From Thiomonas arsenitoxydans (lineage in GTDB: Bacteria; Pseudomonadota; Gammaproteobacteria; Burkholderiales; Burkholderiaceae_C): a stretch of 64,000 nucleotides of DNA. The stretch spans positions 1,674,001 to 1,738,000 of the forward strand of contig NC_014145.1 of the NCBI RefSeq assembly GCF_000253115.1, read 5' to 3'. The translations under genes were made by a program, and so were the position numbers. The notes beneath the pieces were generated by a model, which ran no database searches, was not told the DNA's origin, and was given only the letters and a program-made list of their open reading frames with translations. Below are positions 1 through 64,000 of the stretch, piece after piece. Position 1 is the first letter of the stretch. Each line of letters starts with the position of its first letter.

Positions 1-708
<708 letters not shown>

Positions 709-711
709 ACC

Positions 712-1110
712 GTGCGCATGATGTCGGATTCTTCTCAACCGTTATCGACCGCCTCCTGGCAGCATGTCTGGCACCGGGGTGCGGTGGCCAGCCTGCTGGC
801 GCTCATCCTGCTGTGTGTGGTCTGGGAGCTTTGGGCGGCGCCGCTGCATCCCGGAGGATCGCTGCTGGTGCTCAAGGTGCTGCCCCTTTTGCCCGCCGTG
901 CCCGGCGTGCTGAGGGGCCGGGCGCAGACGTTTCGCTGGCTGAGTCTCCTGTTGTGGTTTTACGCGGCCGAGGGCATCACCCGCGCGCTGACCGACCCCA
1001 GCGCCGCCTCGCGCGGGCTGGGGTGGATTGAACTGCTGCTCTCGCTGCTGTTGTTCCTCAGCGTGGCCGGTTTTTTGCGCACCGGAGCGCCGCGCCGTGC
1101 TGCCCGCTGA
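712..1110 (+). CDS. DUF2069 integral membrane protein
   Basis: A 132-residue protein with about four hydrophobic stretches (VASLLALILLCVVWELWAAP, LLVLKVLPLLPAVPGVLR, RWLSLLLWFYAAEGITRAL, ELLLSLLLFLSVAGFL), matching the small DUF2069 family that usually follows wrbA in betaproteobacteria. The frame opens with GTG at 712 and has ATG codons at 718 and 721, so the exact start is uncertain by 2-3 codons. The 3' end overlaps the next gene by 14 nt. No catalytic motif is visible and the function is unknown. Confidence 0.8.
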   Translation: MRMMSDSSQPLSTASWQHVWHRGAVASLLALILLCVVWELWAAPLHPGGSLLVLKVLPLLPAVPGVLRGRAQTFRWLSLLLWFYAAEGITRALTDPSAASRGLGWIELLLSLLLFLSVAGFLRTGAPRRAAR

Positions 1111-2527
1111 ACAGCATCGCTTTCTGGACGCCTTGCGCGCCTTGCTGGGCACGTCGCATGTGCTGCACCTGGCGGAAGACTGTGCACCCTATCTTACCGA
1201 TTGGCGCAAACGCTATCAGGGACGCGCGCTAGCCGTGGTGCTGCCGGGCGACGCCGCGCAGGTGGCCGGGGTGGTGCAGCTTTGCGCGCTGCATGGCGTG
1301 GGGGTGGTGCCGCAGGGCGGCAATACTGGCCTGGTCGGCGGGGCCACGCCAGACGCCAGCGGCGAGCAGATCGTGCTGAGTACCCGGCGACTCAACCGCA
1401 TTCGCTCCATCGACCCCGCGGGCGGCGTGCTCGTCGCGGAAGCCGGGTGTGTGCTGGCCGCCGTGCAGCAAGCCGCGGCCGAGCACGGTCTGCTGTTCCC
1501 GCTGTCTCTGGCCGCTGAGGGCAGTTGCACCATAGGCGGCAATCTTTCGACCAACGCTGGCGGCACGGCGGTCTTGCGCTACGGCAATGCCCGCGAGTTG
1601 TGTCTCGGACTGGAAGTCGTCACCGCGCAGGGCGAGGTGCTCGACGCACTCAACCTGCTGCGTAAGAACAATACCGGCTACAGCCTGCGCGATCTATACG
1701 TCGGCTCCGAGGGTACGCTGGGCATCATCACCGCGGCGGCGCTCAAGCTCTTTGCGCAACCGGCGGCGCAGATCACCGCGCTGGTGGCCGTGCACGACGT
1801 GGCCGCCGCCATTGGCCTGCTCGGCTTAGCAAACGCCCGGCTCGGGTGCAGCCTGACCGGCTTCGAGCTGATGAGCGCGCACAGTCTGCAACTGGTGCAG
1901 CAACATTTTCCGCAACTCGCTTTGCCTTTTGAGTTGCCCAGCGCCTGGTGCGTGCTGCTGGAGTCGAGCGAAACCGAGGGCGAGCCGCAGGGCAGGGCGC
2001 GTCTGGAGTCTTTGCTGGAGATGGCGCTGAACGATGGTTTGATCGTCAATGCAGCCGTGGCGCAGAGCCTGGCGCAAAGCCAGGCGCTCTGGCATTTGCG
2101 TGAATCGATTCCGCTGGCGCAGGCGCAGGAAGGGCTGAACATCAAGCACGATATTGGCGTACCGCTCTCGCGCATGGTTGCCTTTGTCGAGTCCACCGCC
2201 GAGTTGGTGACGCAGGCGCTGCCCGGCGCGCGTCTGGTGGTTTTCGGCCATCTGGGCGACGGCAATCTGCACTACAACGTGCAGGCCCCGGTGGGCGCGG
2301 ATGCGGCACGTTTTCTGGCCGAGCATCAAGCCGTTTGCAACCGCATCGTGCACGATGCCGCGGTGGCTTGCGGCGGAACGTTCTCGGCAGAACACGGAGT
2401 CGGCCAGCTCAAGCGGGACGATCTGGCGCGTTACGGCAACCCGGTTGCGCTGGCCCAGATGCGCGCCCTCAAGCAGGCGCTCGATCCGCAGAATCTGATG
2501 AATCCGGGGAAGATGTGGCCCGGCTGA
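1097..2527 (+). CDS. FAD-binding oxidase, GlcD/D-lactate or D-2-hydroxyacid dehydrogenase type
   Basis: A flavoprotein of about 476 residues with an N-terminal PCMH-type FAD-binding domain (PQGGNTGLVGGATPD, then GGNLSTNAGGTAVLRYGNAR). The C-terminal FAD-linked oxidase domain ends in GHLGDGNLHYNVQAP and FSAEHGVGQLKRD, the usual metal/substrate motifs of the GlcD, Dld2 and D-2-hydroxyglutarate dehydrogenase group. The open frame extends to 1028, but that stretch is a Cys-rich shadow of the DUF2069 gene, and homology begins at about the GTG at 1097. It probably oxidises a D-2-hydroxyacid and passes electrons to the respiratory chain. The substrate cannot be read from sequence. The 3' end overlaps the convergent channel gene by 59 bp. 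Confidence 0.85.
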   Translation: MLPAEQHRFLDALRALLGTSHVLHLAEDCAPYLTDWRKRYQGRALAVVLPGDAAQVAGVVQLCALHGVGVVPQGGNTGLVGGATPDASGEQIVLSTRRLNRIRSIDPAGGVLVAEAGCVLAAVQQAAAEHGLLFPLSLAAEGSCTIGGNLSTNAGGTAVLRYGNARELCLGLEVVTAQGEVLDALNLLRKNNTGYSLRDLYVGSEGTLGIITAAALKLFAQPAAQITALVAVHDVAAAIGLLGLANARLGCSLTGFELMSAHSLQLVQQHFPQLALPFELPSAWCVLLESSETEGEPQGRARLESLLEMALNDGLIVNAAVAQSLAQSQALWHLRESIPLAQAQEGLNIKHDIGVPLSRMVAFVESTAELVTQALPGARLVVFGHLGDGNLHYNVQAPVGADAARFLAEHQAVCNRIVHDAAVACGGTFSAEHGVGQLKRDDLARYGNPVALAQMRALKQALDPQNLMNPGKMWPG

Positions 2528-3407
2528 TACCCGGCAGCGCTTCGCCGCAGCGGCGGCAATAGCGGGCATCTGCAGTGTGCCCGACCAGCCCGCAACGCGA
2601 GCACGCCTTGGCGTCTTCCTCTTGCGCCTGGCGGTGTTCTTCGACGCGGCGCTGGTTCCGATACGAGTTGATCAGCTCCGCCGAATAGATGCCCGTCGGC
2701 ACGGCGATGATGCCGTAGCCCACGATGATGATGCCCGCGGTGATGATCTGTCCCAGCGCCGTCTTCGGCGTGATGTCGCCAAAACCCACCGTGGCCATGG
2801 TGACGATGGCCCAGTAGATGCCACGCGGGATGCTGGTGAAGCCGTTTTGCGGTCCCTCGACCAGATACATGATGGAGCCGAAAATAGTGGTCAGCGTCAG
2901 CACGCTGAGCACGAACACAAAAATCTTGTTCTTGCTGCGAGACAGCGCATCGAGCATCTGATTCGACGCGCTGGTGTATTCCATCAGCTTGAGAATTCGG
3001 AAAATACGCAGCACCCGGAGAGTCCGGATAACCGTCAGATGGCCCGACCCGAGAAAAAGCAACTCCAGATACGCCGGCAAGAAAGACAGCAGATCGATGA
3101 TGCCGAAAAAGCTGCGCGCATACCGCCACGGGTTCTGCACCACGGACAGCCGAAGCACATACTCCAGCGTGAAGGCGATGGTGAAAATCCACTCTAAAAC
3201 ATAAAACACTCCATGCGCACGAACATGCACGGCCTGCACCGAATCGAGCACGGTGATCAGCACGCTGAGCAGAATGAAGCCGATCAGCACCAGATCGAAT
3301 AGCTTTTCGTCGCGCTCGTCGTGGTAATACATCACCCGGTACCAGTACGCCCGCCACCCCTCCTTGGAGCGTGGCGCAAGCTGGGTGCTGGACTGTCGGT
3401 TTTGCAT
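2469..3407 (-). CDS. Voltage-gated-type potassium channel with C-terminal zinc ribbon
   Basis: A 312-residue six-TM ion channel. S1 is near FDLVLIGFILLSVLITVLDS and S2 near VFYVLEWIFTIAFTLEYVLR. S4 carries regularly spaced arginines (RTLRVLRIFRILK), the voltage-sensor pattern. The pore loop contains TVGFGD, a K+ selectivity filter. After S6 the tail has two CxxC pairs (CSRCG and CRRCG), suggesting a small zinc ribbon. I chose the ATG at 3407 because the 57 codons upstream are low-complexity and lie outside family homology. It converges on and overlaps the FAD oxidase by 59 bp. Selectivity and family are well supported; the role of the zinc ribbon is unknown. Confidence 0.85.
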   Translation of the reverse strand: MQNRQSSTQLAPRSKEGWRAYWYRVMYYHDERDEKLFDLVLIGFILLSVLITVLDSVQAVHVRAHGVFYVLEWIFTIAFTLEYVLRLSVVQNPWRYARSFFGIIDLLSFLPAYLELLFLGSGHLTVIRTLRVLRIFRILKLMEYTSASNQMLDALSRSKNKIFVFVLSVLTLTTIFGSIMYLVEGPQNGFTSIPRGIYWAIVTMATVGFGDITPKTALGQIITAGIIIVGYGIIAVPTGIYSAELINSYRNQRRVEEHRQAQEEDAKACSRCGLVGHTADARYCRRCGEALPGISRATSSPDSSDSADRAPA

Positions 3408-3622
3408 CAGCGTAGGCGTAAGTAAGGCGCTTCGCGATTCTATGGGGGCGCAACTCGGGGCTTGCGGCCACCGATCAGTGGAGCCTCCGGTTGGGGCTCT
3501 TCGCGACTGAGGCACTGCACGACCATCCCGGGCATTGGACGCAAGCGGGCAGTGATGTCCTGCGCGACGGTCCTTCATCCAAATTACAGCACGGCGCTGT
3601 CGAGTTCGGCTTGCCTTTCAGG

Positions 3623-4306
3623 CTACCGAAACATCGGCTGGAACGGTGCGAGCCCGGCGCCTGGCGTAATGAAGATCTTGCGGGCGTGGGCGGCCATGTG
3701 CACCGATTTGTAGGCGGGCAGCGCGCCCCGTAGGGCAGCGGTCGGGTCTGTCTCGGCGCGGCCGGTGGCCACGGCGTAGCGAATCACGGTGCCGATGGTC
3801 TGCTGGGTGCGGTGGGCAGTGTCGAGCACGCCGCGTGTCTCGATCTTGCGCAGCACGGCCAGGATGTCGGGCGCGGTAATGGACGCAATCGGTTTCTTGC
3901 CCAGGAATGGGAAGACCTCACGCTCAAGCCTGCGGATTACGCGGGTTCGGTGGCTTTCCGACCGCGCGGCCAGGTGGCGCTTGGCCCATTCCATCGCGAT
4001 AGCCTCGAATGAGTCTTCAGCCATCTGCAGCGCGCGGGCCTTGGCGGCCTTGCGGGCCTCGCTGGGGTCGATGCCATCGGCCAGCATGCGCCGTGCATCG
4101 TCGCGTTTTTCGCGGGCAGCCTTGAGGCTGACTTCGGGGTACACACCCAATGCCAAAGTTTTCTCAAGCTTCAAGTAGTGATACTTGAAGCGCCAGTATT
4201 TCGACCCATTCGGGTGAACCAGTAGATAGAGCCCCTTTTCATCCGTGAGCTTTTGGGCGCGGTCGGTGGCCTTTGCGTTGCGGGCGACGGTATCGGTCAG
4301 CGGCAT
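3623..4306 (-). pseudogene. Truncated P4-type tyrosine integrase beside tRNA-Val
   Basis: About 227 residues that match the N-terminal DUF4102 arm-binding domain (KGLYLLVHPNGSKYWRFKY, LALGVYPEVSLKAAREKRDD) and the core-binding domain of P4-like integrases. The homology stops after ALRGALPAYKSVHMAAHARK. The catalytic domain with its Arg...His-X-X-Arg...Tyr residues is missing, and the last 18 residues look unrelated. It lies on the same strand as tRNA-Val(CAC), 177 nt past the tRNA 3' end, the classic position of an integrase at a tRNA attachment site. It is best read as the remnant of a lost island and is presumably inactive. Confidence 0.8.
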
Positions 4307-4411
4307 GGGTTCCCTCCATCTAGGCATGTACCCCATGCCTTTCTGATGTACCCCTGCTTTGTACCCCTATCAACTCGCGGATGTCAAAGAACGACACCGA
4401 ACAGCTACGGA

Positions 4412-4456
4412 ATAAAAAAAGCCGTAAAGCATTGATTTCTGTATGCTTTACGGCTC
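4412..4456 (-). terminator. Intrinsic terminator downstream of tRNA-Val(CAC)
   Basis: On the minus strand the arms AGCCGTAAAGCAT and ATGCTTTACGGCT form a long hairpin followed by a run of seven T. It sits 27 nt past the tRNA 3' end and is oriented to stop tRNA transcription before the integrase relic. Confidence 0.8.
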
Positions 4457-4482
4457 TCTTTGAACTATGCCGAATAATAAAC

Positions 4483-4557
4483 TGGTGGGCGGTACTGGGA
4501 TCGAACCAGTGGCTTCCACCGTGTGAAGGTGGCACTCTACCGCTGAGTTAACCGCCC
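4483..4557 (-). tRNA. tRNA-Val (anticodon CAC)
   Basis: The minus strand reads as a complete cloverleaf: acceptor GGGCGGT paired with ACCGCCC, anticodon stem CCACC/GGTGG enclosing the loop TTCACAC, a GGTTCGATCCC T-arm, and an encoded CCA end. The anticodon CAC reads GUG (Val). Its 3' side faces a truncated integrase, so it once served as an integration site. Confidence 0.95.
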
Positions 4558-4623
4558 GAATCACCCTTCCGTTCCAGGAAGGACGATCAGCAAAGTCCGC
4601 AATTATTGCACAGTTTTTTCGGT

Positions 4624-5343
4624 TCAACTGTTTTGGCTCGCCTCCGCGCCCGGACGCCAGATGCTCTTGCCTTGGCTTTTTTTGTCGAGCAATTGCAGAA
4701 ACGCTTCATGCGCGGCTTGCTCGTCGCTGCTGGGGGCGCGAACGAGCAGGGAAAAATGATCGAGTCGGTGCGAAGCCACGCTCATCTGTTGTTGAGGCGT
4801 CTCCAGATCGATCACCAGGCTTTCTTGACCTCGCGTGAGACTGAGATAGACCTCGGCGAGCAATTCGGCGTCTAGCAGCGCGCCGTGCAGGGTGCGGTGT
4901 GCGTTGTCGATGCCGAAGCGCTTGCACAGCGCGTCGAGGTTGTTGAACTTTCCGGGGAACTGCAGCTTGGCCATCGCCAGCGTATCGGTGACCAGCGGGA
5001 CGTGTTGCTTGAAGGCGGGACGGTTGAGTCGCTCGAGTTCGGCGTCGAGGAAGGCGCAATCGAAGGGGGCGTTGTGAATGATGATTTCGGCATCGCGCAC
5101 AAACTCGAGCAGGTCGTCGGCGATCTGGGCGAAGCGCGGCTTGTCGGAGAGAAATTCTTCGGTGAGTCCGTGGACTTTGAGGGCGTCGGGGTGGCTGGCG
5201 CGGTCCGGGTTGAGGTAGGCGTGGTAGTGCTTTCCCGTCAGCCTGCGGTTGAACAGTTCGACTCCGGCAACTTCGATGATGCGGTCGCCGCTGGCGGGAT
5301 TGAGGCCGGTGGTCTCGGTGTCGAGGACGATTTGGCGTGTCAT
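4624..5343 (-). CDS. dnaQ: DNA polymerase III epsilon subunit (3'-5' proofreading exonuclease)
   Basis: A 239-residue DEDDh exonuclease, close to the usual size of DnaQ. Exo I is DTETTGLNP at residues 8-16 (acidic D8 and E10), Exo II contains HNAPFDCAFLDAEL, and Exo III contains HGALLDAELLAEVY with the catalytic His and Asp. A QMSVAS stretch after the exonuclease domain resembles the beta-clamp-binding peptide of E. coli epsilon, though this is only a resemblance. Epsilon is the proofreading subunit of the replicative polymerase core. Confidence 0.95.
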   Translation of the reverse strand: MTRQIVLDTETTGLNPASGDRIIEVAGVELFNRRLTGKHYHAYLNPDRASHPDALKVHGLTEEFLSDKPRFAQIADDLLEFVRDAEIIIHNAPFDCAFLDAELERLNRPAFKQHVPLVTDTLAMAKLQFPGKFNNLDALCKRFGIDNAHRTLHGALLDAELLAEVYLSLTRGQESLVIDLETPQQQMSVASHRLDHFSLLVRAPSSDEQAAHEAFLQLLDKKSQGKSIWRPGAEASQNS

Positions 5344-5522
5344 GCGGGGTGGGTCTCAGGCAAAATAGCGGGATTTCTGCGCCGCTTTTTATTTGGCGGC
5401 CACTTTGCGCGTAGCGGCGGGCTGCAAGGCCTCAGGTCTATGAAATTCAAATTCTTTTCCCGCTACGCAGCCCAAAGCCTACCCCAGATGCAAGCCGTCG
5501 CGAGATGCGACCCGGCCAGACC

Positions 5523-7151
5523 ATGAGCACGAACGAATCCGAACTGAACCGCGAGCAGATCCGCAGGCGACGCACTTTCGCCATCATCTCTCACCCCGAC
5601 GCGGGCAAGACCACACTGACCGAAAAGCTGCTGTTGTTCTCCGGCGCGATTCAGATTGCGGGCAGCGTGAAGGCGCGCAAGGCCAGTCGCCACGCCACTT
5701 CGGACTGGATGGAGATCGAGAAGCAGCGGGGCATTTCGGTGGCCTCGTCGGTCATGCAGATGGAGTGGCGCGATTGCGTGATCAACCTGCTGGATACGCC
5801 GGGTCACCAAGACTTTTCTGAAGATACCTACCGCGTGCTGACCGCAGTGGACGCGGCCTTGATGGTGATCGACGCGGCCAACGGCGTCGAAGAGCAGACG
5901 CTGCGTCTGCTCGAAGTCTGCCGGGCGCGCAACACGCCGATTCTCACCTTTGTGAACAAGATGGACCGCGAGGTTCGCCAGCCGCTCGACTTGATGGACG
6001 AGATCGAGCGCAATCTGGGCATGGCCGTGGTGCCGTTTACCTGGCCAGTGGGTATGGGGCGCGAATTTCACGGCGTTTATGACCTGCGCCTGGACCGCAT
6101 GCGGGTGTTCCGGCCTGGCGAGGAGCGGGTGCGCGACGACGACCAAATGCTGACCGGGCTCGACAATCCCGAGTCGGCGCGCCGCTTTGGCCAGCCCTAC
6201 GAACAGGCGCAGGGCGAAATCGGCTTGCTGCGCGAAGCAGCGCCGGCTTTTGATGCGGCGGAGTTTCTCGCAGGGCGTCAATCGCCGCTGTTTTTCGGCT
6301 CGGCGATCAACAACTTCGGCGTGCAGGAGGTGCTCGATGCGCTGGTGGAACTCGCGCCGTCTCCATTGCCGCGCGCGGCGACTACGCGGGTGGTGCAGCC
6401 GGACGAAAGCGCGTTTACCGGCGTGGTGTTCAAGATCCAGGCCAATATGGACCCGGCTCACCGTGACCGCATTGCGTTCGTTCGCATTGTCTCGGGCCAT
6501 TTCGAACGCGGCATGAAAATTCGGGTGGGGCGCACGGGCAAAGACATTCGGCCGGGCAGCGTCGTCACCTTCATGTCGCAGCGGCGCGAGTTGCTGGACG
6601 AAGCGTTTGCCGGCGATATCGTCGGCATTCCCAATCACGGCACGCTGCATCTGGGTGATAGCCTGAGCGAGGGGGAAGAACTGCAGTTCACCGGGCTGCC
6701 GTTCTTCGCGCCCGAGATGTTTCGTGCGGTCGAAATTGCCGACCCGATGCGCAGCAAACAACTGCGCACCGGGCTGCAGCAACTGGGCGAGGAGGGCGCG
6801 ATTCAGGTCTTTCGCCCGTCCACCGCCGGCAGCCTACTGCTGGGGGCCGTGGGAACACTGCAGTTCGAAGTGGTGCAGCACCGGCTCAGGTCGGAGTATG
6901 GCGTGGAGGCGCGCATGGAAAGCAGCAAATACCGCATGGCGCGCTGGTTCACTTGCGACGATCCGCAGGCGCTCAAGCGGTTCATCGAAACCAATGCCCA
7001 CCGCATCGCCTACGACGTGGTCGATGCGCCGGCGGTCTTGCTTACTCATGCCAGCGAATTGCGGGTGATGCAGGAACTGGCGCCCAAAATCCAGTTCCAT
7101 ACCCTGCGTGAGCATGCCGGCCAGGTGTTCAAGACCTCGCTGCAGACTTGA
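5523..7151 (+). CDS. prfC: Peptide chain release factor 3 (RF3 GTPase)
   Basis: A 542-residue translational GTPase that recycles RF1/RF2 from terminated ribosomes. G1 is SHPDAGKTTLTEK, switch II is DTPGHQDFSEDTYR and the G4 motif is NKMD. Colinear similarity to E. coli RF3 continues through FTGVVFKIQANMDPAHRDR to the C-terminal EYGVEARMESSKYR region. The frame has an earlier ATG at 5505, but MSTNESELNREQ from 5523 fits the family N-terminus better. No strong Shine-Dalgarno is visible at either start. It diverges from dnaQ and converges with the DUF2189 gene, with 3 nt between the stop codons. Confidence 0.95.
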   Translation: MSTNESELNREQIRRRRTFAIISHPDAGKTTLTEKLLLFSGAIQIAGSVKARKASRHATSDWMEIEKQRGISVASSVMQMEWRDCVINLLDTPGHQDFSEDTYRVLTAVDAALMVIDAANGVEEQTLRLLEVCRARNTPILTFVNKMDREVRQPLDLMDEIERNLGMAVVPFTWPVGMGREFHGVYDLRLDRMRVFRPGEERVRDDDQMLTGLDNPESARRFGQPYEQAQGEIGLLREAAPAFDAAEFLAGRQSPLFFGSAINNFGVQEVLDALVELAPSPLPRAATTRVVQPDESAFTGVVFKIQANMDPAHRDRIAFVRIVSGHFERGMKIRVGRTGKDIRPGSVVTFMSQRRELLDEAFAGDIVGIPNHGTLHLGDSLSEGEELQFTGLPFFAPEMFRAVEIADPMRSKQLRTGLQQLGEEGAIQVFRPSTAGSLLLGAVGTLQFEVVQHRLRSEYGVEARMESSKYRMARWFTCDDPQALKRFIETNAHRIAYDVVDAPAVLLTHASELRVMQELAPKIQFHTLREHAGQVFKTSLQT

Positions 7152-7154
7152 CGA

Positions 7155-7964
7155 TCAGGCTGTGGCGGGTTGTTGCAGACTGGGGCAGACGACGCCCCGG
7201 TAGGCGTGCCAGCTGGCATGGCCAATGACGGGCAGCACAATGATCCAACCCAGGCCAAAGGGCAGCATGGCCAGCAGGCTGATGCTGCCGATCAACGCCG
7301 CCCAGCAGAACATCGCCACCGGATGCTCCAGGCAGACGCGCAGGCTCGTCAGCGCCGCGGTGATGGCGTCCACGGGCCGGTCGAGCATCATGGGGATAGA
7401 CACCACGCTGATGGCGAACACCAGCCCGCCAAACAGCAGAGCGACCCCCAGATAAACCAGGACGAATGTGACGTTGGCAGGGTCGAGCAAGAGCCGCAAC
7501 ACGCCGCCGGTTTCGGGCATGCCCGCATCGAAAAACAGGGCGAACACCACCAGCGCGGTGCGCCCCCACAGCAACTCGATGACCAGCAGCAGCCCGGCGA
7601 AAATGGCCACGCTGCCCCGGTGAGGCCACCAGCAGCGGATACAGAAGTTCAGCCGAGCCTTGAGATTAATCTCGCAGCGGCGGCTGGCTTCCATCAAGCC
7701 CATGGCCAGGGCGGGGCCGACCAGCAGCAGGCCAGCCGCCAGCATCAGGGTGTATTCGGGCGAACTCGCCAGCGTCCAGGCGAGCAGCCAGCCCAGCGCA
7801 GTGAAAATGAGCCCGTAGCTCAGACCGACAACCGGGCAGCGGGTAAAGTCACGCCAACCGGCGGCCAACCAGCGAAAAGGCGTATTCCATTGCAGACTGC
7901 ACACGCTCACACGGGTGCGGGTTTCCGCGGCTAGCGGGTGATGCTGCGCTTCTTCTGGCGTCAT
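7155..7964 (-). CDS. DUF2189 integral membrane protein
   Basis: A 269-residue membrane protein with roughly six hydrophobic segments (for example VVGLSYGLIFTALGWLLAWT, LMLAAGLLLVGPALAMGLM, VAIFAGLLLVIELLWG and AMFCWAALIGSISLLAMLPF). The pattern matches the DUF2189 family, which is sometimes mislabelled as related to cytochrome oxidase. I chose ATG 7964 because GGAGGAG lies 8 nt upstream; two upstream ATGs at 7982 and 8012 lack a Shine-Dalgarno. Function unknown. Confidence 0.8.
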   Translation of the reverse strand: MTPEEAQHHPLAAETRTRVSVCSLQWNTPFRWLAAGWRDFTRCPVVGLSYGLIFTALGWLLAWTLASSPEYTLMLAAGLLLVGPALAMGLMEASRRCEINLKARLNFCIRCWWPHRGSVAIFAGLLLVIELLWGRTALVVFALFFDAGMPETGGVLRLLLDPANVTFVLVYLGVALLFGGLVFAISVVSIPMMLDRPVDAITAALTSLRVCLEHPVAMFCWAALIGSISLLAMLPFGLGWIIVLPVIGHASWHAYRGVVCPSLQQPATA

Positions 7965-8083
7965 ATCCCTGTTCTCCTCCATGTTGGGGGCAGCCGACTT
8001 AGGGCAGCCCATCCAACTCAGAGGCTAAGCTGCGACAAACCGCCGCACAACCCGGGATACCCCGTGGTGTCTATCGTGATGTC

Positions 8084-9430
8084 TCAGCTGGTATGGGCGC
8101 TGGCTTGCGGCAACCAGATCTGAATCTGCAAACCGCCAGGCTGAGCATTGCTGAGCTCAAGCCGCCCGCCCATGGCGGTGATGGTTTTTTCCACGATGGA
8201 AAGACCCAGGCCCGTGCCCTTGGCCGAGGTTCTGGCCGCGTCGCCGCGAAAGAACGGACGGGTGAGCTGGGCGAGGTGATCGGCCGGGACGCCCGGGCCG
8301 TGGTCGCGCACAGTGAGTTGCACATGGTCGATGCCCGGCTGCAGGCTGATGTCGAGATCGGTGTGCACTTCACCCGGCGTCAAGGCGTAGCGCTTGGCGT
8401 TTTCCACCAGATTGACCACAACGCGTTGCAGCTCCAGGGTGTTGGCGCGTACCGGCGGAACCGGCGGAGTCTGCAGATGCAGCACCACGGTCTCGTCTTT
8501 CTGATAACGATCGCGCACAAAGTCGATCAAGGCATTGAGATCCACCGTCTCGATCTTCGGCGTGGTGCTGCGCGCATATTCAAGAAATTTGCTGATGATG
8601 CGGTCGGCCTGCTCGATGTCTTCGATGATGTGTTCGCGCGCCTGCTCGTCGGGCACGCTCATCTCGGCTTCCAGCCGTAACCGGGCCAGCGGCGTGCGGA
8701 TGTCGTGCGAAATGCCGGCGAGCATCAGCGCGCGCTCCTCTTCGACTTCCTGAAGGCTGCGCGCCATGCGGTTGAAACCTCGGTTGACTTCGCGAATTTC
8801 GCGCATGCCCGACAGCTCGTCGAGCATCTGCGAGTAATTGCCGGCGCCTACGCGGGCCGTGGCCAGGCGCAGATCGCGCAGCGGCTTGTTGACAAAGCTG
8901 GCGATGACCGCCGCACCAATGAGCGCCAGCAGGGTGGCGATGACCCCCCAGCTTGCCCAGGTCTCACTCAGCGAGGGATCGATCCGGGAGCGGTCGAGCA
9001 GCAACCAGTAGGGGTCGCCTTCGAGCACGAAGCCGATCCACAAGCCAGGGCGGTCGTTCACGACGTCAGCAAAATCGAGATGTTCGTTCAACCGCGTGTC
9101 CACCGCGACTTCAAGCCGCCGGGTGAATTCGGAATGATTCATCGGCGTCCACTGATCGCCCGGACTGCGCGGGTAGATGTAGATGCCTTCTTTTTTCGCC
9201 AGATCTTCGAGCAGCGAAACCCGGTATTGCGGGTCGGAGTGAATCAGCGCCAGCCGCGTGAGATCGATCAGGCTGGTGATTTGTCGCGAGGTCTGCTCGA
9301 CCTGGGGGCCGAGTTCGAGCAGGCGAAAGCTCTGGAACCAAGTCGCCAGGCTGGCGCTGACCAGCAGGACGATGAGCAGAAAAGTGCGCCAGTACAGGCG
9401 GCCGAACAGCGCGCTGATCCAGCGCGTCAT
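8084..9430 (-). CDS. EnvZ-like sensor histidine kinase
   Basis: An approximately 448-residue two-component sensor. An N-terminal membrane segment (RTFLLIVLLVSASLATWFQS) is followed by a periplasmic domain of about 120 residues, a second membrane segment (GVIATLLALIGAAVIASFV) and HAMP. The H-box is AGISHDIRTPLARLRLEAEM, the N-box LVVNLVENAKRYA, and the G-boxes DHGPGVP and GTGLGLSIVEK. The start is uncertain: the frame is open into the upstream response regulator and an ATG at 9559 would add 43 Pro-rich residues, but family homology begins near 9430. Its partner lies immediately upstream on the same strand. In the EnvZ/OmpR group the signal is often osmotic or envelope stress, which is inferred here, not shown. 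Confidence 0.9.
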   Translation of the reverse strand: MTRWISALFGRLYWRTFLLIVLLVSASLATWFQSFRLLELGPQVEQTSRQITSLIDLTRLALIHSDPQYRVSLLEDLAKKEGIYIYPRSPGDQWTPMNHSEFTRRLEVAVDTRLNEHLDFADVVNDRPGLWIGFVLEGDPYWLLLDRSRIDPSLSETWASWGVIATLLALIGAAVIASFVNKPLRDLRLATARVGAGNYSQMLDELSGMREIREVNRGFNRMARSLQEVEEERALMLAGISHDIRTPLARLRLEAEMSVPDEQAREHIIEDIEQADRIISKFLEYARSTTPKIETVDLNALIDFVRDRYQKDETVVLHLQTPPVPPVRANTLELQRVVVNLVENAKRYALTPGEVHTDLDISLQPGIDHVQLTVRDHGPGVPADHLAQLTRPFFRGDAARTSAKGTGLGLSIVEKTITAMGGRLELSNAQPGGLQIQIWLPQASAHTS

Positions 9431-9527
9431 ACGGGAAAATGGACTGAGAGAGAAAGCCGCAGAGCCGCCGACCGAGACCGCGCCACGCCCCGGCGTCTGG
9501 TCGGGCGGGGTAGGGACTTCGTCAGGA

Positions 9528-10256
9528 TCAGCCTTCGGCGTTGTCGGGGACGAAGACATAGCCCACGCCCCATACGGTCTGGATGTAGCGCGGATGCGCT
9601 GCGTCGGTTTCGATGATTTTGCGCAGACGGGAAATGGCGACGTCAAGGCTGCGGTCGAAGGCCTCGTAGTCGCGTCCGCGGGCCAACTCGGCCAGGCGGT
9701 CGCGCGACAGCGGTTGGCGGGGGTGGCGTACCAGCGCCTTGAGCATGGCGAATTCACCGGTGGTCAGGCTGATGACTTCGCCGTTTTTGCTGAGTTCGCG
9801 CCGGGCCAGATCGAGGCTGAAGGGGCCGAACACCACGGTTTCGTCTTCGCGCGAGGGCGCGCCGGGCAGTTCCGGCGAAGGCTGGCGACGCAGCACTGCG
9901 CTGATGCGGGCGAGGAGTTCTCGGGGGTTGAAGGGCTTGGGCAGGTAATCGTCAGCGCCGACCTCCAGGCCGATGATGCGATCCACATCTTCGCCCTTGG
10001 CCGTCAGCATGATGATCGGGGTCTGGTCTTTGGAGGCGCGCAGACGCTTGCAGATGGATAGGCCGTCTTCACCGGGAAGCATCAGATCAAGCACGATCAG
10101 GTCGAAGCGCTCCTTCACCATGATGCGCGACATCGCCTTGGAATCTTCGGCTACGAACACTTCATAGCCTTCTTGGGAAAGATAGCGACGCAGCAGGTCG
10201 CGGATGCGCGCGTCGTCATCGACGACCATCAGCTTCTTCGGTTTTTCGTGGTCCAT
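9528..10256 (-). CDS. ompR: OmpR-family response regulator
   Basis: A 242-residue regulator with an N-terminal receiver domain (MVVDDDARIRDLLRRYL acidic pocket, phospho-acceptor Asp in VLDLMLPGEDG, Lys in MLTAKGEDVD) and a C-terminal winged helix (LARGRDYEAFDRSLDVAISR, then GVGYVFV). It is very close to proteobacterial OmpR throughout, so I use that symbol. Start ATG 10256 has AGGA about 12 nt upstream and gives the family length; an upstream start at 10283 lacks a Shine-Dalgarno. The histidine kinase gene follows directly and the pair is surely co-transcribed. Confidence 0.9.
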   Translation of the reverse strand: MDHEKPKKLMVVDDDARIRDLLRRYLSQEGYEVFVAEDSKAMSRIMVKERFDLIVLDLMLPGEDGLSICKRLRASKDQTPIIMLTAKGEDVDRIIGLEVGADDYLPKPFNPRELLARISAVLRRQPSPELPGAPSREDETVVFGPFSLDLARRELSKNGEVISLTTGEFAMLKALVRHPRQPLSRDRLAELARGRDYEAFDRSLDVAISRLRKIIETDAAHPRYIQTVWGVGYVFVPDNAEG

Positions 10257-10404
10257 AGAGGCGTCATTCCTGAATGAAAACAAGGCAAAAACAAGGCAAA
10301 CTAGGCTGCCGACCTTCCTTGCAGCGATGTGTCAGCTTAAGGCTTGTTACAGAGTTTACTGCGAGAGCAAGGTGATTCGGGTCGATTCGATTCGATAATT
10401 TCAT

Positions 10405-10773
10405 TTGCAAACTTTGGATACGCCCTTGCCTGTGATCTTGCGTCCATCCTGGCGTCGATTACGCCTGATTTCCCTGATCGGCGCCTGCCTTGTCGGCACG
10501 GTGGCTCAGGCGGGGGCGTCTGCGGCGTTGATGCCGCAGCGGCTGCGCCAGATTGCCGGGCCGGTGGAGGCCAACCTGGCCGAAGGAGCGGGCGGCAAGG
10601 TGGCGGATGGCCGACTGGCTACTTCGCAGTTTCTCAGCCCAGCTGCCTCCACCCCCGTCAAGCCGCATGTGTTGACCTTGCATGACCGGGAAATTCTGCG
10701 GCAGCAGATTCAGGGCGCGACACAGGGCATGAATGCGCGGGCGCCCTCCGCCACGCACAAATCGCATCACTGA
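10405..10773 (+). CDS. Small hypothetical protein with possible signal peptide
   Basis: A 122-residue frame I do not recognise. The N-terminus is basic (LRPSWRRLRL) followed by a hydrophobic stretch (ISLIGACLVGTVAQAGASA) that looks like a Sec signal peptide with a possible cut after AQAGASA. The mature part is Ala/Gln/Arg-rich and ends in a His-rich tail. It is divergent from ompR. Another frame on the same strand (10344-10685) overlaps it, but this one has the signal-like start. Confidence 0.45.
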   Translation: MQTLDTPLPVILRPSWRRLRLISLIGACLVGTVAQAGASAALMPQRLRQIAGPVEANLAEGAGGKVADGRLATSQFLSPAASTPVKPHVLTLHDREILRQQIQGATQGMNARAPSATHKSHH

Positions 10774-10827
10774 TCTCTCTGAGTCGGTCGGTGATCGGTA
10801 TGATGAGCCGATCCTTCTGAAACTCAG

Positions 10828-11699
10828 TTGATCGCCGTGGAAAATCAGCCTCGTCTCTGCTCTGTGCAATGCCTGCATCCCGGAGGTTTGCATCGCCTGG
10901 CCTATTGGGAATGGGGCGCTGCGGACCAAGATGATGTCGTCGTCTGCGTTCATGGTCTGACCCGGCAGGGCCGCGATTTCGACGTGCTGGCGCAGGCGCT
11001 GCAACCGGGTCGCCGCGTGGTGTGCCCTGATCTTCCCGGCCGGGGCGAGTCGGACTGGTTGACCAATCCTGCGCTGTATCAGGTGCCGCAATACCTTGCC
11101 GATCTTGTCACTTTGATGGCCCGTTTGAAGGCGCGTCGGGTGTCTTGGGTGGGCACCTCGCTGGGCGGCCTCATTGGTATTGCTCTGGCCGGCATGCAGC
11201 ACAGCCCGATAGATCGGCTGGTGCTCAACGATGTGGGCCCATCGCTCGATTCGCGAGGGTTGATGCGCATCGCCAGCTATGTCGGACGGCAAATGCGCTT
11301 CGACACCCCCGAGCAGGCGGCTGATTCACTACGCGAAATTTCGCAGGGCTTTGGCCCCCACACCCCGGAGCAATGGATGGCGCTGACCCGCCCCATGTTG
11401 CGCCCGGACGGTGACGGCTGGCGCTTGCACTACGACCCCGCGCTATCTCAGCCGTTCAGCGCGGCGACGGCGCAGGCCGTAGCGGCTGGCGAAATCGCCC
11501 TTTGGCAGGCCTACGATCAGATCGCAGCGCCGACTTTGGTTGTGAGAGGGGCGGATTCCGACATTCTCAATGTGCAGACGGCGCTGGCGATGACGCAGCG
11601 CGGCCCCAGGGCGCGTCTGGTCGAGCTTGCTGGCGTGGGGCACGCGCCGACGCTGGTGCAACCCGACCAGGTGGGCATCGTGCGCGACTTTTTGCTGTC

Positions 11700-11703
<4 letters not shown>
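10828..11703 (+). CDS. Alpha/beta hydrolase
   Basis: About 291 residues of alpha/beta-hydrolase fold. The oxyanion region is VCVHGLTRQGRDFD, the nucleophile elbow is GTSLGG (Ser), the acid is in VVRGADSDIL, and the catalytic His is in ELAGVGHAPTL. It resembles proteobacterial hydrolases often placed before relA. The frame opens at TTG 10828 or GTG 10837, so the start is uncertain. The stop codon overlaps the GTG start of relA in a GTGA junction, implying translational coupling. The substrate is not predictable. Confidence 0.8.
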
Positions 11704-13916
<2,213 letters not shown>

Positions 13917-13963
13917 CTCTGTTATTTGGTGCACAAGAGCCGTGCTAAGATTGCGGGCTTCGT

Positions 13964-14040
<77 letters not shown>

Positions 14041-14140
14041 AATTCTTCCAATCTCCTCATACAACGCCATGCAGCCTTTTCGAACTATCTTGCAGACCCC
14101 CTGAGTTTCAGAGGTCCGCACGCCCGTGCATAGCGATGAC

Positions 14141-14167
14141 AAGGTGCGGTCCATCCGCACCTTTTTT
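14141..14167 (+). terminator. Hairpin and T-run just before thrS
   Basis: AAGGTGCGG and CCGCACCTT pair around a short loop and are followed by six T. The T-run ends about 19 nt before the thrS ATG. It either ends the tRNA-Val transcript or acts as an attenuator in a thrS leader. I see no obvious threonine-rich leader peptide. Confidence 0.7.
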
Positions 14168-14185
14168 ATTTGAGCGAGACGCATC

Positions 14186-16105
14186 ATGTTTCAAATCACC
14201 CTGCCAGACGGTTCCAAACGTGCTTTCGAAGCCCCGCTGATGGTCGCCGAACTGGCGCAGTCGATAGGCGCCGGGCTGTTCAAGGCGGCCTTGGCCGGAA
14301 AAGTTGACGGCAAGCTGGTCGATACCAGCTACCGCCTTTCGCAAGATGCCGAGGTGGCCATCGTCACGGACAAGGATGCCGAGGGGGTGGAAGTGATTCG
14401 GCATTCGACGGCTCACCTTCTGGCCTACGCCGTCAAAGACCTGTATCCCGACGCGCAAGTGACCATCGGCCCGGTGATCGAAAATGGCTTCTACTACGAC
14501 TTCGCCTACAAGCGGCCCTTCACGCCTGAAGATCTCGAAAAGATCGAGGCGCGCATGGCCGAACTTGCCCGCAAGGATGAGCCAGTGCGCCGCAAGGTGC
14601 TGCCGCGTGATGAAGCGGTCGACTATTTCAAGTCGCTTGGTGAGCATTACAAAGCCGAAATCATCGCCAGCATTCCTGCGGGTGAGGATGTGTCGCTGTA
14701 TTCCGAAGGGGCTTTCACCGATCTTTGCCGCGGCCCGCACGTGCCATCGACCGGGCGGCTAAAGGTGTTCAAGCTGATGAAGGTGGCCGGTGCCTATTGG
14801 CGCGGCGACCATCGCAACGCGCAATTACAGCGGATTTACGGCACCGCCTGGGCCAAGAAAGAAGATCAGGACGCCTATCTGCATGCATTGGCTGAGGCGG
14901 AAAAGCGCGATCACCGCAAGCTGGGCAAGGAACTCGACCTGTTCCATTTCCAGGAAGAGGCGCCGGGGCTGGCCTTCTGGCATCCCAAAGGCTGGGCGCT
15001 GTGGCAGGCTGTCGAACAGTACATGCGGCAGGTCTATCGCGATAGCGGCTACCAAGAAGTCAAGGGACCGCAGATTCTCGATGTGAGCTTGTGGAAGCGC
15101 TCGGGTCACTGGGACAACTATTCGGAGAACATGTTCTTCACCGAGTCCGAAAAGCGCCAGTTCGCGGTCAAGCCGATGAACTGCCCCGGTCATATCCAGA
15201 TTTTCAATTCAGGTCTGCGCAGCTATCGCGATCTGCCCATTCGCTATGGCGAGTTTGGCTCATGCCATCGCAACGAGCCCTCCGGTGCGCTGCACGGTCT
15301 GCTGCGCGTGCGCGGTTTCACGCAGGATGACGGTCATATTTTTTGCACCGAAGATCAGATCGAGGCCGAGGTAACAGCTTTTCACCAGCAGGCCATGCAG
15401 GTCTACACCGACTTCGGCTTTACCGATATCGCGCTGAAAATTGCCTTGCGCCCAGAAAAGCGCATCGGCGAAGAAGCCGTTTGGGACAAAGCCGAGGCCG
15501 CATTGCGCGCTGCGCTGCAGGCTTGCGGTGTGGCGTGGCAGGAGTTGCCGGGAGAGGGCGCGTTCTACGGCCCGAAAATCGAATACCACATGAAAGACTC
15601 GATCGGTCGCGCCTGGCAGGTGGGCACCATGCAGGTCGACTTCATGATGCCTGAGCGGCTGGATGCCGAGTATGTCGATGAGCATTCGCAGCGGGTGCGG
15701 CCGGTCATGCTGCACCGGGCGATAGTCGGCTCGATGGAGCGTTTCATCGGTGTACTGATCGAACACTATGCCGGTGCGATGCCGCTGTGGCTCGCGCCGG
15801 TTCAGGCCGTCGTGATGAACATCACCGACGCGCAGGCCGATTACGCACGATCTGTTGCACAAGCGCTGACAAAACAAGGCTTTAGGGTCGAGTTGGATTT
15901 GCGCAACGAAAAAATCAACTATAAAATACGCGAAAATGCATTGAGCAAAGTGCCTTACTTGCTTGTGGTCGGTGACCAAGAGCGAGACGCGGGAACCATC
16001 GCGGTACGGGCACGCGGCAATGTCAACCTCGGGGTGCTGTCCCTGGAGGCGCTGACGCAAAAACTCTCCCAGGAAGTGCAGTCGCGCGCATCAGCCCAGC
16101 AGTAA
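14186..16105 (+). CDS. thrS: Threonyl-tRNA synthetase
   Basis: A 639-residue class II synthetase that charges tRNA-Thr and edits Ser-tRNA-Thr. The order is: N-terminal TGS ([18 protein letters not shown]), editing domain ([20 protein letters not shown]), catalytic core with the zinc Cys in [10 protein letters not shown] and motif 2 [20 protein letters not shown], motif 3 around [18 protein letters not shown], and a C-terminal anticodon-binding domain. Length matches the family. It opens the thrS-infC-rpmI-rplT-pheS-pheT-ihfA block. Confidence 0.97.
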
Positions 16106-16156
16106 GAACTCAGCTGGGGCAGCATATTTGTCTAAATGAATTGAAAGGTTTGAGCC

Positions 16157-16702
16157 ATCGCTACGTTCCAGAGCCGTAATACACCGGAAAAACGCGCGCA
16201 TCGTCTGAATCGCGAAATCACGCTTCCCGAACTTCGCCTAGTCGGACCTGACGGCGAGGCGCTCGGGGTGGTTTCCCTCACCGAGGCGCTCAGACTCGCC
16301 GAGCAGCATGATGTGGACCTGGTGGAAATTGCGCCGACCGCATCACCTCCGGTCTGTCGCTTGATGGATTACGGCAAGTTCAAATACGAAGAACAAAAAA
16401 AGAACCACGAAGCCCGGGCCAAGCAAAAGCAAATCCAGATCAAGGAAGTCAAATTCCGTCCGGCAACAGACGACGGCGACTACCAGATCAAGCTGCGTAA
16501 CCTCCGCCGTTTCTTGGAAGAAGGTGATAAAGGCAAGGTCAGTCTGCGTTTCCGTGGGCGTGAAATTACCCACCAGGACATCGGGATGCGGGTGCTGGAG
16601 CGCGTTAAGGCCGATGTCGAAGATGTCGGCCAGGTTGAGCAGATGCCCAAGCTGGAAGGGCGCCAGATGATCATGGTCATCTCGCCGAAGAAGAAAAAAT
16701 AA
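16157..16702 (+). CDS. infC: Translation initiation factor IF-3 with an ATC start codon
   Basis: A 181-residue IF-3 that keeps ribosomal subunits apart and proofreads initiator tRNA. The N-domain includes [20 protein letters not shown] and the C-domain [20 protein letters not shown] and [12 protein letters not shown]. The conserved protein extends well upstream of the first GTG (16268). The upstream frame is closed by TGA at 16151, and the only suitable start before the conserved region is ATC at 16157, with AAAGG 8-9 nt upstream. Rare AUU/AUC starts in infC are known from other bacteria and let IF-3 repress its own translation. The start is inferred but well constrained. Confidence 0.93.
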
Positions 16703-16916
16703 ACAGCCTTTGCTGCGCTGGTTCAAATGGATCTGGTGCAGCGAAGGCGAGAAGTGCGTTCCTGCTTTTTGGCGGTGAACAAACCTGTAGCGCAAGCTGC
16801 AGTCGCGTGTGTTTGGCTCAGAGGGGCGAATGCCGCAAAACTCGTGTGCGTGGGCTTGAAAGTGTCTGGTTCATCGTCAGACCGCCTGCGGATATGTCAT
16901 ATTTAATGGAGCAATC

Positions 16917-17114
16917 ATGCCCAAGATGAAGACCAAAAAGAGTGCCGCAAAGCGATTCCGCGTGCGTCCGGGCGGCACTGTCAAACGTGGCCAAGCGTTC
17001 AAGCGCCATATCCTGACCAAGAAAACCACCAAGAACAAGCGTCACTTGCGTGGGGCCACGGGGGTGCATGACAGTGATCTGAAGCAGATCGCAGCCATGA
17101 TGCCTTTCGCCTGA
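16917..17114 (+). CDS. rpmI: Large-subunit ribosomal protein bL35
   Basis: A 65-residue basic protein beginning [16 protein letters not shown] and containing [20 protein letters not shown], the full bL35 pattern at the usual size. It follows infC after a 214-nt leader that contains a strong hairpin (16706-16748, CCTTTGCTGC paired with GCAGCGAAGG), the sort of place where L20 autoregulation acts in other bacteria. Inference: that leader may be the regulatory site for rpmI-rplT. Confidence 0.97.
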
Positions 17115-17163
17115 AGCGCCAGTCGCCTCAGTTCGAACAATCAATCAGGATAAGGAGTCTTAA

Positions 17164-17520
17164 ATGCCTCGCGTCAAACGTGGTGTGACTGCACGTGCAC
17201 GTCACAAAAAAGTTCTCGACCTCGCCAAGGGTTTCCGCGGCCGCCGCAAAAACGTCTATCGCATCGCCAAAGAAGCGGTGATGAAGGCTGGGCAATATGC
17301 CTACCGTGACCGTCGTGCCAAGAAGCGTGAATTCCGCTCGCTGTGGATCACCCGGATCAACGCCGCGGTACGCCAGTCCGGCATGACCTACAGCGTGTTC
17401 ATGAATGGCATGAAAAAAGCGCAGATCGAAATTGACCGCAAGGTGCTCGCCGACATGGCGGTGCACGACGCAGCAGCGTTCGCCAAAATCGTCGCTCAGG
17501 TCAAGGCAGCAATGGCCTGA
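17164..17520 (+). CDS. rplT: Large-subunit ribosomal protein bL20
   Basis: A 118-residue protein, [20 protein letters not shown] at the N-terminus and [20 protein letters not shown] further on, matching bL20 over its whole length. It binds 23S rRNA early in 50S assembly and in other bacteria represses the infC-rpmI-rplT operon. AAGGAG lies upstream of the ATG. Confidence 0.97.
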
Positions 17521-17566
17521 TCGCAGGGCCTGGAGCTTTGTTGCTCTGTTGCGTGTCTTGCTGTGC

Positions 17567-17597
17567 AAAGGCCTGTTTCCACAGGCCTTTGTTCTTT
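17567..17597 (+). terminator. Terminator or attenuator between rplT and pheS
   Basis: AAAGGCCTGT and ACAGGCCTTT form a stable hairpin followed by a T-rich tract with one G and one C interruption. It may end the ribosomal transcript or attenuate pheST. I looked for a Phe-rich leader peptide like pheL and did not find one. Confidence 0.65.
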
Positions 17598-17679
17598 GTT
17601 GGCGGTGCTGCGCTTGGGCGCAAGGGTTGGTTGCCGTCTCTTGGGATGCCTGTTCACACTTTTTCGGTGTACTTAGTCT

Positions 17680-18723
17680 ATGAATCCTTTGCAAACCCTG
17701 ATCGATCAAGCCAGCGCCGAGTTTTCGCGAGCGACGGATTCCGCCACGCTGGAAAACGCCAAGGCGCGCTATCTGGGAAAGACCGGCTTGATCACCATCG
17801 AGATGAAAGCCCTGGCGGCTCTCCCGACCGAGGAAAAGCGGGCCCGGGGCGCTGAGATCAATCTGGCAAAACAGGCGATTGAGCAGGCTTTGCAACTGCG
17901 GCGCGAGGCGATCGAGCAGGCGGCGCTCCAGGCTCAACTGCAGGCGCAGGCGATTGACGTGACCTTGCCGGGGCGCGCGGGAAATCAAGGCGGCTTGCAC
18001 CCGCTGACGCGTAGCTGGATGCGGATGGAGCAGATTTTCCGCTCCATGGGTTTCGACGTGGCCGACGGCCCGGAAATCGAAGACGATTGGACCAATTTCA
18101 CCGCGCTGAATTCGCCACAGAATCACCCCGCGCGCTCGATGCAAGACACCTTCTACGTCGACGCCAAGGATGTGCACGGCCAACCGTTGCTGCTGCGAAC
18201 GCATACCTCTCCGATGCAGGTTCGCCATGCCCGAGCCCACGTGCAGCGGTATGCAGGGGCCGCCGAAATGCCGCCGATCAAGGTGATTGCGCCGGGACGC
18301 ACTTATCGTGTGGACAGCGACGCGACGCATTCTCCGATGTTTCATCAATTTGAAGGACTATGGATCGACCAGAATGTGTCGATGGCTGATCTCAAGGGCA
18401 CCTTCACCAGTTTTCTCAAGGCCTTCTTCGAGCGCGACGATATTCTGGTGCGCTTTCGCCCCTCGTACTTTCCTTTCACGGAGCCGTCCGCCGAGATCGA
18501 CATGATGTTCGAGAGCGGGCCGCTCAAAGGCCGCTGGCTGGAGCTTGCAGGTTCCGGGCAGGTGCATCCCACGGTGGTGCGCAACTTCGGGCTCGACCCC
18601 GAGCGGTTCATCGGCTTCGCCTTTGGCAGCGGTCTGGATCGCATCACCATGCTGCGCTACGGCATCTCGGATCTGCGGCTGTTCTACGAAAACGATCTGC
18701 GCTTTCTCCAGCAGTTCGCCTAA
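17680..18723 (+). CDS. pheS: Phenylalanyl-tRNA synthetase alpha subunit
   Basis: A 347-residue class II catalytic subunit. A coiled-coil arm occupies about residues 1-90, then come motif 1 ([20 protein letters not shown]), motif 2 ([20 protein letters not shown]) and motif 3 ([20 protein letters not shown]). It forms the alpha2beta2 enzyme with PheT, encoded 68 nt downstream. Confidence 0.97.
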
Positions 18724-18791
18724 CCCAGTCGCCACCCCTCGCTTTTATTTTGCGGCCTGACCGCTGAGCTGAACTTTTCAAAGAGCTGATC

Positions 18792-21233
18792 ATGCAGTTT
18801 CCCGAATCCTGGTTGCGCCAGTTTTGCAATCCCGACCTCTCGACCGAAGCGCTGGCCGATACCCTGACCATGGCGGGTCTGGAAGTGGAGGAAGTGCAAG
18901 CCGCGGCGCTCGCTTTTTCGGGGGTTGTGGTGGGGCTGGTGCGTGATGTGCAGCCTCATCCCAATGCCGACAAACTTCGTGTTTGCCAGGTGGATGTCGG
19001 CGCGGCTCAATGGCTGCAAATCGTCTGCGGTGCGCCCAATGTGGCCGTCGGCATGGCCGCGCCCTGTGCGCTGGTGGGGGCCGAGTTGCCGCCGCAGCAA
19101 GAGGGGCAGGGCGCGTTCCGGATCGGGCCGGCCAAGATGCGCGGTGTGGAATCGCAGGGCATGCTGTGCTCCGCGCGGGAGCTGGGCCTGTCGGCCGATC
19201 ATGCCGGTTTGCTGGCGCTTCAGGGAGCACCGCAGGCCGGGGCGGATCTGCGTGAATGGCTCTCGCTCGACGAAGCCGTGTTCACCATCAAGCTCACGCC
19301 GAATCTGGGGCATTGCCTGAGCATCATCGGTGTCGCCCGTGAGGTGTCTGCAGTCACGGGTGCGGTGTTCCACAGACCGACGTTCAGGACCGTGGCGCCC
19401 ACTCTGGCGGACCGATTGCCGGTGAGCATTGAAGCGCCCGATCTCTGCGGGCGGTTTTCCGGCCGCATCATCCGCGGTGTGAATGCTCGGGCCGAAACAC
19501 CGCAATGGATGAAGACACGGCTGGAACGCAGCGGACAGCGAAGCATTTCGGCTCTGGTCGACATTTCCAACTATGTGATGCTGGAGTTGGGCCGCCCGAG
19601 CCATGTGTTCGATCTGGCCAAGATTCGCGGCGGATTGACCGTGCGCTGGGCGCGCGAAGGCGAGCAGCTTGAATTGCTCAACGGGCAGACCATCTCGCTG
19701 AGCGCCGACATGGGAGTGATTGCCGCCGAAAACGGCGTGGAATCTCTTGCCGGCATCATGGGGGGCGAGTCCACCGCCGTCACCTTGGACACTACGGACA
19801 TCTACCTCGAGGCTGCATTCTGGTGGCCGGACGCCATTCGTGGCCGCGCCCGCCGTCTGAACTTTTCTACCGATGCGGCCGCCCGCTTCGAGCGCGGGGT
19901 CGACTATGCGACCACCGTCGAGCACCTCGATGCCATCACCGCGCTGATTCTGGACATCTGCGGCGGACAAGCGGGCCCGGCCGACGATCAGATCACCCAA
20001 CTGCCGCAACGCAAGCCGGTGCGGATGCGGGTGGCGCGGTGCGAGAAAGTCATCGGCATCCCTATCGGCTCAGACCGCATGGGCGAGATTTTTTCGCGGC
20101 TCGGGCTTCAGGCTGAACTCGACCGCAACAGCACTGAACCCGCCTGGATCGTGACGCCAGGCGCTGAACGTTTCGATCTGGAGATTGAAGAAGATCTGAT
20201 CGAAGAAGTCGCACGCATTCACGGCTATCAGCACATTCCAACCCAGGCGCCGGTGGCGCGCCTGCATCCGCTGCCGGTGCCCGAGGGCCAGCGCACTTTG
20301 CACAGCCTACGTCTGAAAGCCGCGGCCCTAGGCTATCAAGAGACCCTCAATTTCTCTTTTGTGGATGCGCAAGCGGAGCAGGATTTCGCAGGTCAGGCTG
20401 ACCCCATCCGCCTGCTCAATCCCATCGCGTCACAGATGTCGGTGATGCGCTCCACGCTCATCGGCTCACTGGTCAAGGTGCTGGCAGACAACCTCAACCA
20501 TCGTGCTAAACGGGTGCGTCTGTTTGAACTCGGTCGTGTGTTTGCGCGCGATGCGCAGGCCGAGAACGGGCCGATGCAGGTTGCGGGCATTCGCCAGCCG
20601 ATGCGCCTGGCGGGTCTGGCCTATGGCTCGGTGGTTCCCGTGCAGTGGGCCGAGCCGGAACGGCGGGTCGATTTCTACGATGTGAAGGCAGATGTCGAGG
20701 CCTTGTGTGAGGGTTTGGGCAACAGATCCGGTGAGTTGCAATGGACGCCGGTTCAACATCCCGCCTTGCATCCGGGGCGCAGCGCGGAAGTTCGGCTGGG
20801 CGGTGAGCGCCTGGGCGTGGTGGGAGAATTGCATCCGCAATGGGTGCAGCGCTATCACCTGCAGTTTGCACCCGTGATCTTCGAGCTGGATGCTGGGCTG
20901 TTGCAGGCCCAGAAACTGCCCGTGTTTGCCCCCATCAACCGCGTACCCGCCGTGCAGCGCGACCTGGCGTTTCAGGTTCCCTCGGGCGTCAGCTATGCGA
21001 AGATGCAGCAGGCAGTACAAACCGCCATCCAGAACATTCCGGTTTGCGGCATCATCCGGGAGGTGCGACTCTTCGACCTGTTCACCCCGCCCGGAGACAC
21101 GACCTCGAAAAGCATGGCCTTCCGTCTGCAGTTGCAAGACCAGCAAACCTTGACTGACGAGCGGGTGGATGCCGCCTGTCAGGCGTTGGTTGCCGAGTTG
21201 GCGACAGCAACCGGGGCACAACTCAGGGGTTGA
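18792..21233 (+). CDS. pheT: Phenylalanyl-tRNA synthetase beta subunit
   Basis: An 813-residue subunit with the standard order: an N-terminal tRNA-binding EMAP/OB domain ([20 protein letters not shown], about residues 40-150), the B3/B4 editing domain, the B5 domain, a catalytic-like domain, and a C-terminal FDX-ACB domain ([15 protein letters not shown] onward). The start [20 protein letters not shown] is typical. It is followed at 44 nt by ihfA, as in many proteobacteria. Confidence 0.97.
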
Positions 21234-21277
21234 AGTCGGTCGAAACAATAACAAAAGCAGCACACAGGAGGACACAG

Positions 21278-21625
21278 ATGGCACGCATTCAGATCGAATC
21301 GGTGCAGACACCGACGCTGACCAAGGCAGAACTCGCCGAACAGCTCTATGAGCGTATCGGCCTCAACAAACGTGAATCGAAAGACATGGTCGATGCCTTT
21401 TTCGACCGCGTTCGAGATGCCTTGGGCCGCGGCGAAGATGTCAAACTTTCCGGGTTCGGCCATTTCCAGTTGCGCGAAAAGGCGCAGCGGCCAGGCCGCA
21501 ATCCCCGCACCGGCGAAATCATTCCCATCGCCGCGCGCCGGGTGGTGATTTTCCACGCCAGCCACAAGTTCAAGCATCAACTCCAAGGCCCCGCCCTTGC
21601 TGATCTGGCCGAAGAGGTGCAGTGA
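21278..21625 (+). CDS. ihfA: Integration host factor alpha subunit
   Basis: A 115-residue DNA-bending protein of the HU/IHF family. The C-terminal arm [20 protein letters not shown] includes the intercalating Pro of the PGRNP beta-ribbon, and the N-terminal helices are [20 protein letters not shown]. Start ATG 21278 is preceded by a consensus AGGAGG; an in-frame ATG at 21230 is too far upstream. It heterodimerises with IhfB and assists recombination, including tyrosine-integrase reactions such as those at the neighbouring tRNA-Pro site. Confidence 0.95.
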
Positions 21626-21826
21626 CCTTCGCCGGGTCTGCAAATCGTCGAAGAACGCCGAAATTTGTTGGTAAGGTATGTGAAGAATGCCGCGAACCCA
21701 CGGTGAATCCGGCTGGACATTGCCGTTATCCGCCTGTGATGCGGCAAAATCCATTAACCAGCCCCTTTGGGCGAATTCCGTTTTGACGTAACCGCTCACG
21801 CTTCTAGGATTTGTCACGTCTCCACC

Positions 21827-22231
21827 ATGAGTGCCGTCCCTGCATTGCCGCCCATCCCTGCCAAACGCTACTTCACCATTGGAGAAGTCAGCGAGTTGTG
21901 CGGCGTGAAATCGCACGTACTGCGGTATTGGGAGCAAGAATTCGCACAATTGCGCCCGATGAAAAGAAGGGGCAACCGGCGCTATTACCAGCACCATGAG
22001 GTGCTGTTGATTCGCCGTATTCGCGAGCTGCTGTATGAGCAAGGTTTCACCATCAGCGGCGCCCGAGCGCGTTTGGGCGGGATTCCTGGCGACGAGCACG
22101 CAATGCGAGAAGCAGCGGGCACGCCGGATGCCGGAGAGCAGGCTCCGCTGGTGCCGCTACCTGCCATTCAGCACATCAACGAACTGCGCGCCGAACTCCT
22201 CTCGATCCGCAGAAGTTTGATCGAACCCTGA
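21827..22231 (+). CDS. MerR-family transcriptional regulator (MlrA-like, small)
   Basis: A 134-residue regulator with an N-terminal MerR winged helix ([25 protein letters not shown], split here for length) and the wing [21 protein letters not shown] short C-terminal helix follows. There are no Cys metal ligands, so it is not a metal sensor. This gene routinely sits between ihfA and tRNA-Pro in betaproteobacteria, so it is core. ATG 21827 is chosen by homology; the frame is open 20 codons upstream. Confidence 0.88.
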
Positions 22232-22262
22232 GGAATAGTGTATGATTGCCTGCTTTGGTCGT

Positions 22263-22347
<85 letters not shown>

Positions 22348-22374
22348 CAGAAAATCAAAGAGTTAGAGAGAAAT

Positions 22375-22401
22375 CCCACACTAACACTGTGGGCTTTTTT
22401 T
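22375..22401 (+). terminator. Terminator inside the element next to tRNA-Pro
   Basis: CCCACA and TGTGGG form a stem with a 7-nt loop, followed by a run of seven T. It lies 35 nt past the tRNA. It now ends tRNA-Pro transcription; the displaced chromosomal terminator is probably the one at 51030-51058. Confidence 0.75.
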
Positions 22402-22428
22402 CGTCTAAATGGTGAATTTCGCGGATTA

Positions 22429-22458
22429 ATTCCCCCTGAATTCCCCCTAGATTCCCCC
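22429..22458 (+). repeat. Three ATTCCCCC repeats at 11-bp spacing (candidate integrase arm sites, left)
   Basis: ATTCCCCC occurs at 22429, 22440 and 22451, exactly one helical turn apart. The same block with two copies, at the same 11-bp spacing and in the same orientation, lies beside the integrase start at 50846-50864. Their position near each att site suggests arm-type binding sites for the integrase or an excisionase. This is inference. Confidence 0.6.
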
Positions 22459-22705
22459 AAAACACACCCACGCCGCACCTTTTACAACTCCCCCTGCGTG
22501 AGCTGATCGATCTCATGGGGCCGGGTGGCCACAGCGACGGTTCTCGCAGCGCAGAACTTTTCAGGCACGGCAGCGGCGCACCCACTGTGCCGCGCTGTTG
22601 CGGATTCTGTCTACAGTGTTGCCCCCGGTTTGTGGAGACAAGGTTGCGACATGGCGTAGCGGCCCGGAAATGGTGATTGCGATTGCCGATATGCTGTATC
22701 GCCGC
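22459..22705. other. Non-coding stretch at the left end of the element
   Basis: Between the repeat block and the end of the relaxase gene I see no convincing gene. A minus-strand frame (22561-22752) runs into the relaxase 3' end but has no recognisable domain or clear ribosome site. Confidence 0.5.
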
Positions 22706-24380
22706 TCACCGCCCAATCCCTCGTGAGCGCTCAATTTCAGCGTTGATCTCAACCTGGCGCATCAATGCGCCCGCCCCATCGTCCATGCGACCGATGGTGT
22801 GTTGCGCAGCATCTCCCACACTGCCGCCGTCGGCCCGGATGCGGTCGATGGCGCTCATCCAGGCCGTGGCTGCTGCGGTCTTCTCGCCCCCGGTTTTGGC
22901 TTCCTCCCATTCCGCCAGCGCCCGGTCGATGCCGGGGTAGGGGGATTCGTTGGATTGCGTGGGCGCTGGCTGTGCCTGTTTTTCAGGCATTTCAAGCGAG
23001 GCCTGTGCTGGCGCATGCACTGGGTGCCTTTCCGCGCTCTTGTCCTTGGCTTTGTCCACAGTTTCTGTGGGCAAGTGCAGCGGCTCTTTCTTCTGGGCCT
23101 TGTGTTTCAACAGTCCTTGTTCCTGCATCCGGTTATAGACTGCCTCTCCTGCGACGGTGAGCTGGCCTTTGGCATCAACCAGGGCCTGGCGCGCCGGATC
23201 GGTCAGCACAGCTTGCTGTTCGGCGGTCAGCGTTTTGTCTTGCCCCGCCGCTTCGATGGCGTCCCATCCCGCGACGGGCAGGTGTGCCAGAGCGGATTCG
23301 GCGGCCATGAAGGCTGTGTCGATGACGTAGCGGGGCCGTGGCGCGCTTGGCGGTTGGGGAGTAGGTTTGACTGGCGGTTGCCGCGGCTGCCGCTGTTTTT
23401 GCCGCTCCTGTTGACTTTGCAGCTCATCGGCGACGATAGGCTGCAAATCGGCACTGGTGACGACGATCCCGAGCCGCACAGCCTGCCGCGCTGCCCGCTC
23501 CCGAAATTCACTGCTTCCCGTGACGTCCACCTCGCCGCCATACTTCTGCGCGGCGATACGCAAGGCCGCTTCCAGGGAGTCATCTGCCTTGTCGTGCATG
23601 ACGATGCGCGGCCCTGTGTCGGTGAACTTCGCCTGGCCATCCTGCCCACGGTAGATTACCAACTGGCGCTTGTGGTCGATCTGCACATCGAGCGCGGCCA
23701 CGGTGAGCTTGCGCAGCGGGTCGAGATCTTCGCCCTCGATGCCGTCCTGCTGCTGGTACTTCTTGCTGTTGCGCTGCTCGCGGTAGCGGATGCCGCGCAG
23801 CGTTGCCTTGGCCGCTTCATCGCCCAGATCGGCCAGCTGCTCCAACCAGGTGCGCCACACTTCGGTCCGTGGAGTCTTGGCCGTCAACGCTTTGCGCTCG
23901 ACGGCCTGGCGCTTTTGGAGTCCTTCCTTGGCCTTGGCTTCTTCCCATGCACGGTAGCTGAGAGCAACCTTGGCGTCCATGCCATCGCGCCGATGCTCCG
24001 CTAGTGCAGTGGCACGTTCTCCGCGTAGCGTGGGGATCAACGCTTGCCGCTCGTCACGGTGACGCGCGGTCATCGCATTGCGCAGCGCCTGGCGCTGTTT
24101 CCTGATTGCCTCCTGCTCGGCCTTGAAGCGCGCAGCCAGCAGGGCGCGTGCCTGGGCACGTACAGCACGGCGGCGCTGCCGTTCGGGGTCGGCGCTGGCA
24201 TGCTGCGGTTCACCCCGGAGGCTGGCGCGCTGGCCGTCCAGCGCAGCGGCATACCTCACTTTGGGTTCTGGCATGGGACCGCGTGATGGCTCATAGGGGC
24301 CAAGCGCTTTTTCCAGGGCGTTCTTACTTGCCCAACGCCCCATCTGCGATGCCTTGGCCGCCAACACGCGCCCATCGTCG
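22706..24380 (-). pseudogene. Relaxase, C-terminal part (separated by IS66 insertion)
   Basis: The continuation of the relaxase begun at 27643. The residues just past the insertion read DDGRVLAAKASQMGRWASKN, which joins naturally to ...VVTATL- at the other junction. The fragment contains a long basic helical region (RAVRAQARALLAARFKAEQE), then GGEVDVTGSSEFRERAARQA, resembling the LPD7-like accessory domain of large mobilization relaxases, and a Pro/Gln-rich linker. An ATG-like start near its top is unlikely to be used. Without the N-terminal nuclease this part cannot nick DNA. Confidence 0.8.
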
Positions 24381-24421
24381 GTAAGCGTGCAGGGAACCCC
24401 TCTTGACACCCGAAGTGAAGG

Positions 24422-26038
24422 TCAGGTGCTGAGTGCAGGGGGATTGGTTTTCGCCCAGTTGTGGGGCAGCAATTCGCCCAGACGGCTGTTGGGCCAGGTG
24501 GGCAGCTTCGTCAGCACGTCCTTGAGATAGGCCCAGGGGTCGACCTCGCAGAGCTTGGCCGATTCGATCAGCGTCATGAGCACGGCGGCTCGGCGGCCGG
24601 CCTGGGGCGAGCCCACGAAGAGCCAGTTTCGGCGCCCGAGTGCGAGAGGCCGAATGGCGTTTTCCACCGCGTTGTTATCGATCGGCACGCGCCCATCGGT
24701 GGCAAACACACACAACGCCCGCCACCGGCCCAGCGCATAGTCGATGGCCCGCGCCGTGGCGTCGGCCTTGGCCAAGAGCGAGCGCTGCCCGATCAGCCAG
24801 GCGTGCAAGGCATCGAGCAGGGGTTGGCTTTGGCGCTGGCGCAGCGCGGTGCGCCCATCGGGCGGATGCTCCTGAAGGGTCTGCTCAATGGCATACAAGG
24901 CTTTGATGCGCTTAAGCGCCTCCTGCGCAATCGCGCTGCCCGCCAGCTTGTGCGCCTCGAAGAACTTTCTGCGTACATGCGCCCAGCAACCCGCCTCCAC
25001 AACGCTCCCTTGGGCATACAGCGCCTTGTAGCCGCTGAAGTCATCGGTGAGCAAGGTGCCTGACCAATCCTGCAGGAAGTCGCGCGCATGCGCACCGGCA
25101 CGACTGGCGCAATAGTCAAACACCACCGCCGGCGTAGCCGCGCTGCGGTAGACCCAGACATAAGCGCGGTGTGTCTTGCCCGTGCCCGGCGCCAGCTCGG
25201 CTACCGGGGTCTCATCGGCATGCAGCACGGGTTGCTCCAGCAGATGGTCTTTGAGGGCCTGGGCCAGCGGTTCCAGGCGCACCCCGCACAGGCCCACCCA
25301 CTGCGCCATGCTCGAGCGCGGGAGGTGCACGCCGCTGCGGCGGTAAATCTCCTCCTGGCGGTACAACGGCAGGTGATCGTCGTGCTTGGCCAGCACCACC
25401 TGCGCCAGCAGGCCGGGGGCGGGAATGCCTTTGTCAATGAGTTGCGCTGGCAGGGGTGCAGCCAACACCGTCTGGCAGCACGCACAGGCGTACTTGCCGC
25501 GGACGTGCCGGTGCACGAAGAAGCGTGTGGGCTCGCAGTCGAGCTGCTCGCTGATCTCCTGCCCGATACGGCGCAGGGCGTGGCCCTGCGGGCACAGGCC
25601 GGAGTCGATCTCGTAGCGGTGTTCGATGCGCGGCAACTGGCTGGGCAGGGGCTGGCGTTTGGGGAGACGTTTGCCTGGGGCGGTGCGCTCCTCATCGGCG
25701 GCGCGGTCCTCGGCCTGTTCCTCGGCTTGCAGCAGCGCCTGCGTCTTGGCGTCGAAGAGCTGGCCTTGCGTGTCCAGGCTCTCGCTGGACTGGCCGAAGC
25801 GCCATTGCTTGAGGCGCGCCAGCTCGAAGCTCAGGGCCGCAATCTTGGTCGATTGAAATTTGAGCTCGGCACGCTGGTGCGCGATCTGTGCACCGAACTG
25901 CGCAATGACCGTGCGCGCGTACTGCGCCGCCGGATCGTCGCCCAGGGACTGGAGTTTGTCGTCGTCGATGGCGCTGACCATGCCGAATTCTCTCGCGCGC
26001 ACGCGCGCGCGAGAATCGGGAGTTGCCCCGATCGACAA
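24422..26038 (-). CDS. tnpC: IS66-family transposase (TnpC)
   Basis: A 538-residue DDE transposase. An N-terminal coiled coil (about residues 40-80, AQIAHQRAELKFQSTKIAAL) is followed by a zinc-binding region (SGLCPQGHALRRIGQE, KYACACCQTVL) and the catalytic core with D in LHADETPV, D in DDFSGYKALY and E in NNAVENAIRPLALGRRNWLF. Length and gene order match IS66 elements. It looks intact. Confidence 0.92.
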   Translation of the reverse strand: MSIGATPDSRARVRAREFGMVSAIDDDKLQSLGDDPAAQYARTVIAQFGAQIAHQRAELKFQSTKIAALSFELARLKQWRFGQSSESLDTQGQLFDAKTQALLQAEEQAEDRAADEERTAPGKRLPKRQPLPSQLPRIEHRYEIDSGLCPQGHALRRIGQEISEQLDCEPTRFFVHRHVRGKYACACCQTVLAAPLPAQLIDKGIPAPGLLAQVVLAKHDDHLPLYRQEEIYRRSGVHLPRSSMAQWVGLCGVRLEPLAQALKDHLLEQPVLHADETPVAELAPGTGKTHRAYVWVYRSAATPAVVFDYCASRAGAHARDFLQDWSGTLLTDDFSGYKALYAQGSVVEAGCWAHVRRKFFEAHKLAGSAIAQEALKRIKALYAIEQTLQEHPPDGRTALRQRQSQPLLDALHAWLIGQRSLLAKADATARAIDYALGRWRALCVFATDGRVPIDNNAVENAIRPLALGRRNWLFVGSPQAGRRAAVLMTLIESAKLCEVDPWAYLKDVLTKLPTWPNSRLGELLPHNWAKTNPPALST

Positions 26039-26050
26039 ACGTCCGGGGGA

Positions 26051-26392
26051 CTACACCACGGCAATGGCGCTGGCGGTGGCGTGCGCGGTCATGCGCTGCC
26101 ACGGCAGCCCGGCGGCCAGCCAACTCCATTGCTCGGCACTCAGGTGCAGCGCCTCACGGTCCTCCTGCGGCCAGGCAAACCGGCCTTCTTGCAGTCGGCG
26201 CGTGCACAGCCAGATCCCCGAGCCATCAAAGACGAGCACCTTCAGCCGGGTGGCGCGGCGGTTGGCAAACACGTAGGCATGGTGGCGCTGGGCCGAGCCA
26301 AACCGGGCCACAACCTGGCCCAGCAGGCTATCCATGCCGCCGCGCAGATCGCTGGCGCCCACGGCCAGCCAGATGGCCTCAATGCGCAGCAT
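26051..26392 (-). CDS. tnpB: IS66 accessory protein TnpB
   Basis: A 113-residue protein with the family signature SDLRGGMDSLLGQVVARFG followed by HHAYVFANRRATRLKVLVFD. It is required for IS66 transposition by an unknown mechanism. It lies 3 nt after tnpA and 12 nt before tnpC. Confidence 0.92.
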   Translation of the reverse strand: MLRIEAIWLAVGASDLRGGMDSLLGQVVARFGSAQRHHAYVFANRRATRLKVLVFDGSGIWLCTRRLQEGRFAWPQEDREALHLSAEQWSWLAAGLPWQRMTAHATASAIAVV

Positions 26393-26395
26393 GGC

Positions 26396-26764
26396 TTATC
26401 CCAGCCAGGCCTGCAGCCACTGCGCGCACTCGGCTGCGTGGGCCACGGGCCAGTCAATCTGGGCGCGGCGCTGGGCCCCCTCGCAGGTGATGCGGGCGTG
26501 TCCGGGATGGGGGCTTCCCTCCGCAGCCGCAGCGGGGGACGGGTTGCAGTGGGCGCGCACGAAGGCGCTGCGCCGAGGCGGCAGGGCCAGACCCGCGCGT
26601 TGGGCGCGCCAGCGCGGCGCGCTCGACAGCCAGCCGCGCAGTTGCCCGTAGCCCAGCCCCTTGCTTTGCGCAAACGCTTCGGCCTTCATCCCGCTGGCTT
26701 TGAGTTCATCGAGGATCGCCAGAATCTCATCAATCCGCTCTTCACTGAGTTTGTCTGATCGCAT
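26396..26764 (-). CDS. tnpA: IS66 accessory protein TnpA
   Basis: About 122 residues; an N-terminal helix-turn-helix-like region (ERIDEILAILDELKASGMKA, LGYGQLRGWL) is followed by a basic variable tail. First gene of the IS66 trio. An in-frame ATG at 26785 would add seven residues. Confidence 0.85.
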   Translation of the reverse strand: MRSDKLSEERIDEILAILDELKASGMKAEAFAQSKGLGYGQLRGWLSSAPRWRAQRAGLALPPRRSAFVRAHCNPSPAAAAEGSPHPGHARITCEGAQRRAQIDWPVAHAAECAQWLQAWLG

Positions 26765-26835
26765 GGAGCCCCCGAAAAAACCCAAGCTTCGCTCAGCTCA
26801 GACTCATTGAAAAGATGGGTTCGGCAAACGCTTAC

Positions 26836-27643
26836 CGACGTCGAGCGTGGCTGTTACCACCATGCCCGAACCCTTGGGCTGAATCGTCACGCCATAGAGC
26901 GCTGCGGCTCGGTGCACGCTGTGCCAACTTGCCCCTGGGGACTGCACGGCGGTGCGGATGCCCTGAGCCGGTTCCCCGGTAAGCCATGCCTGAAACGACG
27001 GTGCCCCTGCGTTGCGATGCTCGGCGGCCTTGGCTGCATTGGTTAGGCGCGGGCCGTCCTCCAGACGCCCACGGGCGAAGCGCTCGGCGCGGCTCATCTT
27101 GGCAATGATGGGTGTGTCCTGGTCGTCGTGGGTCACGACATACGGCCCAGGGCTGTGTCGCCAGCCATGCGCAAGCTCGATCTCACGCATGGCTTTGTCC
27201 AGGAGCAGCCAGTCATACTTGGGCACCTTGGCCGTATGGCCGTCAGCATGCACGCGGTTGACGATCAGATGCACATGATCATGATCGGTGTCGCGGTGCA
27301 GCGCCCACAGTGCATCGTGCCCCTCGAAGCCCAGCGTTTTCATGACGTGTTCGCACGCTGCGTCGATCTGCTGGCGCTCGGGATGCTCGGCCTCCTGCCA
27401 AGCGAGGGTGACGTGGTACACCGGCCCGCGCGCAGTCGTGTTGCGTGCCGCCGCAGCCATGGCGTCGAGGATGTCGATGGCGGTCTGGCGATCCTCTGGG
27501 GTGTCTAACGGGCAGTCGAGGTTGAGCGCGCCCATCTCGGGGCTGGGCTCTGCGACCTGGTCCGGGTTGTCGCGGGCGATATAGCGCACGGCCTCGCCAA
27601 ATCCGCGTGAGGCCGCTTTACGTGTGATGACTTTGGCAAGCAT
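26836..27643 (-). pseudogene. MOBP-type relaxase, N-terminal nuclease part, disrupted by IS66
   Basis: The N-terminal 269 residues or so of a TraI/VirD2-like mobilization nuclease, which nicks oriT and pilots the strand. Motif I is around GFGEAVRYIARDN with a candidate catalytic Tyr, and motif III is HRDTDHDHVHLIVNRV, the metal-binding histidine triad. The frame continues past 26836 into the IS and stops at 26804. The start ATG 27643 overlaps the MobC-like gene by 26 bp, so the two are translationally linked. The nuclease domain itself is complete, so a truncated but nicking-competent protein cannot be excluded. Confidence 0.85.
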
Positions 27644-27929
27644 CGGCGACCTCGGCGATGTGCTGGATGGTGGCGCGCCATTGCGTCAGAGCCAGCTCCA
27701 CGGCGCTGCGGTCGAGCTGGCCGCGTGCGGCTAGATGCTTGAGCAGTCCGCCTTGACGCCGCAGCTCGGCTTGCAGGGTTTGCAGCCGGGCCACGCGCGT
27801 ATCGCCACGCAGAGCGATGGTGCGCAGGTAGCTGCTTGTCGTCAGCATCGCCGCATCGGCCATATGGCGGATCAGTGCAGCCTCGGCAGGCGTTGCGCGC
27901 AGCGCCAGGTGAACGGTTCGCTCACGCAT
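27618..27929 (-). CDS. MobC/TraJ-like relaxosome accessory protein
   Basis: A 103-residue protein with a ribbon-helix-helix-like N-terminus (RTVHLALRATPAEAALIRHM) and SSYLRTIALRGDTRV, followed by a helical tail; this is the pattern of MobC proteins that bind oriT and help the relaxase. It overlaps the relaxase start by 26 bp and its own start overlaps the upstream gene by 8 bp. It seems intact. Confidence 0.75.
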   Translation of the reverse strand: MRERTVHLALRATPAEAALIRHMADAAMLTTSSYLRTIALRGDTRVARLQTLQAELRRQGGLLKHLAARGQLDRSAVELALTQWRATIQHIAEVADACQSHHT

Positions 27930-28599
27930 GAGAGTCTCCCGTCATGCGTGCGCGCAGCTTGCTCGGGTAGAGCTTGTCCCCAGGCGACGCCTTGCGTTCG
28001 ATGTCGATGCGCCGCTCCACGGCATTGACACCAAAGCGCTCAATGAGCGCGATGATGATCTTGCGGTCGCTCTCGGTCACGCCTGACGCACCGAAGCCGA
28101 GCTTGCCGCTTTTGAGCAGCATATCGGCGCGTTCGTCGGGTGATTCCCCGATGGCTTTGAACCCGGCGCTTGGTGGCCCTTCAAGCTGCTTGCGCAGGCG
28201 ATAGTCCTCGTCGGATTCGTCATCCCGCTTGTCGGAACCATCGGCCCAGCTTGGCAGATCGTGGATGTCGCGCGGTTTGGCCGTGATGACAGGTGCCGGA
28301 GTTGCGGTTGTCGTCTCGGTCTTGGCAACCTCCGACGCGTGCGGCACGGTGGGCTGCGATGTCAGGCCAGCGCGTCCAAAAGCCGCCAGCAGTGCCGAAG
28401 GACGCACGCCAAGGGCGGGAGCAACGAGCCGCGCGTAGCGCGCCAGCGGCACACCGCTTTGGTGCAGTGCCTTGATGTCAGCGATACGCTCGGTCACGAA
28501 CGCATCGCTGACCGTGCGCGCTGCAGCTTTGCCCGTGAGCTGACGGGAGAGTTTTGCAGCCTGATCGATGCGTTCAAAGATGGTGGATGATTGAGTCAT
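27922..28599 (-). CDS. Mobilization-operon hypothetical protein
   Basis: A 225-residue protein I do not recognise. It is helical, with an N-terminal part (SSTIFERIDQAAKLSRQLTG) resembling plasmid-partition or TraK-like DNA-binding starts, an Asp/Lys-rich middle (WADGSDKRDDESDEDYRLRK) and a basic C-terminus. The frame opens at 28677, but MTQSSTIF from 28599 is preferred because the upstream codons overlap a conserved non-coding repeat. It is first in the mob operon, just past the candidate oriT, so a relaxosome or oriT-binding role is plausible but unproven. Confidence 0.55.
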   Translation of the reverse strand: MTQSSTIFERIDQAAKLSRQLTGKAAARTVSDAFVTERIADIKALHQSGVPLARYARLVAPALGVRPSALLAAFGRAGLTSQPTVPHASEVAKTETTTATPAPVITAKPRDIHDLPSWADGSDKRDDESDEDYRLRKQLEGPPSAGFKAIGESPDERADMLLKSGKLGFGASGVTESDRKIIIALIERFGVNAVERRIDIERKASPGDKLYPSKLRARMTGDSHA

Positions 28600-28622
28600 G
28601 TCGATGCTCCATAAAGGTGTGA

Positions 28623-28733
28623 GAAACGCAGTGCCGAGACGCGGGACAAAACAGGGTGTCGGGCGCAGCCTGACCAAGGGGCCGGTTTCGCCTGAAGCGC
28701 GAGCGCCAGGTGAAACCTAGGCTTACCTTGCCC
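28623..28733 (-). other. Candidate oriT, copy A (inverted partner at 32358-32468)
   Basis: This 111-bp stretch upstream of the mob genes recurs inverted 3.7 kb away with about 85% identity by eye. On the minus strand it contains CCCGACACCCTGTTTTGTCC; the ACCCTG|T core resembles the nick regions of MOBP plasmids such as R64 (ATCCTG|T). Adjacency to mobC and relaxase genes fits an oriT. Function is inferred. Confidence 0.55.
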
Positions 28734-28774
28734 CACAAAAAAACGAGTCTGCGCAGTGTGTCGTGGTGTGCCCA

Positions 28775-29218
28775 TTAGGCTGTCCCTTGATCGTGGCGGA
28801 AGAAACCTTGTCGTATCGCCCGCCCAGTTGGGCTCACACACCAATGCGGCAGGCCGTAGGCAGCACCGTCAACCGGGGTCAAGGTGTCAGGCAGATCAGG
28901 GTCGCGAAGAGCCTCGCGCAGTGCCCGCCACGGCAGGCCAAGGTTGCGCGCCAGCAGGCCGGTTGACGCGCGCGCGTTGGCCTCGGCTTCGTTGCGCGAT
29001 AGGCCACCGTCGCATTCGAGAATTGCCGCACGTTCTTCGAAGTGCTCACGCAGGTTTTCTGCCCACAGCAGCGCCATCAGATCAGGCTTGGCTTGGCAAA
29101 TCGCTTCGCGCAGATCATCGGCCAGGCGCGAGGCCGGGGACACGATCAACGTGTCGCCGTCGGGTTGGATGGTGAAGCCCGATGTGCGCAGATGAGCAAG
29201 CAGGGCGCTGGGATTCAT
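28775..29218 (-). CDS. Hypothetical protein with TubC-like N-terminal docking fold
   Basis: A 147-residue protein. Residues 1-50 (LLAHLRTSGFTIQPDGDTLI, then LADDLREAICQAKPDLMALL) resemble the small TubC docking domain, here as commonly seen in plasmid and ICE proteins next to primase genes. The rest has no motif I know. Its start overlaps the stop of the DUF3987 gene by 4 nt, so it is part of the replication gene group. Confidence 0.6.
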   Translation of the reverse strand: MNPSALLAHLRTSGFTIQPDGDTLIVSPASRLADDLREAICQAKPDLMALLWAENLREHFEERAAILECDGGLSRNEAEANARASTGLLARNLGLPWRALREALRDPDLPDTLTPVDGAAYGLPHWCVSPTGRAIRQGFFRHDQGTA

Positions 29219-30951
29219 AGCGCCACCTTGTCATCGTGCGGGGCGAGCTTCACGGTTTGCAGGCTTCCCCCTTGGGAATCCTGCGAATCCTGCGAAAAGC
29301 CTTGCTGCGCTTGGCTTTGCCCCAGTTGCGAAGGCTTGCGAATGCTTGCGAATTCGCAGGCCGCCGGGGTGGTCGTTCGCAGGGTTTCGCAACCATTCGC
29401 ATGGCCCCCAACCCCAGTGTCCATGCGGGTTTTCGCAGGATTCGCAGCATTCGCACGGGCCGTTTGCGTTTTCGCCTGATCCACTCCCAGTGCGCGCACT
29501 GCACCGGTGCCAACGGCCACCAGCCCGGCGGCTAAAAGCCGGTCAAGGGCTGCGTCCCTTCGGCTTGCAGATCGGAGGATCGCCGGGCCAATACGGGGAA
29601 TGTCGCGGATTGGCATCGACTCGCCCCTCGGGGCGATCCAGCGATAGAGCGTCAGTGCCCAGTCGGGCGTCGGATCGGCCTTGCCACCCAGCGCCGTCAG
29701 CCAGCTTTGCAGCGTATAGCGCACCAGGCGGATCGCGTTTTGCGCAGTTTCGCAGTCGATCATGGGCTCGTTCGCCCATGCCGCCATCACACCTGCAATG
29801 CGGCAAGCCTGCTCGGTTGCCCGCAGAGCGAAGGGCCGCACGGGGCGCAGCTCGCCGCGTCGGGCCTCGTGCTCCATGAGCTCGAAGAACGCCGCCAGTT
29901 CCTGCCGCGCATCGGCGGATAGTTCGATGACAGGTAGGTCGTCGCAGTGATCTGGCATGGGATCACGCAACAGTTCCGTGCAGCGCGCCAAGAAGCCGAC
30001 AATGGCTGGCGATTCGTCGGGCAGCCAAGGGCGGAACACGCGCGGGGCAAGTTCCTCGGGCCATGCCAGTAAGAAGCGGGGCCAAAAGCCGATCCCCGAT
30101 AAAGACTCGTCAGATAGGGTGTCACCCAACGCCTCGGGTTGCGCCAGCAGGTGCGCCGACAAGCGCACGCCGTAGCGCTCAAATCTTCCGCCGCCGCCGC
30201 CACGGACCACGGACAGGTGCCCACGATCCCACAGGCCGCACAAAGACGCCGCCGTCTTGGTGCGATGGTCTTGGCTCATGGCATGCCCGGCGAGCATGAC
30301 GCCTGCCTCAGTCGAAAACACGCCTTGCCCGGCGACACCTTCGGCATAGGATCGGTGCAGGCCCTCGATGGTGATGTCGCCTGCCAGCCGGTAAGGGGCA
30401 GGGGGAGGGGACGCAGGCTTGGGGGCATTCTTGCTTCGCTCAGAGCAGGTTTCCTCGTACACCTCCACCTCACGCAGCCATGCCTGCCCCACTTCGCGTT
30501 GAAACTCATGGATCGCGCGCAGGGCCACGCGATCAGCCATGTCCTTACCATCGCCGGATCGCGCCACGGTCAAGCAATACAGGCTCAGGGGTCGGACTCC
30601 GCCGTCGATGGTGCGCACGTTGGCCCGCGATTGCGCCAGCAAGGCGGCGGCGGCGAGGAACGATTGCCCGGCCATGGCGGGGGATACTTGCGCACCGTAG
30701 GCCAAGTCACATGCCGCTTGCGCCAAGGGACCAAGCGCATCGGTCGGGTAGCCATCGCTGCCTGCGTCAAGCTCCGGTTTGAGTAACACTTCCGCCCGGC
30801 GGATCGCGGCAAGCAGCGGCAAAGGCTCTAATGCGGCTTCTGGCGTTTGTGGGGCAAGATGTTGACCAACACGCTCTGCCAGGGCGTCGAGAATGGACGC
30901 GCCACGCGCAGCGTGATCAAATTTTCGGGTTGCTTCGGCAATCACGCTCAT
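29215..30951 (-). CDS. DUF3987 (YfjI-like) plasmid replication protein
   Basis: A 578-residue protein matching the DUF3987 group found on plasmids and integrative elements, usually beside a primase. Visible features are a degenerate P-loop-like site (LTVARSGDGKDMADRVALR, about residues 128-146), ITIEGLHRSYAEGVAGQGVF, and the EAGVMLAGHAMSQDHRTKTA box. The C-terminal tail (about 480-578) is low-complexity. It is likely an ATPase or helicase-like partner in element replication, by association only. It overlaps both neighbours by 4 nt. Confidence 0.75.
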   Translation of the reverse strand: MSVIAEATRKFDHAARGASILDALAERVGQHLAPQTPEAALEPLPLLAAIRRAEVLLKPELDAGSDGYPTDALGPLAQAACDLAYGAQVSPAMAGQSFLAAAALLAQSRANVRTIDGGVRPLSLYCLTVARSGDGKDMADRVALRAIHEFQREVGQAWLREVEVYEETCSERSKNAPKPASPPPAPYRLAGDITIEGLHRSYAEGVAGQGVFSTEAGVMLAGHAMSQDHRTKTAASLCGLWDRGHLSVVRGGGGGRFERYGVRLSAHLLAQPEALGDTLSDESLSGIGFWPRFLLAWPEELAPRVFRPWLPDESPAIVGFLARCTELLRDPMPDHCDDLPVIELSADARQELAAFFELMEHEARRGELRPVRPFALRATEQACRIAGVMAAWANEPMIDCETAQNAIRLVRYTLQSWLTALGGKADPTPDWALTLYRWIAPRGESMPIRDIPRIGPAILRSASRRDAALDRLLAAGLVAVGTGAVRALGVDQAKTQTARANAANPAKTRMDTGVGGHANGCETLRTTTPAACEFASIRKPSQLGQSQAQQGFSQDSQDSQGGSLQTVKLAPHDDKVAL

Positions 30952-31373
30952 GGCCGCATCCCCGCGAGTTGCACCCCGGCAAGAATCCGGGCGTGCGCCA
31001 CGCTCACGCGCTGACGGTCAGGCTCGGGCAGGGTTTGGCCTTCGCGCAGCATCGCGGCAGCCATGCAGACGATCAGGCTTTCATGCTCGATAGCGCGCAG
31101 CACATCGACAGCAGGGAATGGGGCGCGTTCGCGCGGTCGGTGATGATCGACGGCTTGCGGGGGCAGGATGTCTTGCCAGACTAGCCCCACGGCTGCAAGA
31201 ATGGCCTCGGCGTCGCAGCCCGCGAAACAATGAAAAAGTACGCGCCTATCGTCGAGTTCTCGAACCGAAAGGCTCGCGCGACAGTCGTCATGGGCGGGGC
31301 AACGCGCCAGCCACCGACCGGGGCCAGTGCGCTTGACGCCCGAAAGTCGATCAAGCAGGGTCAGGGCCGTCAT
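30948..31373 (-). CDS. CHC2 zinc-finger primase-like protein, short form
   Basis: A 141-residue protein whose N-terminal half is a CHC2 primase zinc finger (RWLARCPAHDD, then LFHCFAGCDAEAILAAVG; ligands C, H, C, C). The Toprim catalytic domain of a normal primase is absent, so it may bind template and depend on the DUF3987 protein encoded 4 nt downstream, or be a reduced regulator. Such split pairs occur on plasmids and phage-like elements. Confidence 0.75.
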   Translation of the reverse strand: MTALTLLDRLSGVKRTGPGRWLARCPAHDDCRASLSVRELDDRRVLFHCFAGCDAEAILAAVGLVWQDILPPQAVDHHRPRERAPFPAVDVLRAIEHESLIVCMAAAMLREGQTLPEPDRQRVSVAHARILAGVQLAGMRP

Positions 31374-31747
31374 CGCGTGCCTCCCGATCCGATGGTGGCG
31401 TGCGTTGCCACAGTCTTGCGGGGGCGGCCACGTTTGCGTGGTGATGATGCGGGAATCAGCTCTGCGCTGGGTCGCGGCGCGGCGGCCTCAGGTGCGGTGC
31501 TTTTTGTGGCAAGCCACGCAGCCAGGGCTGGCAGCATGACCACGACGCGCCCGCCGATATACGTTGTCGGCGGATAGTCGCCACGCTCGCGGCGCTTTTG
31601 TGCGGCGGTGATGCTGGTATAGCCCAGCGTCTGGCAAAGATAGGAGTCATCCAGGGCCATGACCATCGGCGCGCCCTGGGCGATCAATGCGCTGAAGAGC
31701 GTATCGACGCTAATTTCGTGGGTAGAACTATGGGGTGACATCGTCAT
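31370..31747 (-). CDS. Putative DNA-binding regulator with AT-hook
   Basis: A 125-residue protein. The N-terminal half (LCQTLGYTSITAAQKRRERG, YIGGRVVVMLPALAAWLA) resembles AlpA/excisionase-type helix-turn-helix proteins, and the C-terminal tail carries an AT-hook (RKRGRPRKT). It heads the operon with the CHC2 and DUF3987 genes and overlaps the CHC2 gene by 4 nt. It may regulate the replication genes or act as a recombination directionality factor. Both are guesses. Confidence 0.55.
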   Translation of the reverse strand: MTMSPHSSTHEISVDTLFSALIAQGAPMVMALDDSYLCQTLGYTSITAAQKRRERGDYPPTTYIGGRVVVMLPALAAWLATKSTAPEAAAPRPSAELIPASSPRKRGRPRKTVATHATIGSGGTR

Positions 31748-31830
31748 CCTCCGTCATGCGCTGCTTGGGAGGTACGACGCGGGCTGCGCAGTGCGCAGCA
31801 AAACCGAGGAACGGAGTGCAGCCCGCGCGT

Positions 31831-32277
31831 CTAGGCGCGGGAGATCGGCGCGGGGACGACGCGCGCGGTGATGGCGATATGGGCGATGCGGCGGTGGGCG
31901 ATGCGCACAGGCGGCAGGATGGCCGCCTTACACGTCAAGGCTTGCAGACGCGGCACGACCACGGCACGCAGTGCAGCGGCCACGCCTACGGCATCGATTG
32001 TCGCGCGTAGGGCTGAAGCGATCAGAGCGACGTTGGCGCGCGCAAACTCGCGCGCCTGACGCGCAAAAAAGCGTGGGACACCGGCGGAGGTTTCTGCCGC
32101 CGCAATGAGGATAACGAGTAGCGCGATGATCGCCCAAGCCGCACCGGCCAAGATCGCCCCGTTTCCAGCAATCACACCCATGCCAACGCCAGCCCCCAAC
32201 ACCGCCCCTAGGATAGGACGGTGCTTCACGATGGGCCGCTCCAATGCGGCGCGCAAAATCACGGGGCTAATCAACAT
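31831..32277 (-). CDS. Hypothetical small membrane protein
   Basis: A 148-residue frame with two adjacent hydrophobic stretches (GAVLGAGVGMGVIAGNGAIL and AGAAWAIIALLVILIAAAET) followed by a basic, Ala/Arg-rich tail. No family recognised. The high-GC tail may be a non-coding artefact. Confidence 0.35.
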   Translation of the reverse strand: MLISPVILRAALERPIVKHRPILGAVLGAGVGMGVIAGNGAILAGAAWAIIALLVILIAAAETSAGVPRFFARQAREFARANVALIASALRATIDAVGVAAALRAVVVPRLQALTCKAAILPPVRIAHRRIAHIAITARVVPAPISRA

Positions 32278-32357
32278 GCGCTAAATGTAGTGCATGGTCT
32301 TGGTCCAGGCAACTACAGGTAGTGTTTCGATCAGTGTTTTGTTGGTTTTTTCAATCT

Positions 32358-32468
32358 GGGCAAGGTAAGCCTAGGTTTCACCCGGCGCTTGCGCGGCGGA
32401 CGTCACCGGCTCATTTGGTCAGGCTGTGCCCGACACCCTGTTTGTCTTGCGATTCGGCACTGCGTTTC
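32358..32468 (+). other. Candidate oriT, copy B (inverted partner of 28623-28733)
   Basis: On the plus strand this begins GGGCAAGGTAAGCCTAGGTT, runs through CCCGACACCCTG and ends TCGGCACTGCGTTTC. It matches the reverse complement of 28623-28733 with two single-base indels and scattered substitutions. No mob gene follows it. The pair brackets the replication gene block, so recombination between them would invert that block. Confidence 0.5.
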
Positions 32469-32615
32469 GCGGCGTTCTTTTGGAGTCAGGGCCATCCTCG
32501 ATGCGGGTGTCATGCACCGCATCGATCCCTCGTGCCCCGCTGATCAGATCTGCCGAGAGTGCGGCCGCCGTGACCGCTTGGGACAACTCTTCGCACAGAT
32601 TTGCAAGCGGTAAGC

Positions 32616-33560
32616 TCAGGGATGCATTTTGAACGACATGTCGGCGATCGATTCGGTGGCAACCGCCATAGCCTGTCGCGTCTGGGGTTGAAAGATCAGC
32701 ACCGCGCTGGGGGTCGACAGCAGGTATATCCCAGCAATATCCTTGCCGTCCTTCAAATGCACGTCGATGATTTGTTGCGCGGGAGACGTGGCGGGCGGGG
32801 TTTTTACCATTGGAGCCGTGGGAGAACAACCCATGGCTGCGCCGTGGGTATCCTGGCAAAGCAGGGCCGTGCCCGAAGCGATGCCAATGACTACGGGCAT
32901 CGAAAGTACCAGCGCCACGACGATCAGCGCCAGCGCTGCAAGCAGGGCGGACAGCGGTTGGAACAACACGCCGATGCCGATTGCCAAAACGGTCCTCCAA
33001 CCCTTCCCTCGCAGGGCTTCCTTGGCCTTTGCCAACTGCCCAGTGAATTGCTCCCACTTCTGCTGCCCACGCCAAGGCTTCTTGGCATCCGCGGCTGGCT
33101 GCTGACTCTTATGGAAAAGAACGCTCAGGAGGAAGAATGCGGCAAGACCGATGATGAGCGCAAACGCAGCCGTTCCCAGCCAGTTACTGAGCCACTGCTG
33201 GGAGAACAGATGGCCGAAGAATGTGAGTGGATTGTTGTTAATGTCGACGGCAATCTTGGTGATCAGCGGCAGGAGGTACAGCATGCCGATGGAGGACAGG
33301 TCCAGCAGATCGATCTGACCCTTGTACAGCGACGAATGGGGAATGCCCAGATGGCTCTCCACGGCCATCGAAACACCGAACCCGATCAGGCACAGGGCGA
33401 TGTAGATGATCGGAAGAACGAGGGCGAATTTAGCCAGGACGCTTGTTTCCGAACGAGGTGGTCTGGCGGTTGTTTGTTTTGCATCGGAAGAAGAGGGCGT
33501 TGGAATCGGTGCGGTTGCAGGGGCGCATGCAGCGTGCGGTTGTTTGTGTGCTGTCGTCAT
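32616..33560 (-). CDS. Element-borne multi-pass membrane protein
   Basis: A 314-residue protein with a Pro/Thr-rich cytoplasmic N-terminus (about 1-40) and four or five hydrophobic segments (FALVLPIIYIALCLIGFGVS, LSSIGMLYLLPLITKIAV, FALIIGLAAFFLLSVLFH, LSALLAALALIVVALVLSMP). The C-terminal soluble domain includes IIDVHLKDGKDIAGIYLLST. It begins with ATG 33560. I do not recognise the family. It lies between the replication module and the quorum-sensing module, so it could be conjugation-related or an immunity protein. Confidence 0.6.
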   Translation of the reverse strand: MTTAHKQPHAACAPATAPIPTPSSSDAKQTTARPPRSETSVLAKFALVLPIIYIALCLIGFGVSMAVESHLGIPHSSLYKGQIDLLDLSSIGMLYLLPLITKIAVDINNNPLTFFGHLFSQQWLSNWLGTAAFALIIGLAAFFLLSVLFHKSQQPAADAKKPWRGQQKWEQFTGQLAKAKEALRGKGWRTVLAIGIGVLFQPLSALLAALALIVVALVLSMPVVIGIASGTALLCQDTHGAAMGCSPTAPMVKTPPATSPAQQIIDVHLKDGKDIAGIYLLSTPSAVLIFQPQTRQAMAVATESIADMSFKMHP

Positions 33561-33584
33561 TAATGGGTCCAGAACGAAAACGCC

Positions 33585-33830
33585 TCAATGGCCGTGCGCT
33601 TGCACGAGCAACTGCCACTCAATCCTGCCGCGCCCTGCGGGATGCTGATGATGGTTTTGCTGCGGCAGCGTATGCCCCTGCGCAATGCCAATCTCGTCCC
33701 CGCACACAACGCAACGATAGATGCCGGCGTACGGCGCAACGATGCCGGGCGGGTGTTTTTGATCGAATGCGTTGTTACTGTCCTGGCGGAGGTGGATTGC
33801 ATATTTGAAGGATGCCATCGTGGATTCCAT
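33585..33830 (-). CDS. Small putative zinc-binding protein ('protein L'-like)
   Basis: An 81-residue protein starting at ATG 33830 (a second Met at 33818). It contains FKYAIHLRQDSNNAFDQ, APYAGIYRCVVCGDEIG and LPQQNHHQHP, a pattern I recall from small proteins annotated 'protein L' on accessory elements. The CxxC plus several His suggest a zinc site. A lux-box-like palindrome lies 144 bp upstream, so it may belong to the quorum-sensing regulon. Function unknown. Confidence 0.6.
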   Translation of the reverse strand: MESTMASFKYAIHLRQDSNNAFDQKHPPGIVAPYAGIYRCVVCGDEIGIAQGHTLPQQNHHQHPAGRGRIEWQLLVQAHGH

Positions 33831-33973
33831 CGATGTTAGATAAATAAGGCGAAGTTCTGCAGGCTGCGAGCTGATCAATCTGTGCGATGAAAAAGCATCG
33901 GCTGCCAAGAGCTGCCCTTGACGCTCGGCAACGAAAACCATCTATGCTATTTTGAGCAGCACGATACAGCCAG

Positions 33974-33989
33974 CTGTCAATCTTGACAG
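33974..33989. promoter_or_regulatory. Lux-box-like palindrome 1
   Basis: CTGTCA-ATCT-TGACAG, with the same TGTCA-N4-TGACA half-sites as the two other copies near luxR and luxI. It lies past the end of luxR and 144 bp upstream of the small protein at 33585-33830. Binding by the local LuxR is inferred from the shared sequence. Confidence 0.65.
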
Positions 33990-34059
33990 GGCGTACAAGA
34001 TGTCTCTCGAAGGTTCTAAAACCACCGCCTCCGTGTTGTTCCAGGAATGGTTGGTGCGA

Positions 34060-34773
34060 TCAGCCCAGCATTCCCAGCATTCCCGCTCGAATGACCGCTG
34101 CGGTCTTGTTCGGCGCGTGCAGCTTGGCGATTGCATTGGCAATGTGGAAGTTCGCCGTGCGCTCGGAGATGTTGAGGATGTCGGCGATCTCCGATGCCGT
34201 CTTGCCATCCGCGGTCCAGCGCAGCACCTCGATCTCCCGGTCGGTGAGCGGAGCTGTTACTGCGGGCATTAGTTTGGCCGTAAGAATGCGCGACATGCCC
34301 AGATGCACCATCTGCGTCAGCCAAGCCAACTGCATCTCTTTATCGCGCAGTTCGATCTCGGAGATTGGCTCCCCCGATCGTGACACCGACAACAGGCCCA
34401 TGGTGCTGTTCACGTCCCGGCTGGATTGCGCCCAGCCAACACACAAGCCGAACGAGCGGGCTTCTTCCCAGAGATCGCGACTCGAGGCGAAGAACGCGTC
34501 CGACCAAACGACGGGCTGCAGGGAATGCGTGCCATGGCGGACAGTCGGGTCAACGGCGAGATAGCCCTTCTCAGTGTAGCGATTCTCCCAGGCGCGCGGA
34601 TAATTGGTCAGCAATACCACCTTAGGCCTGGAGACCGGTAACGGCATGCGCAGTCCATAGGAACAGTGGTCGAATCCTAGGGAGTGGACCATTGAGACCA
34701 CGATCTCGAACAACTGCGCGTCACACGTGATCGTCTGCAGCGCATGGAGTTGGTGTTCTTGCCATCCCTTCAC
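34060..34773 (-). CDS. LuxR-family AHL-responsive regulator
   Basis: A 237-residue quorum-sensing regulator. The N-terminal autoinducer-binding domain includes HSLGFDHCSYGLRMPLP, NYPRAWENRYTEKGYLAVDP and PVVWSD (the conserved Trp, Tyr, Asp and Pro positions of LuxR sensors). The C-terminal LuxR helix-turn-helix is LTDREIEVLRWTADGKTASE then NISERTANFHIANAIAKL. I chose GTG 34773 because AGGAG lies 8-12 nt upstream and the protein then starts KGWQEHQLHAL like its family; an ATG at 34812 would overlap the lux box. It is divergent from the DUF4902-like gene and luxI. Confidence 0.92.
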   Translation of the reverse strand: MKGWQEHQLHALQTITCDAQLFEIVVSMVHSLGFDHCSYGLRMPLPVSRPKVVLLTNYPRAWENRYTEKGYLAVDPTVRHGTHSLQPVVWSDAFFASSRDLWEEARSFGLCVGWAQSSRDVNSTMGLLSVSRSGEPISEIELRDKEMQLAWLTQMVHLGMSRILTAKLMPAVTAPLTDREIEVLRWTADGKTASEIADILNISERTANFHIANAIAKLHAPNKTAAVIRAGMLGMLG

Positions 34774-34805
34774 GGCCTTCTCCTGCAGACAGTTCTTGTG
34801 GCGGA

Positions 34806-34821
34806 CTGTCATATTTGACAC
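34806..34821. promoter_or_regulatory. Lux-box-like palindrome 2 in the luxR/DUF4902-like divergent promoter
   Basis: CTGTCA-TATT-TGACAC, 33 bp upstream of the luxR start and 65 bp upstream of the divergent gene at 34886. It could serve both. The final base breaks the outer pair; the TGTCA/TGACA half-sites are exact. Confidence 0.65.
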
Positions 34822-34885
34822 TATCCCAGCATTGTGTCGTCATGTAACGTGCGTCTCCCTTCGAACTCTGTTGAGGACGACAACC

Positions 34886-35323
34886 ATGATGCATGCAATT
34901 TCCACTGACGGGCTTGCATTAGCCCGGGCACCCATGATGACCCTTTCGGATGACGGCCTGATCCGTCTCACCGTTGAAGCCCTAAGGACGATCCCTTTCA
35001 TCCATCTGCTGTCCGGGTTGGATGAACACAACGGATCTCCTCCCACCTTTGAAGGTGCCAGTCTGGACCCGATCTCCGGCTACACCGAATGGGTGAGTAC
35101 GACATCCCCGGTCATCACTCTCGGCTGGGATTGGTGGCTGGATGCCTCTGCGATGCCGTTCATCTATACCCATGTCGGCGAACCCCGAAGCAATGTGATG
35201 ATTGAGGATGCTCAGCACCGCGACCTGGGCAGACGCAAGACCGATGCGACGCTGGAGACGCTGATCTCAACGTTGTCCTGGCAAGCTGCTGTCGCGGAGC
35301 ATATTCGTTCACGTTACGCATGA
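34886..35323 (+). CDS. DUF4902-like conserved protein in the quorum-sensing locus
   Basis: A 145-residue protein starting MMHAISTDG with TTGAGGA just upstream. It contains LIRLTVEALRTIPFIHLLSG, ISGYTEWVSTTSPVITLGWD and PRSNVMIEDAQHRDLG, which resemble the DUF4902 family that I recall beside luxI/luxR pairs in Burkholderiales. The family name is from memory and tentative. Its place between luxR and luxI, each behind a lux box, suggests a modulator of the circuit. Confidence 0.65.
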   Translation: MMHAISTDGLALARAPMMTLSDDGLIRLTVEALRTIPFIHLLSGLDEHNGSPPTFEGASLDPISGYTEWVSTTSPVITLGWDWWLDASAMPFIYTHVGEPRSNVMIEDAQHRDLGRRKTDATLETLISTLSWQAAVAEHIRSRYA

Positions 35324-35327
35324 TGGC

Positions 35328-35343
35328 CTGTCAGATCTGACAG
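35328..35343. promoter_or_regulatory. Lux-box-like palindrome 3 upstream of luxI
   Basis: CTGTCAGATCTGACAG is a perfect 16-bp palindrome ending 64 bp before the luxI start. It is the best of the three copies and the natural site for LuxR activation of luxI (positive feedback). Confidence 0.75.
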
Positions 35344-35407
35344 TTACGCGTGCGTGTTGGCGCAGGTTGAATACATCCTCCAAGTATCGATGCCAATTGG
35401 AGGTGGT

Positions 35408-35962
35408 ATGCAGATCGTGTCAGGATCCCCGGCGCAGCTTCAACAGGGCTTGCACGCCAGCGTCGGGCGCTATCGCCATCGGGTGTTTGTAGAGAAGCTC
35501 GGCTGGGACGTGCCCTCTCAGGAGGGCATTGAAGCCGACCAGTTCGATCGCCCGGATACCGTCTATGTTGTCGGCCGAGATGATCAGGGGCATGTCTGTG
35601 GCTGTGCTCGGTTACTGCCCACCACCCGACCCTATCTTCTGGGCGAGGTGTTCCCGCAGTTGTTGAGCGGCCTCGCCCCGCCTGCATCCCCCGATGTCTG
35701 GGAGTTGTCGCGATTTGCGGCCACAGATTTCAACAGCGAGGCCACCTCTGCGCTGGGAAAGATGTCCTCAGAAGCGGCTATTGAATTGATGTGCGCGTCG
35801 ATTGCTTGCGCCGCTGAGCAAGGTGCCAAGCGGCTGATTATGGTGACGAATATCGGGGTGGAAAGATTGCTGCGGAGAGCTGGCTTTCAAGCACACCGCG
35901 CGGGGCCACCTATGATTATTGATGGGCATCCGATTTTTGCCTGCTGGGTTTTGTGCGCGTAA
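35408..35962 (+). CDS. LuxI-family acyl-homoserine lactone synthase
   Basis: A 184-residue autoinducer synthase. Conserved elements are RYRHRVFVEKLGWDVP (N-terminal Arg, Phe, Trp), EADQFDRPDTVYVVGRDD, GCARLLPTTRPYLLGEVFP and VWELSRFAATDF (Glu-X-X-Arg). Start ATG 35408 follows GGAGG at 5 nt spacing; the frame opens upstream at 35354 without one. It makes an AHL from S-adenosylmethionine and an acyl donor. The acyl chain cannot be predicted here. The biosynthetic operon starts 117 bp downstream on the same strand. Confidence 0.95.
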   Translation: MQIVSGSPAQLQQGLHASVGRYRHRVFVEKLGWDVPSQEGIEADQFDRPDTVYVVGRDDQGHVCGCARLLPTTRPYLLGEVFPQLLSGLAPPASPDVWELSRFAATDFNSEATSALGKMSSEAAIELMCASIACAAEQGAKRLIMVTNIGVERLLRRAGFQAHRAGPPMIIDGHPIFACWVLCA

Positions 35963-36079
35963 ATAGTTGCCCCTAGATTATGGCTTAACGCGCCATTATG
36001 GAACCATATCAAATTCTAAGAATAAAACAAATTCTGATTTCTTTTCTCGATTGTGTTTTCAAAAGTAGGAATTTGTCTG
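35963..36079. other. AT-rich gap between luxI and the biosynthetic operon
   Basis: 117 bp, clearly more AT-rich than the chromosome. It contains the inverted repeat TATGG-AA-CCATA (35997-36008) but no TGTCA-N4-TGACA site and no evident terminator. The operon may therefore be read through from the luxI promoter or have its own promoter here. Confidence 0.45.
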
Positions 36080-37129
36080 ATGATGTTTAGAACTCGAAAG
36101 CGAGTCACACTCGACGACCCCAGCCTAGCGCGTGTCGCGCTGACCCCACAGATGCTGGACTATGATCGTTTCGCTGGTCGTGGGAAATCCCAGTATCTTC
36201 CATATGTTATGAGCTTCAATGCTGCCGATTTCCATTCTGCGGCGATCAATACCGACCAGCTAGGCTTTCGTTTCGCGCATGATGCCAAAGGTAATGCGCT
36301 AAGCGTCGGAACACTGGACGTTTCCGAGCCCAAGTCTGTGAATCTACTGATTGGAGCCTCACCCGCTCTGGGCTATGGCGCATCTAGCGATGCAACATCA
36401 GTGGTCAGCCGCCTGTCTGCAACGGATCCTGATGGTACTCCGTGGCTAAATTTCGCGGGGCACTGCTTCAATGCCGTGCAGGAATTGATGCTGTTCATGC
36501 TTCATTCCCACCGCTTGCCCAATGTCAAGCAAATCGTGGTAATGGGCGGCTTCAATACCCTGGTTATGGCACGGCTTCCAGAATTCATTCGGGGTGAACT
36601 TCCGCCATTCTATTTCTGTGGAGAATATTACGAAAAATTCGATGAAATCGCTGAGGATAATGGTGCCCAACTGTCACCTGCGAAGTTGCCGAAATGGCCG
36701 GCAGAAACAACTACGGTACCCCCCGTTGAGCAAACCATTGATCGCGCCTTTGAAGAGACCCTGCGTCGCCTAGCAACGTGGAAACAACTGGCGACTTCAC
36801 TGGGCGCAGAACTTTCTTTTGTGTTGCAGCCATTGGCAACCTGGGTTCGAAAACCTTGTGCGGAAGAGCAGACCTTGTTCAAGGAATTGGATCAGATTTC
36901 AAGACTCGGTACTTGGCAGCACTTGTACGGTGATATATCTGAATATTCCGTTGCAGAACGATATGCCGACAAATTGAGCACTGGCTGTCATTCATTAAAT
37001 ATTCGTTTCGGTAATTTAGTCAGTGACTTGCGACAGCGTCCGACCGGAGAATGGCTTTTCGTGGATCGCGCTCATTTCACCGATCTTGGCAACGATGTCG
37101 TGGCACGCGCCATCCATCAGAACTTATAA
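36080..37129 (+). CDS. SGNH-like protein ('inducer of phenazine A'-like), first gene of the operon
   Basis: A 349-residue protein. LLIGASPALGYGASSDATSV near residue 88 resembles a block I SGNH motif (GxSxxxG), VVMGGFNTL resembles block III, and DRAHFTDLGNDVVARAI near the C-terminus supplies the DxxH of block V. I recall similar proteins annotated as 'inducer of phenazine A'; that name is from memory and implies no function here. It may be an esterase or acyltransferase. Start ATG 36080 has AGGA 9-13 nt upstream; a GTG at 36053 is possible. It heads the operon, 21 bp before the 31-residue peptide gene. Confidence 0.7.
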   Translation: MMFRTRKRVTLDDPSLARVALTPQMLDYDRFAGRGKSQYLPYVMSFNAADFHSAAINTDQLGFRFAHDAKGNALSVGTLDVSEPKSVNLLIGASPALGYGASSDATSVVSRLSATDPDGTPWLNFAGHCFNAVQELMLFMLHSHRLPNVKQIVVMGGFNTLVMARLPEFIRGELPPFYFCGEYYEKFDEIAEDNGAQLSPAKLPKWPAETTTVPPVEQTIDRAFEETLRRLATWKQLATSLGAELSFVLQPLATWVRKPCAEEQTLFKELDQISRLGTWQHLYGDISEYSVAERYADKLSTGCHSLNIRFGNLVSDLRQRPTGEWLFVDRAHFTDLGNDVVARAIHQNL

Positions 37130-37150
37130 GATAAACACTGGAGAATTTAT

Positions 37151-37246
37151 ATGTTTAATCGAATCCTCAAGGTACTTGGTTCGCTGTTCACGAAAAAGAA
37201 GAAAGCCAAGAAAAAAAATAACTCGTCCATCTATCCGATGTACTAA
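37151..37246 (+). CDS. 31-residue cationic peptide, candidate biosynthetic precursor or carrier
   Basis: A short frame with GGAG 7 nt before the ATG. It starts MFNRILKVLGSLFTKKKK, continues AKKKNN and ends SSIYPMY. The N-terminal 14 residues could form an amphipathic helix, the middle is nearly all Lys and the tail is polar and aromatic. Its TAA overlaps the ATG of the diiron oxidase gene (TAATG), so the two are translationally coupled. I do not recognise it. It has no Cys and does not look like a classic bacteriocin. Possible roles are a RiPP precursor with a C-terminal core, a scaffold extended by the ATP-grasp enzymes, or a membrane-binding regulator. Confidence 0.65.
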   Translation: MFNRILKVLGSLFTKKKKAKKKNNSSIYPMY

Positions 37247-39372
37247 TGAATACTAATCGGCAAATATTTTCCAACTTCCTGGGAGCCCAGGCGAGGGAAG
37301 AGGTTAGGCGGATTTTCGCGCCTGCAGCCGTCCGAGCCCGTATCACCTCGGTGCTCCCGGCTGACTTGGTGGAAGCTGACTTTGCCTGCCCGTCAACATT
37401 GGCTGCACTGGTCAGCGTGGCTCACGAACGTATTCAACCCTTGCGTGAAGGCTTTCTTAGGTTGGCCGCCTTGATCGCGATTGAGACTAATGAGCTAAAT
37501 GCCCTTGCCCTGCGCTCAAAGGCAGCGTTGGAATCGGCACCCTTTCTGATTGGCAGTCAGCACCTGATTCACTCCGTGTGCGGAAGTTGGAACAACGAAA
37601 GCCGCTACGCCATGGCCACGCTCAGGATCCACGCTGCCGATCTCGGTGTCGGCCAGCCGGGAGCTAGCCGTATTTGCCGCTACCAAGAGTTGCTGCGCCA
37701 GCATAGCCTAGCCGATGCTGGGGAGGATCTCTTGCATACCGGGGACGATCTGCGGATATCGGACGGTGCCTTCAATTTTGCCGCGCCCTTGGTGGTGCTT
37801 GGTCATTTCCCGGAATCTCTTACGGGAGAGATTCTTGGCGTTAACCTGTACCTGAGACAGTGCGGCCTGTTGCCACCTCTAGAGTTTGTCGCGAACGACG
37901 ATTGGCCCGCCATGCAGTATCTGGACCTGGGGCGCGATCCCAGTGGCAACTCCACCGATTTGCTCGAACTCGCCCAGATAGCGGTGCGGGAATTTTTAGG
38001 CGATGCGGCTGAGGTCAAGTACACGGCCGTGCGCCAGGGTTATCACTGGGCGCGGCGGCAGACTGAGGCGATGAGCCAAGCCATGCTCGCTGTGCTTGAG
38101 CGCTGGGTCGATCCCAGGGAAGCGGCCCAGCATTTGGTCAGCCGCCGTCGACTGGACGCATGCCAGTATCACGAGAAAATCCGGTTGAATGGCGTGCCAA
38201 TGCAGTCTTTGCTTAAAGATGATGGGGCGCTGCCGTTCCTCGATCACCTTGCTGCCAGTGCCTACGTGCGGGCGGGGAAACCCGAGTTGAGCCTGCTGCT
38301 GACCAGCTTGATCTCGCCTCGGGGGAAAATGTTCCGCATTTTCAACCGTGATGACATCACCGTCCTCCATCGCTGGATCTTAGGCCTACCCTACGCCGAT
38401 GCGCCGCTGCATCCGGCAGCCCATCACATGTGGAAAGATGATGATGCGTTCGCCGGGGCCGCCGGATCAATCGAAGATGGCGTTGAGGCGCAAACCCTGG
38501 TGCCGAGCATCGGCGCGCGTCAGGCCTACCCGCGTCTTTTGCACGAGGAGCTTACGCCTGCCGAGGAAATCTACGCGAGGCAATACGTGGTGCGCTGGCT
38601 CGCACGGGCCGCGCGCAACGTTGCCAAGGGGAATTGCCCGCTACCGGAGGAGTGGGTACCTGGTGTCCTGCGTCAGTGGTTACAGTGCCAGCACGAAGCC
38701 TCCAACAAGGCGATCGAGCAGGAGGATGACTTACCCTCGAGAGAGGGCGTGGTCGCAGACGTCCTTTCCCTGGCGCCGCTAACGATGATCGACGGTGCCT
38801 GGCTGGCGGGATTCGCGCATCCGGCCGTGGCCTGCTCGGGGTACGGTTGCAGGCTATTCGAAACATTCTTTGATGAGCTGGGCAACGGCATCGAGACACA
38901 AAATCATCCTGCCATCTACCGCAACCTGCTCAGGGCGCTTCATGGCGACCTACCCGCCACGGTTGATTCCGGATACGCCAATGCATCCTGCTTCAGCGAC
39001 AAGGATTTCGAACTGCCGGTGTTCTGGCTGGCGATTGGGCGTTATCCCCTGACCTATTGCGCTGAAATTCTCGGCCTGAACTTGGCAATGGAATTATCTG
39101 GCGTTGGTGGGGGCTACAGGCGAACTCACAAGGCATTGGTCGCTTATGGCTACCCCACGATGTTCGTCGACTTGCATAACTCCATTGACAACATCTCTTC
39201 CGGGCACACAGCGTGGGCTGCTGCAAGCCTAGATGCCTACCTATCGACATTTCCTCGCAGTGATAGCGCTGCAGTATGGGTACGAGTTCGTAACGGATTC
39301 GCTGCTCTGAATCTACCTAAGGGGCAAACAATGCTTGACAAAATCCGTGAGAAAGTGGAATCGCTGTTATGA
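37246..39372 (+). CDS. Two-domain haem-oxygenase-like diiron oxidase (HDO), unusual
   Basis: A 708-residue protein that appears to hold two copies of the helical 'iron-containing redox enzyme' fold. Each has an ExxGxNL-type motif (TGEILGVNLYL near residue 195, CAEILGLNLAME near 605). The second copy also has VDLHNSIDNISSGHT near 640, giving His-X3-Asp-X5-His ligand spacing expected of HDO enzymes such as UndA, BesC and SznF. At the equivalent place the first copy reads LDLGRDPSGNSTD and lacks the His ligands, so it is probably structural. HDOs cleave or N-oxygenate amino-acid-derived substrates with O2. The substrate here is unknown. It is coupled to the peptide gene upstream and overlaps the carbamoyltransferase gene by 4 nt. 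Confidence 0.75.
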   Translation: MNTNRQIFSNFLGAQAREEVRRIFAPAAVRARITSVLPADLVEADFACPSTLAALVSVAHERIQPLREGFLRLAALIAIETNELNALALRSKAALESAPFLIGSQHLIHSVCGSWNNESRYAMATLRIHAADLGVGQPGASRICRYQELLRQHSLADAGEDLLHTGDDLRISDGAFNFAAPLVVLGHFPESLTGEILGVNLYLRQCGLLPPLEFVANDDWPAMQYLDLGRDPSGNSTDLLELAQIAVREFLGDAAEVKYTAVRQGYHWARRQTEAMSQAMLAVLERWVDPREAAQHLVSRRRLDACQYHEKIRLNGVPMQSLLKDDGALPFLDHLAASAYVRAGKPELSLLLTSLISPRGKMFRIFNRDDITVLHRWILGLPYADAPLHPAAHHMWKDDDAFAGAAGSIEDGVEAQTLVPSIGARQAYPRLLHEELTPAEEIYARQYVVRWLARAARNVAKGNCPLPEEWVPGVLRQWLQCQHEASNKAIEQEDDLPSREGVVADVLSLAPLTMIDGAWLAGFAHPAVACSGYGCRLFETFFDELGNGIETQNHPAIYRNLLRALHGDLPATVDSGYANASCFSDKDFELPVFWLAIGRYPLTYCAEILGLNLAMELSGVGGGYRRTHKALVAYGYPTMFVDLHNSIDNISSGHTAWAAASLDAYLSTFPRSDSAAVWVRVRNGFAALNLPKGQTMLDKIREKVESLL

Positions 39373-41210
39373 CTTGCACGCTTGGTATCTCAGCCTTTTA
39401 CCATGACAGCGCGGCGACGTTGGTCGTGGATGGCAGGATCATCGCTGCCGCCCAAGAGGAGCGCTTCAGCCGGATCAGGCATGACCCAGATTTTCCTCAG
39501 CAGGCGATCTCCTATATTCTACGGCATTCGGGCATCAAACTGTCCGATGTCGACCATGTCGCATACTACGAGGATCCTGCGCTCAAATTCCGGCGAGTGC
39601 TTTCTACAGTAGCGGTGGCAGGTCTTGGCGCTGCGCAAAACTATGCGCCAGTGCTGGGTGAGTGGCTGTCGACCAAGCGGCGGATGTACCGTGAAGTTGC
39701 CCGGCACCTCAAAACGATGGGGGACCGTAACAACCGAAAGATCGAAGTACATGGCCACCACGATTCGCACGCGGCATCGGCGTTTTTCCCGAGCCCGTTT
39801 GAAGGTGCGGCGATCCTGTGCACCGACAGCGTTGGCGAATGGGCCACAACCAGCATCTGGCACGGCAGGCCAGAAGGAATCAAGCTCGTCGCGGAGTTGT
39901 CCTTCCCCCATTCGCTGGGCTTGTTGTACTCCGCATTCACCTATTTCTGCGGCTTCAAGGTGGATTCGGGCGAATACAAACTCATGGGACTCGCGCCATA
40001 TGGGAAGCCAATCTATGTCGACAAAATTCTATCTGAATTGATCGACGTCAAGGCAGATGGCAGTTTCAGGCTCGACTGGACCAAGTTCGAGTTCATTAAT
40101 GGCGAGACGATGACGGGGGAAGCATTCGAAAATCTGTTCGGTGGCTCCCGGCGCTTGCCCGAAGCGCCGCTGACCGACCGGGAGTTCAACCTGGCGGCAT
40201 CGATCCAGAAAGTCACCGAAATAGTGGTATCGCGCTTGGCCAAAACCGCCGCTGATCTCACCGGGGAGCGCTCGCTGTGCATGGCTGGAGGTGTCGCCCT
40301 GAACTGCGTGGCCAACGGTGTGATTTCTCGCGAAAGGATCTTCGATCGGCTGTGGGTTCAACCGGCTGCGGGGGATGCGGGGGGATCGTTGGGTGCCGCG
40401 ATACTTTCCGACCGCAGACATCGTGGAGTGATGACCCGTGAGCTTCCCTCGGTCTCCACTGATGGCATGAGCGGATCCCTGCTCGGCCCTGAGTATCGCG
40501 AGGAGCAGATCAAGGCCGCCCTGGACGATTGCGGTGCTGTCTACCACAGACTGTCGCAAAGCGATCTGGATGAGAAGGTGATCGTGCGCATCGAGGACGG
40601 CGCTGTAATCGGATGGTTCCAAGGGCGCATGGAGTTCGGTCCCCGCTCGTTAGGCAACAGGTCCATCCTCGGCGACCCGCGTCGTGCCGACACCCAGTCG
40701 ACCATGAACCTGCGCATCAAATTTCGCGAGTCGTTCCGTCCGTTCGCGCCCGTGGTTCTGGCAGAGAAGGCCGTCGATTACTTCAATATCGTCGAGGAAA
40801 GCCCGTACATGCTGGCAGTCTCGCCGGTGGCCGAGGCCATTCGCAAGGCGATAACGCAAGAACAATCGTTACTAACCGGGATCGACTTGCTCAATGTGAC
40901 TCGCAGCAAGCTGCCAGCTATCACCCATGTGGATTTTTCGGCACGGGTCCAGACTGTGGATCGGGAGCGCAATCCACGGTTCCGCACATTGCTCGAACGA
41001 TTTTATCAGCGCTCGGGATGTCCTGTGCTGGTTAACACTTCATTCAATGTCCGTGGCGAACCCATCGTCAACACGCCGTTCGAGGCATATCGCTGCTTCA
41101 TGCGTACCAATATGGACGTGCTGGCGATTGGCGATTTCTACCTGGACAAATCGGAGCAGCCTCCTTTCAAGGAATCTGTGGACTGGCGCGAGTGCGTGCC
41201 ATTGGACTGA
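39369..41210 (+). CDS. NodU/CmcH-type carbamoyltransferase
   Basis: A 613-residue O- or N-carbamoyltransferase using carbamoyl phosphate and ATP. The N-terminal ASKHA-like domain starts TLGISAFYHDSAATLVVDG and includes HGHHDSHAASAFFPSPFEG (metal His residues) and GEYKLMGLAPYGKP. The C-terminal domain has GDAGGSLGAAI, EFGPRSLGNRSILGDPR and VLVNTSFNVRGEPIV. Length is normal. In known pathways (nodulation factors, cephamycin, tobramycin, novobiocin) the family decorates a hydroxyl with a carbamate. Start ATG overlaps the HDO stop in an ATGA junction. Confidence 0.93.
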   Translation: MTCTLGISAFYHDSAATLVVDGRIIAAAQEERFSRIRHDPDFPQQAISYILRHSGIKLSDVDHVAYYEDPALKFRRVLSTVAVAGLGAAQNYAPVLGEWLSTKRRMYREVARHLKTMGDRNNRKIEVHGHHDSHAASAFFPSPFEGAAILCTDSVGEWATTSIWHGRPEGIKLVAELSFPHSLGLLYSAFTYFCGFKVDSGEYKLMGLAPYGKPIYVDKILSELIDVKADGSFRLDWTKFEFINGETMTGEAFENLFGGSRRLPEAPLTDREFNLAASIQKVTEIVVSRLAKTAADLTGERSLCMAGGVALNCVANGVISRERIFDRLWVQPAAGDAGGSLGAAILSDRRHRGVMTRELPSVSTDGMSGSLLGPEYREEQIKAALDDCGAVYHRLSQSDLDEKVIVRIEDGAVIGWFQGRMEFGPRSLGNRSILGDPRRADTQSTMNLRIKFRESFRPFAPVVLAEKAVDYFNIVEESPYMLAVSPVAEAIRKAITQEQSLLTGIDLLNVTRSKLPAITHVDFSARVQTVDRERNPRFRTLLERFYQRSGCPVLVNTSFNVRGEPIVNTPFEAYRCFMRTNMDVLAIGDFYLDKSEQPPFKESVDWRECVPLD

Positions 41211-41239
41211 TCATTTCATTCATTTGAGGAGTTGCAACA

Positions 41240-41356
41240 TTGGATTTCCTGTTTCTCTATCTGATTCTGCCGCTAGGGATATTCCTCAGGCGAAGTGCTG
41301 CCTTTGCCCATCGACCAGATCCCAAAATGAACTCATATCTGAGGCGAAAATCATGA
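41240..41356 (+). CDS. 38-residue TTG-start hydrophobic peptide
   Basis: A short frame with TTG at 41240 and GAGGAG 8-9 nt upstream. It begins as a membrane segment (DFLFLYLILPLGIFL) followed by basic residues (RRSAAFAHR), with tail SYLRRKS. The stop overlaps the oxygenase ATG as ATGA, so ribosomes would pass directly to the oxygenase. This accounts for the 140-bp gap that would otherwise separate two genes in a tightly packed operon. It may be a real small membrane protein or a coupling leader. Confidence 0.5.
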   Translation: MDFLFLYLILPLGIFLRRSAAFAHRPDPKMNSYLRRKS

Positions 41357-42324
41357 GCATCATGCTTTGCGATGCTCATGAGACAAAAGATCTCACAAAA
41401 GATCTCAAGGTCGTTCTAGTGGAACATTCACACCCCTCGGCATACTTGGAGGATTTCCGTGCCCGGCTGGCCAACAGATCGCATGCTGCTGACAGCGTCG
41501 GTCAGGTTGGTGCCGACTGGCTCAATTCTGTGCTTAGCCATGATGCTATTAAGGCTGTCCGTGATTTCACCCGCAGCTGCCACAAGACTCTTTTGCTGCG
41601 TGGTATTGCGCTGTCCACGGACGTCTCTACACCACGGGATGGGTTCCTGCCTGACAACCAGTGCGTCCTAGATTTCGATCTTCTGCATTTTGGCATGCTA
41701 CGCCTGATGGGCATCCGTCCGTATGCCGTCGAGTACGAGAACCACGGCAAATTGGTCAGGAATGTGCTGCCTGTGCCCGAGGCGTCAGGCATCACCAGTT
41801 CCTGGGGGGCGGATGTCGATTTTTCCTGGCACACCGACAACCCCAACTGGCCGTTCGCGGGCCAAGCCTGCGATGTCGAAGTTCGTGTCCCGAATTTCCT
41901 GGCCTTCGTCGCAGTACGCAACCATGAAGGCGCCTCGACTGACGTCGTCTGTGTGGATCAAATTCTCGAGCAGTTGCCTGATTGGGTGATAACAGAGTTG
42001 AGTAGGCCTGCCTATGCCTTCGGGGCCCCGGCTTCCAACGAGGGGTTCGAGGGACAAAAGCGGATTTTTCCAATCCTCGAGCATGATGGTCTTGTAAATC
42101 GGATGCGTTTCGACGAAGGCGTCGTGGAAGCGGTCGATCCGCTAAGTGCAGAAGCACTGAGCATCCTGCGCCGGTGCCTGAAAGGCACGCAAGGTGAGCA
42201 AATCGTGCTGCGACCGGGGGACTTCTTCATCTTCAAAAATACGCAGGTGCTGCACCGACGAAGGGCATTCAAACCGCTTCCTGAGGGTAAGGCTCGCTGG
42301 CTTCGCAGGGTCTACGCGAGCTGA
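41353..42324 (+). CDS. Fe(II)/2-oxoglutarate-dependent oxygenase, clavaminate-synthase/TauD-like
   Basis: A 323-residue non-haem iron oxygenase. The facial triad is visible: H160 and D162 in SWHTDNPNWPF, distal H301 in QVLHRRRAF; a basic residue for 2-oxoglutarate lies in the terminal RWLRRVY. Flanking sequence (SWGADVDFSWHTD, LRPGDFFIFKN) matches the AsnO/VioC/clavaminate synthase branch, whose members hydroxylate amino acids or small peptides, often at the beta-carbon. A product hydroxyl would be a natural acceptor for the neighbouring carbamoyltransferase. GAGG lies 8 nt before ATG 41353; the frame is open further upstream but as a shadow. Confidence 0.88.
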   Translation: MSIMLCDAHETKDLTKDLKVVLVEHSHPSAYLEDFRARLANRSHAADSVGQVGADWLNSVLSHDAIKAVRDFTRSCHKTLLLRGIALSTDVSTPRDGFLPDNQCVLDFDLLHFGMLRLMGIRPYAVEYENHGKLVRNVLPVPEASGITSSWGADVDFSWHTDNPNWPFAGQACDVEVRVPNFLAFVAVRNHEGASTDVVCVDQILEQLPDWVITELSRPAYAFGAPASNEGFEGQKRIFPILEHDGLVNRMRFDEGVVEAVDPLSAEALSILRRCLKGTQGEQIVLRPGDFFIFKNTQVLHRRRAFKPLPEGKARWLRRVYAS

Positions 42325-42374
42325 CTCCCGCTTCTTTCATAAATTCAAACGGTTAACAACATAGAAGTCTACAC

Positions 42375-43631
42375 ATGAACAAGCGTATTGCAGTCGTCGG
42401 TGGCCGCCCCTCACCCATTCATGGGGCCAAGGAACTGGGTATCGATGTCGTACTGGTTCACGAAGTCGGTGCCTACGAGCAGGAAATTGTCGCTCACTGC
42501 GAACAGGTGGTACATGCCAGTATCACCGATGCTGATGCGATCATCAAGGTACTCGAACCACTCCACCGCCAACGTTCTTTTGACCGCATCATGACGACGA
42601 CGGAGGCAGCCGGCGAATCTACGGGAAAAGTCGTAGACCATTTTGGTCTCACTGGTGTTTCCTACAAAACAGCTCACCTTTTGAAAGACAAGGTGGCCAT
42701 GCGTGACCTGCTGGTTCGGCATAACCTGAGTCCAGTCGCCTATAGGAGTATCACAGGCAAACAAGACGCGATTGATTTTGTCGCCCAGTACGGACGTTCG
42801 GTACTCAAACCTGCTGACGGTGTCGCCAGCTTACATATTCATCCCTGCGAGGATGAGGCTTCCGTATTGGTAGCTATGCTGGCTCTGGAAAAAGCGAACG
42901 TTACCAAGATCATCATCGAGGAGTATCTGGATGGGCCTGTTGTTAGCGTCGACTCCTTCTCTTTTGCGGGCCGACATCTACCAATCGGCTACTCCGAGTA
43001 CCGCATGAACGACAAATACGTTGAATGGGAGGTCAGCACGCCAAGTACCGCAGCGAAGCCTTGGCTAAGGGAGCTGCGCGCATTGACTTGCCGTCTACTT
43101 GATGCCGTTGAGCTTCAGGAGGGACCCTCCCACAGTGAATTCGTGCTGACCCCAAAGGGTCCGCGTGTACTTGAGTCCCATGCCCGTCTGGCGGGCTCGG
43201 GTGCCCCAGAACTCGTCAAGCGAGCGTTTGGCCTAAATCTGAATCGAATGTTCCTCACTGTTCCGCTCGGTATAGATAAGTTGCCTGATGTTTCACCAGA
43301 ACCTCAGGCTGGAGCAGCGATTCAGTTTTTTGTACCAACGTCCGGAACAGTTAAGAAAGTGGAGTTGGATCTGCCGCCTGGCGTTGAAGTTCGCTACACT
43401 AAAGTCGGGGAGATTCCTTTGGTGTTCCTTCCGTTTATCTTTGAGCTGGGCAATGCGCCGCTCGCTGTCGTCGTCCAAAAGCACGAAGGTGACCATATTC
43501 CCCCGCTCGATACTGTCGCTGACTGTGTCTCTGGCTACGCTTTGGCAACAGGTTCTTCTCGTGAAGACGCCGTCGCTATCACCGATAAACTGGTAGAGGC
43601 CGTGCGTTTCATTGTAGATCCCAAGCCATGA
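42375..43631 (+). CDS. ATP-grasp ligase 1
   Basis: A 418-residue ATP-grasp protein of the amino-acid ligase/carboxylate-amine ligase type. The order is: N-terminal pre-ATP-grasp (KRIAVVGGRPSPIHGAKELG), ATP-binding lysine region (LKDKVAMRDLLVRHNLSPVA, YGRSVLKPADGVAS) and the metal-binding LESHARLAGSGAPE. The C-terminal part (QFFVPTSGTVKKVELDLPPG) resembles the extra domain of dipeptide-forming members such as BacD. It should form an amide bond through an acyl phosphate. Start ATG 42375 has only a weak ribosome site. It is 50 nt after the oxygenase. Confidence 0.88.
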   Translation: MNKRIAVVGGRPSPIHGAKELGIDVVLVHEVGAYEQEIVAHCEQVVHASITDADAIIKVLEPLHRQRSFDRIMTTTEAAGESTGKVVDHFGLTGVSYKTAHLLKDKVAMRDLLVRHNLSPVAYRSITGKQDAIDFVAQYGRSVLKPADGVASLHIHPCEDEASVLVAMLALEKANVTKIIIEEYLDGPVVSVDSFSFAGRHLPIGYSEYRMNDKYVEWEVSTPSTAAKPWLRELRALTCRLLDAVELQEGPSHSEFVLTPKGPRVLESHARLAGSGAPELVKRAFGLNLNRMFLTVPLGIDKLPDVSPEPQAGAAIQFFVPTSGTVKKVELDLPPGVEVRYTKVGEIPLVFLPFIFELGNAPLAVVVQKHEGDHIPPLDTVADCVSGYALATGSSREDAVAITDKLVEAVRFIVDPKP

Positions 43632-44833
43632 GCTATGTGCTTTGCTTGCACCGCTGGGTTGGTAATCAGGCGCTCTATGACCGGTACGAATTACCAGCGG
43701 ACATGAAAATTCGGGCGATCTGCACGTCCGAATCCGTTGCCTCGCTGCCAACTGAACGTTTGGCATCCTGGACAAGCTTGCCATCGTTAGACGATGCTAT
43801 CGCGGTCAGGAAAGAGGCTGAGCAATTTGTCACCCAGCACGGAGTGCCCGCGTTGGTGGTGGCTCTCAATGAGGGCGATTTACTCAATGCAGCCTCAATT
43901 CGCGAGCGTTGGGGGGTACCAGGTGATCATGTCGCCTGGACCGAGCGATTCCGCGACAAACTAAAAATGCTCGAAATCGCCGAGCAACAGACAGCAATCG
44001 GCGTCCTACCTGCCGTGAGAGTGCAATCGCAGGAACTCGTCGAGCAGTTGGCGACAAAGCATGGCTATCCCCTAGTTCTCAAGCCCCGGTATGGCACGGC
44101 AAGTAGAGGAGTGAAGATCCTCCGTAATCTTGGGGATGTGCAGAAACTAGAGGCCACTCATGCTGAACCTATGATGGTTCAAGTTTATTGCGCGGCCCCC
44201 ATCTTGCATGTCGATGGCTGGTGGGATGGTCAACATATCGTTGTCGCCACAGTATCTAGATACGTGAATAGTTGTGCCGATTTTGGCCCGGAGAGCCCCT
44301 TGGCCAGCATTGAGCTGGAGGAAGGGGATCACGAACGACGAATCACCAACAGAGTTGCGCAATTGCTAGAGGTTTTTGCGCCGCATCGAGAGATCGTGTT
44401 CCACCTCGAACTGTTTGATAGAGGTAATGAGTTGCTGTTCCTGGAAATTGGTGCTCGGGTGGGTGGTGCCGAGATCCCGTTTATCTGGCGAGAAATCAGA
44501 GGCATCGATTTGATAGGAATCGCATGGGAATTGCAGACTGGTGCGTCCACCCACTACAGAGACTTGGCACGCAACCTCAGCCGCAATGGTCGGCCACTGC
44601 TGAGTGAGCGTGGCGCGTGGGTGATTGCGCGGCGCAGCAGTGCTCTGCGAGACAACCTAGAGTCCCTGTATTGGTCCCAGCCACAGAGCGTGGAGCATTC
44701 CGCTAGTGGTGTCTATGAAGGTTCGAAGACCCGTCTTCGCTTGCGCAGCTTCCAGCGCACGGCGCTGGAGCGGAGCGTTAGAACGGTCTTCGAGCAATTG
44801 TCAAAACCTGAATCAGGGGGAGTTCAATCTTGA
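43628..44833 (+). CDS. ATP-grasp ligase 2
   Basis: A 401-residue second ATP-grasp enzyme, only distantly similar to the first. It has FRDKLKMLEIAEQQTAIGVL, YPLVLKPRYGTASRGVKI (ATP-binding Lys) and FLEIGARVGGAEIPFIWREI (metal-binding Glu and Arg). It lacks the C-terminal domain seen in ligase 1. Two ligases imply two amide bonds, or an ordered addition of two building blocks. Start ATG overlaps the stop of ligase 1 (ATGA). Confidence 0.85.
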   Translation: MSYVLCLHRWVGNQALYDRYELPADMKIRAICTSESVASLPTERLASWTSLPSLDDAIAVRKEAEQFVTQHGVPALVVALNEGDLLNAASIRERWGVPGDHVAWTERFRDKLKMLEIAEQQTAIGVLPAVRVQSQELVEQLATKHGYPLVLKPRYGTASRGVKILRNLGDVQKLEATHAEPMMVQVYCAAPILHVDGWWDGQHIVVATVSRYVNSCADFGPESPLASIELEEGDHERRITNRVAQLLEVFAPHREIVFHLELFDRGNELLFLEIGARVGGAEIPFIWREIRGIDLIGIAWELQTGASTHYRDLARNLSRNGRPLLSERGAWVIARRSSALRDNLESLYWSQPQSVEHSASGVYEGSKTRLRLRSFQRTALERSVRTVFEQLSKPESGGVQS

Positions 44834-45612
44834 AAACAGCAGTTATTACAGGAGCGAGCAGTGGTATTGGCGAAGGCTGCGCCCGATTACTGGCCCGCAG
44901 TGGCTGGAAGGTATTCCTTATGGCGCGCAGGCGGGAGCGGCTGGAGAACATCGCACGTGAAATAAATGGGCACGCCATCATACTGGATGTAACCAAGGCC
45001 CAGGAAGTCGAAATTGGGCTAGTGACCCACTGCGATTTGCTGGTGAACTGCGCGGGTGGCGCACTTGGCCTGGATGCAGTGCGCCAAGCCAATGCCGATG
45101 ATTGGACAAGTATGTTCAACACAAACGTGCTGGGCACCCTGCGCATGACACAGCTGCTGCTGCCGCGACTGATCGCGTCCCAGGGCTGCATCATCAACAT
45201 CACCTCTACGGCTGCGCTGGGTGGATACGAAGGTGGTGGTGGGTACTGCGCGGCCAAGAGCGCCCAGCGGGCACTCACCCAGTCCTTGCGACTAGAGATG
45301 AAAGGTGTACCGGTACGCATCACCGAAGTGCTGCCCGGCATGGTTCATACGCCGGAGTTTTCCCTGAACCGTTTTTGTGGCGATGCTGAAAGAGCCAAGG
45401 CCGTGTATGAGAACGTCGACCGGCCTTTGAGTGCGGAGGATATCGCCCAGGTTGTGGCAACGGTTGCCGAGTTGCCGGCCCATGTCAATGTCGATGAAAT
45501 TGTGGTTCGTCCGGTGGCGCAGCGTGCCCAGCATGCGCTGTTCCGCGGAAGTCTCGGTTGGCGCGAAGCGCCCCCGGTGGCCCATTCACCTGTGAACGAA
45601 GGAGAGCGTTGA
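44830..45612 (+). CDS. Short-chain dehydrogenase/reductase
   Basis: A 260-residue classical SDR similar to the YdfG group. The cofactor motif is TGASSGIGEG with ARRRERL after beta-2, favouring NADP(H). NCAGG, the catalytic Ser in NITSTAALGG and YCAAKS (Tyr-X3-Lys) follow. YdfG relatives oxidise beta-hydroxy amino acids such as serine, which fits a pathway with a beta-hydroxylating oxygenase. That link is inference. The start is TTG 44830, overlapping the ligase 2 stop, with GGGAG 8 nt upstream. Confidence 0.85.
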   Translation: MKTAVITGASSGIGEGCARLLARSGWKVFLMARRRERLENIAREINGHAIILDVTKAQEVEIGLVTHCDLLVNCAGGALGLDAVRQANADDWTSMFNTNVLGTLRMTQLLLPRLIASQGCIINITSTAALGGYEGGGGYCAAKSAQRALTQSLRLEMKGVPVRITEVLPGMVHTPEFSLNRFCGDAERAKAVYENVDRPLSAEDIAQVVATVAELPAHVNVDEIVVRPVAQRAQHALFRGSLGWREAPPVAHSPVNEGER

Positions 45613-46241
45613 TGATACCCCTGGAAAACCTGGCCGGTATGGCCATCATCGCTTTGGGCATGGTGCTGACACCCGGACCGAACATGGTCTATCTGACATC
45701 GCGGGCGATTTCCCAGGGGCGACTGGCGGGGATGATTTCCCTGGCGGGTGTGACCCTGGGCTTCTTGTGCTATCTGCTGGCATCAGGGCTGGGACTAGCC
45801 GCTTTGTTTAAAGCAGTACCGATTGCCTACGACATCGTCAGGATCGCGGGCGCCTTCTATCTCGGCTACCTAGCTTGGAACATGCTCAAGCCCAAAGGTG
45901 TTTCTCCTTTCGAGGCGCGAGAGCTGTCGCCTCACTCGCCTCGGCGCCTATTCACCATGGGTCTGGTGACGAACTTGCTAAACCCAAAGATCGCGTTGAT
46001 GTATTCGGCGTTGATCCCTCAGTTTATCGATCCTTCAGCTGGATCGACTATTCAACAATTCATCCAACTGGGGATCATCCAGATCGTCATCTCAGTTACC
46101 GTCAATGGCATGATTGTCCTGACTGCTTCGACGTTCAGCAGTTACCTCGCCAAGCACCCTTCCGTCATGCGCGCCCAACGCTGGCTTTCTGGGGCTGTGC
46201 TGGGTATCTTCGCGGTGGATATTCTCGTGCGCAAACCGTAG
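45612..46241 (+). CDS. LysE/RhtB-family exporter
   Basis: A 209-residue membrane protein with about six hydrophobic segments. The family signature is VLTPGPNMVYLTSRAISQGR near the N-terminus, then AGFYLGYLAWNML-like AGAFYLGYLAWNML and TNLLNPKIALMYSALIPQFI. LysE/RhtB proteins export amino acids, homoserine lactone analogues and amino-acid-like toxins by proton exchange. Start ATG 45612 overlaps the SDR stop (TGATG). As the last gene of the operon it most likely exports the product, which also hints that the product is amino-acid-like and that export may protect the producer. Confidence 0.9.
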   Translation: MIPLENLAGMAIIALGMVLTPGPNMVYLTSRAISQGRLAGMISLAGVTLGFLCYLLASGLGLAALFKAVPIAYDIVRIAGAFYLGYLAWNMLKPKGVSPFEARELSPHSPRRLFTMGLVTNLLNPKIALMYSALIPQFIDPSAGSTIQQFIQLGIIQIVISVTVNGMIVLTASTFSSYLAKHPSVMRAQRWLSGAVLGIFAVDILVRKP

Positions 46242-46540
46242 TCAATTCCAATAGCGGTATGAGTCTGAACGATTGGTTTTGACTTGCGAATGGCCGATCA
46301 AAACCGAGGTGGCCTGTGGAGTTTGTGGGCGAAGGGGAGCGCGATAAATAAGTCGCGGCTTTTTGCCACTTATCCCCCCGGCGGCCACCCAAACTGCTCC
46401 ACCCTGGCCGCGGTGATCTGACGCATTGAGCAAGGTGCGTCGGGCGCCGCGAGGCCCGACAGGTAGGACGTTACTTTCTGCTCCCTGATTCCGAGGGAGC
46501 CCGAGGTTGAACGTCTTGAAGCCACATCTACAAACCACGG
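46242..46540. other. Gap between the operon and insertion-sequence remnants
   Basis: About 300 bp without a supportable gene. It contains several CCACC/GGTGG-rich stretches similar to the nearby IS21 debris, so part may be decayed insertion-sequence end. No clear terminator for the operon is seen. Confidence 0.4.
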
Positions 46541-46699
46541 ACGCTGCTCAAGGGCGGCGCCACGCAGCGCGAGATCGAGCGCATCACCGGCATCTCGCGC
46601 CACACCATCCGCGCGTATCAGCAGCGCTTTGCCGCCGACTCAGCAAACTGCCCCGGGGTGGCCACCGACTCCCCCAGCCAAACTGCGCCACCCTGGCCA
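46541..46699 (+). pseudogene. istA: IS21-family transposase IstA, N-terminal remnant
   Basis: Reads TLLKGGATQREIERITGISR then HTIRAYQQRFAADSANCPGV, the N-terminal helix-turn-helix of an IstA-type transposase. The 5' end lacks a start codon and a stop lies just upstream, so it is truncated. It is interrupted at 46700 by another insertion sequence and resumes at 48700. Confidence 0.75.
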
Positions 46700-48693
46700 C
46701 CCGAGTTCGACACTTCAAGAGCGTAAGTCATTGATTTGACGAGGACGATGGTCAAAGGCGCAGACTACAAAACGGGCTTGGAGAGTGCGGCAGGCGTCGG
46801 CATTGGCAGTTGGAGAACGGAGAACAGCGACTTTTGCGTCGGCGTCATTTCGGTCAGCCCGTGCAGAGCTTGCCCGTCGGCGGTGCGCACGGTCTGCTGA
46901 TGGATGCGCTGCAGTTGCTGCAGCAGGCGGATCGGTGACTCATCGTGGTCGTTGGCCTTTAGCCGCATGCGCATCACCCGGTACAGGATCAGCGCCATGA
47001 AGCACACCAGCGCGTGCGCGCGAATGCGCTTTGGCAGCCGGTGGTACACCGGACCGATCTCGATGTCGGACTTCAGCACCCGGAAGCCTCGCTCGATGTC
47101 GGCCAGGCTCTTGTAGCGCTGCACCACCTCGACCGCTGGCGCGTCGGTGTTGGTCACCAGCAGCAGCTTGCCGTCGAGCAGTTCAAGGTCGCGCTGCTTG
47201 TCCTCGTCGACGTGGAAGCTGAAGGCCTCGGCCTGCAGATCGACCTTGATCAGGTGGGCCAGGCTCGCGTCCTGGGCCGCGTGATAGAAGCGCGCCTTCG
47301 CACCCGAGTCCGACAGCGGGCGGCCGCGGCGGCTTGCGCCAGCGTCCTGCGCATCGAGCTTGCCGCCCCACTGCTCACCCAGGGCCAGCAGCTCCGTGAT
47401 CGCCTTGTTGCGCGCCTGGGTGCGCCGCCGGGCCACCTCGGGGTCGTGGGCGATGACCAGTCGGCGCTGGATGGGCGCTGATGGTGACGTCGACTTGGAC
47501 GACGACTTGCTGGATGACTGCCAAGTGCTCTCGGCCACCCACGGCTGGTCGGCAGGCTGGCTGCTGGCCGAGGTGCGCAGCGCCTCGGCGAAGTCCCCAT
47601 AGCGTGCTGTCGGCACCGCCAGCACGTACTCCAGGCTCACGGCGCGCCCCTCGCCGGCCAGCGTGGCCTGCAGCGTGGCCAACTCGTCGAGGTTGTTCAC
47701 GCTCAGCAGCCCACGGTCGGCCACCAGCACCACACGCTTGAGCGGGTAGCGCGCCAGCAGCGACTTGATCATCGGCAGCAGTGTCTTGGCCTCGGCGATG
47801 TTGCCCGGGTGCACCTCATGGGCGATCGGCAGGCCTTCAGCGGTCTGCACCAGCGACAGCATGAACTGCCGCGCCACCATCCCTGACTTGCTCATCCCGT
47901 AGGCGCGCACGTCGTCAGCCACCACCGCCTCGCCGGCGACCTCGACGGTGGTGAGGTCGTAGAACACCACTGACAAGTCTTCGTCGATCAGGGGGCGCAT
48001 GAGCGTGGCCAGTCGTGCGCCAAGCGCATCGCTGTGTTCGTCGATGACGTCCATGGCGCGCAGCAGGTGCTGGTGCTGCGGCGGCCCGTCGGCGAACCCG
48101 AAGTCCAGCGGCAACGCCACCGTCTCCAGCCAGCGCAGCACGCCGAGCTTGCTGCCGGTGTCGCACAGGCGGTTGAAGACCATGGCGCGCAGGCACCCCA
48201 GCACATCGACCTCGACCCGCGAGCCACGCCAGGCGGTGGCCAGGCCATCGAAGCCCAGGGTGCGCCACAGTTGCCACAGCGCCCACACATCGCCGGCACA
48301 GCGGCTGCCCTCAAAACGCAGGCCGTCGAGCGGGTTGCCGGCGGGGGCGGCGTCCAGGCCCCGCGCCCGCTGCAACGAGGCGATCAGCTTGTCGACATCA
48401 CCGCCGGGCTCCAGCCGGCCCAGCGTGCAGATGGTGCGCTGGCGCGGCTGGCCGGCCTCGTTGCGGAAGGACGCGACGAGCTGCGCGTAATGCCGGCCGC
48501 CAGACTTCGTGAGCTTGAGAAACATGGCGCAAGTGTAGCGCAACAGCGAGAAACAAGGAACTACATCACTCATTAAACGTGCCACTACAAATGTCGTCTG
48601 GACCACGCGCTCTCGATGTGCCAAACCCCTGTCAACAATGAGCTTCTTGCGCCTTGGAGCGGGGAAAATCGGCGGAGCGGTGTCGAACTTGGG
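46700..48693 (-). mobile_element. IS1634-like insertion sequence inside the IS21 remnant
   Basis: A 1994-bp element with ends CCCGAGTTCGACAC and CCCAAGTTCGACAC (13 of 14 matching) flanked by an exact 6-bp target duplication TGGCCA (46694-46699 and 48694-48699). Removing it rejoins the IstA reading PPWPP-TLAPVATPLG in frame. One transposase gene on the minus strand. Confidence 0.88.
46765..48525 (-). CDS. IS1634/IS4-superfamily transposase
   Basis: A 586-residue DDE transposase starting MFLKLTKSGGRHYAQLV. Catalytic-region markers are SVVFYDLTTVEV, VVLVADRGLLS and DIERGFRVLKSDIEIGPVYH (the Y-R-E-K-like region with the catalytic Glu), followed by RIRAHALVCFMALI. The open frame extends to 48954 but that is upstream of the element. 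The gene looks intact. Confidence 0.9.
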   Translation of the reverse strand: MFLKLTKSGGRHYAQLVASFRNEAGQPRQRTICTLGRLEPGGDVDKLIASLQRARGLDAAPAGNPLDGLRFEGSRCAGDVWALWQLWRTLGFDGLATAWRGSRVEVDVLGCLRAMVFNRLCDTGSKLGVLRWLETVALPLDFGFADGPPQHQHLLRAMDVIDEHSDALGARLATLMRPLIDEDLSVVFYDLTTVEVAGEAVVADDVRAYGMSKSGMVARQFMLSLVQTAEGLPIAHEVHPGNIAEAKTLLPMIKSLLARYPLKRVVLVADRGLLSVNNLDELATLQATLAGEGRAVSLEYVLAVPTARYGDFAEALRTSASSQPADQPWVAESTWQSSSKSSSKSTSPSAPIQRRLVIAHDPEVARRRTQARNKAITELLALGEQWGGKLDAQDAGASRRGRPLSDSGAKARFYHAAQDASLAHLIKVDLQAEAFSFHVDEDKQRDLELLDGKLLLVTNTDAPAVEVVQRYKSLADIERGFRVLKSDIEIGPVYHRLPKRIRAHALVCFMALILYRVMRMRLKANDHDESPIRLLQQLQRIHQQTVRTADGQALHGLTEMTPTQKSLFSVLQLPMPTPAALSKPVL

Positions 48694-48699
48694 TGGCCA

Positions 48700-49137
48700 C
48701 CGACCCTGGCGCCGGTTGCAACACCGTTGGGCATCTCCAGGTGCGAACCCCACCGCGCTTTCATCGACGCCCAGTTGCGCCTGGGCCGCAACGCCACCGC
48801 CATCTACCAGGATCTGTGGACCCGCACCATCGAAGGCCGGGTGGGCCAGCGCAAGCTCTGGGGCATCGTCAACCTGGCGCGGCGCTATCCACACCTGTTT
48901 ATCGACGCGGCCTGCGAGGCGGCCATGGAGCAAGGTGTGCACAGCTACCGCCACGTCAAGGCGCTGACCGAACGGCTCGTGGCCGATGCCTTGGCTGCCC
49001 TGGAGGCCGACACCCCGAAACCGTCGGCGTCGCCTTCAACGTTGACCCAGCAACACGCGCTCATTCGCAGCGCCGACGAGTATGGCGATCTCTTTGCCCA
49101 CGCCGCCACCCAATCCCTTGAGGGCACTCAGCCATGA
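48700..49137 (+). pseudogene. istA: IstA remnant with an internal deletion
   Basis: Starts PTLAPVATPLGISRCEPHRA and FIDAQLRLGRNATAIYQDL, the region just after the helix-turn-helix, then jumps directly to GRVGQRKLWGIVNLARRYPH and HSYRHVKALTERLVADALAA, which normally lies at the C-terminus. The whole integrase catalytic core between them is gone, although the frame is preserved. The stop overlaps the istB start, as in intact IS21 elements. Confidence 0.78.
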
Positions 49138-49300
49138 ACAGGATCGAGATCGAACGCGCCCTGCGCGAGTTGCGCCTGTCCGGCATTGCAGAGACCCTGT
49201 CGACCCGTGTGATGCAGGCCCAGGCCGCCCAGCAGCCCTTCCTGGAAACCTTCGCGGCCATGCTCCAGGACGAGCTGGACCGGCGCCGCTCGCGCCTGTC
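49134..49300 (+). pseudogene. istB: IS21 helper ATPase IstB, N-terminal remnant
   Basis: MNRIEIERALRELRLSGIAE and AQQPFLETFAAMLQDELDRR are the IstB N-terminus. Homology ends at about 49300, where the frame enters an unrelated insertion-sequence fragment on the other strand. The AAA+ ATPase domain is missing. Confidence 0.75.
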
Positions 49301-49302
49301 CG

Positions 49303-49498
49303 ACATCGCCGTGGCGGTTTTGCGCAAGGCATCGAGCGTGACGCCCGGTCGCAGGAAGGCAGGCGCGTCCGGCAGGCTGGCAAGCCTCTCGAAGGGCGTT
49401 CTGACCCAATCGAGCCGATAGCGCTTTCTCATCTTGCCCTTCTTGTCCGTGATGTCCTCGGCGAACAGACAAGGGCGACGAAAATTGACGTACGGATT
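49303..49498 (-). pseudogene. C-terminal scrap of an integrase-core transposase
   Basis: On the minus strand it reads YVNFRRPCLFAEDITDKKGK, then RLDWVRTPFERLASLPDAPA and FLRPGVTLDALRKTATAMSD. I recall this pattern at the C-terminus of rve-type transposases (YVNFHRPC... MTPYEKLKSL). A stop lies just before it and the junction with istB just after. Confidence 0.55.
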
Positions 49499-49735
49499 TC
49501 ATCGAGGGCTGCAGCCACGCAGGCTGCAACAAGCCCGGATATAAAGCTGCAGTCCATCCTGTCCGTCGACGCACAAGAAGACATGCACAAACGGGAGACG
49601 TTCATATAGGTGACCTGCCCCCCGTCAGCCGCCGCGTCCAGGTCAGCCGCATAAGGGGTTTCGACATGTCAGCGCCGGTGGCGGCTTTGGATCAGGATGG
49701 CTGGCGGGTTTGCGCTGGAATACGCACGAGTTGAT

Positions 49736-49764
49736 GTGTTCCCCGCTCACGCGGGGATGAACCG
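49736..49764 (+). CRISPR. Single type I-E-like CRISPR repeat (remnant)
   Basis: 29 nt beginning GTGTTCCCCGCTCACGCGGG and ending GATGAACCG. This matches the type I-E consensus in length, ends and the CCCCGC/GCGGGG stem. No second copy follows within one spacer length and no cas gene is nearby. It is therefore an isolated repeat, probably left by deletion or carried in with flanking DNA. The 100 bp upstream hold no recognisable cas sequence. Confidence 0.6.
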
Positions 49765-49796
49765 CGCGCAGTTATGTGGGCCGTTTGAGTGCTTGC

Positions 49797-50843
49797 TTAC
49801 CCTAGCTTCTGCGCCAACTTCTCCGCCTCGATGTGGGTGTAGCGCTTGAGCATGGCGAGTGACTTGTGGCCGGTCATGGAGGCTACTTCCATGACGCCAA
49901 GACCTTTCTCGAACAAACGCGACGTGGCTTCGTGGCGTAAGTCATGGAAGCGTAGGTCGATCAGGAATGTGGGGTCGGGCTTGGAGTTGGATGCCGTGCA
50001 GTCAGTTTGATACGCCGCCAGCGCACGCACCTTGCAACGCGTCCATGCCTTCTCGAAACTGTCCTTGTTCTGCCAACCGAACACCCGGCCATCGATGCGG
50101 CGGGGCAGGGTGCGCAGGGCGTCCAGGGCGGCGCTGGACAGTGCCACGGTTCGGCTTTCACCATTCTTGGTGTCCACCAGATGCGCGGTGCGTCGCGCCA
50201 GATCGATGCGCGACCATTCCAGACCTAGCAGTTCACCCAGGCGCATGCTGGTCTCGACGGCCAGCGTGATGATCTGCGGCAGGCCCACCACTTGCGACCG
50301 CGCGGCAGCCGCGCCTCGCCGCAATGCATCGAGTTCACCGGGCCGCAGCCGACGATCACGGCCCTTCGGCTTTATCGGCTTGCGAATCGCGCGCACCGGG
50401 TTGCCCGCAGGCAAGGTAATGGACATTTCCTGCTCGGCATAAGTGAACAGGTTCGAGAGGGCTGCAAGCCGATGGATAACGGACTGCGCCGCGTAACCTG
50501 CCTCGACGAGCTCATTGCGCCACGCCGCCACATCGACACTTCGCACGGCGCTCAGGAATGACGCGCCGAACCGCTCATGTACCACGCGCAGGTTCGACGC
50601 AGCACTATGATCCTTTTTCATCGGCAACACATGCTTTGTGTAGAGGGCCACAACCTGATCGATGGTGATCTTCCCTGCGTCGTCGCGTAGCACGGCACGA
50701 TTGCCGCGTTGGACTTCGCGCTCGACCTCGCGAGCCCAGGCTTCGGCATCGGCTTTCAGATCAAAGGTGCGCGAAATGGACGGCATACCGCGCTGCCTGA
50801 TTTGTGCGCGCCAACCGTTTTTACGTTGCTCGAAGTAGGCCAT
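49797..50843 (-). CDS. int: Tyrosine recombinase (element integrase)
   Basis: A 348-residue phage-type integrase. An N-terminal arm-binding region (YFEQRKNGWRAQIRQRG) is followed by a SAM-like core-binding domain (ITIDQVVALYTKHVLPMKKD) and the catalytic domain with Arg in ETSMRLGELLGLEWSRI, RFHDLRHEATSRLF (His-X-X-Arg) and GHKSLAMLKRYTH (nucleophile Tyr). All catalytic residues are present. It is transcribed inward from 86 bp inside attR, with ATTCCCCC repeats right at its start codon. It presumably integrates and excises the element at tRNA-Pro(GGG). Confidence 0.93.
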   Translation of the reverse strand: MAYFEQRKNGWRAQIRQRGMPSISRTFDLKADAEAWAREVEREVQRGNRAVLRDDAGKITIDQVVALYTKHVLPMKKDHSAASNLRVVHERFGASFLSAVRSVDVAAWRNELVEAGYAAQSVIHRLAALSNLFTYAEQEMSITLPAGNPVRAIRKPIKPKGRDRRLRPGELDALRRGAAAARSQVVGLPQIITLAVETSMRLGELLGLEWSRIDLARRTAHLVDTKNGESRTVALSSAALDALRTLPRRIDGRVFGWQNKDSFEKAWTRCKVRALAAYQTDCTASNSKPDPTFLIDLRFHDLRHEATSRLFEKGLGVMEVASMTGHKSLAMLKRYTHIEAEKLAQKLG

Positions 50844-50845
50844 CA

Positions 50846-50864
50846 ATTCCCCCTAGATTCCCCC
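50846..50864 (+). repeat. Two ATTCCCCC repeats at 11-bp spacing (candidate integrase arm sites, right)
   Basis: ATTCCCCC at 50846 and 50857. The surrounding AATTCCCCCTAGATTCCCCC is identical to 22439-22458 at the left end. It abuts the integrase start codon, so binding could also repress int. Confidence 0.6.
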
Positions 50865-50928
50865 AAATGAGGTAAATAATTCATGCAGAGCAAGCTTTCA
50901 TGCGGGTTCCAGCCTACTGCATATCGGA

Positions 50929-50981
<53 letters not shown>

Positions 50982-51029
50982 AAGTAAATGACCAGTCGTC
51001 AGATCTGATCATTGACGGAAAAGCAATAA

Positions 51030-51058
51030 AAAAGCCCGCCTTAGCGGGCTTTTTCTTT
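51030..51058 (+). terminator. Terminator outside attR, probably the original tRNA-Pro terminator
   Basis: AAGCCCGCC and GGCGGGCTT-type arms (AAGCCCGC / GCGGGCTT) are followed by TTTTTCTTTT. It also has an A-run before it, so it may work in both directions and end leuA transcription too. Confidence 0.75.
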
Positions 51059-51082
51059 TGGTGCGCATTCCCTAGTAAGGGT

Positions 51083-52795
51083 TCAAGCTACAGCACGCAA
51101 TGGGGCTTGCAGGGATTCCAGATGCTGCCGCGCCTCGGCTTCTGGCAGGCGCTGCAGCAGGCGGTTGGCGCCGGAGATCAACGCGCGCACGGAGGCGGTG
51201 ACGATGTTGGCGTCCATGCCCACTCCGTAGGTGCTGGTGGCCGTTCCTGCGATGGCCATTTCGACGACGGCCGAGGCTTTGGCATCCGCGCCAAGGCCGA
51301 GTGCGCGCTCTTCATAGCTGTGCACGGCCAGTGGCAGGCGCAGGGCATGGATGGCCGCGTCGATGGGGCCGTTGCCTTCGCCTGTGAGACTCAGACGTTT
51401 GCCATCCACTTCGATTTCGAGGCGAACGCCCTGGCGCTCGCCGTGGTCGCTGAGGTGGTAGCTGTGCAGATGCAGCGGCTGCCCAATCTGCACATACTCT
51501 TCATTGAACATCTGCCAGAGTTGTTGTGCGGTGACTTCAGCGCCAGTGGCGTCAGTGTGTTTCTGCACCACGCCGCTGAACTCGACCTGCAAACGGCGGG
51601 GCATGACCAGACCGTAGGTGGCTTCGAGCAGATAGGCAATGCCGCCCTTGCCGGACTGGCTGTTGACGCGGATGACCGAATCGTAGGCGCGGCCGAGATC
51701 GGCCGGATCGACGGGGAGATACGGCACTTCCCACAGGGCATCTTGACGTTGTGCGGCCAGACCTTTTTTGATGGCGTCCTGATGTGAGCCGGAGAAAGCG
51801 GTAAACACCAGATCACCTGCATAGGGGTGGCGAGGATGCACGGGCAACTGTGTGCATTCCTCCACGGTGCGCGCCACGGCGTTGATGTTCGAAAAATCCA
51901 GCCCCGGGTTCACGCCTTGTGAATAGAGGTTGAGCGCAAGGGTGACCAGATCGACATTACCGGTGCGTTCGCCATTGCCGAACAGGCAGCCTTCCACGCG
52001 GTCGGCACCGGCCATCACGCCGAGCTCTGCAGCCGCGACGGCGCAGCCCCGATCATTGTGCGGATGCAGCGACAGGATGATGCTGTCACGCTTGTCGAGA
52101 TGGCGGTGCATCCATTCGATCTGGTCGGCATAGATGTTGGGGGTGCTCATCTCGACCGTGGCCGGCAAGTTGAAAATGATCTTGTTTTCCGGCGTGGGCT
52201 GCCAGACTTCGGTCACGGCGTTACACACCGAGACGGCAAAGGGAAGCTCGGTGCCGCTGAACACCTCGGGGCTGTACTGGAAGGTCCATTGGGTTTCCGG
52301 GTGCTCGGCAGCGATCTGCTTGATGAGTTTGGCCGCATTCACCGCGATCTGCGTGCAGCCCGCTTCGTCGACGTTGAACACGATGCGTCGGAAATTTGGG
52401 GCCGTGGCGTTGTAAACATGCACGATCGCCCGCTTGGCGCCCCGCAGTGAGTCGAAGGTGCGGCGGATGAGATCTTCGCGCGCTTGGGTCAGCACTTCGA
52501 TGGTGACATCGTCGGGAATGTGACCGCCCTCGATGAGTTCGCGCACAAAATCGAAATCGGTTTGCGAGGCAGACGGAAAGGCCACTTCGATCTGCTTGAC
52601 GCCAACGGCGCACAGCATTTTGAACATGCGCATCTTGCGCTGTGCATCCATGGGTTCGAACAGCGCCTGATTGCCGTCGCGCAGATCAGTGCTCATCCAG
52701 ATCGGCGGCTGGGTGATGACCCGATCGGGCCAGGTGCGGTTTTTCAGATCGATCTGAGGAAAGGCGCGGTATTTGGTGTTCGGTTGCTTCAACAT
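51083..52795 (-). CDS. leuA: 2-isopropylmalate synthase (long form)
   Basis: A 570-residue enzyme that condenses 2-ketoisovalerate with acetyl-CoA, the first committed step of leucine synthesis. The TIM-barrel has [16 protein letters not shown] with catalytic Arg/Asp, [17 protein letters not shown] (metal His-X-Asn) and [31 protein letters not shown] and the C-terminal regulatory domain ([20 protein letters not shown]) bind leucine for feedback inhibition. It is the actinobacterial/betaproteobacterial long type. It lies behind a hairpin-plus-T-run that may be an attenuator. Confidence 0.95.
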
Positions 52796-52941
52796 GAGGT
52801 CATCTCCAGAAAGCGAATGGGGTTGCGCAGGGCATAGAGGGTGCGACGATGGGGCGGTCGGGCTGTCGCGGGTGCAGGACCCGACCGCCGGTGGGTAGTC
52901 GTCTCAGATCGGTGCAGAAAATCGTCATGGCAAGCGCATAT

Positions 52942-52978
52942 AAAAGAAAAGCGCCCGGTGGCTTAAGCCGCGGGCGCT
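52942..52978 (-). terminator. Hairpin with T-run upstream of leuA, possible attenuator
   Basis: On the minus strand GCGCCCG and CGGGCGC form a stem, followed by TTTTCTTTTATA. It lies about 150 nt before the leuA start and just after a short frame at 53007-53111. It could end an upstream transcript or attenuate leuA. Confidence 0.65.
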
Positions 52979-53006
52979 TGGGATTTAGAAAAACGAGATG
53001 AAAACG

Positions 53007-53111
53007 TCAATCAGTCGCGCGCGGCATTCGATGGCAAAGCCAGTAGTAGACCGCCCAGTAGCAAAGCGTCGCAAGCGCCCTCGCCGCCCCCGAAAGACCG
53101 AACACTAACAT
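53007..53111 (-). CDS. Possible 34-residue leader peptide of leuA
   Basis: MLVFGLSGAARALATLCYWA then VYYWLCHRMPRATD, ending 29 nt before the leuA-leader hairpin. It contains five Leu codons but no tandem Leu run, and two Trp and three Tyr. No clear ribosome site. The frame could also start further upstream inside the NAD(P)HX gene. Weak candidate. Confidence 0.25.
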   Translation of the reverse strand: MLVFGLSGAARALATLCYWAVYYWLCHRMPRATD

Positions 53112-53181
53112 CACGCGCAACTTCAGCGTTGATCGATAACTTTGAGACGAAAGGAATGCGAGACATAGACATGAGAGCAAG

Positions 53182-54759
53182 TTAGCAAAAGTCTGCATTT
53201 TCGTCAATGCCAGGGCGGGGACGACGATAGGGTAAATCGGCCCAGCTTGCCGCCATCCACAACGGCAGTGTGGCGGCGGTGAGTCCGCCGGGGCCGTGTT
53301 TGCGGGCGTAGTGGATAGCCGCTTGGCCGTGCAGCCAGACGGCGGCGAGCACTGATGAAGCCTTCCCTGTTGCTGCGAGCAGGGCGGCCGCGCTGCCGGC
53401 CAGCACATCGCCGCTGCCTGCCGTGGCCAATAGGCCATTGCCGGTGGCATTGATCCACGCTGTTTGTTGCGGCGAGACGATGAGGGTGCCGTGACCCTTG
53501 AGCACAATCCAGCAGGCGAAGCGCTGAGCCAGGGTGCGCGCAGCGGTGAGACGGTCCGACTCAATCGCCTGTACCGAGACGCCCATCAGTCGGGCCGCCT
53601 CAAGGGGGTGGGGCGTCAATAGGGTTGTGATGGGCTTGCGTTGCCGTAGCAGGGTTTGCAGCGAATCAGTCGCGGCCAGGAGATTGAGCGCGTCGGCGTC
53701 GAGCACCAGGGGGACGGGTTGGGCCAGAGCCTGCGCCAAGTAGGTGCGGGCGGCGTCGTCGCAACCGGCGCCGGGGCCGACGAGCAGACAGGTTCGGCCA
53801 CCTTGGGCGTCGAGTAGCGCGGCTGGGGAGCGCAGCATCAGTTCTGGCGCCAGCAGATCTACGGCGGGGGCTTGGTCATCGAGCAGGCCGACGAACACTC
53901 TGCCGGCGCCGAGCTGGGCTGCCGCGCGGGCGGCGAGCAGGGCAGCGCCTGTCATGCCTGCGGCACCTCCGATCACCGCGACGTCGCCCCGCTGCCCCTT
54001 GTGGGCGGACTGTGACAGGTCCGGCAGCAGAGGGCGAATCAGATCGGCGCCGAGCCAGGTGGCATCAATCGCTACCTGCGGATGATGCGTTGCCGCATCG
54101 ACGCCGAAATCGTCCTGCCACAGCGTGCCGCATAAGCTTGATGCAGGCCCAGTGCGCAAACCGGGTTTGAGCCCGAGCAGGCTGAGAGTCAAGGTGGCGC
54201 GCACGCAGACGTCGGTTGCGGCGCCGGTGTCGGCATCCAGCCCCGAGGGCAGATCGACGCTGAGCACCGGGGCGCCGCGCTGCGCGTTGAGCCCTTGAAT
54301 GATCTCGGCCATCTGCGCTCGCATGGGGCCCCGCAGGCCAAGGCCCAGCAGCGCGTCGATGTAGAGATCGGCCTCGGGCAAGGTGCTGTGATCGTCCAGG
54401 GCGCACCGAACCTCAGCCGTCTGCGCTTGCGCCCAGGCCCACGCAGCGTCGGCGGGCAGGCGAGAGCGCCATTCGTTCAGCGTCTCGGCGCCGCAGGCGA
54501 GGACGAGCACGTCGCGTCCAGCCTGGTGCAACTGCGTGGCCGCCACAAGGCCGTCGCCGCCGTTGTTTCCCGCGCCCGCGAGCACGACGACGCGTCTTGC
54601 GTGCGGATAGCAAGCCTGCGCCAACCGGGCCACGGCACTGCCCGCGCGCTGCATGAGGCTGTGCGGGGGTAATGTGCGCGCGGCCTCGGATTCGATCTGG
54701 CGCAGCGCGTCGACGCGATACACCGGCTCGGATTGCAGGGGGCTGATGCGTTTGAGCAT
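53182..54759 (-). CDS. nnr: Bifunctional NAD(P)HX epimerase/dehydratase
   Basis: A 525-residue repair enzyme for hydrated NAD(P)H. The N-terminal YjeF epimerase domain (residues about 15-220) has LAGAGNNGGDGLVAATQLHQ. The C-terminal ADP/ATP-dependent dehydratase domain (about 230-510) has GAAGMTGAALLAARAAAQLG, LLVGPGAGCD and ATAGSGDVLAGSAAALLAAT (catalytic Asp). Standard fused form. Downstream of the chr genes on the same strand, 16 bp away. Confidence 0.93.
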   Translation of the reverse strand: MLKRISPLQSEPVYRVDALRQIESEAARTLPPHSLMQRAGSAVARLAQACYPHARRVVVLAGAGNNGGDGLVAATQLHQAGRDVLVLACGAETLNEWRSRLPADAAWAWAQAQTAEVRCALDDHSTLPEADLYIDALLGLGLRGPMRAQMAEIIQGLNAQRGAPVLSVDLPSGLDADTGAATDVCVRATLTLSLLGLKPGLRTGPASSLCGTLWQDDFGVDAATHHPQVAIDATWLGADLIRPLLPDLSQSAHKGQRGDVAVIGGAAGMTGAALLAARAAAQLGAGRVFVGLLDDQAPAVDLLAPELMLRSPAALLDAQGGRTCLLVGPGAGCDDAARTYLAQALAQPVPLVLDADALNLLAATDSLQTLLRQRKPITTLLTPHPLEAARLMGVSVQAIESDRLTAARTLAQRFACWIVLKGHGTLIVSPQQTAWINATGNGLLATAGSGDVLAGSAAALLAATGKASSVLAAVWLHGQAAIHYARKHGPGGLTAATLPLWMAASWADLPYRRPRPGIDENADFC

Positions 54760-54775
54760 GTGCGTGATTTCTCCC

Positions 54776-55309
54776 TCAAATGAAGCCGAGCAGACCCAAC
54801 AATGCCCCGGCGAGCAGTAGCCATAAGGGGTTGAGCCTCGTGCGGACGACCAGCACGACGGTCAGCAGCATGAGCGCGATGCGCTGCCAACTGGTGGCTT
54901 CCTGCCGCGCCAGCAGGCAGCCGGAGGAAAGCAGCAGGCCGACGGTGATGGGCGCCATGCCATCGTGCATGGCGCGTACCCAGTGGCGATCCTTGTGAAT
55001 CCGGCTGTAGCGGAAATAGGCCACGGTAATGAGCGATGACGGCAGAATCAGCCCGATGGCCGCTAGCAGGGCACCGGGCAGTCCGAGAATCTGCCAGCCG
55101 AGCAGGGCGGAAAACAGAATCATGTTGGGGCCGGGCGAAGCCTGCCCCAGCGCCAGGGCCGAGGTAAACGCCGAATCGCTGAGCCAATGTTGCTCCACCA
55201 CCAGATAGCGGTGCATGTCGGGCAGCAGGCCGATGGCGCCGCCCACTGAAAGCAGAGACCACAGTAGAAAATGGCCGAAAAAAGCCAGGGCGACTGAGAG
55301 GGTGTGCAT
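54776..55309 (-). CDS. Chromate transporter half-protein (ChrA C-terminal type)
   Basis: A 177-residue membrane protein with the ChrA repeat motif FFGHFLLWSLLSVGGAIGLL and LALGQASPGPNMILFSALLG. Short ChrA proteins work as pairs, this being the second member. Its ATG overlaps the stop of the first half (TGATG). In known systems the pair exports chromate; here the upstream partner is frameshifted, so activity is doubtful. Confidence 0.8.
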   Translation of the reverse strand: MHTLSVALAFFGHFLLWSLLSVGGAIGLLPDMHRYLVVEQHWLSDSAFTSALALGQASPGPNMILFSALLGWQILGLPGALLAAIGLILPSSLITVAYFRYSRIHKDRHWVRAMHDGMAPITVGLLLSSGCLLARQEATSWQRIALMLLTVVLVVRTRLNPLWLLLAGALLGLLGFI

Positions 55310-55907
55310 CAGGCCCTCCGAATGCGCCACCAGGCCAGTGCTACGGCAATCGGACCGAGTACGACCAAGACCCAGAGCAGGTTGATACGCAGCAGGCCCA
55401 CCCCGGCAAACGCCAGCCCCGCCCAGCCCCAGTTGGGCAGGTAATGGCGAATGGCGGGAAAGAGCTTGATGGCCATGGCAATCACCAGTCCGGCCACCAC
55501 GGCCGACATTCCCGCAATGCATGAGTCACTGCGGGCGTGCTGGCGTATTGGGCGTAGGCGATGGCAACGAGGAAGATCAGCACCAGCGGCGCGACCAGCA
55601 TGCCCGCCAGGGCCACGGCCGCCCCACGCCAGCCGAAGAAATGCTGCCCGACCATCAGGGCAAGATTGATCAGGTTGGGCCCTGGCAGCACTTGGCTCAG
55701 GCTGAGCATCTCGACGAACTCTCCATTGCTCAACCAGCGTTTGTCTTCCACCAGAATGCGCTGAGCAAACGGCAATACCCCGCCGACCCCCAGCAGGGTA
55801 AGGTGGTTGAACACCCAAAACAATTCGGCCTTGTGACGCGGCGACTCATGGGGAAAGGCGGTCGGGCGACTCGGACCCGGTTTGTCCGCAGAGGGTAGGG
55901 AAGTCAT
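55309..55907 (-). pseudogene. Chromate transporter half-protein, frameshifted
   Basis: Begins ELFWVFNHLTLLGVGGVLPF and LSLSQVLPGPNLINLALMVG, the first half of a split ChrA pair. At about 55520 the frame ends prematurely (RECRPWWPDW, stop 55482), while the missing C-terminus (GMSAVVAGLVIAMAIKLFPA onward, ending IRRA) continues in the next frame to 55309. A small deletion is the simplest explanation. The first frame alone would give 141 residues. A sequencing error cannot be excluded. Confidence 0.75.
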
Positions 55908-56228
55908 GGAACGAGGAAGTGAAAGAGAACTCGCCGGGCCGCCCCAAGTTTCCTTGAGAGGGGAGTGTCGAGGGTAGCGAAGGCTTTCGGGACGGGCGCA
56001 TTTCTCACAATGCGAAATTTGGAAATCGTGATGTGAAAACAGCCTGCTGCAACGCAGACCTGAGGGGTTTCACTCAGCAAAAAAATGTTCCGTATTGCAA
56101 AAAATAGAATTTAAATCATTGATCTATAAAGACATAAAATTATCTCTTATATAAGACACAAGACTATGCTGCGCCGCAAAAGTCAACTACGCTCAAGCAT
56201 CGAATTTTCATTCACCCGGAGAAGCAAG
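55908..56228. other. Intergenic region with the probable aceA promoter
   Basis: 321 bp without a gene. From about 56085 it becomes strongly AT-rich (for example AAATAGAATTTAAATCATTG and TTATATAAGACAC), unlike the surrounding sequence, consistent with the aceA promoter. I could not assign -35/-10 boxes with confidence. Confidence 0.5.
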
Positions 56229-57536
56229 ATGGCAGATCGCAAACAGCAAGTGGCAGCGTTGGAACAGGACTGGGCGCAGAACTCGCGCTGGAAGGGCATC
56301 AAGCGCGGTTATGGCGCAGAGGAAGTGGTGCGCCTGCGCGGTTCGGTGATGGTTGAGCATACGCTGGCCCGTCGCGGTGCGGATCGTCTTTGGAAGCAGA
56401 TGCACGACATGCCGTTCGTCAACGCCCTGGGCGCCTTGACTGGCAACCAGGCCATGCAGCAGGTCAAGGCCGGCCTGCAGGCCATCTACCTGTCGGGCTG
56501 GCAAGTGGCGGGTGATGCCAACCTGGCTGGCGAGATGTATCCCGACCAGTCGCTGTATCCGGCCAACTCGGTGCCCAGCGTGGTCAAGCGCATCAACAAC
56601 ACCCTCACCCGAGCCGATCAGATTCAGTGGATGGAAGGCAAGCAGCCCGGTGACGAAGGCTTCATCGACTATTTCGCCCCCATCGTGGCCGATGCCGAAG
56701 CCGGTTTCGGCGGCGTGCTCAACGCCTTCGAGCTGATGAAGTCCATGATCGAGGCCGGCGCCGCCGGCGTGCACTTCGAAGACCAGTTGGCCTCGGTGAA
56801 GAAATGCGGCCACATGGGCGGCAAGGTGCTGGTGCCGACTCGCGAGGCTGTTGCCAAGCTCGTGGCAGCGCGCCTGGCGGCCGACGTCATGGGCGTGCCG
56901 ACGGTGCTGGTGGCGCGCACCGACGCCGAAGCGGCCGACCTGATCACTTCCGACGTTGACGATACCGACAAGCCCTTCTGCACTGGCGAGCGCACGGTCG
57001 AAGGCTTCTACCGCACCAAGCCCGGCCTGGAGCAGGCCATCTCCCGCGGTCTGGCCTACGCGCCCTATGCCGATCTGGTGTGGTGCGAAACCGGCAAGCC
57101 CGACCTCGCCTACGCCAAGGCCTTCGCTGAAGCCATTCATGCCAAGTTCCCCGGCAAGATGCTGGCCTACAACTGCTCGCCGTCCTTCAACTGGAAGAAG
57201 AACCTCGACGATGCCACCATCGCCAAGTTCCAGAAGGAATTGGGCGCCATGGGCTACAAGTTCCAGTTCATCACCCTGGCCGGTTTCCACGCGCTGAACT
57301 ATTCGATGTTCAACTTGGCCTACGGCTATGCCCGCAACCAGATGAGCGCCTTCGTCGAGTTGCAAGAGGCCGAATTCGCCGCAGCGCCCAAGGGCTTCAC
57401 CGCGGTCAAGCATCAACGCGAGGTCGGCACCGGCTATTTCGACGCCGTCACCACGACGATCGAGAACGAGGCTTCCACCGCCGCGCTCAAGGGTTCGACC
57501 GAAGACGAGCAGTTCTTCGACCGCAAAGTGGCCTGA
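56229..57536 (+). CDS. aceA: Isocitrate lyase
   Basis: A 435-residue enzyme splitting isocitrate into succinate and glyoxylate (glyoxylate shunt, for growth on acetate or C2 compounds). The active-site Cys is in [19 protein letters not shown] and substrate-binding sequence in [32 protein letters not shown] is the conserved C-terminal stretch. Start ATG 56229 has GGAG 8 nt upstream; an ATG at 56166 would add 21 unlikely residues. Confidence 0.96.
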
Positions 57537-57594
57537 GGTATCTGGAGAAGAGTGGGCCAGGCCGGGTTGGCCTCGGCGCGCCGAGGAGACGCAG

Positions 57595-57625
57595 CCGCCT
57601 CAAGATTTCTTGAGGCGGTTTTTTA
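57595..57625 (+). terminator. Terminator of aceA
   Basis: CCGCCTCAAGA pairs perfectly with TCTTGAGGCGG across a 2-nt loop and is followed by TTTTTT. It lies 58 nt past the aceA stop. Confidence 0.9.
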
Positions 57626-57649
57626 TTTCCGACGTTGGGGCGTGGGTTC

Positions 57650-58096
57650 TTACTTCACGTCGCCGCAATCGCTGCCCAGGCGCTTGCCATTCACTTGCAT
57701 GTCTGATTGGGTGGTTGCGCCGGAGGGGGCGACGCTGGTGATGCTCCATTTCGACTCGAATGTTGCTGGGCCGGTGCGGAAGGTGCCGGTCTGCGTGACC
57801 TTGGCTTGCGGCAAATCGCAGTGGAAGGTCCATTGCGTCTCGCCATCGGCCAAGGTGGCTTGTTCGCGTGTGCACTGCTTGCCGTCCATTGGCACCACCA
57901 CGCTCTCCGGTTTCTGCCCCGGTTTGACGCAGATCTTGACATCGCGCTGCATCGGCACGCTCAGGTTCGGATCGACGCGAGTCGTGCCGTGAATGTCCAT
58001 GCTCCAGAGCCCGGGCTCCATGGGCGCATCTTTGGCGGACGCGGTGGCGCTCAATCCGGCGAAAACCATCATCAAACCCAGGGTGGTATGGCGCAT
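57650..58096 (-). CDS. DUF3617 periplasmic protein
   Basis: A 148-residue secreted protein. The signal peptide is MRHTTLGLMMVFAGLSATASA; the mature part starts KDAPMEPGLWSMDIHGTTRV and has four Cys (ICVKPGQ, KQCTREQ, FHCDLP, SDCGDV), the DUF3617 pattern. Start ATG 58096 has GGAGG 8-12 nt upstream. Function unknown. Confidence 0.85.
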   Translation of the reverse strand: MRHTTLGLMMVFAGLSATASAKDAPMEPGLWSMDIHGTTRVDPNLSVPMQRDVKICVKPGQKPESVVVPMDGKQCTREQATLADGETQWTFHCDLPQAKVTQTGTFRTGPATFESKWSITSVAPSGATTQSDMQVNGKRLGSDCGDVK

Positions 58097-58130
58097 CAAA
58101 AGACCTCCAGGGCACAGGGCCCGCAAATCA

Positions 58131-59435
58131 TCAGGAAATGGAAACAGACTCGGTTTGAGCGAGATCCCGGTGCCGGGTTTCACCCAGCCCTAGAACGGCG
58201 AGCAGGCTGATGACAGCCGCCACGGAAATGTAGCCGCCTACCCAGCTCAGCCCACCGTGCGCCACCAACACCTGAGCGACATAGGGAGCAAGCGAAGCCC
58301 CCAGAATGCCACCGAGGTTGTAGGCCGCGCCCGAGCCGGTGTAGCGCACCGTGGTGGGAAAAATCTCGGGCAGCATCGCGCCCAGCGGCGCATAGGTCAT
58401 GCCCATGAGAAAGAGGGCGCCGCACAGAAATATTCCTACGCCCGTGGTGGTGGCTGAGCCCAGCAGCGGCGCGAGGGCGAAGCCCCAGAGCACCGCGGCC
58501 CCGGCCGACGCGACCAAGACGGCGCGTCGGCCCAGGGCGTCGCTGGCCCAGGCCGACAACACGGTGGCCACGGCCATGCAGACGATGGCCAACATCAGCC
58601 AGGCCTGCAGCGTCGGCTTGGGCAGATGCAAGGTGCCGATGCCATAGCTCAGCACGAACACCGCGCTGATATAGAACAAGGCGTAGCAGACCACGATAGA
58701 CAACGAGCCGAGTATCAGCGGCTTGAGGTGGCCGCTGAGCAGTTCGGTCAGCGGAACGCGTCGGGGTTGCTTGGCGACTGCCTGGAACAAGGGGGTTTCA
58801 GTGAGTTTGAGTCGCGCATACAGGCCGATGAACACCAGCACGGCGCTAACCAGAAAAGGAATGCGCCAGCCCCAGGCCATGAACTGTTCGTGGCTGAGCA
58901 GCAGTCCCAGCAGCAGAAACAGACCGTTGGCCACGAGAAAGCCGATGGAGGGCCCAAGCTGGGGAAACATGCCGAACAGACCGCGGCGGTGCTTGGGCGC
59001 GTTTTCTGTGGCGAGCAGCGCCGCGCCGCCCCATTCGCCGCCGAGCCCCAGCCCCTGGCCGATGCGCAGAATGACCAGCAACCACGGAGCCAGCTCGCCG
59101 ATGTGGTCATAACCGGGCAGCAGGCCGATGAGCGTGGTGCACACGCCCATCGTGAGCAGCGTGGCGACCAAGGTGGACTTGCGGCCGAATCGATCGCCGA
59201 AATGTCCGAACAAAAAGGAGCCGACCGGCCGCGCCAGAAACGCGATGCCGAAAGTGGCAAAGGCGTTGAGCGTTTGCGCCGTGGGCGAGGCGCTGGGAAA
59301 GAACACCGGCCCGATGACCAGCGCCGCAGCAATGGCGTAAACGTAGAAGTCGTAGAACTCGATGGCCGTGCCGATGAAGCTGGCGATGGCGATATGCGAT
59401 GTCTTGTTGACCGGGGCGATGGACGCGGCTGTCAT
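58131..59435 (-). CDS. MFS transporter, metabolite:H+ symporter (ProP/ShiA-like)
   Basis: A 434-residue 12-TM transporter. MFS motif A is GHFGDRFGRKSTLVATLLTM between TM2 and TM3; IASFIGTAIEFYDFYVYAIA at TM1 and ILRIGQGLGLGGEWGGAALL in TM4 are characteristic of the MHS family (citrate, alpha-ketoglutarate, shikimate, proline/betaine). A GAGGAG site precedes the ATG at 59435. The substrate is not predictable; organic acids are the usual type. Confidence 0.9.
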   Translation of the reverse strand: MTAASIAPVNKTSHIAIASFIGTAIEFYDFYVYAIAAALVIGPVFFPSASPTAQTLNAFATFGIAFLARPVGSFLFGHFGDRFGRKSTLVATLLTMGVCTTLIGLLPGYDHIGELAPWLLVILRIGQGLGLGGEWGGAALLATENAPKHRRGLFGMFPQLGPSIGFLVANGLFLLLGLLLSHEQFMAWGWRIPFLVSAVLVFIGLYARLKLTETPLFQAVAKQPRRVPLTELLSGHLKPLILGSLSIVVCYALFYISAVFVLSYGIGTLHLPKPTLQAWLMLAIVCMAVATVLSAWASDALGRRAVLVASAGAAVLWGFALAPLLGSATTTGVGIFLCGALFLMGMTYAPLGAMLPEIFPTTVRYTGSGAAYNLGGILGASLAPYVAQVLVAHGGLSWVGGYISVAAVISLLAVLGLGETRHRDLAQTESVSIS

Positions 59436-59510
59436 AGAGTCTCCTCGTGTTTGTTTACGAGCAATCTACCGGAAGGCGCGAATCCGGCATGTTTCAGAAT
59501 GCAAACCGCG

Positions 59511-59874
59511 TTACGGAGCTTTTTGCTTGCTGCGTTTTGGCAAAGCCAGCCGCCAGATCGCCGCTGCGCAGGCTGCGATGACGGTCAGCGCCAGCAGCAG
59601 CCAGGCCAGATTGAGCCACCAAAGCCCTTCAGCAGAGAGCATGCGCGCAGCGCAGCCCAAACCGCAACAATCGGGCAGCCAGGCGCTGGCGTTTGCCCAG
59701 CCGGCGCAGGCGATGGACAGCCCCTGCGCGGCCAACCCGGCGAGACCGAGCAGCAGCAAAATCCAGGTGAACCGGGTATTGAGGCGGAACCCCAGCAGCA
59801 TGAGGGGCGAACAAAAAGGCGGGCAGCCCCGCCCAGACGGCGACGCCTTGGAACAACATTGCGCATACCGCCAC
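59511..59874 (-). pseudogene. Small membrane protein, probably frameshifted
   Basis: Two frames together make a plausible protein. One starts at GTG 59874 or ATG 59859 (MLFQGVAVWAGLPAFLFAP) and the other continues LMLLGFRLNTRFTWILLLLG to KRSKQKAP (59511). The switch falls in a C-run near 59803, consistent with one extra C. Alternatively the gene is just 59511-59801, 96 residues starting MLLGF. There are two or three hydrophobic segments and four Cys in the middle loop. Family unknown. Confidence 0.45.
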
Positions 59875-59887
59875 GGTTCACACTCTC

Positions 59888-60397
59888 TCAGACTATCGAT
59901 GCAGTCTTGGCGGTGTAGGTGACGAAGTGATACTCCCAGCCTTCTGGCGCGAGGTGCGATTCGCGTGCGGTTTCGGTGAAGCGGCCGCGGTCCCAATCGG
60001 GAAAGCGCGTGTCGCCGTCGAAGTCGTAGTCGATCTCGGTGAGTTCCAGCCGGTCGGCCAGGGGCAGTGCCTGGGCATAGAGCTGGGCGCCGCCGATGAC
60101 GAAGGCCAGTGCATCGTTGCTCACATCGTCACTGACCCGCTGCAGTGCCGCCGGAAGTGACTCGGCATGTTCCGCCCCCGCCGCCTGCCATCCGGGCTGA
60201 CGGCTGATCACGATATTGCGCCGCCCTGGAAGCGGTCGTCCCAGCGAATCCCAGGTACGGCGCCCCATCAGAATGGGGTGGCCCAGGGTGAGGCGCTTGA
60301 AGTGCTGCAGATCGGCCGGGAGATGCCAGGGCATGCCGCCGTCTTTGCCGATCATGCCGTTGCGCGCCACGGCGGCGATGAGGACGAGTTCGGTCAT
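59888..60397 (-). CDS. folA: Dihydrofolate reductase
   Basis: A 169-residue DHFR that reduces dihydrofolate with NADPH. Conserved sequence: [50 protein letters not shown] and [20 protein letters not shown]. The start ATG overlaps the thyA stop (ATGA), forming the common thyA-folA operon: thymidylate synthase makes dihydrofolate and DHFR recycles it. Confidence 0.96.
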
Positions 60398-61233
60398 ACC
60401 GCCACAGGCGCCTTGATCGCCGGATGGTGCTGATAGTGGCTCAGCACGAAGTCGTCGAAGGTGTAGTCGAACAGGCTCTCGGGTTTGCGCGCGAACTCCA
60501 GTGTGGGGTAGGGGTAGGGCGCGCGGCTGAGTTGCTCCTGCACCTGGGCGAAGTGGTTGCTGTAGAGGTGGCAGTCGCCCCCGGTCCAGACGAAATCGCC
60601 CGGTAGAAGATCGGTCTGTTGCGCGATCATCAAGGTGAGCAGCGCATAGCTGGCGATGTTGAAGGGCACGCCAAGAAAAATATCGGCGCTGCGCTGATAG
60701 AGCTGGCAGCTCAGGCGTCCCGGTCCTCCGGGTTGGCGCGGCGGGGCGACGTAGAACTGGAAAAACGCATGGCAGGGCGGCAGGGCCATTTCCGCGATCT
60801 GGCCGACGTTCCAGGCGCTGACGATGATGCGGCGCGAATCGGGCTGGGTGCGCAGTTGCCGCAGCACTTCGCTGATCTGGTCGATGGAACGGTGCGGATC
60901 GTCTGCCGTGGGCGCGGGCCAAGAGCGCCATTGCACACCGTAGACCGGCCCGAGTTCGCCGTCTTCGCGCGCCCATTCGTCCCAGATCGTCACGCCATGT
61001 TCTTGGAGCCAGCGCACGTTCGACTCGCCGCGCAGAAACCACAACAGCTCGTAGGCGATGCTTTTGAAATGCACCCGCTTGGTGGTGATGAGCGGAAAAC
61101 CGGCCGACAGATCGAAGCGCATCTGGTGACCGAACACGCTGCGCGTGCCCGTGCCCGTGCGGTCGGTCTTGTCCTGGCCGTGGGTGAAGACGTGACGCAT
61201 CAGGTCTTCGTAAGGGGTGGAAAGGGAAGGCAT
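60394..61233 (-). CDS. thyA: Thymidylate synthase
   Basis: A 279-residue enzyme making dTMP from dUMP with methylene-tetrahydrofolate. The catalytic Cys is in [44 protein letters not shown] and the N-terminal [20 protein letters not shown] are all typical. I chose ATG 61233 ([16 protein letters not shown]) over an upstream one at 61314. It is divergent from trpB, the starts being 68 bp apart. Confidence 0.96.
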
Positions 61234-61300
61234 GAATCGGGTCAAAGTACTCGGAATGGGGAGGGATACTATCGGTTTGTCAATTTCAAGGAGATTTTGC

Positions 61301-62503
61301 ATGCAGCCAGCCATCGATCTTCAACCGGACGTCAACGGCAACTTCGGGCCCTACGGCGGCCAGTACCTGCCGCCGCATCTCAAGGCCGTCATGGACGACA
61401 TCGGCCGCGCCTATCTGTCCATCCGCGACACCAAGGCTTACCGCAGCGAGCTGGATGATCTCTATACCCATTATGTCGGTCGCCCCAGCCCGATTTATCT
61501 GGCCAAACGCCTGACCGCGCATTGCGGCGGCGCGCGCATCTGGTTCAAGCGCGAAGACCTCAACCATACCGGCGCGCACAAGATCAATCACTGTCTGGGC
61601 GAGGCGCTGCTGGCCAAGCACATGGGCAAGACCAAGGTGCTGGCGGAAACCGGCGCCGGGCAGCATGGCGTGGCGCTGGCCACGGCCTGCGCGCTGGTCG
61701 GGCTGCCGTGCGAAATCCACATGGGCGAGATCGACGTCGCTAAGGAACACCCCAATGTCACCAAGATGAAGATTCTCGGCGCCAAGGTGGTGAGCGTCGA
61801 TCGCGGCACCAAGACGCTCAAAGATGCCGTGGACAGCGCCTTCGACGAATATCTGCGCGACCCCGAGCATTTCTTCTACGCCATCGGCTCGGTGGTCGGT
61901 CCGCACCCCTTCCCGATGATGGTGGCCGAGTTCCAGTCGGTCGTTGGCCGCGAAGCGCGCGAGCAATTTCCGAAGCAGGCGGGCAAGCTGCCCGATGTGG
62001 TCGCGGCCTGCGTGGGCGGTGGATCGAACGCGATGGGTATTTTTTCCGGCTTCATCAATGATCCGGGCGTGCGTCTGGTGGGCGTAGAGCCCTCGGGCAT
62101 CGGTCGCGAGACCGGCAAGCATGCGGCCACGCTCACCTACGGCAAGCCCGGCACGCTGCACGGCTTTCGTTCCTATCTGCTGCAGGTAGTGAAGGAGGGC
62201 GAGCCCGATCCGGTGTATTCCATCGCCTCCGGACTCGACTACCCCGGCGTGGGGCCGCAGCATGCCTATCTCAAGGATCTGGGCCGCGCCGAGTATTACG
62301 CCGTCGACGACGCGGCCTGCCTGGAGGCGTTCATGACCCTGTCGCGCACCGAAGGTCTGATTCCCGCGCTCGAATCGGCCCATGCCGTCGCCTGGGCGAT
62401 GCAGCAGGCCGCAGTGCTCGGCAAGGACGCTGACATTCTGGTCAACCTCTCCGGCCGCGGCGACAAGGATGCGGATTTCGTCGCGGACAAGCTGGGACTG
62501 TAA
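61301..62503 (+). CDS. trpB: Tryptophan synthase beta chain, stand-alone
   Basis: A 400-residue PLP enzyme. The PLP lysine lies in [20 protein letters not shown] (LLHGGAHKTN in E. coli), the catalytic Glu in [16 protein letters not shown], and the phosphate-binding loop is [15 protein letters not shown] precedes the ATG at 61301. There is no trpA or trpF next to it, unlike the usual trpFBA cluster, and the lysine motif is variant. So it may be a second paralogue that uses free indole or another substrate. That is inference. Confidence 0.88.
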
Positions 62504-62506
62504 ACC

Positions 62507-64000
62507 TCACTGCATGAACTGCAGCGACGCCAGGCTGGCGTAGAGGCCGCCGCGAGCCATGAGTTCGGCGTGGGTGCCGATGTCGATGATGCGGCCCTGA
62601 TCCATCACCACAATGCGGTCGGCGCGCTGCACGGTGGCGAGGCGGTGGGCGATGACCAGGGTGGTGCGGTCGCGCATGGCGTGTTCGAGCGCGGTCTGCA
62701 CATCGCGTTCGCTGGCGGCGTCGAGCGCGCTGGTGGCTTCGTCGAGCAGCAGCAGCGGGGCGTTTTTCAGAATGGCGCGGGCGATGCTGATGCGCTGGCG
62801 CTGCCCGCCGCTCAAGCGCACGCCGCGCTCGCCCAGATAAGTGGCGTCGCCCTGCGGCAGTTCGCGCAGAAATTCTTCAGCCTGCGCCGCGCGGGCTGCG
62901 GCCTGCACTTCGGCGTCGGTGGCTTCAGGGCGGCCGTAGCGAATGTTGTCGGCCGCGCTGGCGGAAAAAATCACCGCGTCCTGCGGCACCAGGCCGATGC
63001 GCTGGCGCAAGGCCTTGAAGTCGGCCTGCTGCACGTCCACGCCGTCGATACGGATGCTGCCTTGCTGCGCGTCGTAAAAGCGCAGCAGCAGTTGCAGCAC
63101 CGTGGTCTTGCCCGCGCCGCTGGGGCCGACTAGGGCCACGGTTTCTCCGGGTTCGATTTGCAGCGAAAAGTCGTCGAGCGCCGGTTTGTCCGGCCGCGAA
63201 GGGTAGAAAAACCGCACATGGTCGAGCACCACCGCCGAGCCGCGCTGCACCGCGGGTAGCGCGACCGGATGCGCCGGATTGCGCACGGGCGATTGCTCAG
63301 CCAGCAGTTCCATCAGGCGCTCAGTGGCGCCGGCGGCGCGCAGTAGATCGCCAAACACTTCGGCCAGCGCAGCGGCCGAACCGGCCACCAGGCCGATGTA
63401 GAGCACCGTCTGGCCCAGAACACCGGCGCTCATGCGGCCTTCCATGACCGACACCGTGCCCAGATACAGGCCATAGAGCAGGGCGCCGAACATGGCGACG
63501 ATGATGAAGGCGGTGAGCAGCGAGCGCACCTTGTTGCGGCTGACCGCGGTGCGGAATGCGGTTTCGGCCGAGTTGGAAAATCGCCGGGCTTCGTCGTCTT
63601 CGCGGGCGTAGCTCTGCACCACAGGCATGGCGGCGAGCACTTCGGAGGCCAGCGCGCTGGCGTCGGCTATGCGGTCCTGGCTGGCGCGCGACAGGCGCCG
63701 CACACGGCGGCCGATGAACACGGCGGGGGCCACCACCACGGCAATCACCACCAGCACGCCCAGCATCAGACCGGGATTGGTGATGATGAGCATGGTCATA
63801 CCGCCGATCAGCACCACCACGTTACGCAGTCCCATGGAAAAACTGGTGCCGACAACGGTCTGCACCAGCGTGGTGTCGGTGGTGAGACGAGACAGCACTT
63901 CGCCGGTTTGCGTGTGCTCGAAAAACTGCGGGCTCTGCCGCAGCACGTGGGCATAGACGGCGCTGCGCACATCGGCGGTGATGCGCTCGCCCAGCCAACT
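62507..64000 (-). CDS. ABC exporter (MsbA/ABCB-like), N-terminus outside the window
   Basis: At least 497 residues, running past the right edge (upstream residues read SWLGERITADVRSAVY). The transmembrane domain includes VVLIGGMTMLIITNPGLML and a membrane pair near FIIVAMFGALLYGLYLGTVS. The ATPase domain has Walker A GPSGAGKTTVLQLL, signature LSGGQRQRISIARA, Walker B LLLLDEATSALDAASE and switch IAHRLATVQ. It is a half-transporter fused TMD-NBD, expected to dimerise. The substrate may be lipid or drug-like. It converges on trpB with 3 nt between stops. Confidence 0.92.
   Translation of the reverse strand, partial: SWLGERITADVRSAVYAHVLRQSPQFFEHTQTGEVLSRLTTDTTLVQTVVGTSFSMGLRNVVVLIGGMTMLIITNPGLMLGVLVVIAVVVAPAVFIGRRVRRLSRASQDRIADASALASEVLAAMPVVQSYAREDDEARRFSNSAETAFRTAVSRNKVRSLLTAFIIVAMFGALLYGLYLGTVSVMEGRMSAGVLGQTVLYIGLVAGSAAALAEVFGDLLRAAGATERLMELLAEQSPVRNPAHPVALPAVQRGSAVVLDHVRFFYPSRPDKPALDDFSLQIEPGETVALVGPSGAGKTTVLQLLLRFYDAQQGSIRIDGVDVQQADFKALRQRIGLVPQDAVIFSASAADNIRYGRPEATDAEVQAAARAAQAEEFLRELPQGDATYLGERGVRLSGGQRQRISIARAILKNAPLLLLDEATSALDAASERDVQTALEHAMRDRTTLVIAHRLATVQRADRIVVMDQGRIIDIGTHAELMARGGLYASLASLQFMQ

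Follow-up and report, generated by a model that had tools for sequence, protein, structure and literature searches.

The gvg cluster of Pseudomonas fluorescens WH6, linked to 4-formylaminooxyvinylglycine (FVG), combines genes A, B, C, F and G with export by a LysE-type protein. Related "gvg-like" clusters were reported in 2021 as a core of A, B, C and F joined by variable partners, their products being unknown; at least eight variants, most of them uncharacterised, are given in the available text, and Thiomonas is listed among the genera (PMC8064604). The 2021 papers describe the FVG pathway as not elucidated and the roles of gvgA, gvgB, gvgC and gvgG as unclear (PMC8064604, PMC8067088), and report that loss of gvgA or gvgC lowers gvg transcription, from which a regulatory role was argued (PMC8067088). 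Homologues of A, C, F and G were also placed by Davis et al. in a macrolide (aldgamycin) cluster with a product that contains no peptide. The link between module and aldgamycin product may be mere adjacency, and no biosynthetic precedent for the aldgarose carbonate was found in the accessible literature.

Other systems share parts of this equipment. In crocagin (cgn) biosynthesis, the product is freed from a ribosomal precursor by CgnD, and carbamoylation is drawn late, an earlier step not being excluded by its authors. Mangotoxin (mbo) offers a likeness of another kind, an HDO enzyme with two ATP-grasp ligases leading to a tripeptide, where MboA converts a tripeptide substrate to an alkyne; the part of the account available makes no mention of a carbamoyltransferase, an SGNH protein or a carrier peptide (PMC13185094). 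The acyl-shuttle motif of the DltX/PatA type is, in the text available, a C-terminal FXYXXF hexapeptide that works with an SGNH partner (PMC12148441).

The window analysed here, a stretch of 64,000 nucleotides from Thiomonas arsenitoxydans (NC_014145.1), contains the following genes, all on one strand:

35408..35962, + strand, luxI, AHL synthase (Autoind_synth 5.9e-29; frame open from 35354)
36080..37129, + strand, A, gvgA-type SGNH protein, CgnD homologue (frame open from GTG 36053)
37151..37246, + strand, B, 31-residue Lys-rich putative carrier or precursor peptide ending SSIYPMY
37246..39372, + strand, C, two-domain HDO of gvgC type (Haem_oxygenas_2 8.5e-13)
39369..41210, + strand, F, NodU/TobZ-type O-carbamoyltransferase of gvgF type (Carbam_trans_N 2.9e-83, Carbam_trans_C 1.7e-69)
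41240..41356, + strand, G, 38-residue single-span membrane peptide of gvgG type (TTG start)
41353..42324, + strand, 2OG oxygenase of clavaminate-synthase/VioC/AsnO type (TauD 1.6e-8)
42375..43631, + strand, ATP-grasp ligase 1, L-amino-acid-ligase type (ATPgrasp_N 3.4e-11; LAL_C2 below cut-off)
43628..44833, + strand, ATP-grasp ligase 2, divergent (weak ATP-grasp matches below cut-off; alignment A5)
44830..45612, + strand, SDR, short-chain dehydrogenase (adh_short 2.3e-40; TTG start)
45612..46241, + strand, LysE-type exporter (PF01810 2.5e-32)

The original prediction had listed these genes in the same order and strand, and Pfam and NCBIfam matches bore out its families apart from the SGNH-like protein. 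The six overlaps of 1-4 nt that it claimed are all present in the junction sequences: 1 nt between B and the HDO, 4 nt between the HDO and the carbamoyltransferase, 4 nt between G and the 2OG gene, 4 nt between the two ATP-grasp genes, 4 nt between the second of these and the SDR gene, and 1 nt between the SDR and LysE genes (LysE start ATG 45612). Its list left out luxR, the DUF4902 gene that separates luxR from luxI, and the island around the operon. That the operon has no NRPS/PKS also holds, and in the portions of the literature available no paper reported the full set together with a product; no precedent for the trio of HDO, carbamoyltransferase and ATP-grasp enzymes was found there either, the nearest being mangotoxin. 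The description of the set as an unrecognised enzyme combination is not supported, as A-B-C-F-G is the known gvg/gvg-like core (PMC8064604, PMC8067088, as far as their available text goes).

The core genes gvgA, gvgB, gvgC and gvgF are present here in the same relative order as in gvg, with the small membrane peptide gvgG after the carbamoyltransferase. Compared by tblastn with the gvg loci of P. fluorescens P5A (L093), FW300-N2E3 (L082) and P. chlororaphis PCL1601 (L095), A is 41-43%, C 34-36% and F 57% identical, and the B tail at all of these loci is SIYPMF. The gvg cluster has D (an amidinotransferase) and E (LysE) between C and F, which the Thiomonas operon does not, and where gvg has gvgH and gvgI the operon has the 2OG enzyme, two ATP-grasp ligases, SDR and luxI. 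Neither Aminotran_3 (gvgH) nor Formyl_trans (gvgI) was matched in the ten scanned operon and lux proteins, while L089 and L085 have such matches; no GntR/MocR regulator (gvgR) was matched among the proteins scanned at the locus, where a luxR gene is found instead. A complete FVG cluster was rejected on the absence of gvgH and gvgI among the scanned proteins. By these sequence comparisons the operon is a gvg-like cluster with changed finishing enzymes (2OG, two ATP-grasp, SDR, LysE). Among these, the 2OG oxygenase has GntD, VioC and ClavSyn as nearest NCBIfam models, all below their own cut-offs, and its profile reached PDB 6daw at 3.6e-22; the profile of ATP-grasp ligase 1 reached BL00235 (3vot) at 3.9e-26.

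Protein A has no Pfam or NCBIfam match, and by phmmer it matched CgnD (PDB 8a2n_B) at about 4.1e-42. Its residues S103, D338 and H341 (numbered from GTG 36053) are invariant in 13/13 aligned rows, 18 rows having been requested, and from this alignment A is judged a CgnD-family protein that has kept its Ser-Asp-His catalytic triad. The nearest PDB relatives of F are novobiocin carbamoyltransferase, GdmN and TobZ. For C, a structure was predicted with high confidence (pLDDT 89.4, pTM 0.91), and the modelled catalytic domain (residues about 405-692) has a fold most like those of the N-oxygenases RohS, HrmI and SznF; a Foldseek search with C gave no PDB match at E <= 0.001, the best standing at 8.7e-3, and the C profile found no match among PDB sequences. 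Residues E544, H554, E607, H644, D648 and H654 of the Haem_oxygenas_2 domain are invariant in 32/32 rows and are taken, from their pattern, to be the six metal ligands. Unlike these three enzymes, C carries a further HDO-fold domain at its N terminus (42-288). No ligand set of this domain is kept throughout the 32 rows, E118 being invariant in 15 closer rows (alignment A1) and below 90% in the 32 rows (A3); the domain was called degenerate from alignment columns only. Matches to C occur in 18/299 genomes of the family, own genome included; in the other genomes no E-value is better than 2.6e-16, and most of the matches fall in the C-terminal domain.

The distribution of these genes was followed across 83 loci picked by HDO similarity (the best 80 of 105 confirmed loci and 3 of 18 plasmid records), so that C is present in every one by construction. 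Presence was called for A and the 2OG enzyme from any tblastn match at 1e-3, for F, ATP-grasp 1 and LysE at >= 50%, for ATP-grasp 2 at > 30% and > 100 bits, and for SDR at >= 40%; 75 of the 78 F-bearing loci, with this window, entered the tree. A, F, the 2OG enzyme and both ATP-grasp ligases occur jointly in 27/83 of these best-80-plus-3 loci, from Pseudomonas, Reinekea and actinomycetes, and the expectation that the set would recur across species was thereby confirmed. An open reading frame for a G-like membrane peptide lies 3' of the carbamoyltransferase gene in 62/78 loci, against 2/78 for an interval inside that gene. At L096 the cassette appears to be reduced to a minimum of A-B-C-F-G-LysE.

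The most telling pattern is that of peptide B, which the original prediction had listed correctly and given no weight, though the comparison makes it the key part. In 79/83 HDO loci (best 80 of 105 plus 3 plasmid) a counterpart ends in [ST]IYP[ML]x, and in the same sample the tail is found in 77/77 loci having both A and F. The four tail-less loci lack A, and lack F at >= 50% (one, L046, has an F match of 33%); B is also present at two loci that lack A, namely L029, where F is missing too, and the short contig L031. The terminal residue is F or Y in 72/80 tails and H, R or N in 8/80, and Leu replaces Met in two. In the search expression Y and P were held constant and I/V/L, S/T/N/P and M/L/I/V accepted at other positions, starts of B being putative. 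The pattern matches once in the whole genome, at B itself; two further matches have peptides identical to those of L079 and L090 and so add specificity and no new cases, while the reversed pattern, used as a control, also matched one genome. A full-text search of 5.39 million open-licence papers, outside which most subscription papers lie, returned neither "SIYPMF" nor "IYPMF". B and G are therefore more than chance reading frames, and a plain soluble pathway with the peptides as noise was rejected on these counts.

With its 31 residues, 8 Lys and the tail SIYPMY, B resembles a short precursor made of a basic leader and a C-terminal core. The likeness to crocagin goes further, as both systems have a CgnD-family hydrolase, a tiny basic precursor whose core opens with I-Y, a carbamoyltransferase and an iron oxygenase; the core is IYW there and the B tail IYPMx, and CgnC is a 2OG enzyme whereas C of the Thiomonas operon is an HDO. 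Because the same tail occurs in clusters whose products must differ, B is probably not what the pathway yields. From homologies, synteny, co-occurrence, tail conservation, the predicted fold and the triad, we infer, with somewhat better than even confidence, that A-B-C-F-G is a conserved module building a small unusual amino acid on the peptide carrier B, present here as cargo behind luxR-luxI on a tRNA-Pro island. F would O-carbamoylate a hydroxyl that belongs to the B tail or is attached to it (on the growing residue, or on Tyr or Ser within SIYPMx), C would N-oxygenate the resulting nitrogen to give N-O chemistry as in FVG, A would release the finished unit as a CgnD-type hydrolase, and G would hold the complex at the membrane. 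After release, the 2OG enzyme could hydroxylate the unit and the SDR could reduce or oxidise it; the ATP-grasp ligases could next couple it to one or two amino acids, giving a di- or tripeptide for LysE to export. It is plausible, as had been proposed, that the product is of amino-acid type and that its making involves carbamoyl and ATP-grasp chemistry. The Met of the tail as carbon source of FVG was considered and is not claimed, two tails having Leu; nor is cyclic-carbonate or aminooxy chemistry, likewise considered, claimed for the product. Several observations speak against this reading: the nearest solved relatives of F act on small molecules, the aldgamycin product has no peptide, C lacks a PDB match at E <= 0.001, B can occur where A and F do not, luxI is absent from the relatives, and gvgA and gvgC may be regulatory.

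The tail may also be read as a tyrosine shuttle and no precursor, with F loading a carbamoyl or N-hydroxycarbamoyl group on the Tyr of SIYPMF, C oxidising it, and the Ser of A passing it to a free acceptor, much as D-Ala passes from the Tyr of DltX to DltD. This would account for one tail with many products, and the Tyr stands third as in FXYXXF, with an SGNH partner likewise (PMC12148441, available text) and F or Y last in most tails. B falls short of the DltX-type motif, however: its Tyr and last residue fit, the opening Ser/Thr in place of Phe does not, and the tails ending in H, R or N depart from it as well. The operon proteins that were scanned include no MBOAT, and A matches CgnD in the PDB, with DltD absent among its matches up to E 10. 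The shuttle is rather unlikely. Somewhat less probable again is that B and G serve as structural microproteins, assembling a C-F-A complex or anchoring it in the membrane, all chemistry taking place on free amino acids, as the small-molecule habit of F's relatives would allow; B is polybasic with a start judged amphipathic by eye, and G has one hydrophobic span. Yet such strict conservation of the last residues is not needed for a purely structural role, and A's family includes a peptide-releasing hydrolase.

Control of the operon brings in the lux unit and the island that carries it:

22295..22347, + strand, left attachment repeat, the 3' part of tRNA-Pro(ggg) 22263-22339 (ARAGORN)
33974..33989, + strand, exact lux-type palindrome CTGTCA-N4-TGACAG
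34060..34821, - strand, luxR-type regulator (Autoind_bind 7.2e-41, GerE 3.5e-19)
34806..34821, + strand, lux-type palindrome with 1 mismatch
34886..35323, + strand, DUF4902 protein in the luxR-luxI interval (PF16245 3.9e-29), presumably RsaM-like
35328..35343, + strand, exact lux-type palindrome ahead of luxI and the operon
49797..50846, - strand, tyrosine recombinase at the right island end (Phage_integrase 5.7e-24)
50929..50981, + strand, right attachment repeat, a 53-bp exact direct repeat of 22295-22347

The lux unit is carried on this 28.6-kb tRNA-Pro island. An AHL synthase gene, an AHL-binding LuxR and lux palindromes are all present, and AHL production is predicted. Two exact palindromes occurred in 0/100 shuffles, for a pattern selected after the site had been seen, and a genome-wide count gives two copies of the exact palindrome, each of them at the lux locus; at <= 2 mismatches, 3 were found in the window against 2.25 expected, which is not above chance. 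In two congeners luxI is 92-93% identical and other biosynthetic genes follow it in the same direction, so that the cargo behind luxI differs among 3/3 luxI-bearing genomes of the genus. The LysE-like and GNAT-like frames of genome G165 were named by eye. From these sequences AHL/LuxR control is plausible: AHL-LuxR would bind the palindrome before luxI and switch luxI on, and the operon would follow by read-through. The quorum link proposed earlier is plausible for this locus, to which the exact palindromes are confined, and fails as a general property of such clusters, luxI being found at 0/83 related loci (best 80 of 105 HDO loci plus 3 plasmid). That the cluster simply dropped behind luxI with its own promoter, a question independent of the other alternatives, is improbable though a more serious contender than either of them; besides the absence of luxI from the relatives, it draws on the gap of 90-117 bp 3' of luxI and on a cluster GC of 0.555, below the 0.613 of the window. 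The same-direction cargo of the two congeners looks, on the other side, as if the place were favoured, and the restriction of exact palindromes to this locus likewise argues against chance.

New here are the conservation of the B tail, the homology of A and CgnD, and the N-oxygenase-like catalytic fold of the HDO; in 15 of 22 matching papers, judged by title and the start of the abstract, none joining vinylglycine or FVG, a scaffold peptide and CgnD was found. Taken further, and tentatively at slightly less than an even chance, FVG and all gvg-like antimetabolites may be peptide-carrier (RiPP-like) products, in which a carbamoyltransferase and an HDO forge an N-O unit on a SIYPM-tailed peptide of ~30 residues before CgnD-type release, the cassette being reused across several phyla with different finishing enzymes and here placed on a mobile island and controlled by quorum sensing. 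The gvgA, gvgB, gvgC and gvgG genes would each be given a testable role. If this is true, the gvg-like clusters of Pseudomonas, Streptomyces and others share one peptide-carrier logic, and genome miners gain a six-residue tag. The lux island, for its part, shows one quorum switch kept in related genomes with differing biosynthetic cargo behind it.

The operon is real: reading frames between 35354 and 46241, taken together with domain scans, upheld the gene list of the original prediction, i.e., luxI followed by an SGNH-like protein (A), a 31-aa peptide (B), a two-domain HDO (C), a carbamoyltransferase (F), a 38-aa peptide (G), a 2OG oxygenase, two ATP-grasp proteins, an SDR and a LysE exporter, and the junction sequences bore out the six gene overlaps of 1–4 nt. 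In the domain scan, C (708 aa) carried Haem_oxygenas_2 at its C-terminus, F was of the NodU/TobZ type and the 2OG oxygenase of the TauD/clavaminate type, and no Pfam match was found for A.

The enzyme combination, which had been taken as unrecognised, turned out to be of a known kind, gvg-like, its core genes having been named in the literature on 4-formylaminooxyvinylglycine (FVG), where the same string of genes occurs. According to sections of PMC8067088, gvgA encodes an esterase, gvgB a Lys-rich small ORF, gvgC a heme-oxygenase domain, gvgF a carbamoyltransferase and gvgG a small ORF with a signal peptide or membrane segment, and activity was lost in knockouts of gvg R, A, B, C, F, G and H. 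Sections of PMC8064604 describe “gvg-like” clusters that share the core A, B, C, F and come from many genera including Thiomonas; at least eight variants are distinguished there, mostly uncharacterised. Compared with gvg loci of P. fluorescens and P. chlororaphis (L082, L093, L095), the window’s proteins are 41–43% (A), 34–36% (C) and 57% (F) identical. The FVG cluster itself was rejected for the window operon because the domain scan found neither the gvgH type (class-III aminotransferase) nor the gvgI type (formyltransferase) among the operon proteins. Judged by its sequence, the operon is a gvg-like variant with a quorum head and an ATP-grasp tail.

Relatives were sought by an HDO-alignment scan with one genome per species. 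It yielded 105 places that were confirmed, of which the best 80 were examined together with 3 of 18 plasmid records, 83 loci in all. The expected recurrence across species was found, A, F, the 2OG oxygenase and both ATP-grasp proteins occurring together in 27 of the 83, accompanied by the SDR in 15, LysE in 14 and both in 9. Collinearity with the window was seen in eight proteobacterial loci, seven from Pseudomonas and one from Reinekea, with 47–83% identity for A, C, F, the 2OG oxygenase and both ligases; the rest of the 27 are 18 actinomycete loci and one Mariprofundaceae bin. A carbamoyltransferase tree, built from the window’s sequence and those of 75 of 78 loci (76 in all), placed the window with the eight collinear loci at a support of 100. 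No luxI was found in the 83 relative loci.

Among 13 genus genomes, eight of them at least 90% complete, luxI was present in three and the carbamoyltransferase in one. In the congener G165, luxI is 93% identical to the window’s and the luxR–luxI stretch 86% identical through the luxI end (window 35951), after which 9.7 kb of differing sequence follow until similarity returns at the integrase (window 49784). The G165 cargo (L103:9244-18218) is a different amino-acid-type cassette, with another HDO, 2OG-Fe_Oxy_2, ThiF, an aminotransferase, a semialdehyde dehydrogenase, DapF, a GNAT-like and a B12-binding protein and a LysE-like frame. That both have the integrase speaks only weakly for one site, because its family has seven matches in the window’s genome. 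Behind luxI in the second congener, G049 (L104:6482-9882, minus strand), lie a chorismate-binding/aminotransferase-IV protein, an AurF-type N-oxygenase and, by eye, a glutamine-amidotransferase-like frame; about 2.7 kb of sequence interrupts luxR there, and no right flank shared with the window was found. The cargo behind luxI thus differs in all three genomes. The surroundings in the window are as follows:

22295-22347 and 50929-50981: 53-bp exact repeat of the tRNA-Pro(ggg) end
34060-34821, divergent to luxI: luxR
49797-50846: integrase

The repeats, with the integrase, delimit a 28.6-kb island, inside which MobP-type relaxase matches (22706-27643) are spread over two separate frames, an IS66 transposase lying in between; a DDE transposase gene (46765-48954) lies between operon and integrase. 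A DUF4902 gene sits between luxR and luxI. The exact palindrome CTGTCA-N4-TGACAG, a lux-type pattern picked after the site had been seen, occurs only at 33974 and 35328 in the whole 3.79-Mb genome. One of the exact palindromes lies about 400 bp upstream of a gene for a 314-aa membrane protein (32616-33560, minus strand), which is present in two of the 13 genus genomes, the window’s own included.

The interesting part is the evidence for a carrier peptide, which was not found in print within the literature searched. The sole meaningful PDB sequence match of A was the crocagin hydrolase CgnD (8a2n, 4.1e-42, nearly full length), which, according to sections of PMC10070186, releases the crocagin core from its ribosomal precursor CgnA, a 21-aa peptide whose core is Ile-Tyr-Trp and whose leader is rich in Lys and Arg. 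The CgnD triad Ser79, Asp325 and His328 corresponds to S103, D338 and H341 of A, counted from GTG 36053; all three residues are conserved without exception in the 13 aligned rows. Mainly because of this homology, and because B, like CgnA, has a basic body and a tail beginning I-Y as in the crocagin core, B may be read as a RiPP-like carrier.

A short Lys/Arg-rich frame ending in [ST]IYP[ML]x-stop, upstream of C or near A, was found in 79 of the 83 loci, including all 77 that have both A and F; the four tail-less loci are without A and without an F of at least 50% identity, and one 7.6-kb contig (L031) has the tail without A. With Y and P required by the search expression, the 80 tails (window included) have I at −5 and S or T at −6 throughout, M at −2 in 78, and F (69), H (5), Y (3), R (2) or N (1) at −1, and use several synonymous codons. 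The tail of an Agrobacterium vitis plasmid (L014) reads IYPLR instead of IYPMF. In Actinomadura rudentiformis (L029), a B-like tail and an HDO occur in a stretch from which A and the carbamoyltransferase are absent, possibly a reduced or decayed module. The neighbour-independent DNA pattern [ST]IYPMF-stop matched in 2 of 398 phylum genomes (reversed control, 1), both times adjoining gvg-like genes (A, 2OG and ATP-grasp 1 in one, an HDO at 24% in the other); the peptides are identical to those of L079 and L090 and are therefore not new cases. The window’s tail is the sole genome-wide match of its pattern, and a text search of open-licence papers did not find SIYPMF. For G, a counterpart was seen behind the carbamoyltransferase in 62 of 78 loci, as a short frame that combines a hydrophobic stretch with a basic tail; a control interval inside the carbamoyltransferase gene gave such a frame in 2 of 78.

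By profile comparison, the 2OG oxygenase comes nearest to hydroxylases of free amino acids (6daw, VioC-type arginine hydroxylases, AsnO, clavaminate synthase), and ATP-grasp 1 is of the L-amino-acid-ligase type (BL00235, BacD); according to sections of PMC13185094, the mangotoxin tripeptide is made by two ligases of this kind. Elsewhere, the module is accompanied by an aminotransferase and a formyltransferase (gvg) or by a TPP enzyme, a PLP enzyme and an ATP-grasp protein (L065), and in L030 it adjoins a condensation domain. On the A. vitis plasmid (L014, 5426-17566), gvg-like genes adjoin a diaminobutyrate transaminase, a SidA/IucD/PvdA N-monooxygenase and a PLP enzyme; in Streptomyces microflavus (L038, about 95-7270), a very large “lonely Cys” domain protein lies beside an ATP-grasp type cluster, and a similar large frame adjoins the cluster in L028 and L086. 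Since its partners vary, the likeliest role of the module is to provide a single building block, which other enzymes would finish. An apparently minimal A-B-C-F-G-LysE cassette in Chromobacterium piscinae (L096, 8599-14725), flanked on both sides by opposite-strand neighbours and with LysE alone as a partner as far as the frames show, would serve well as a model for what the module makes by itself.
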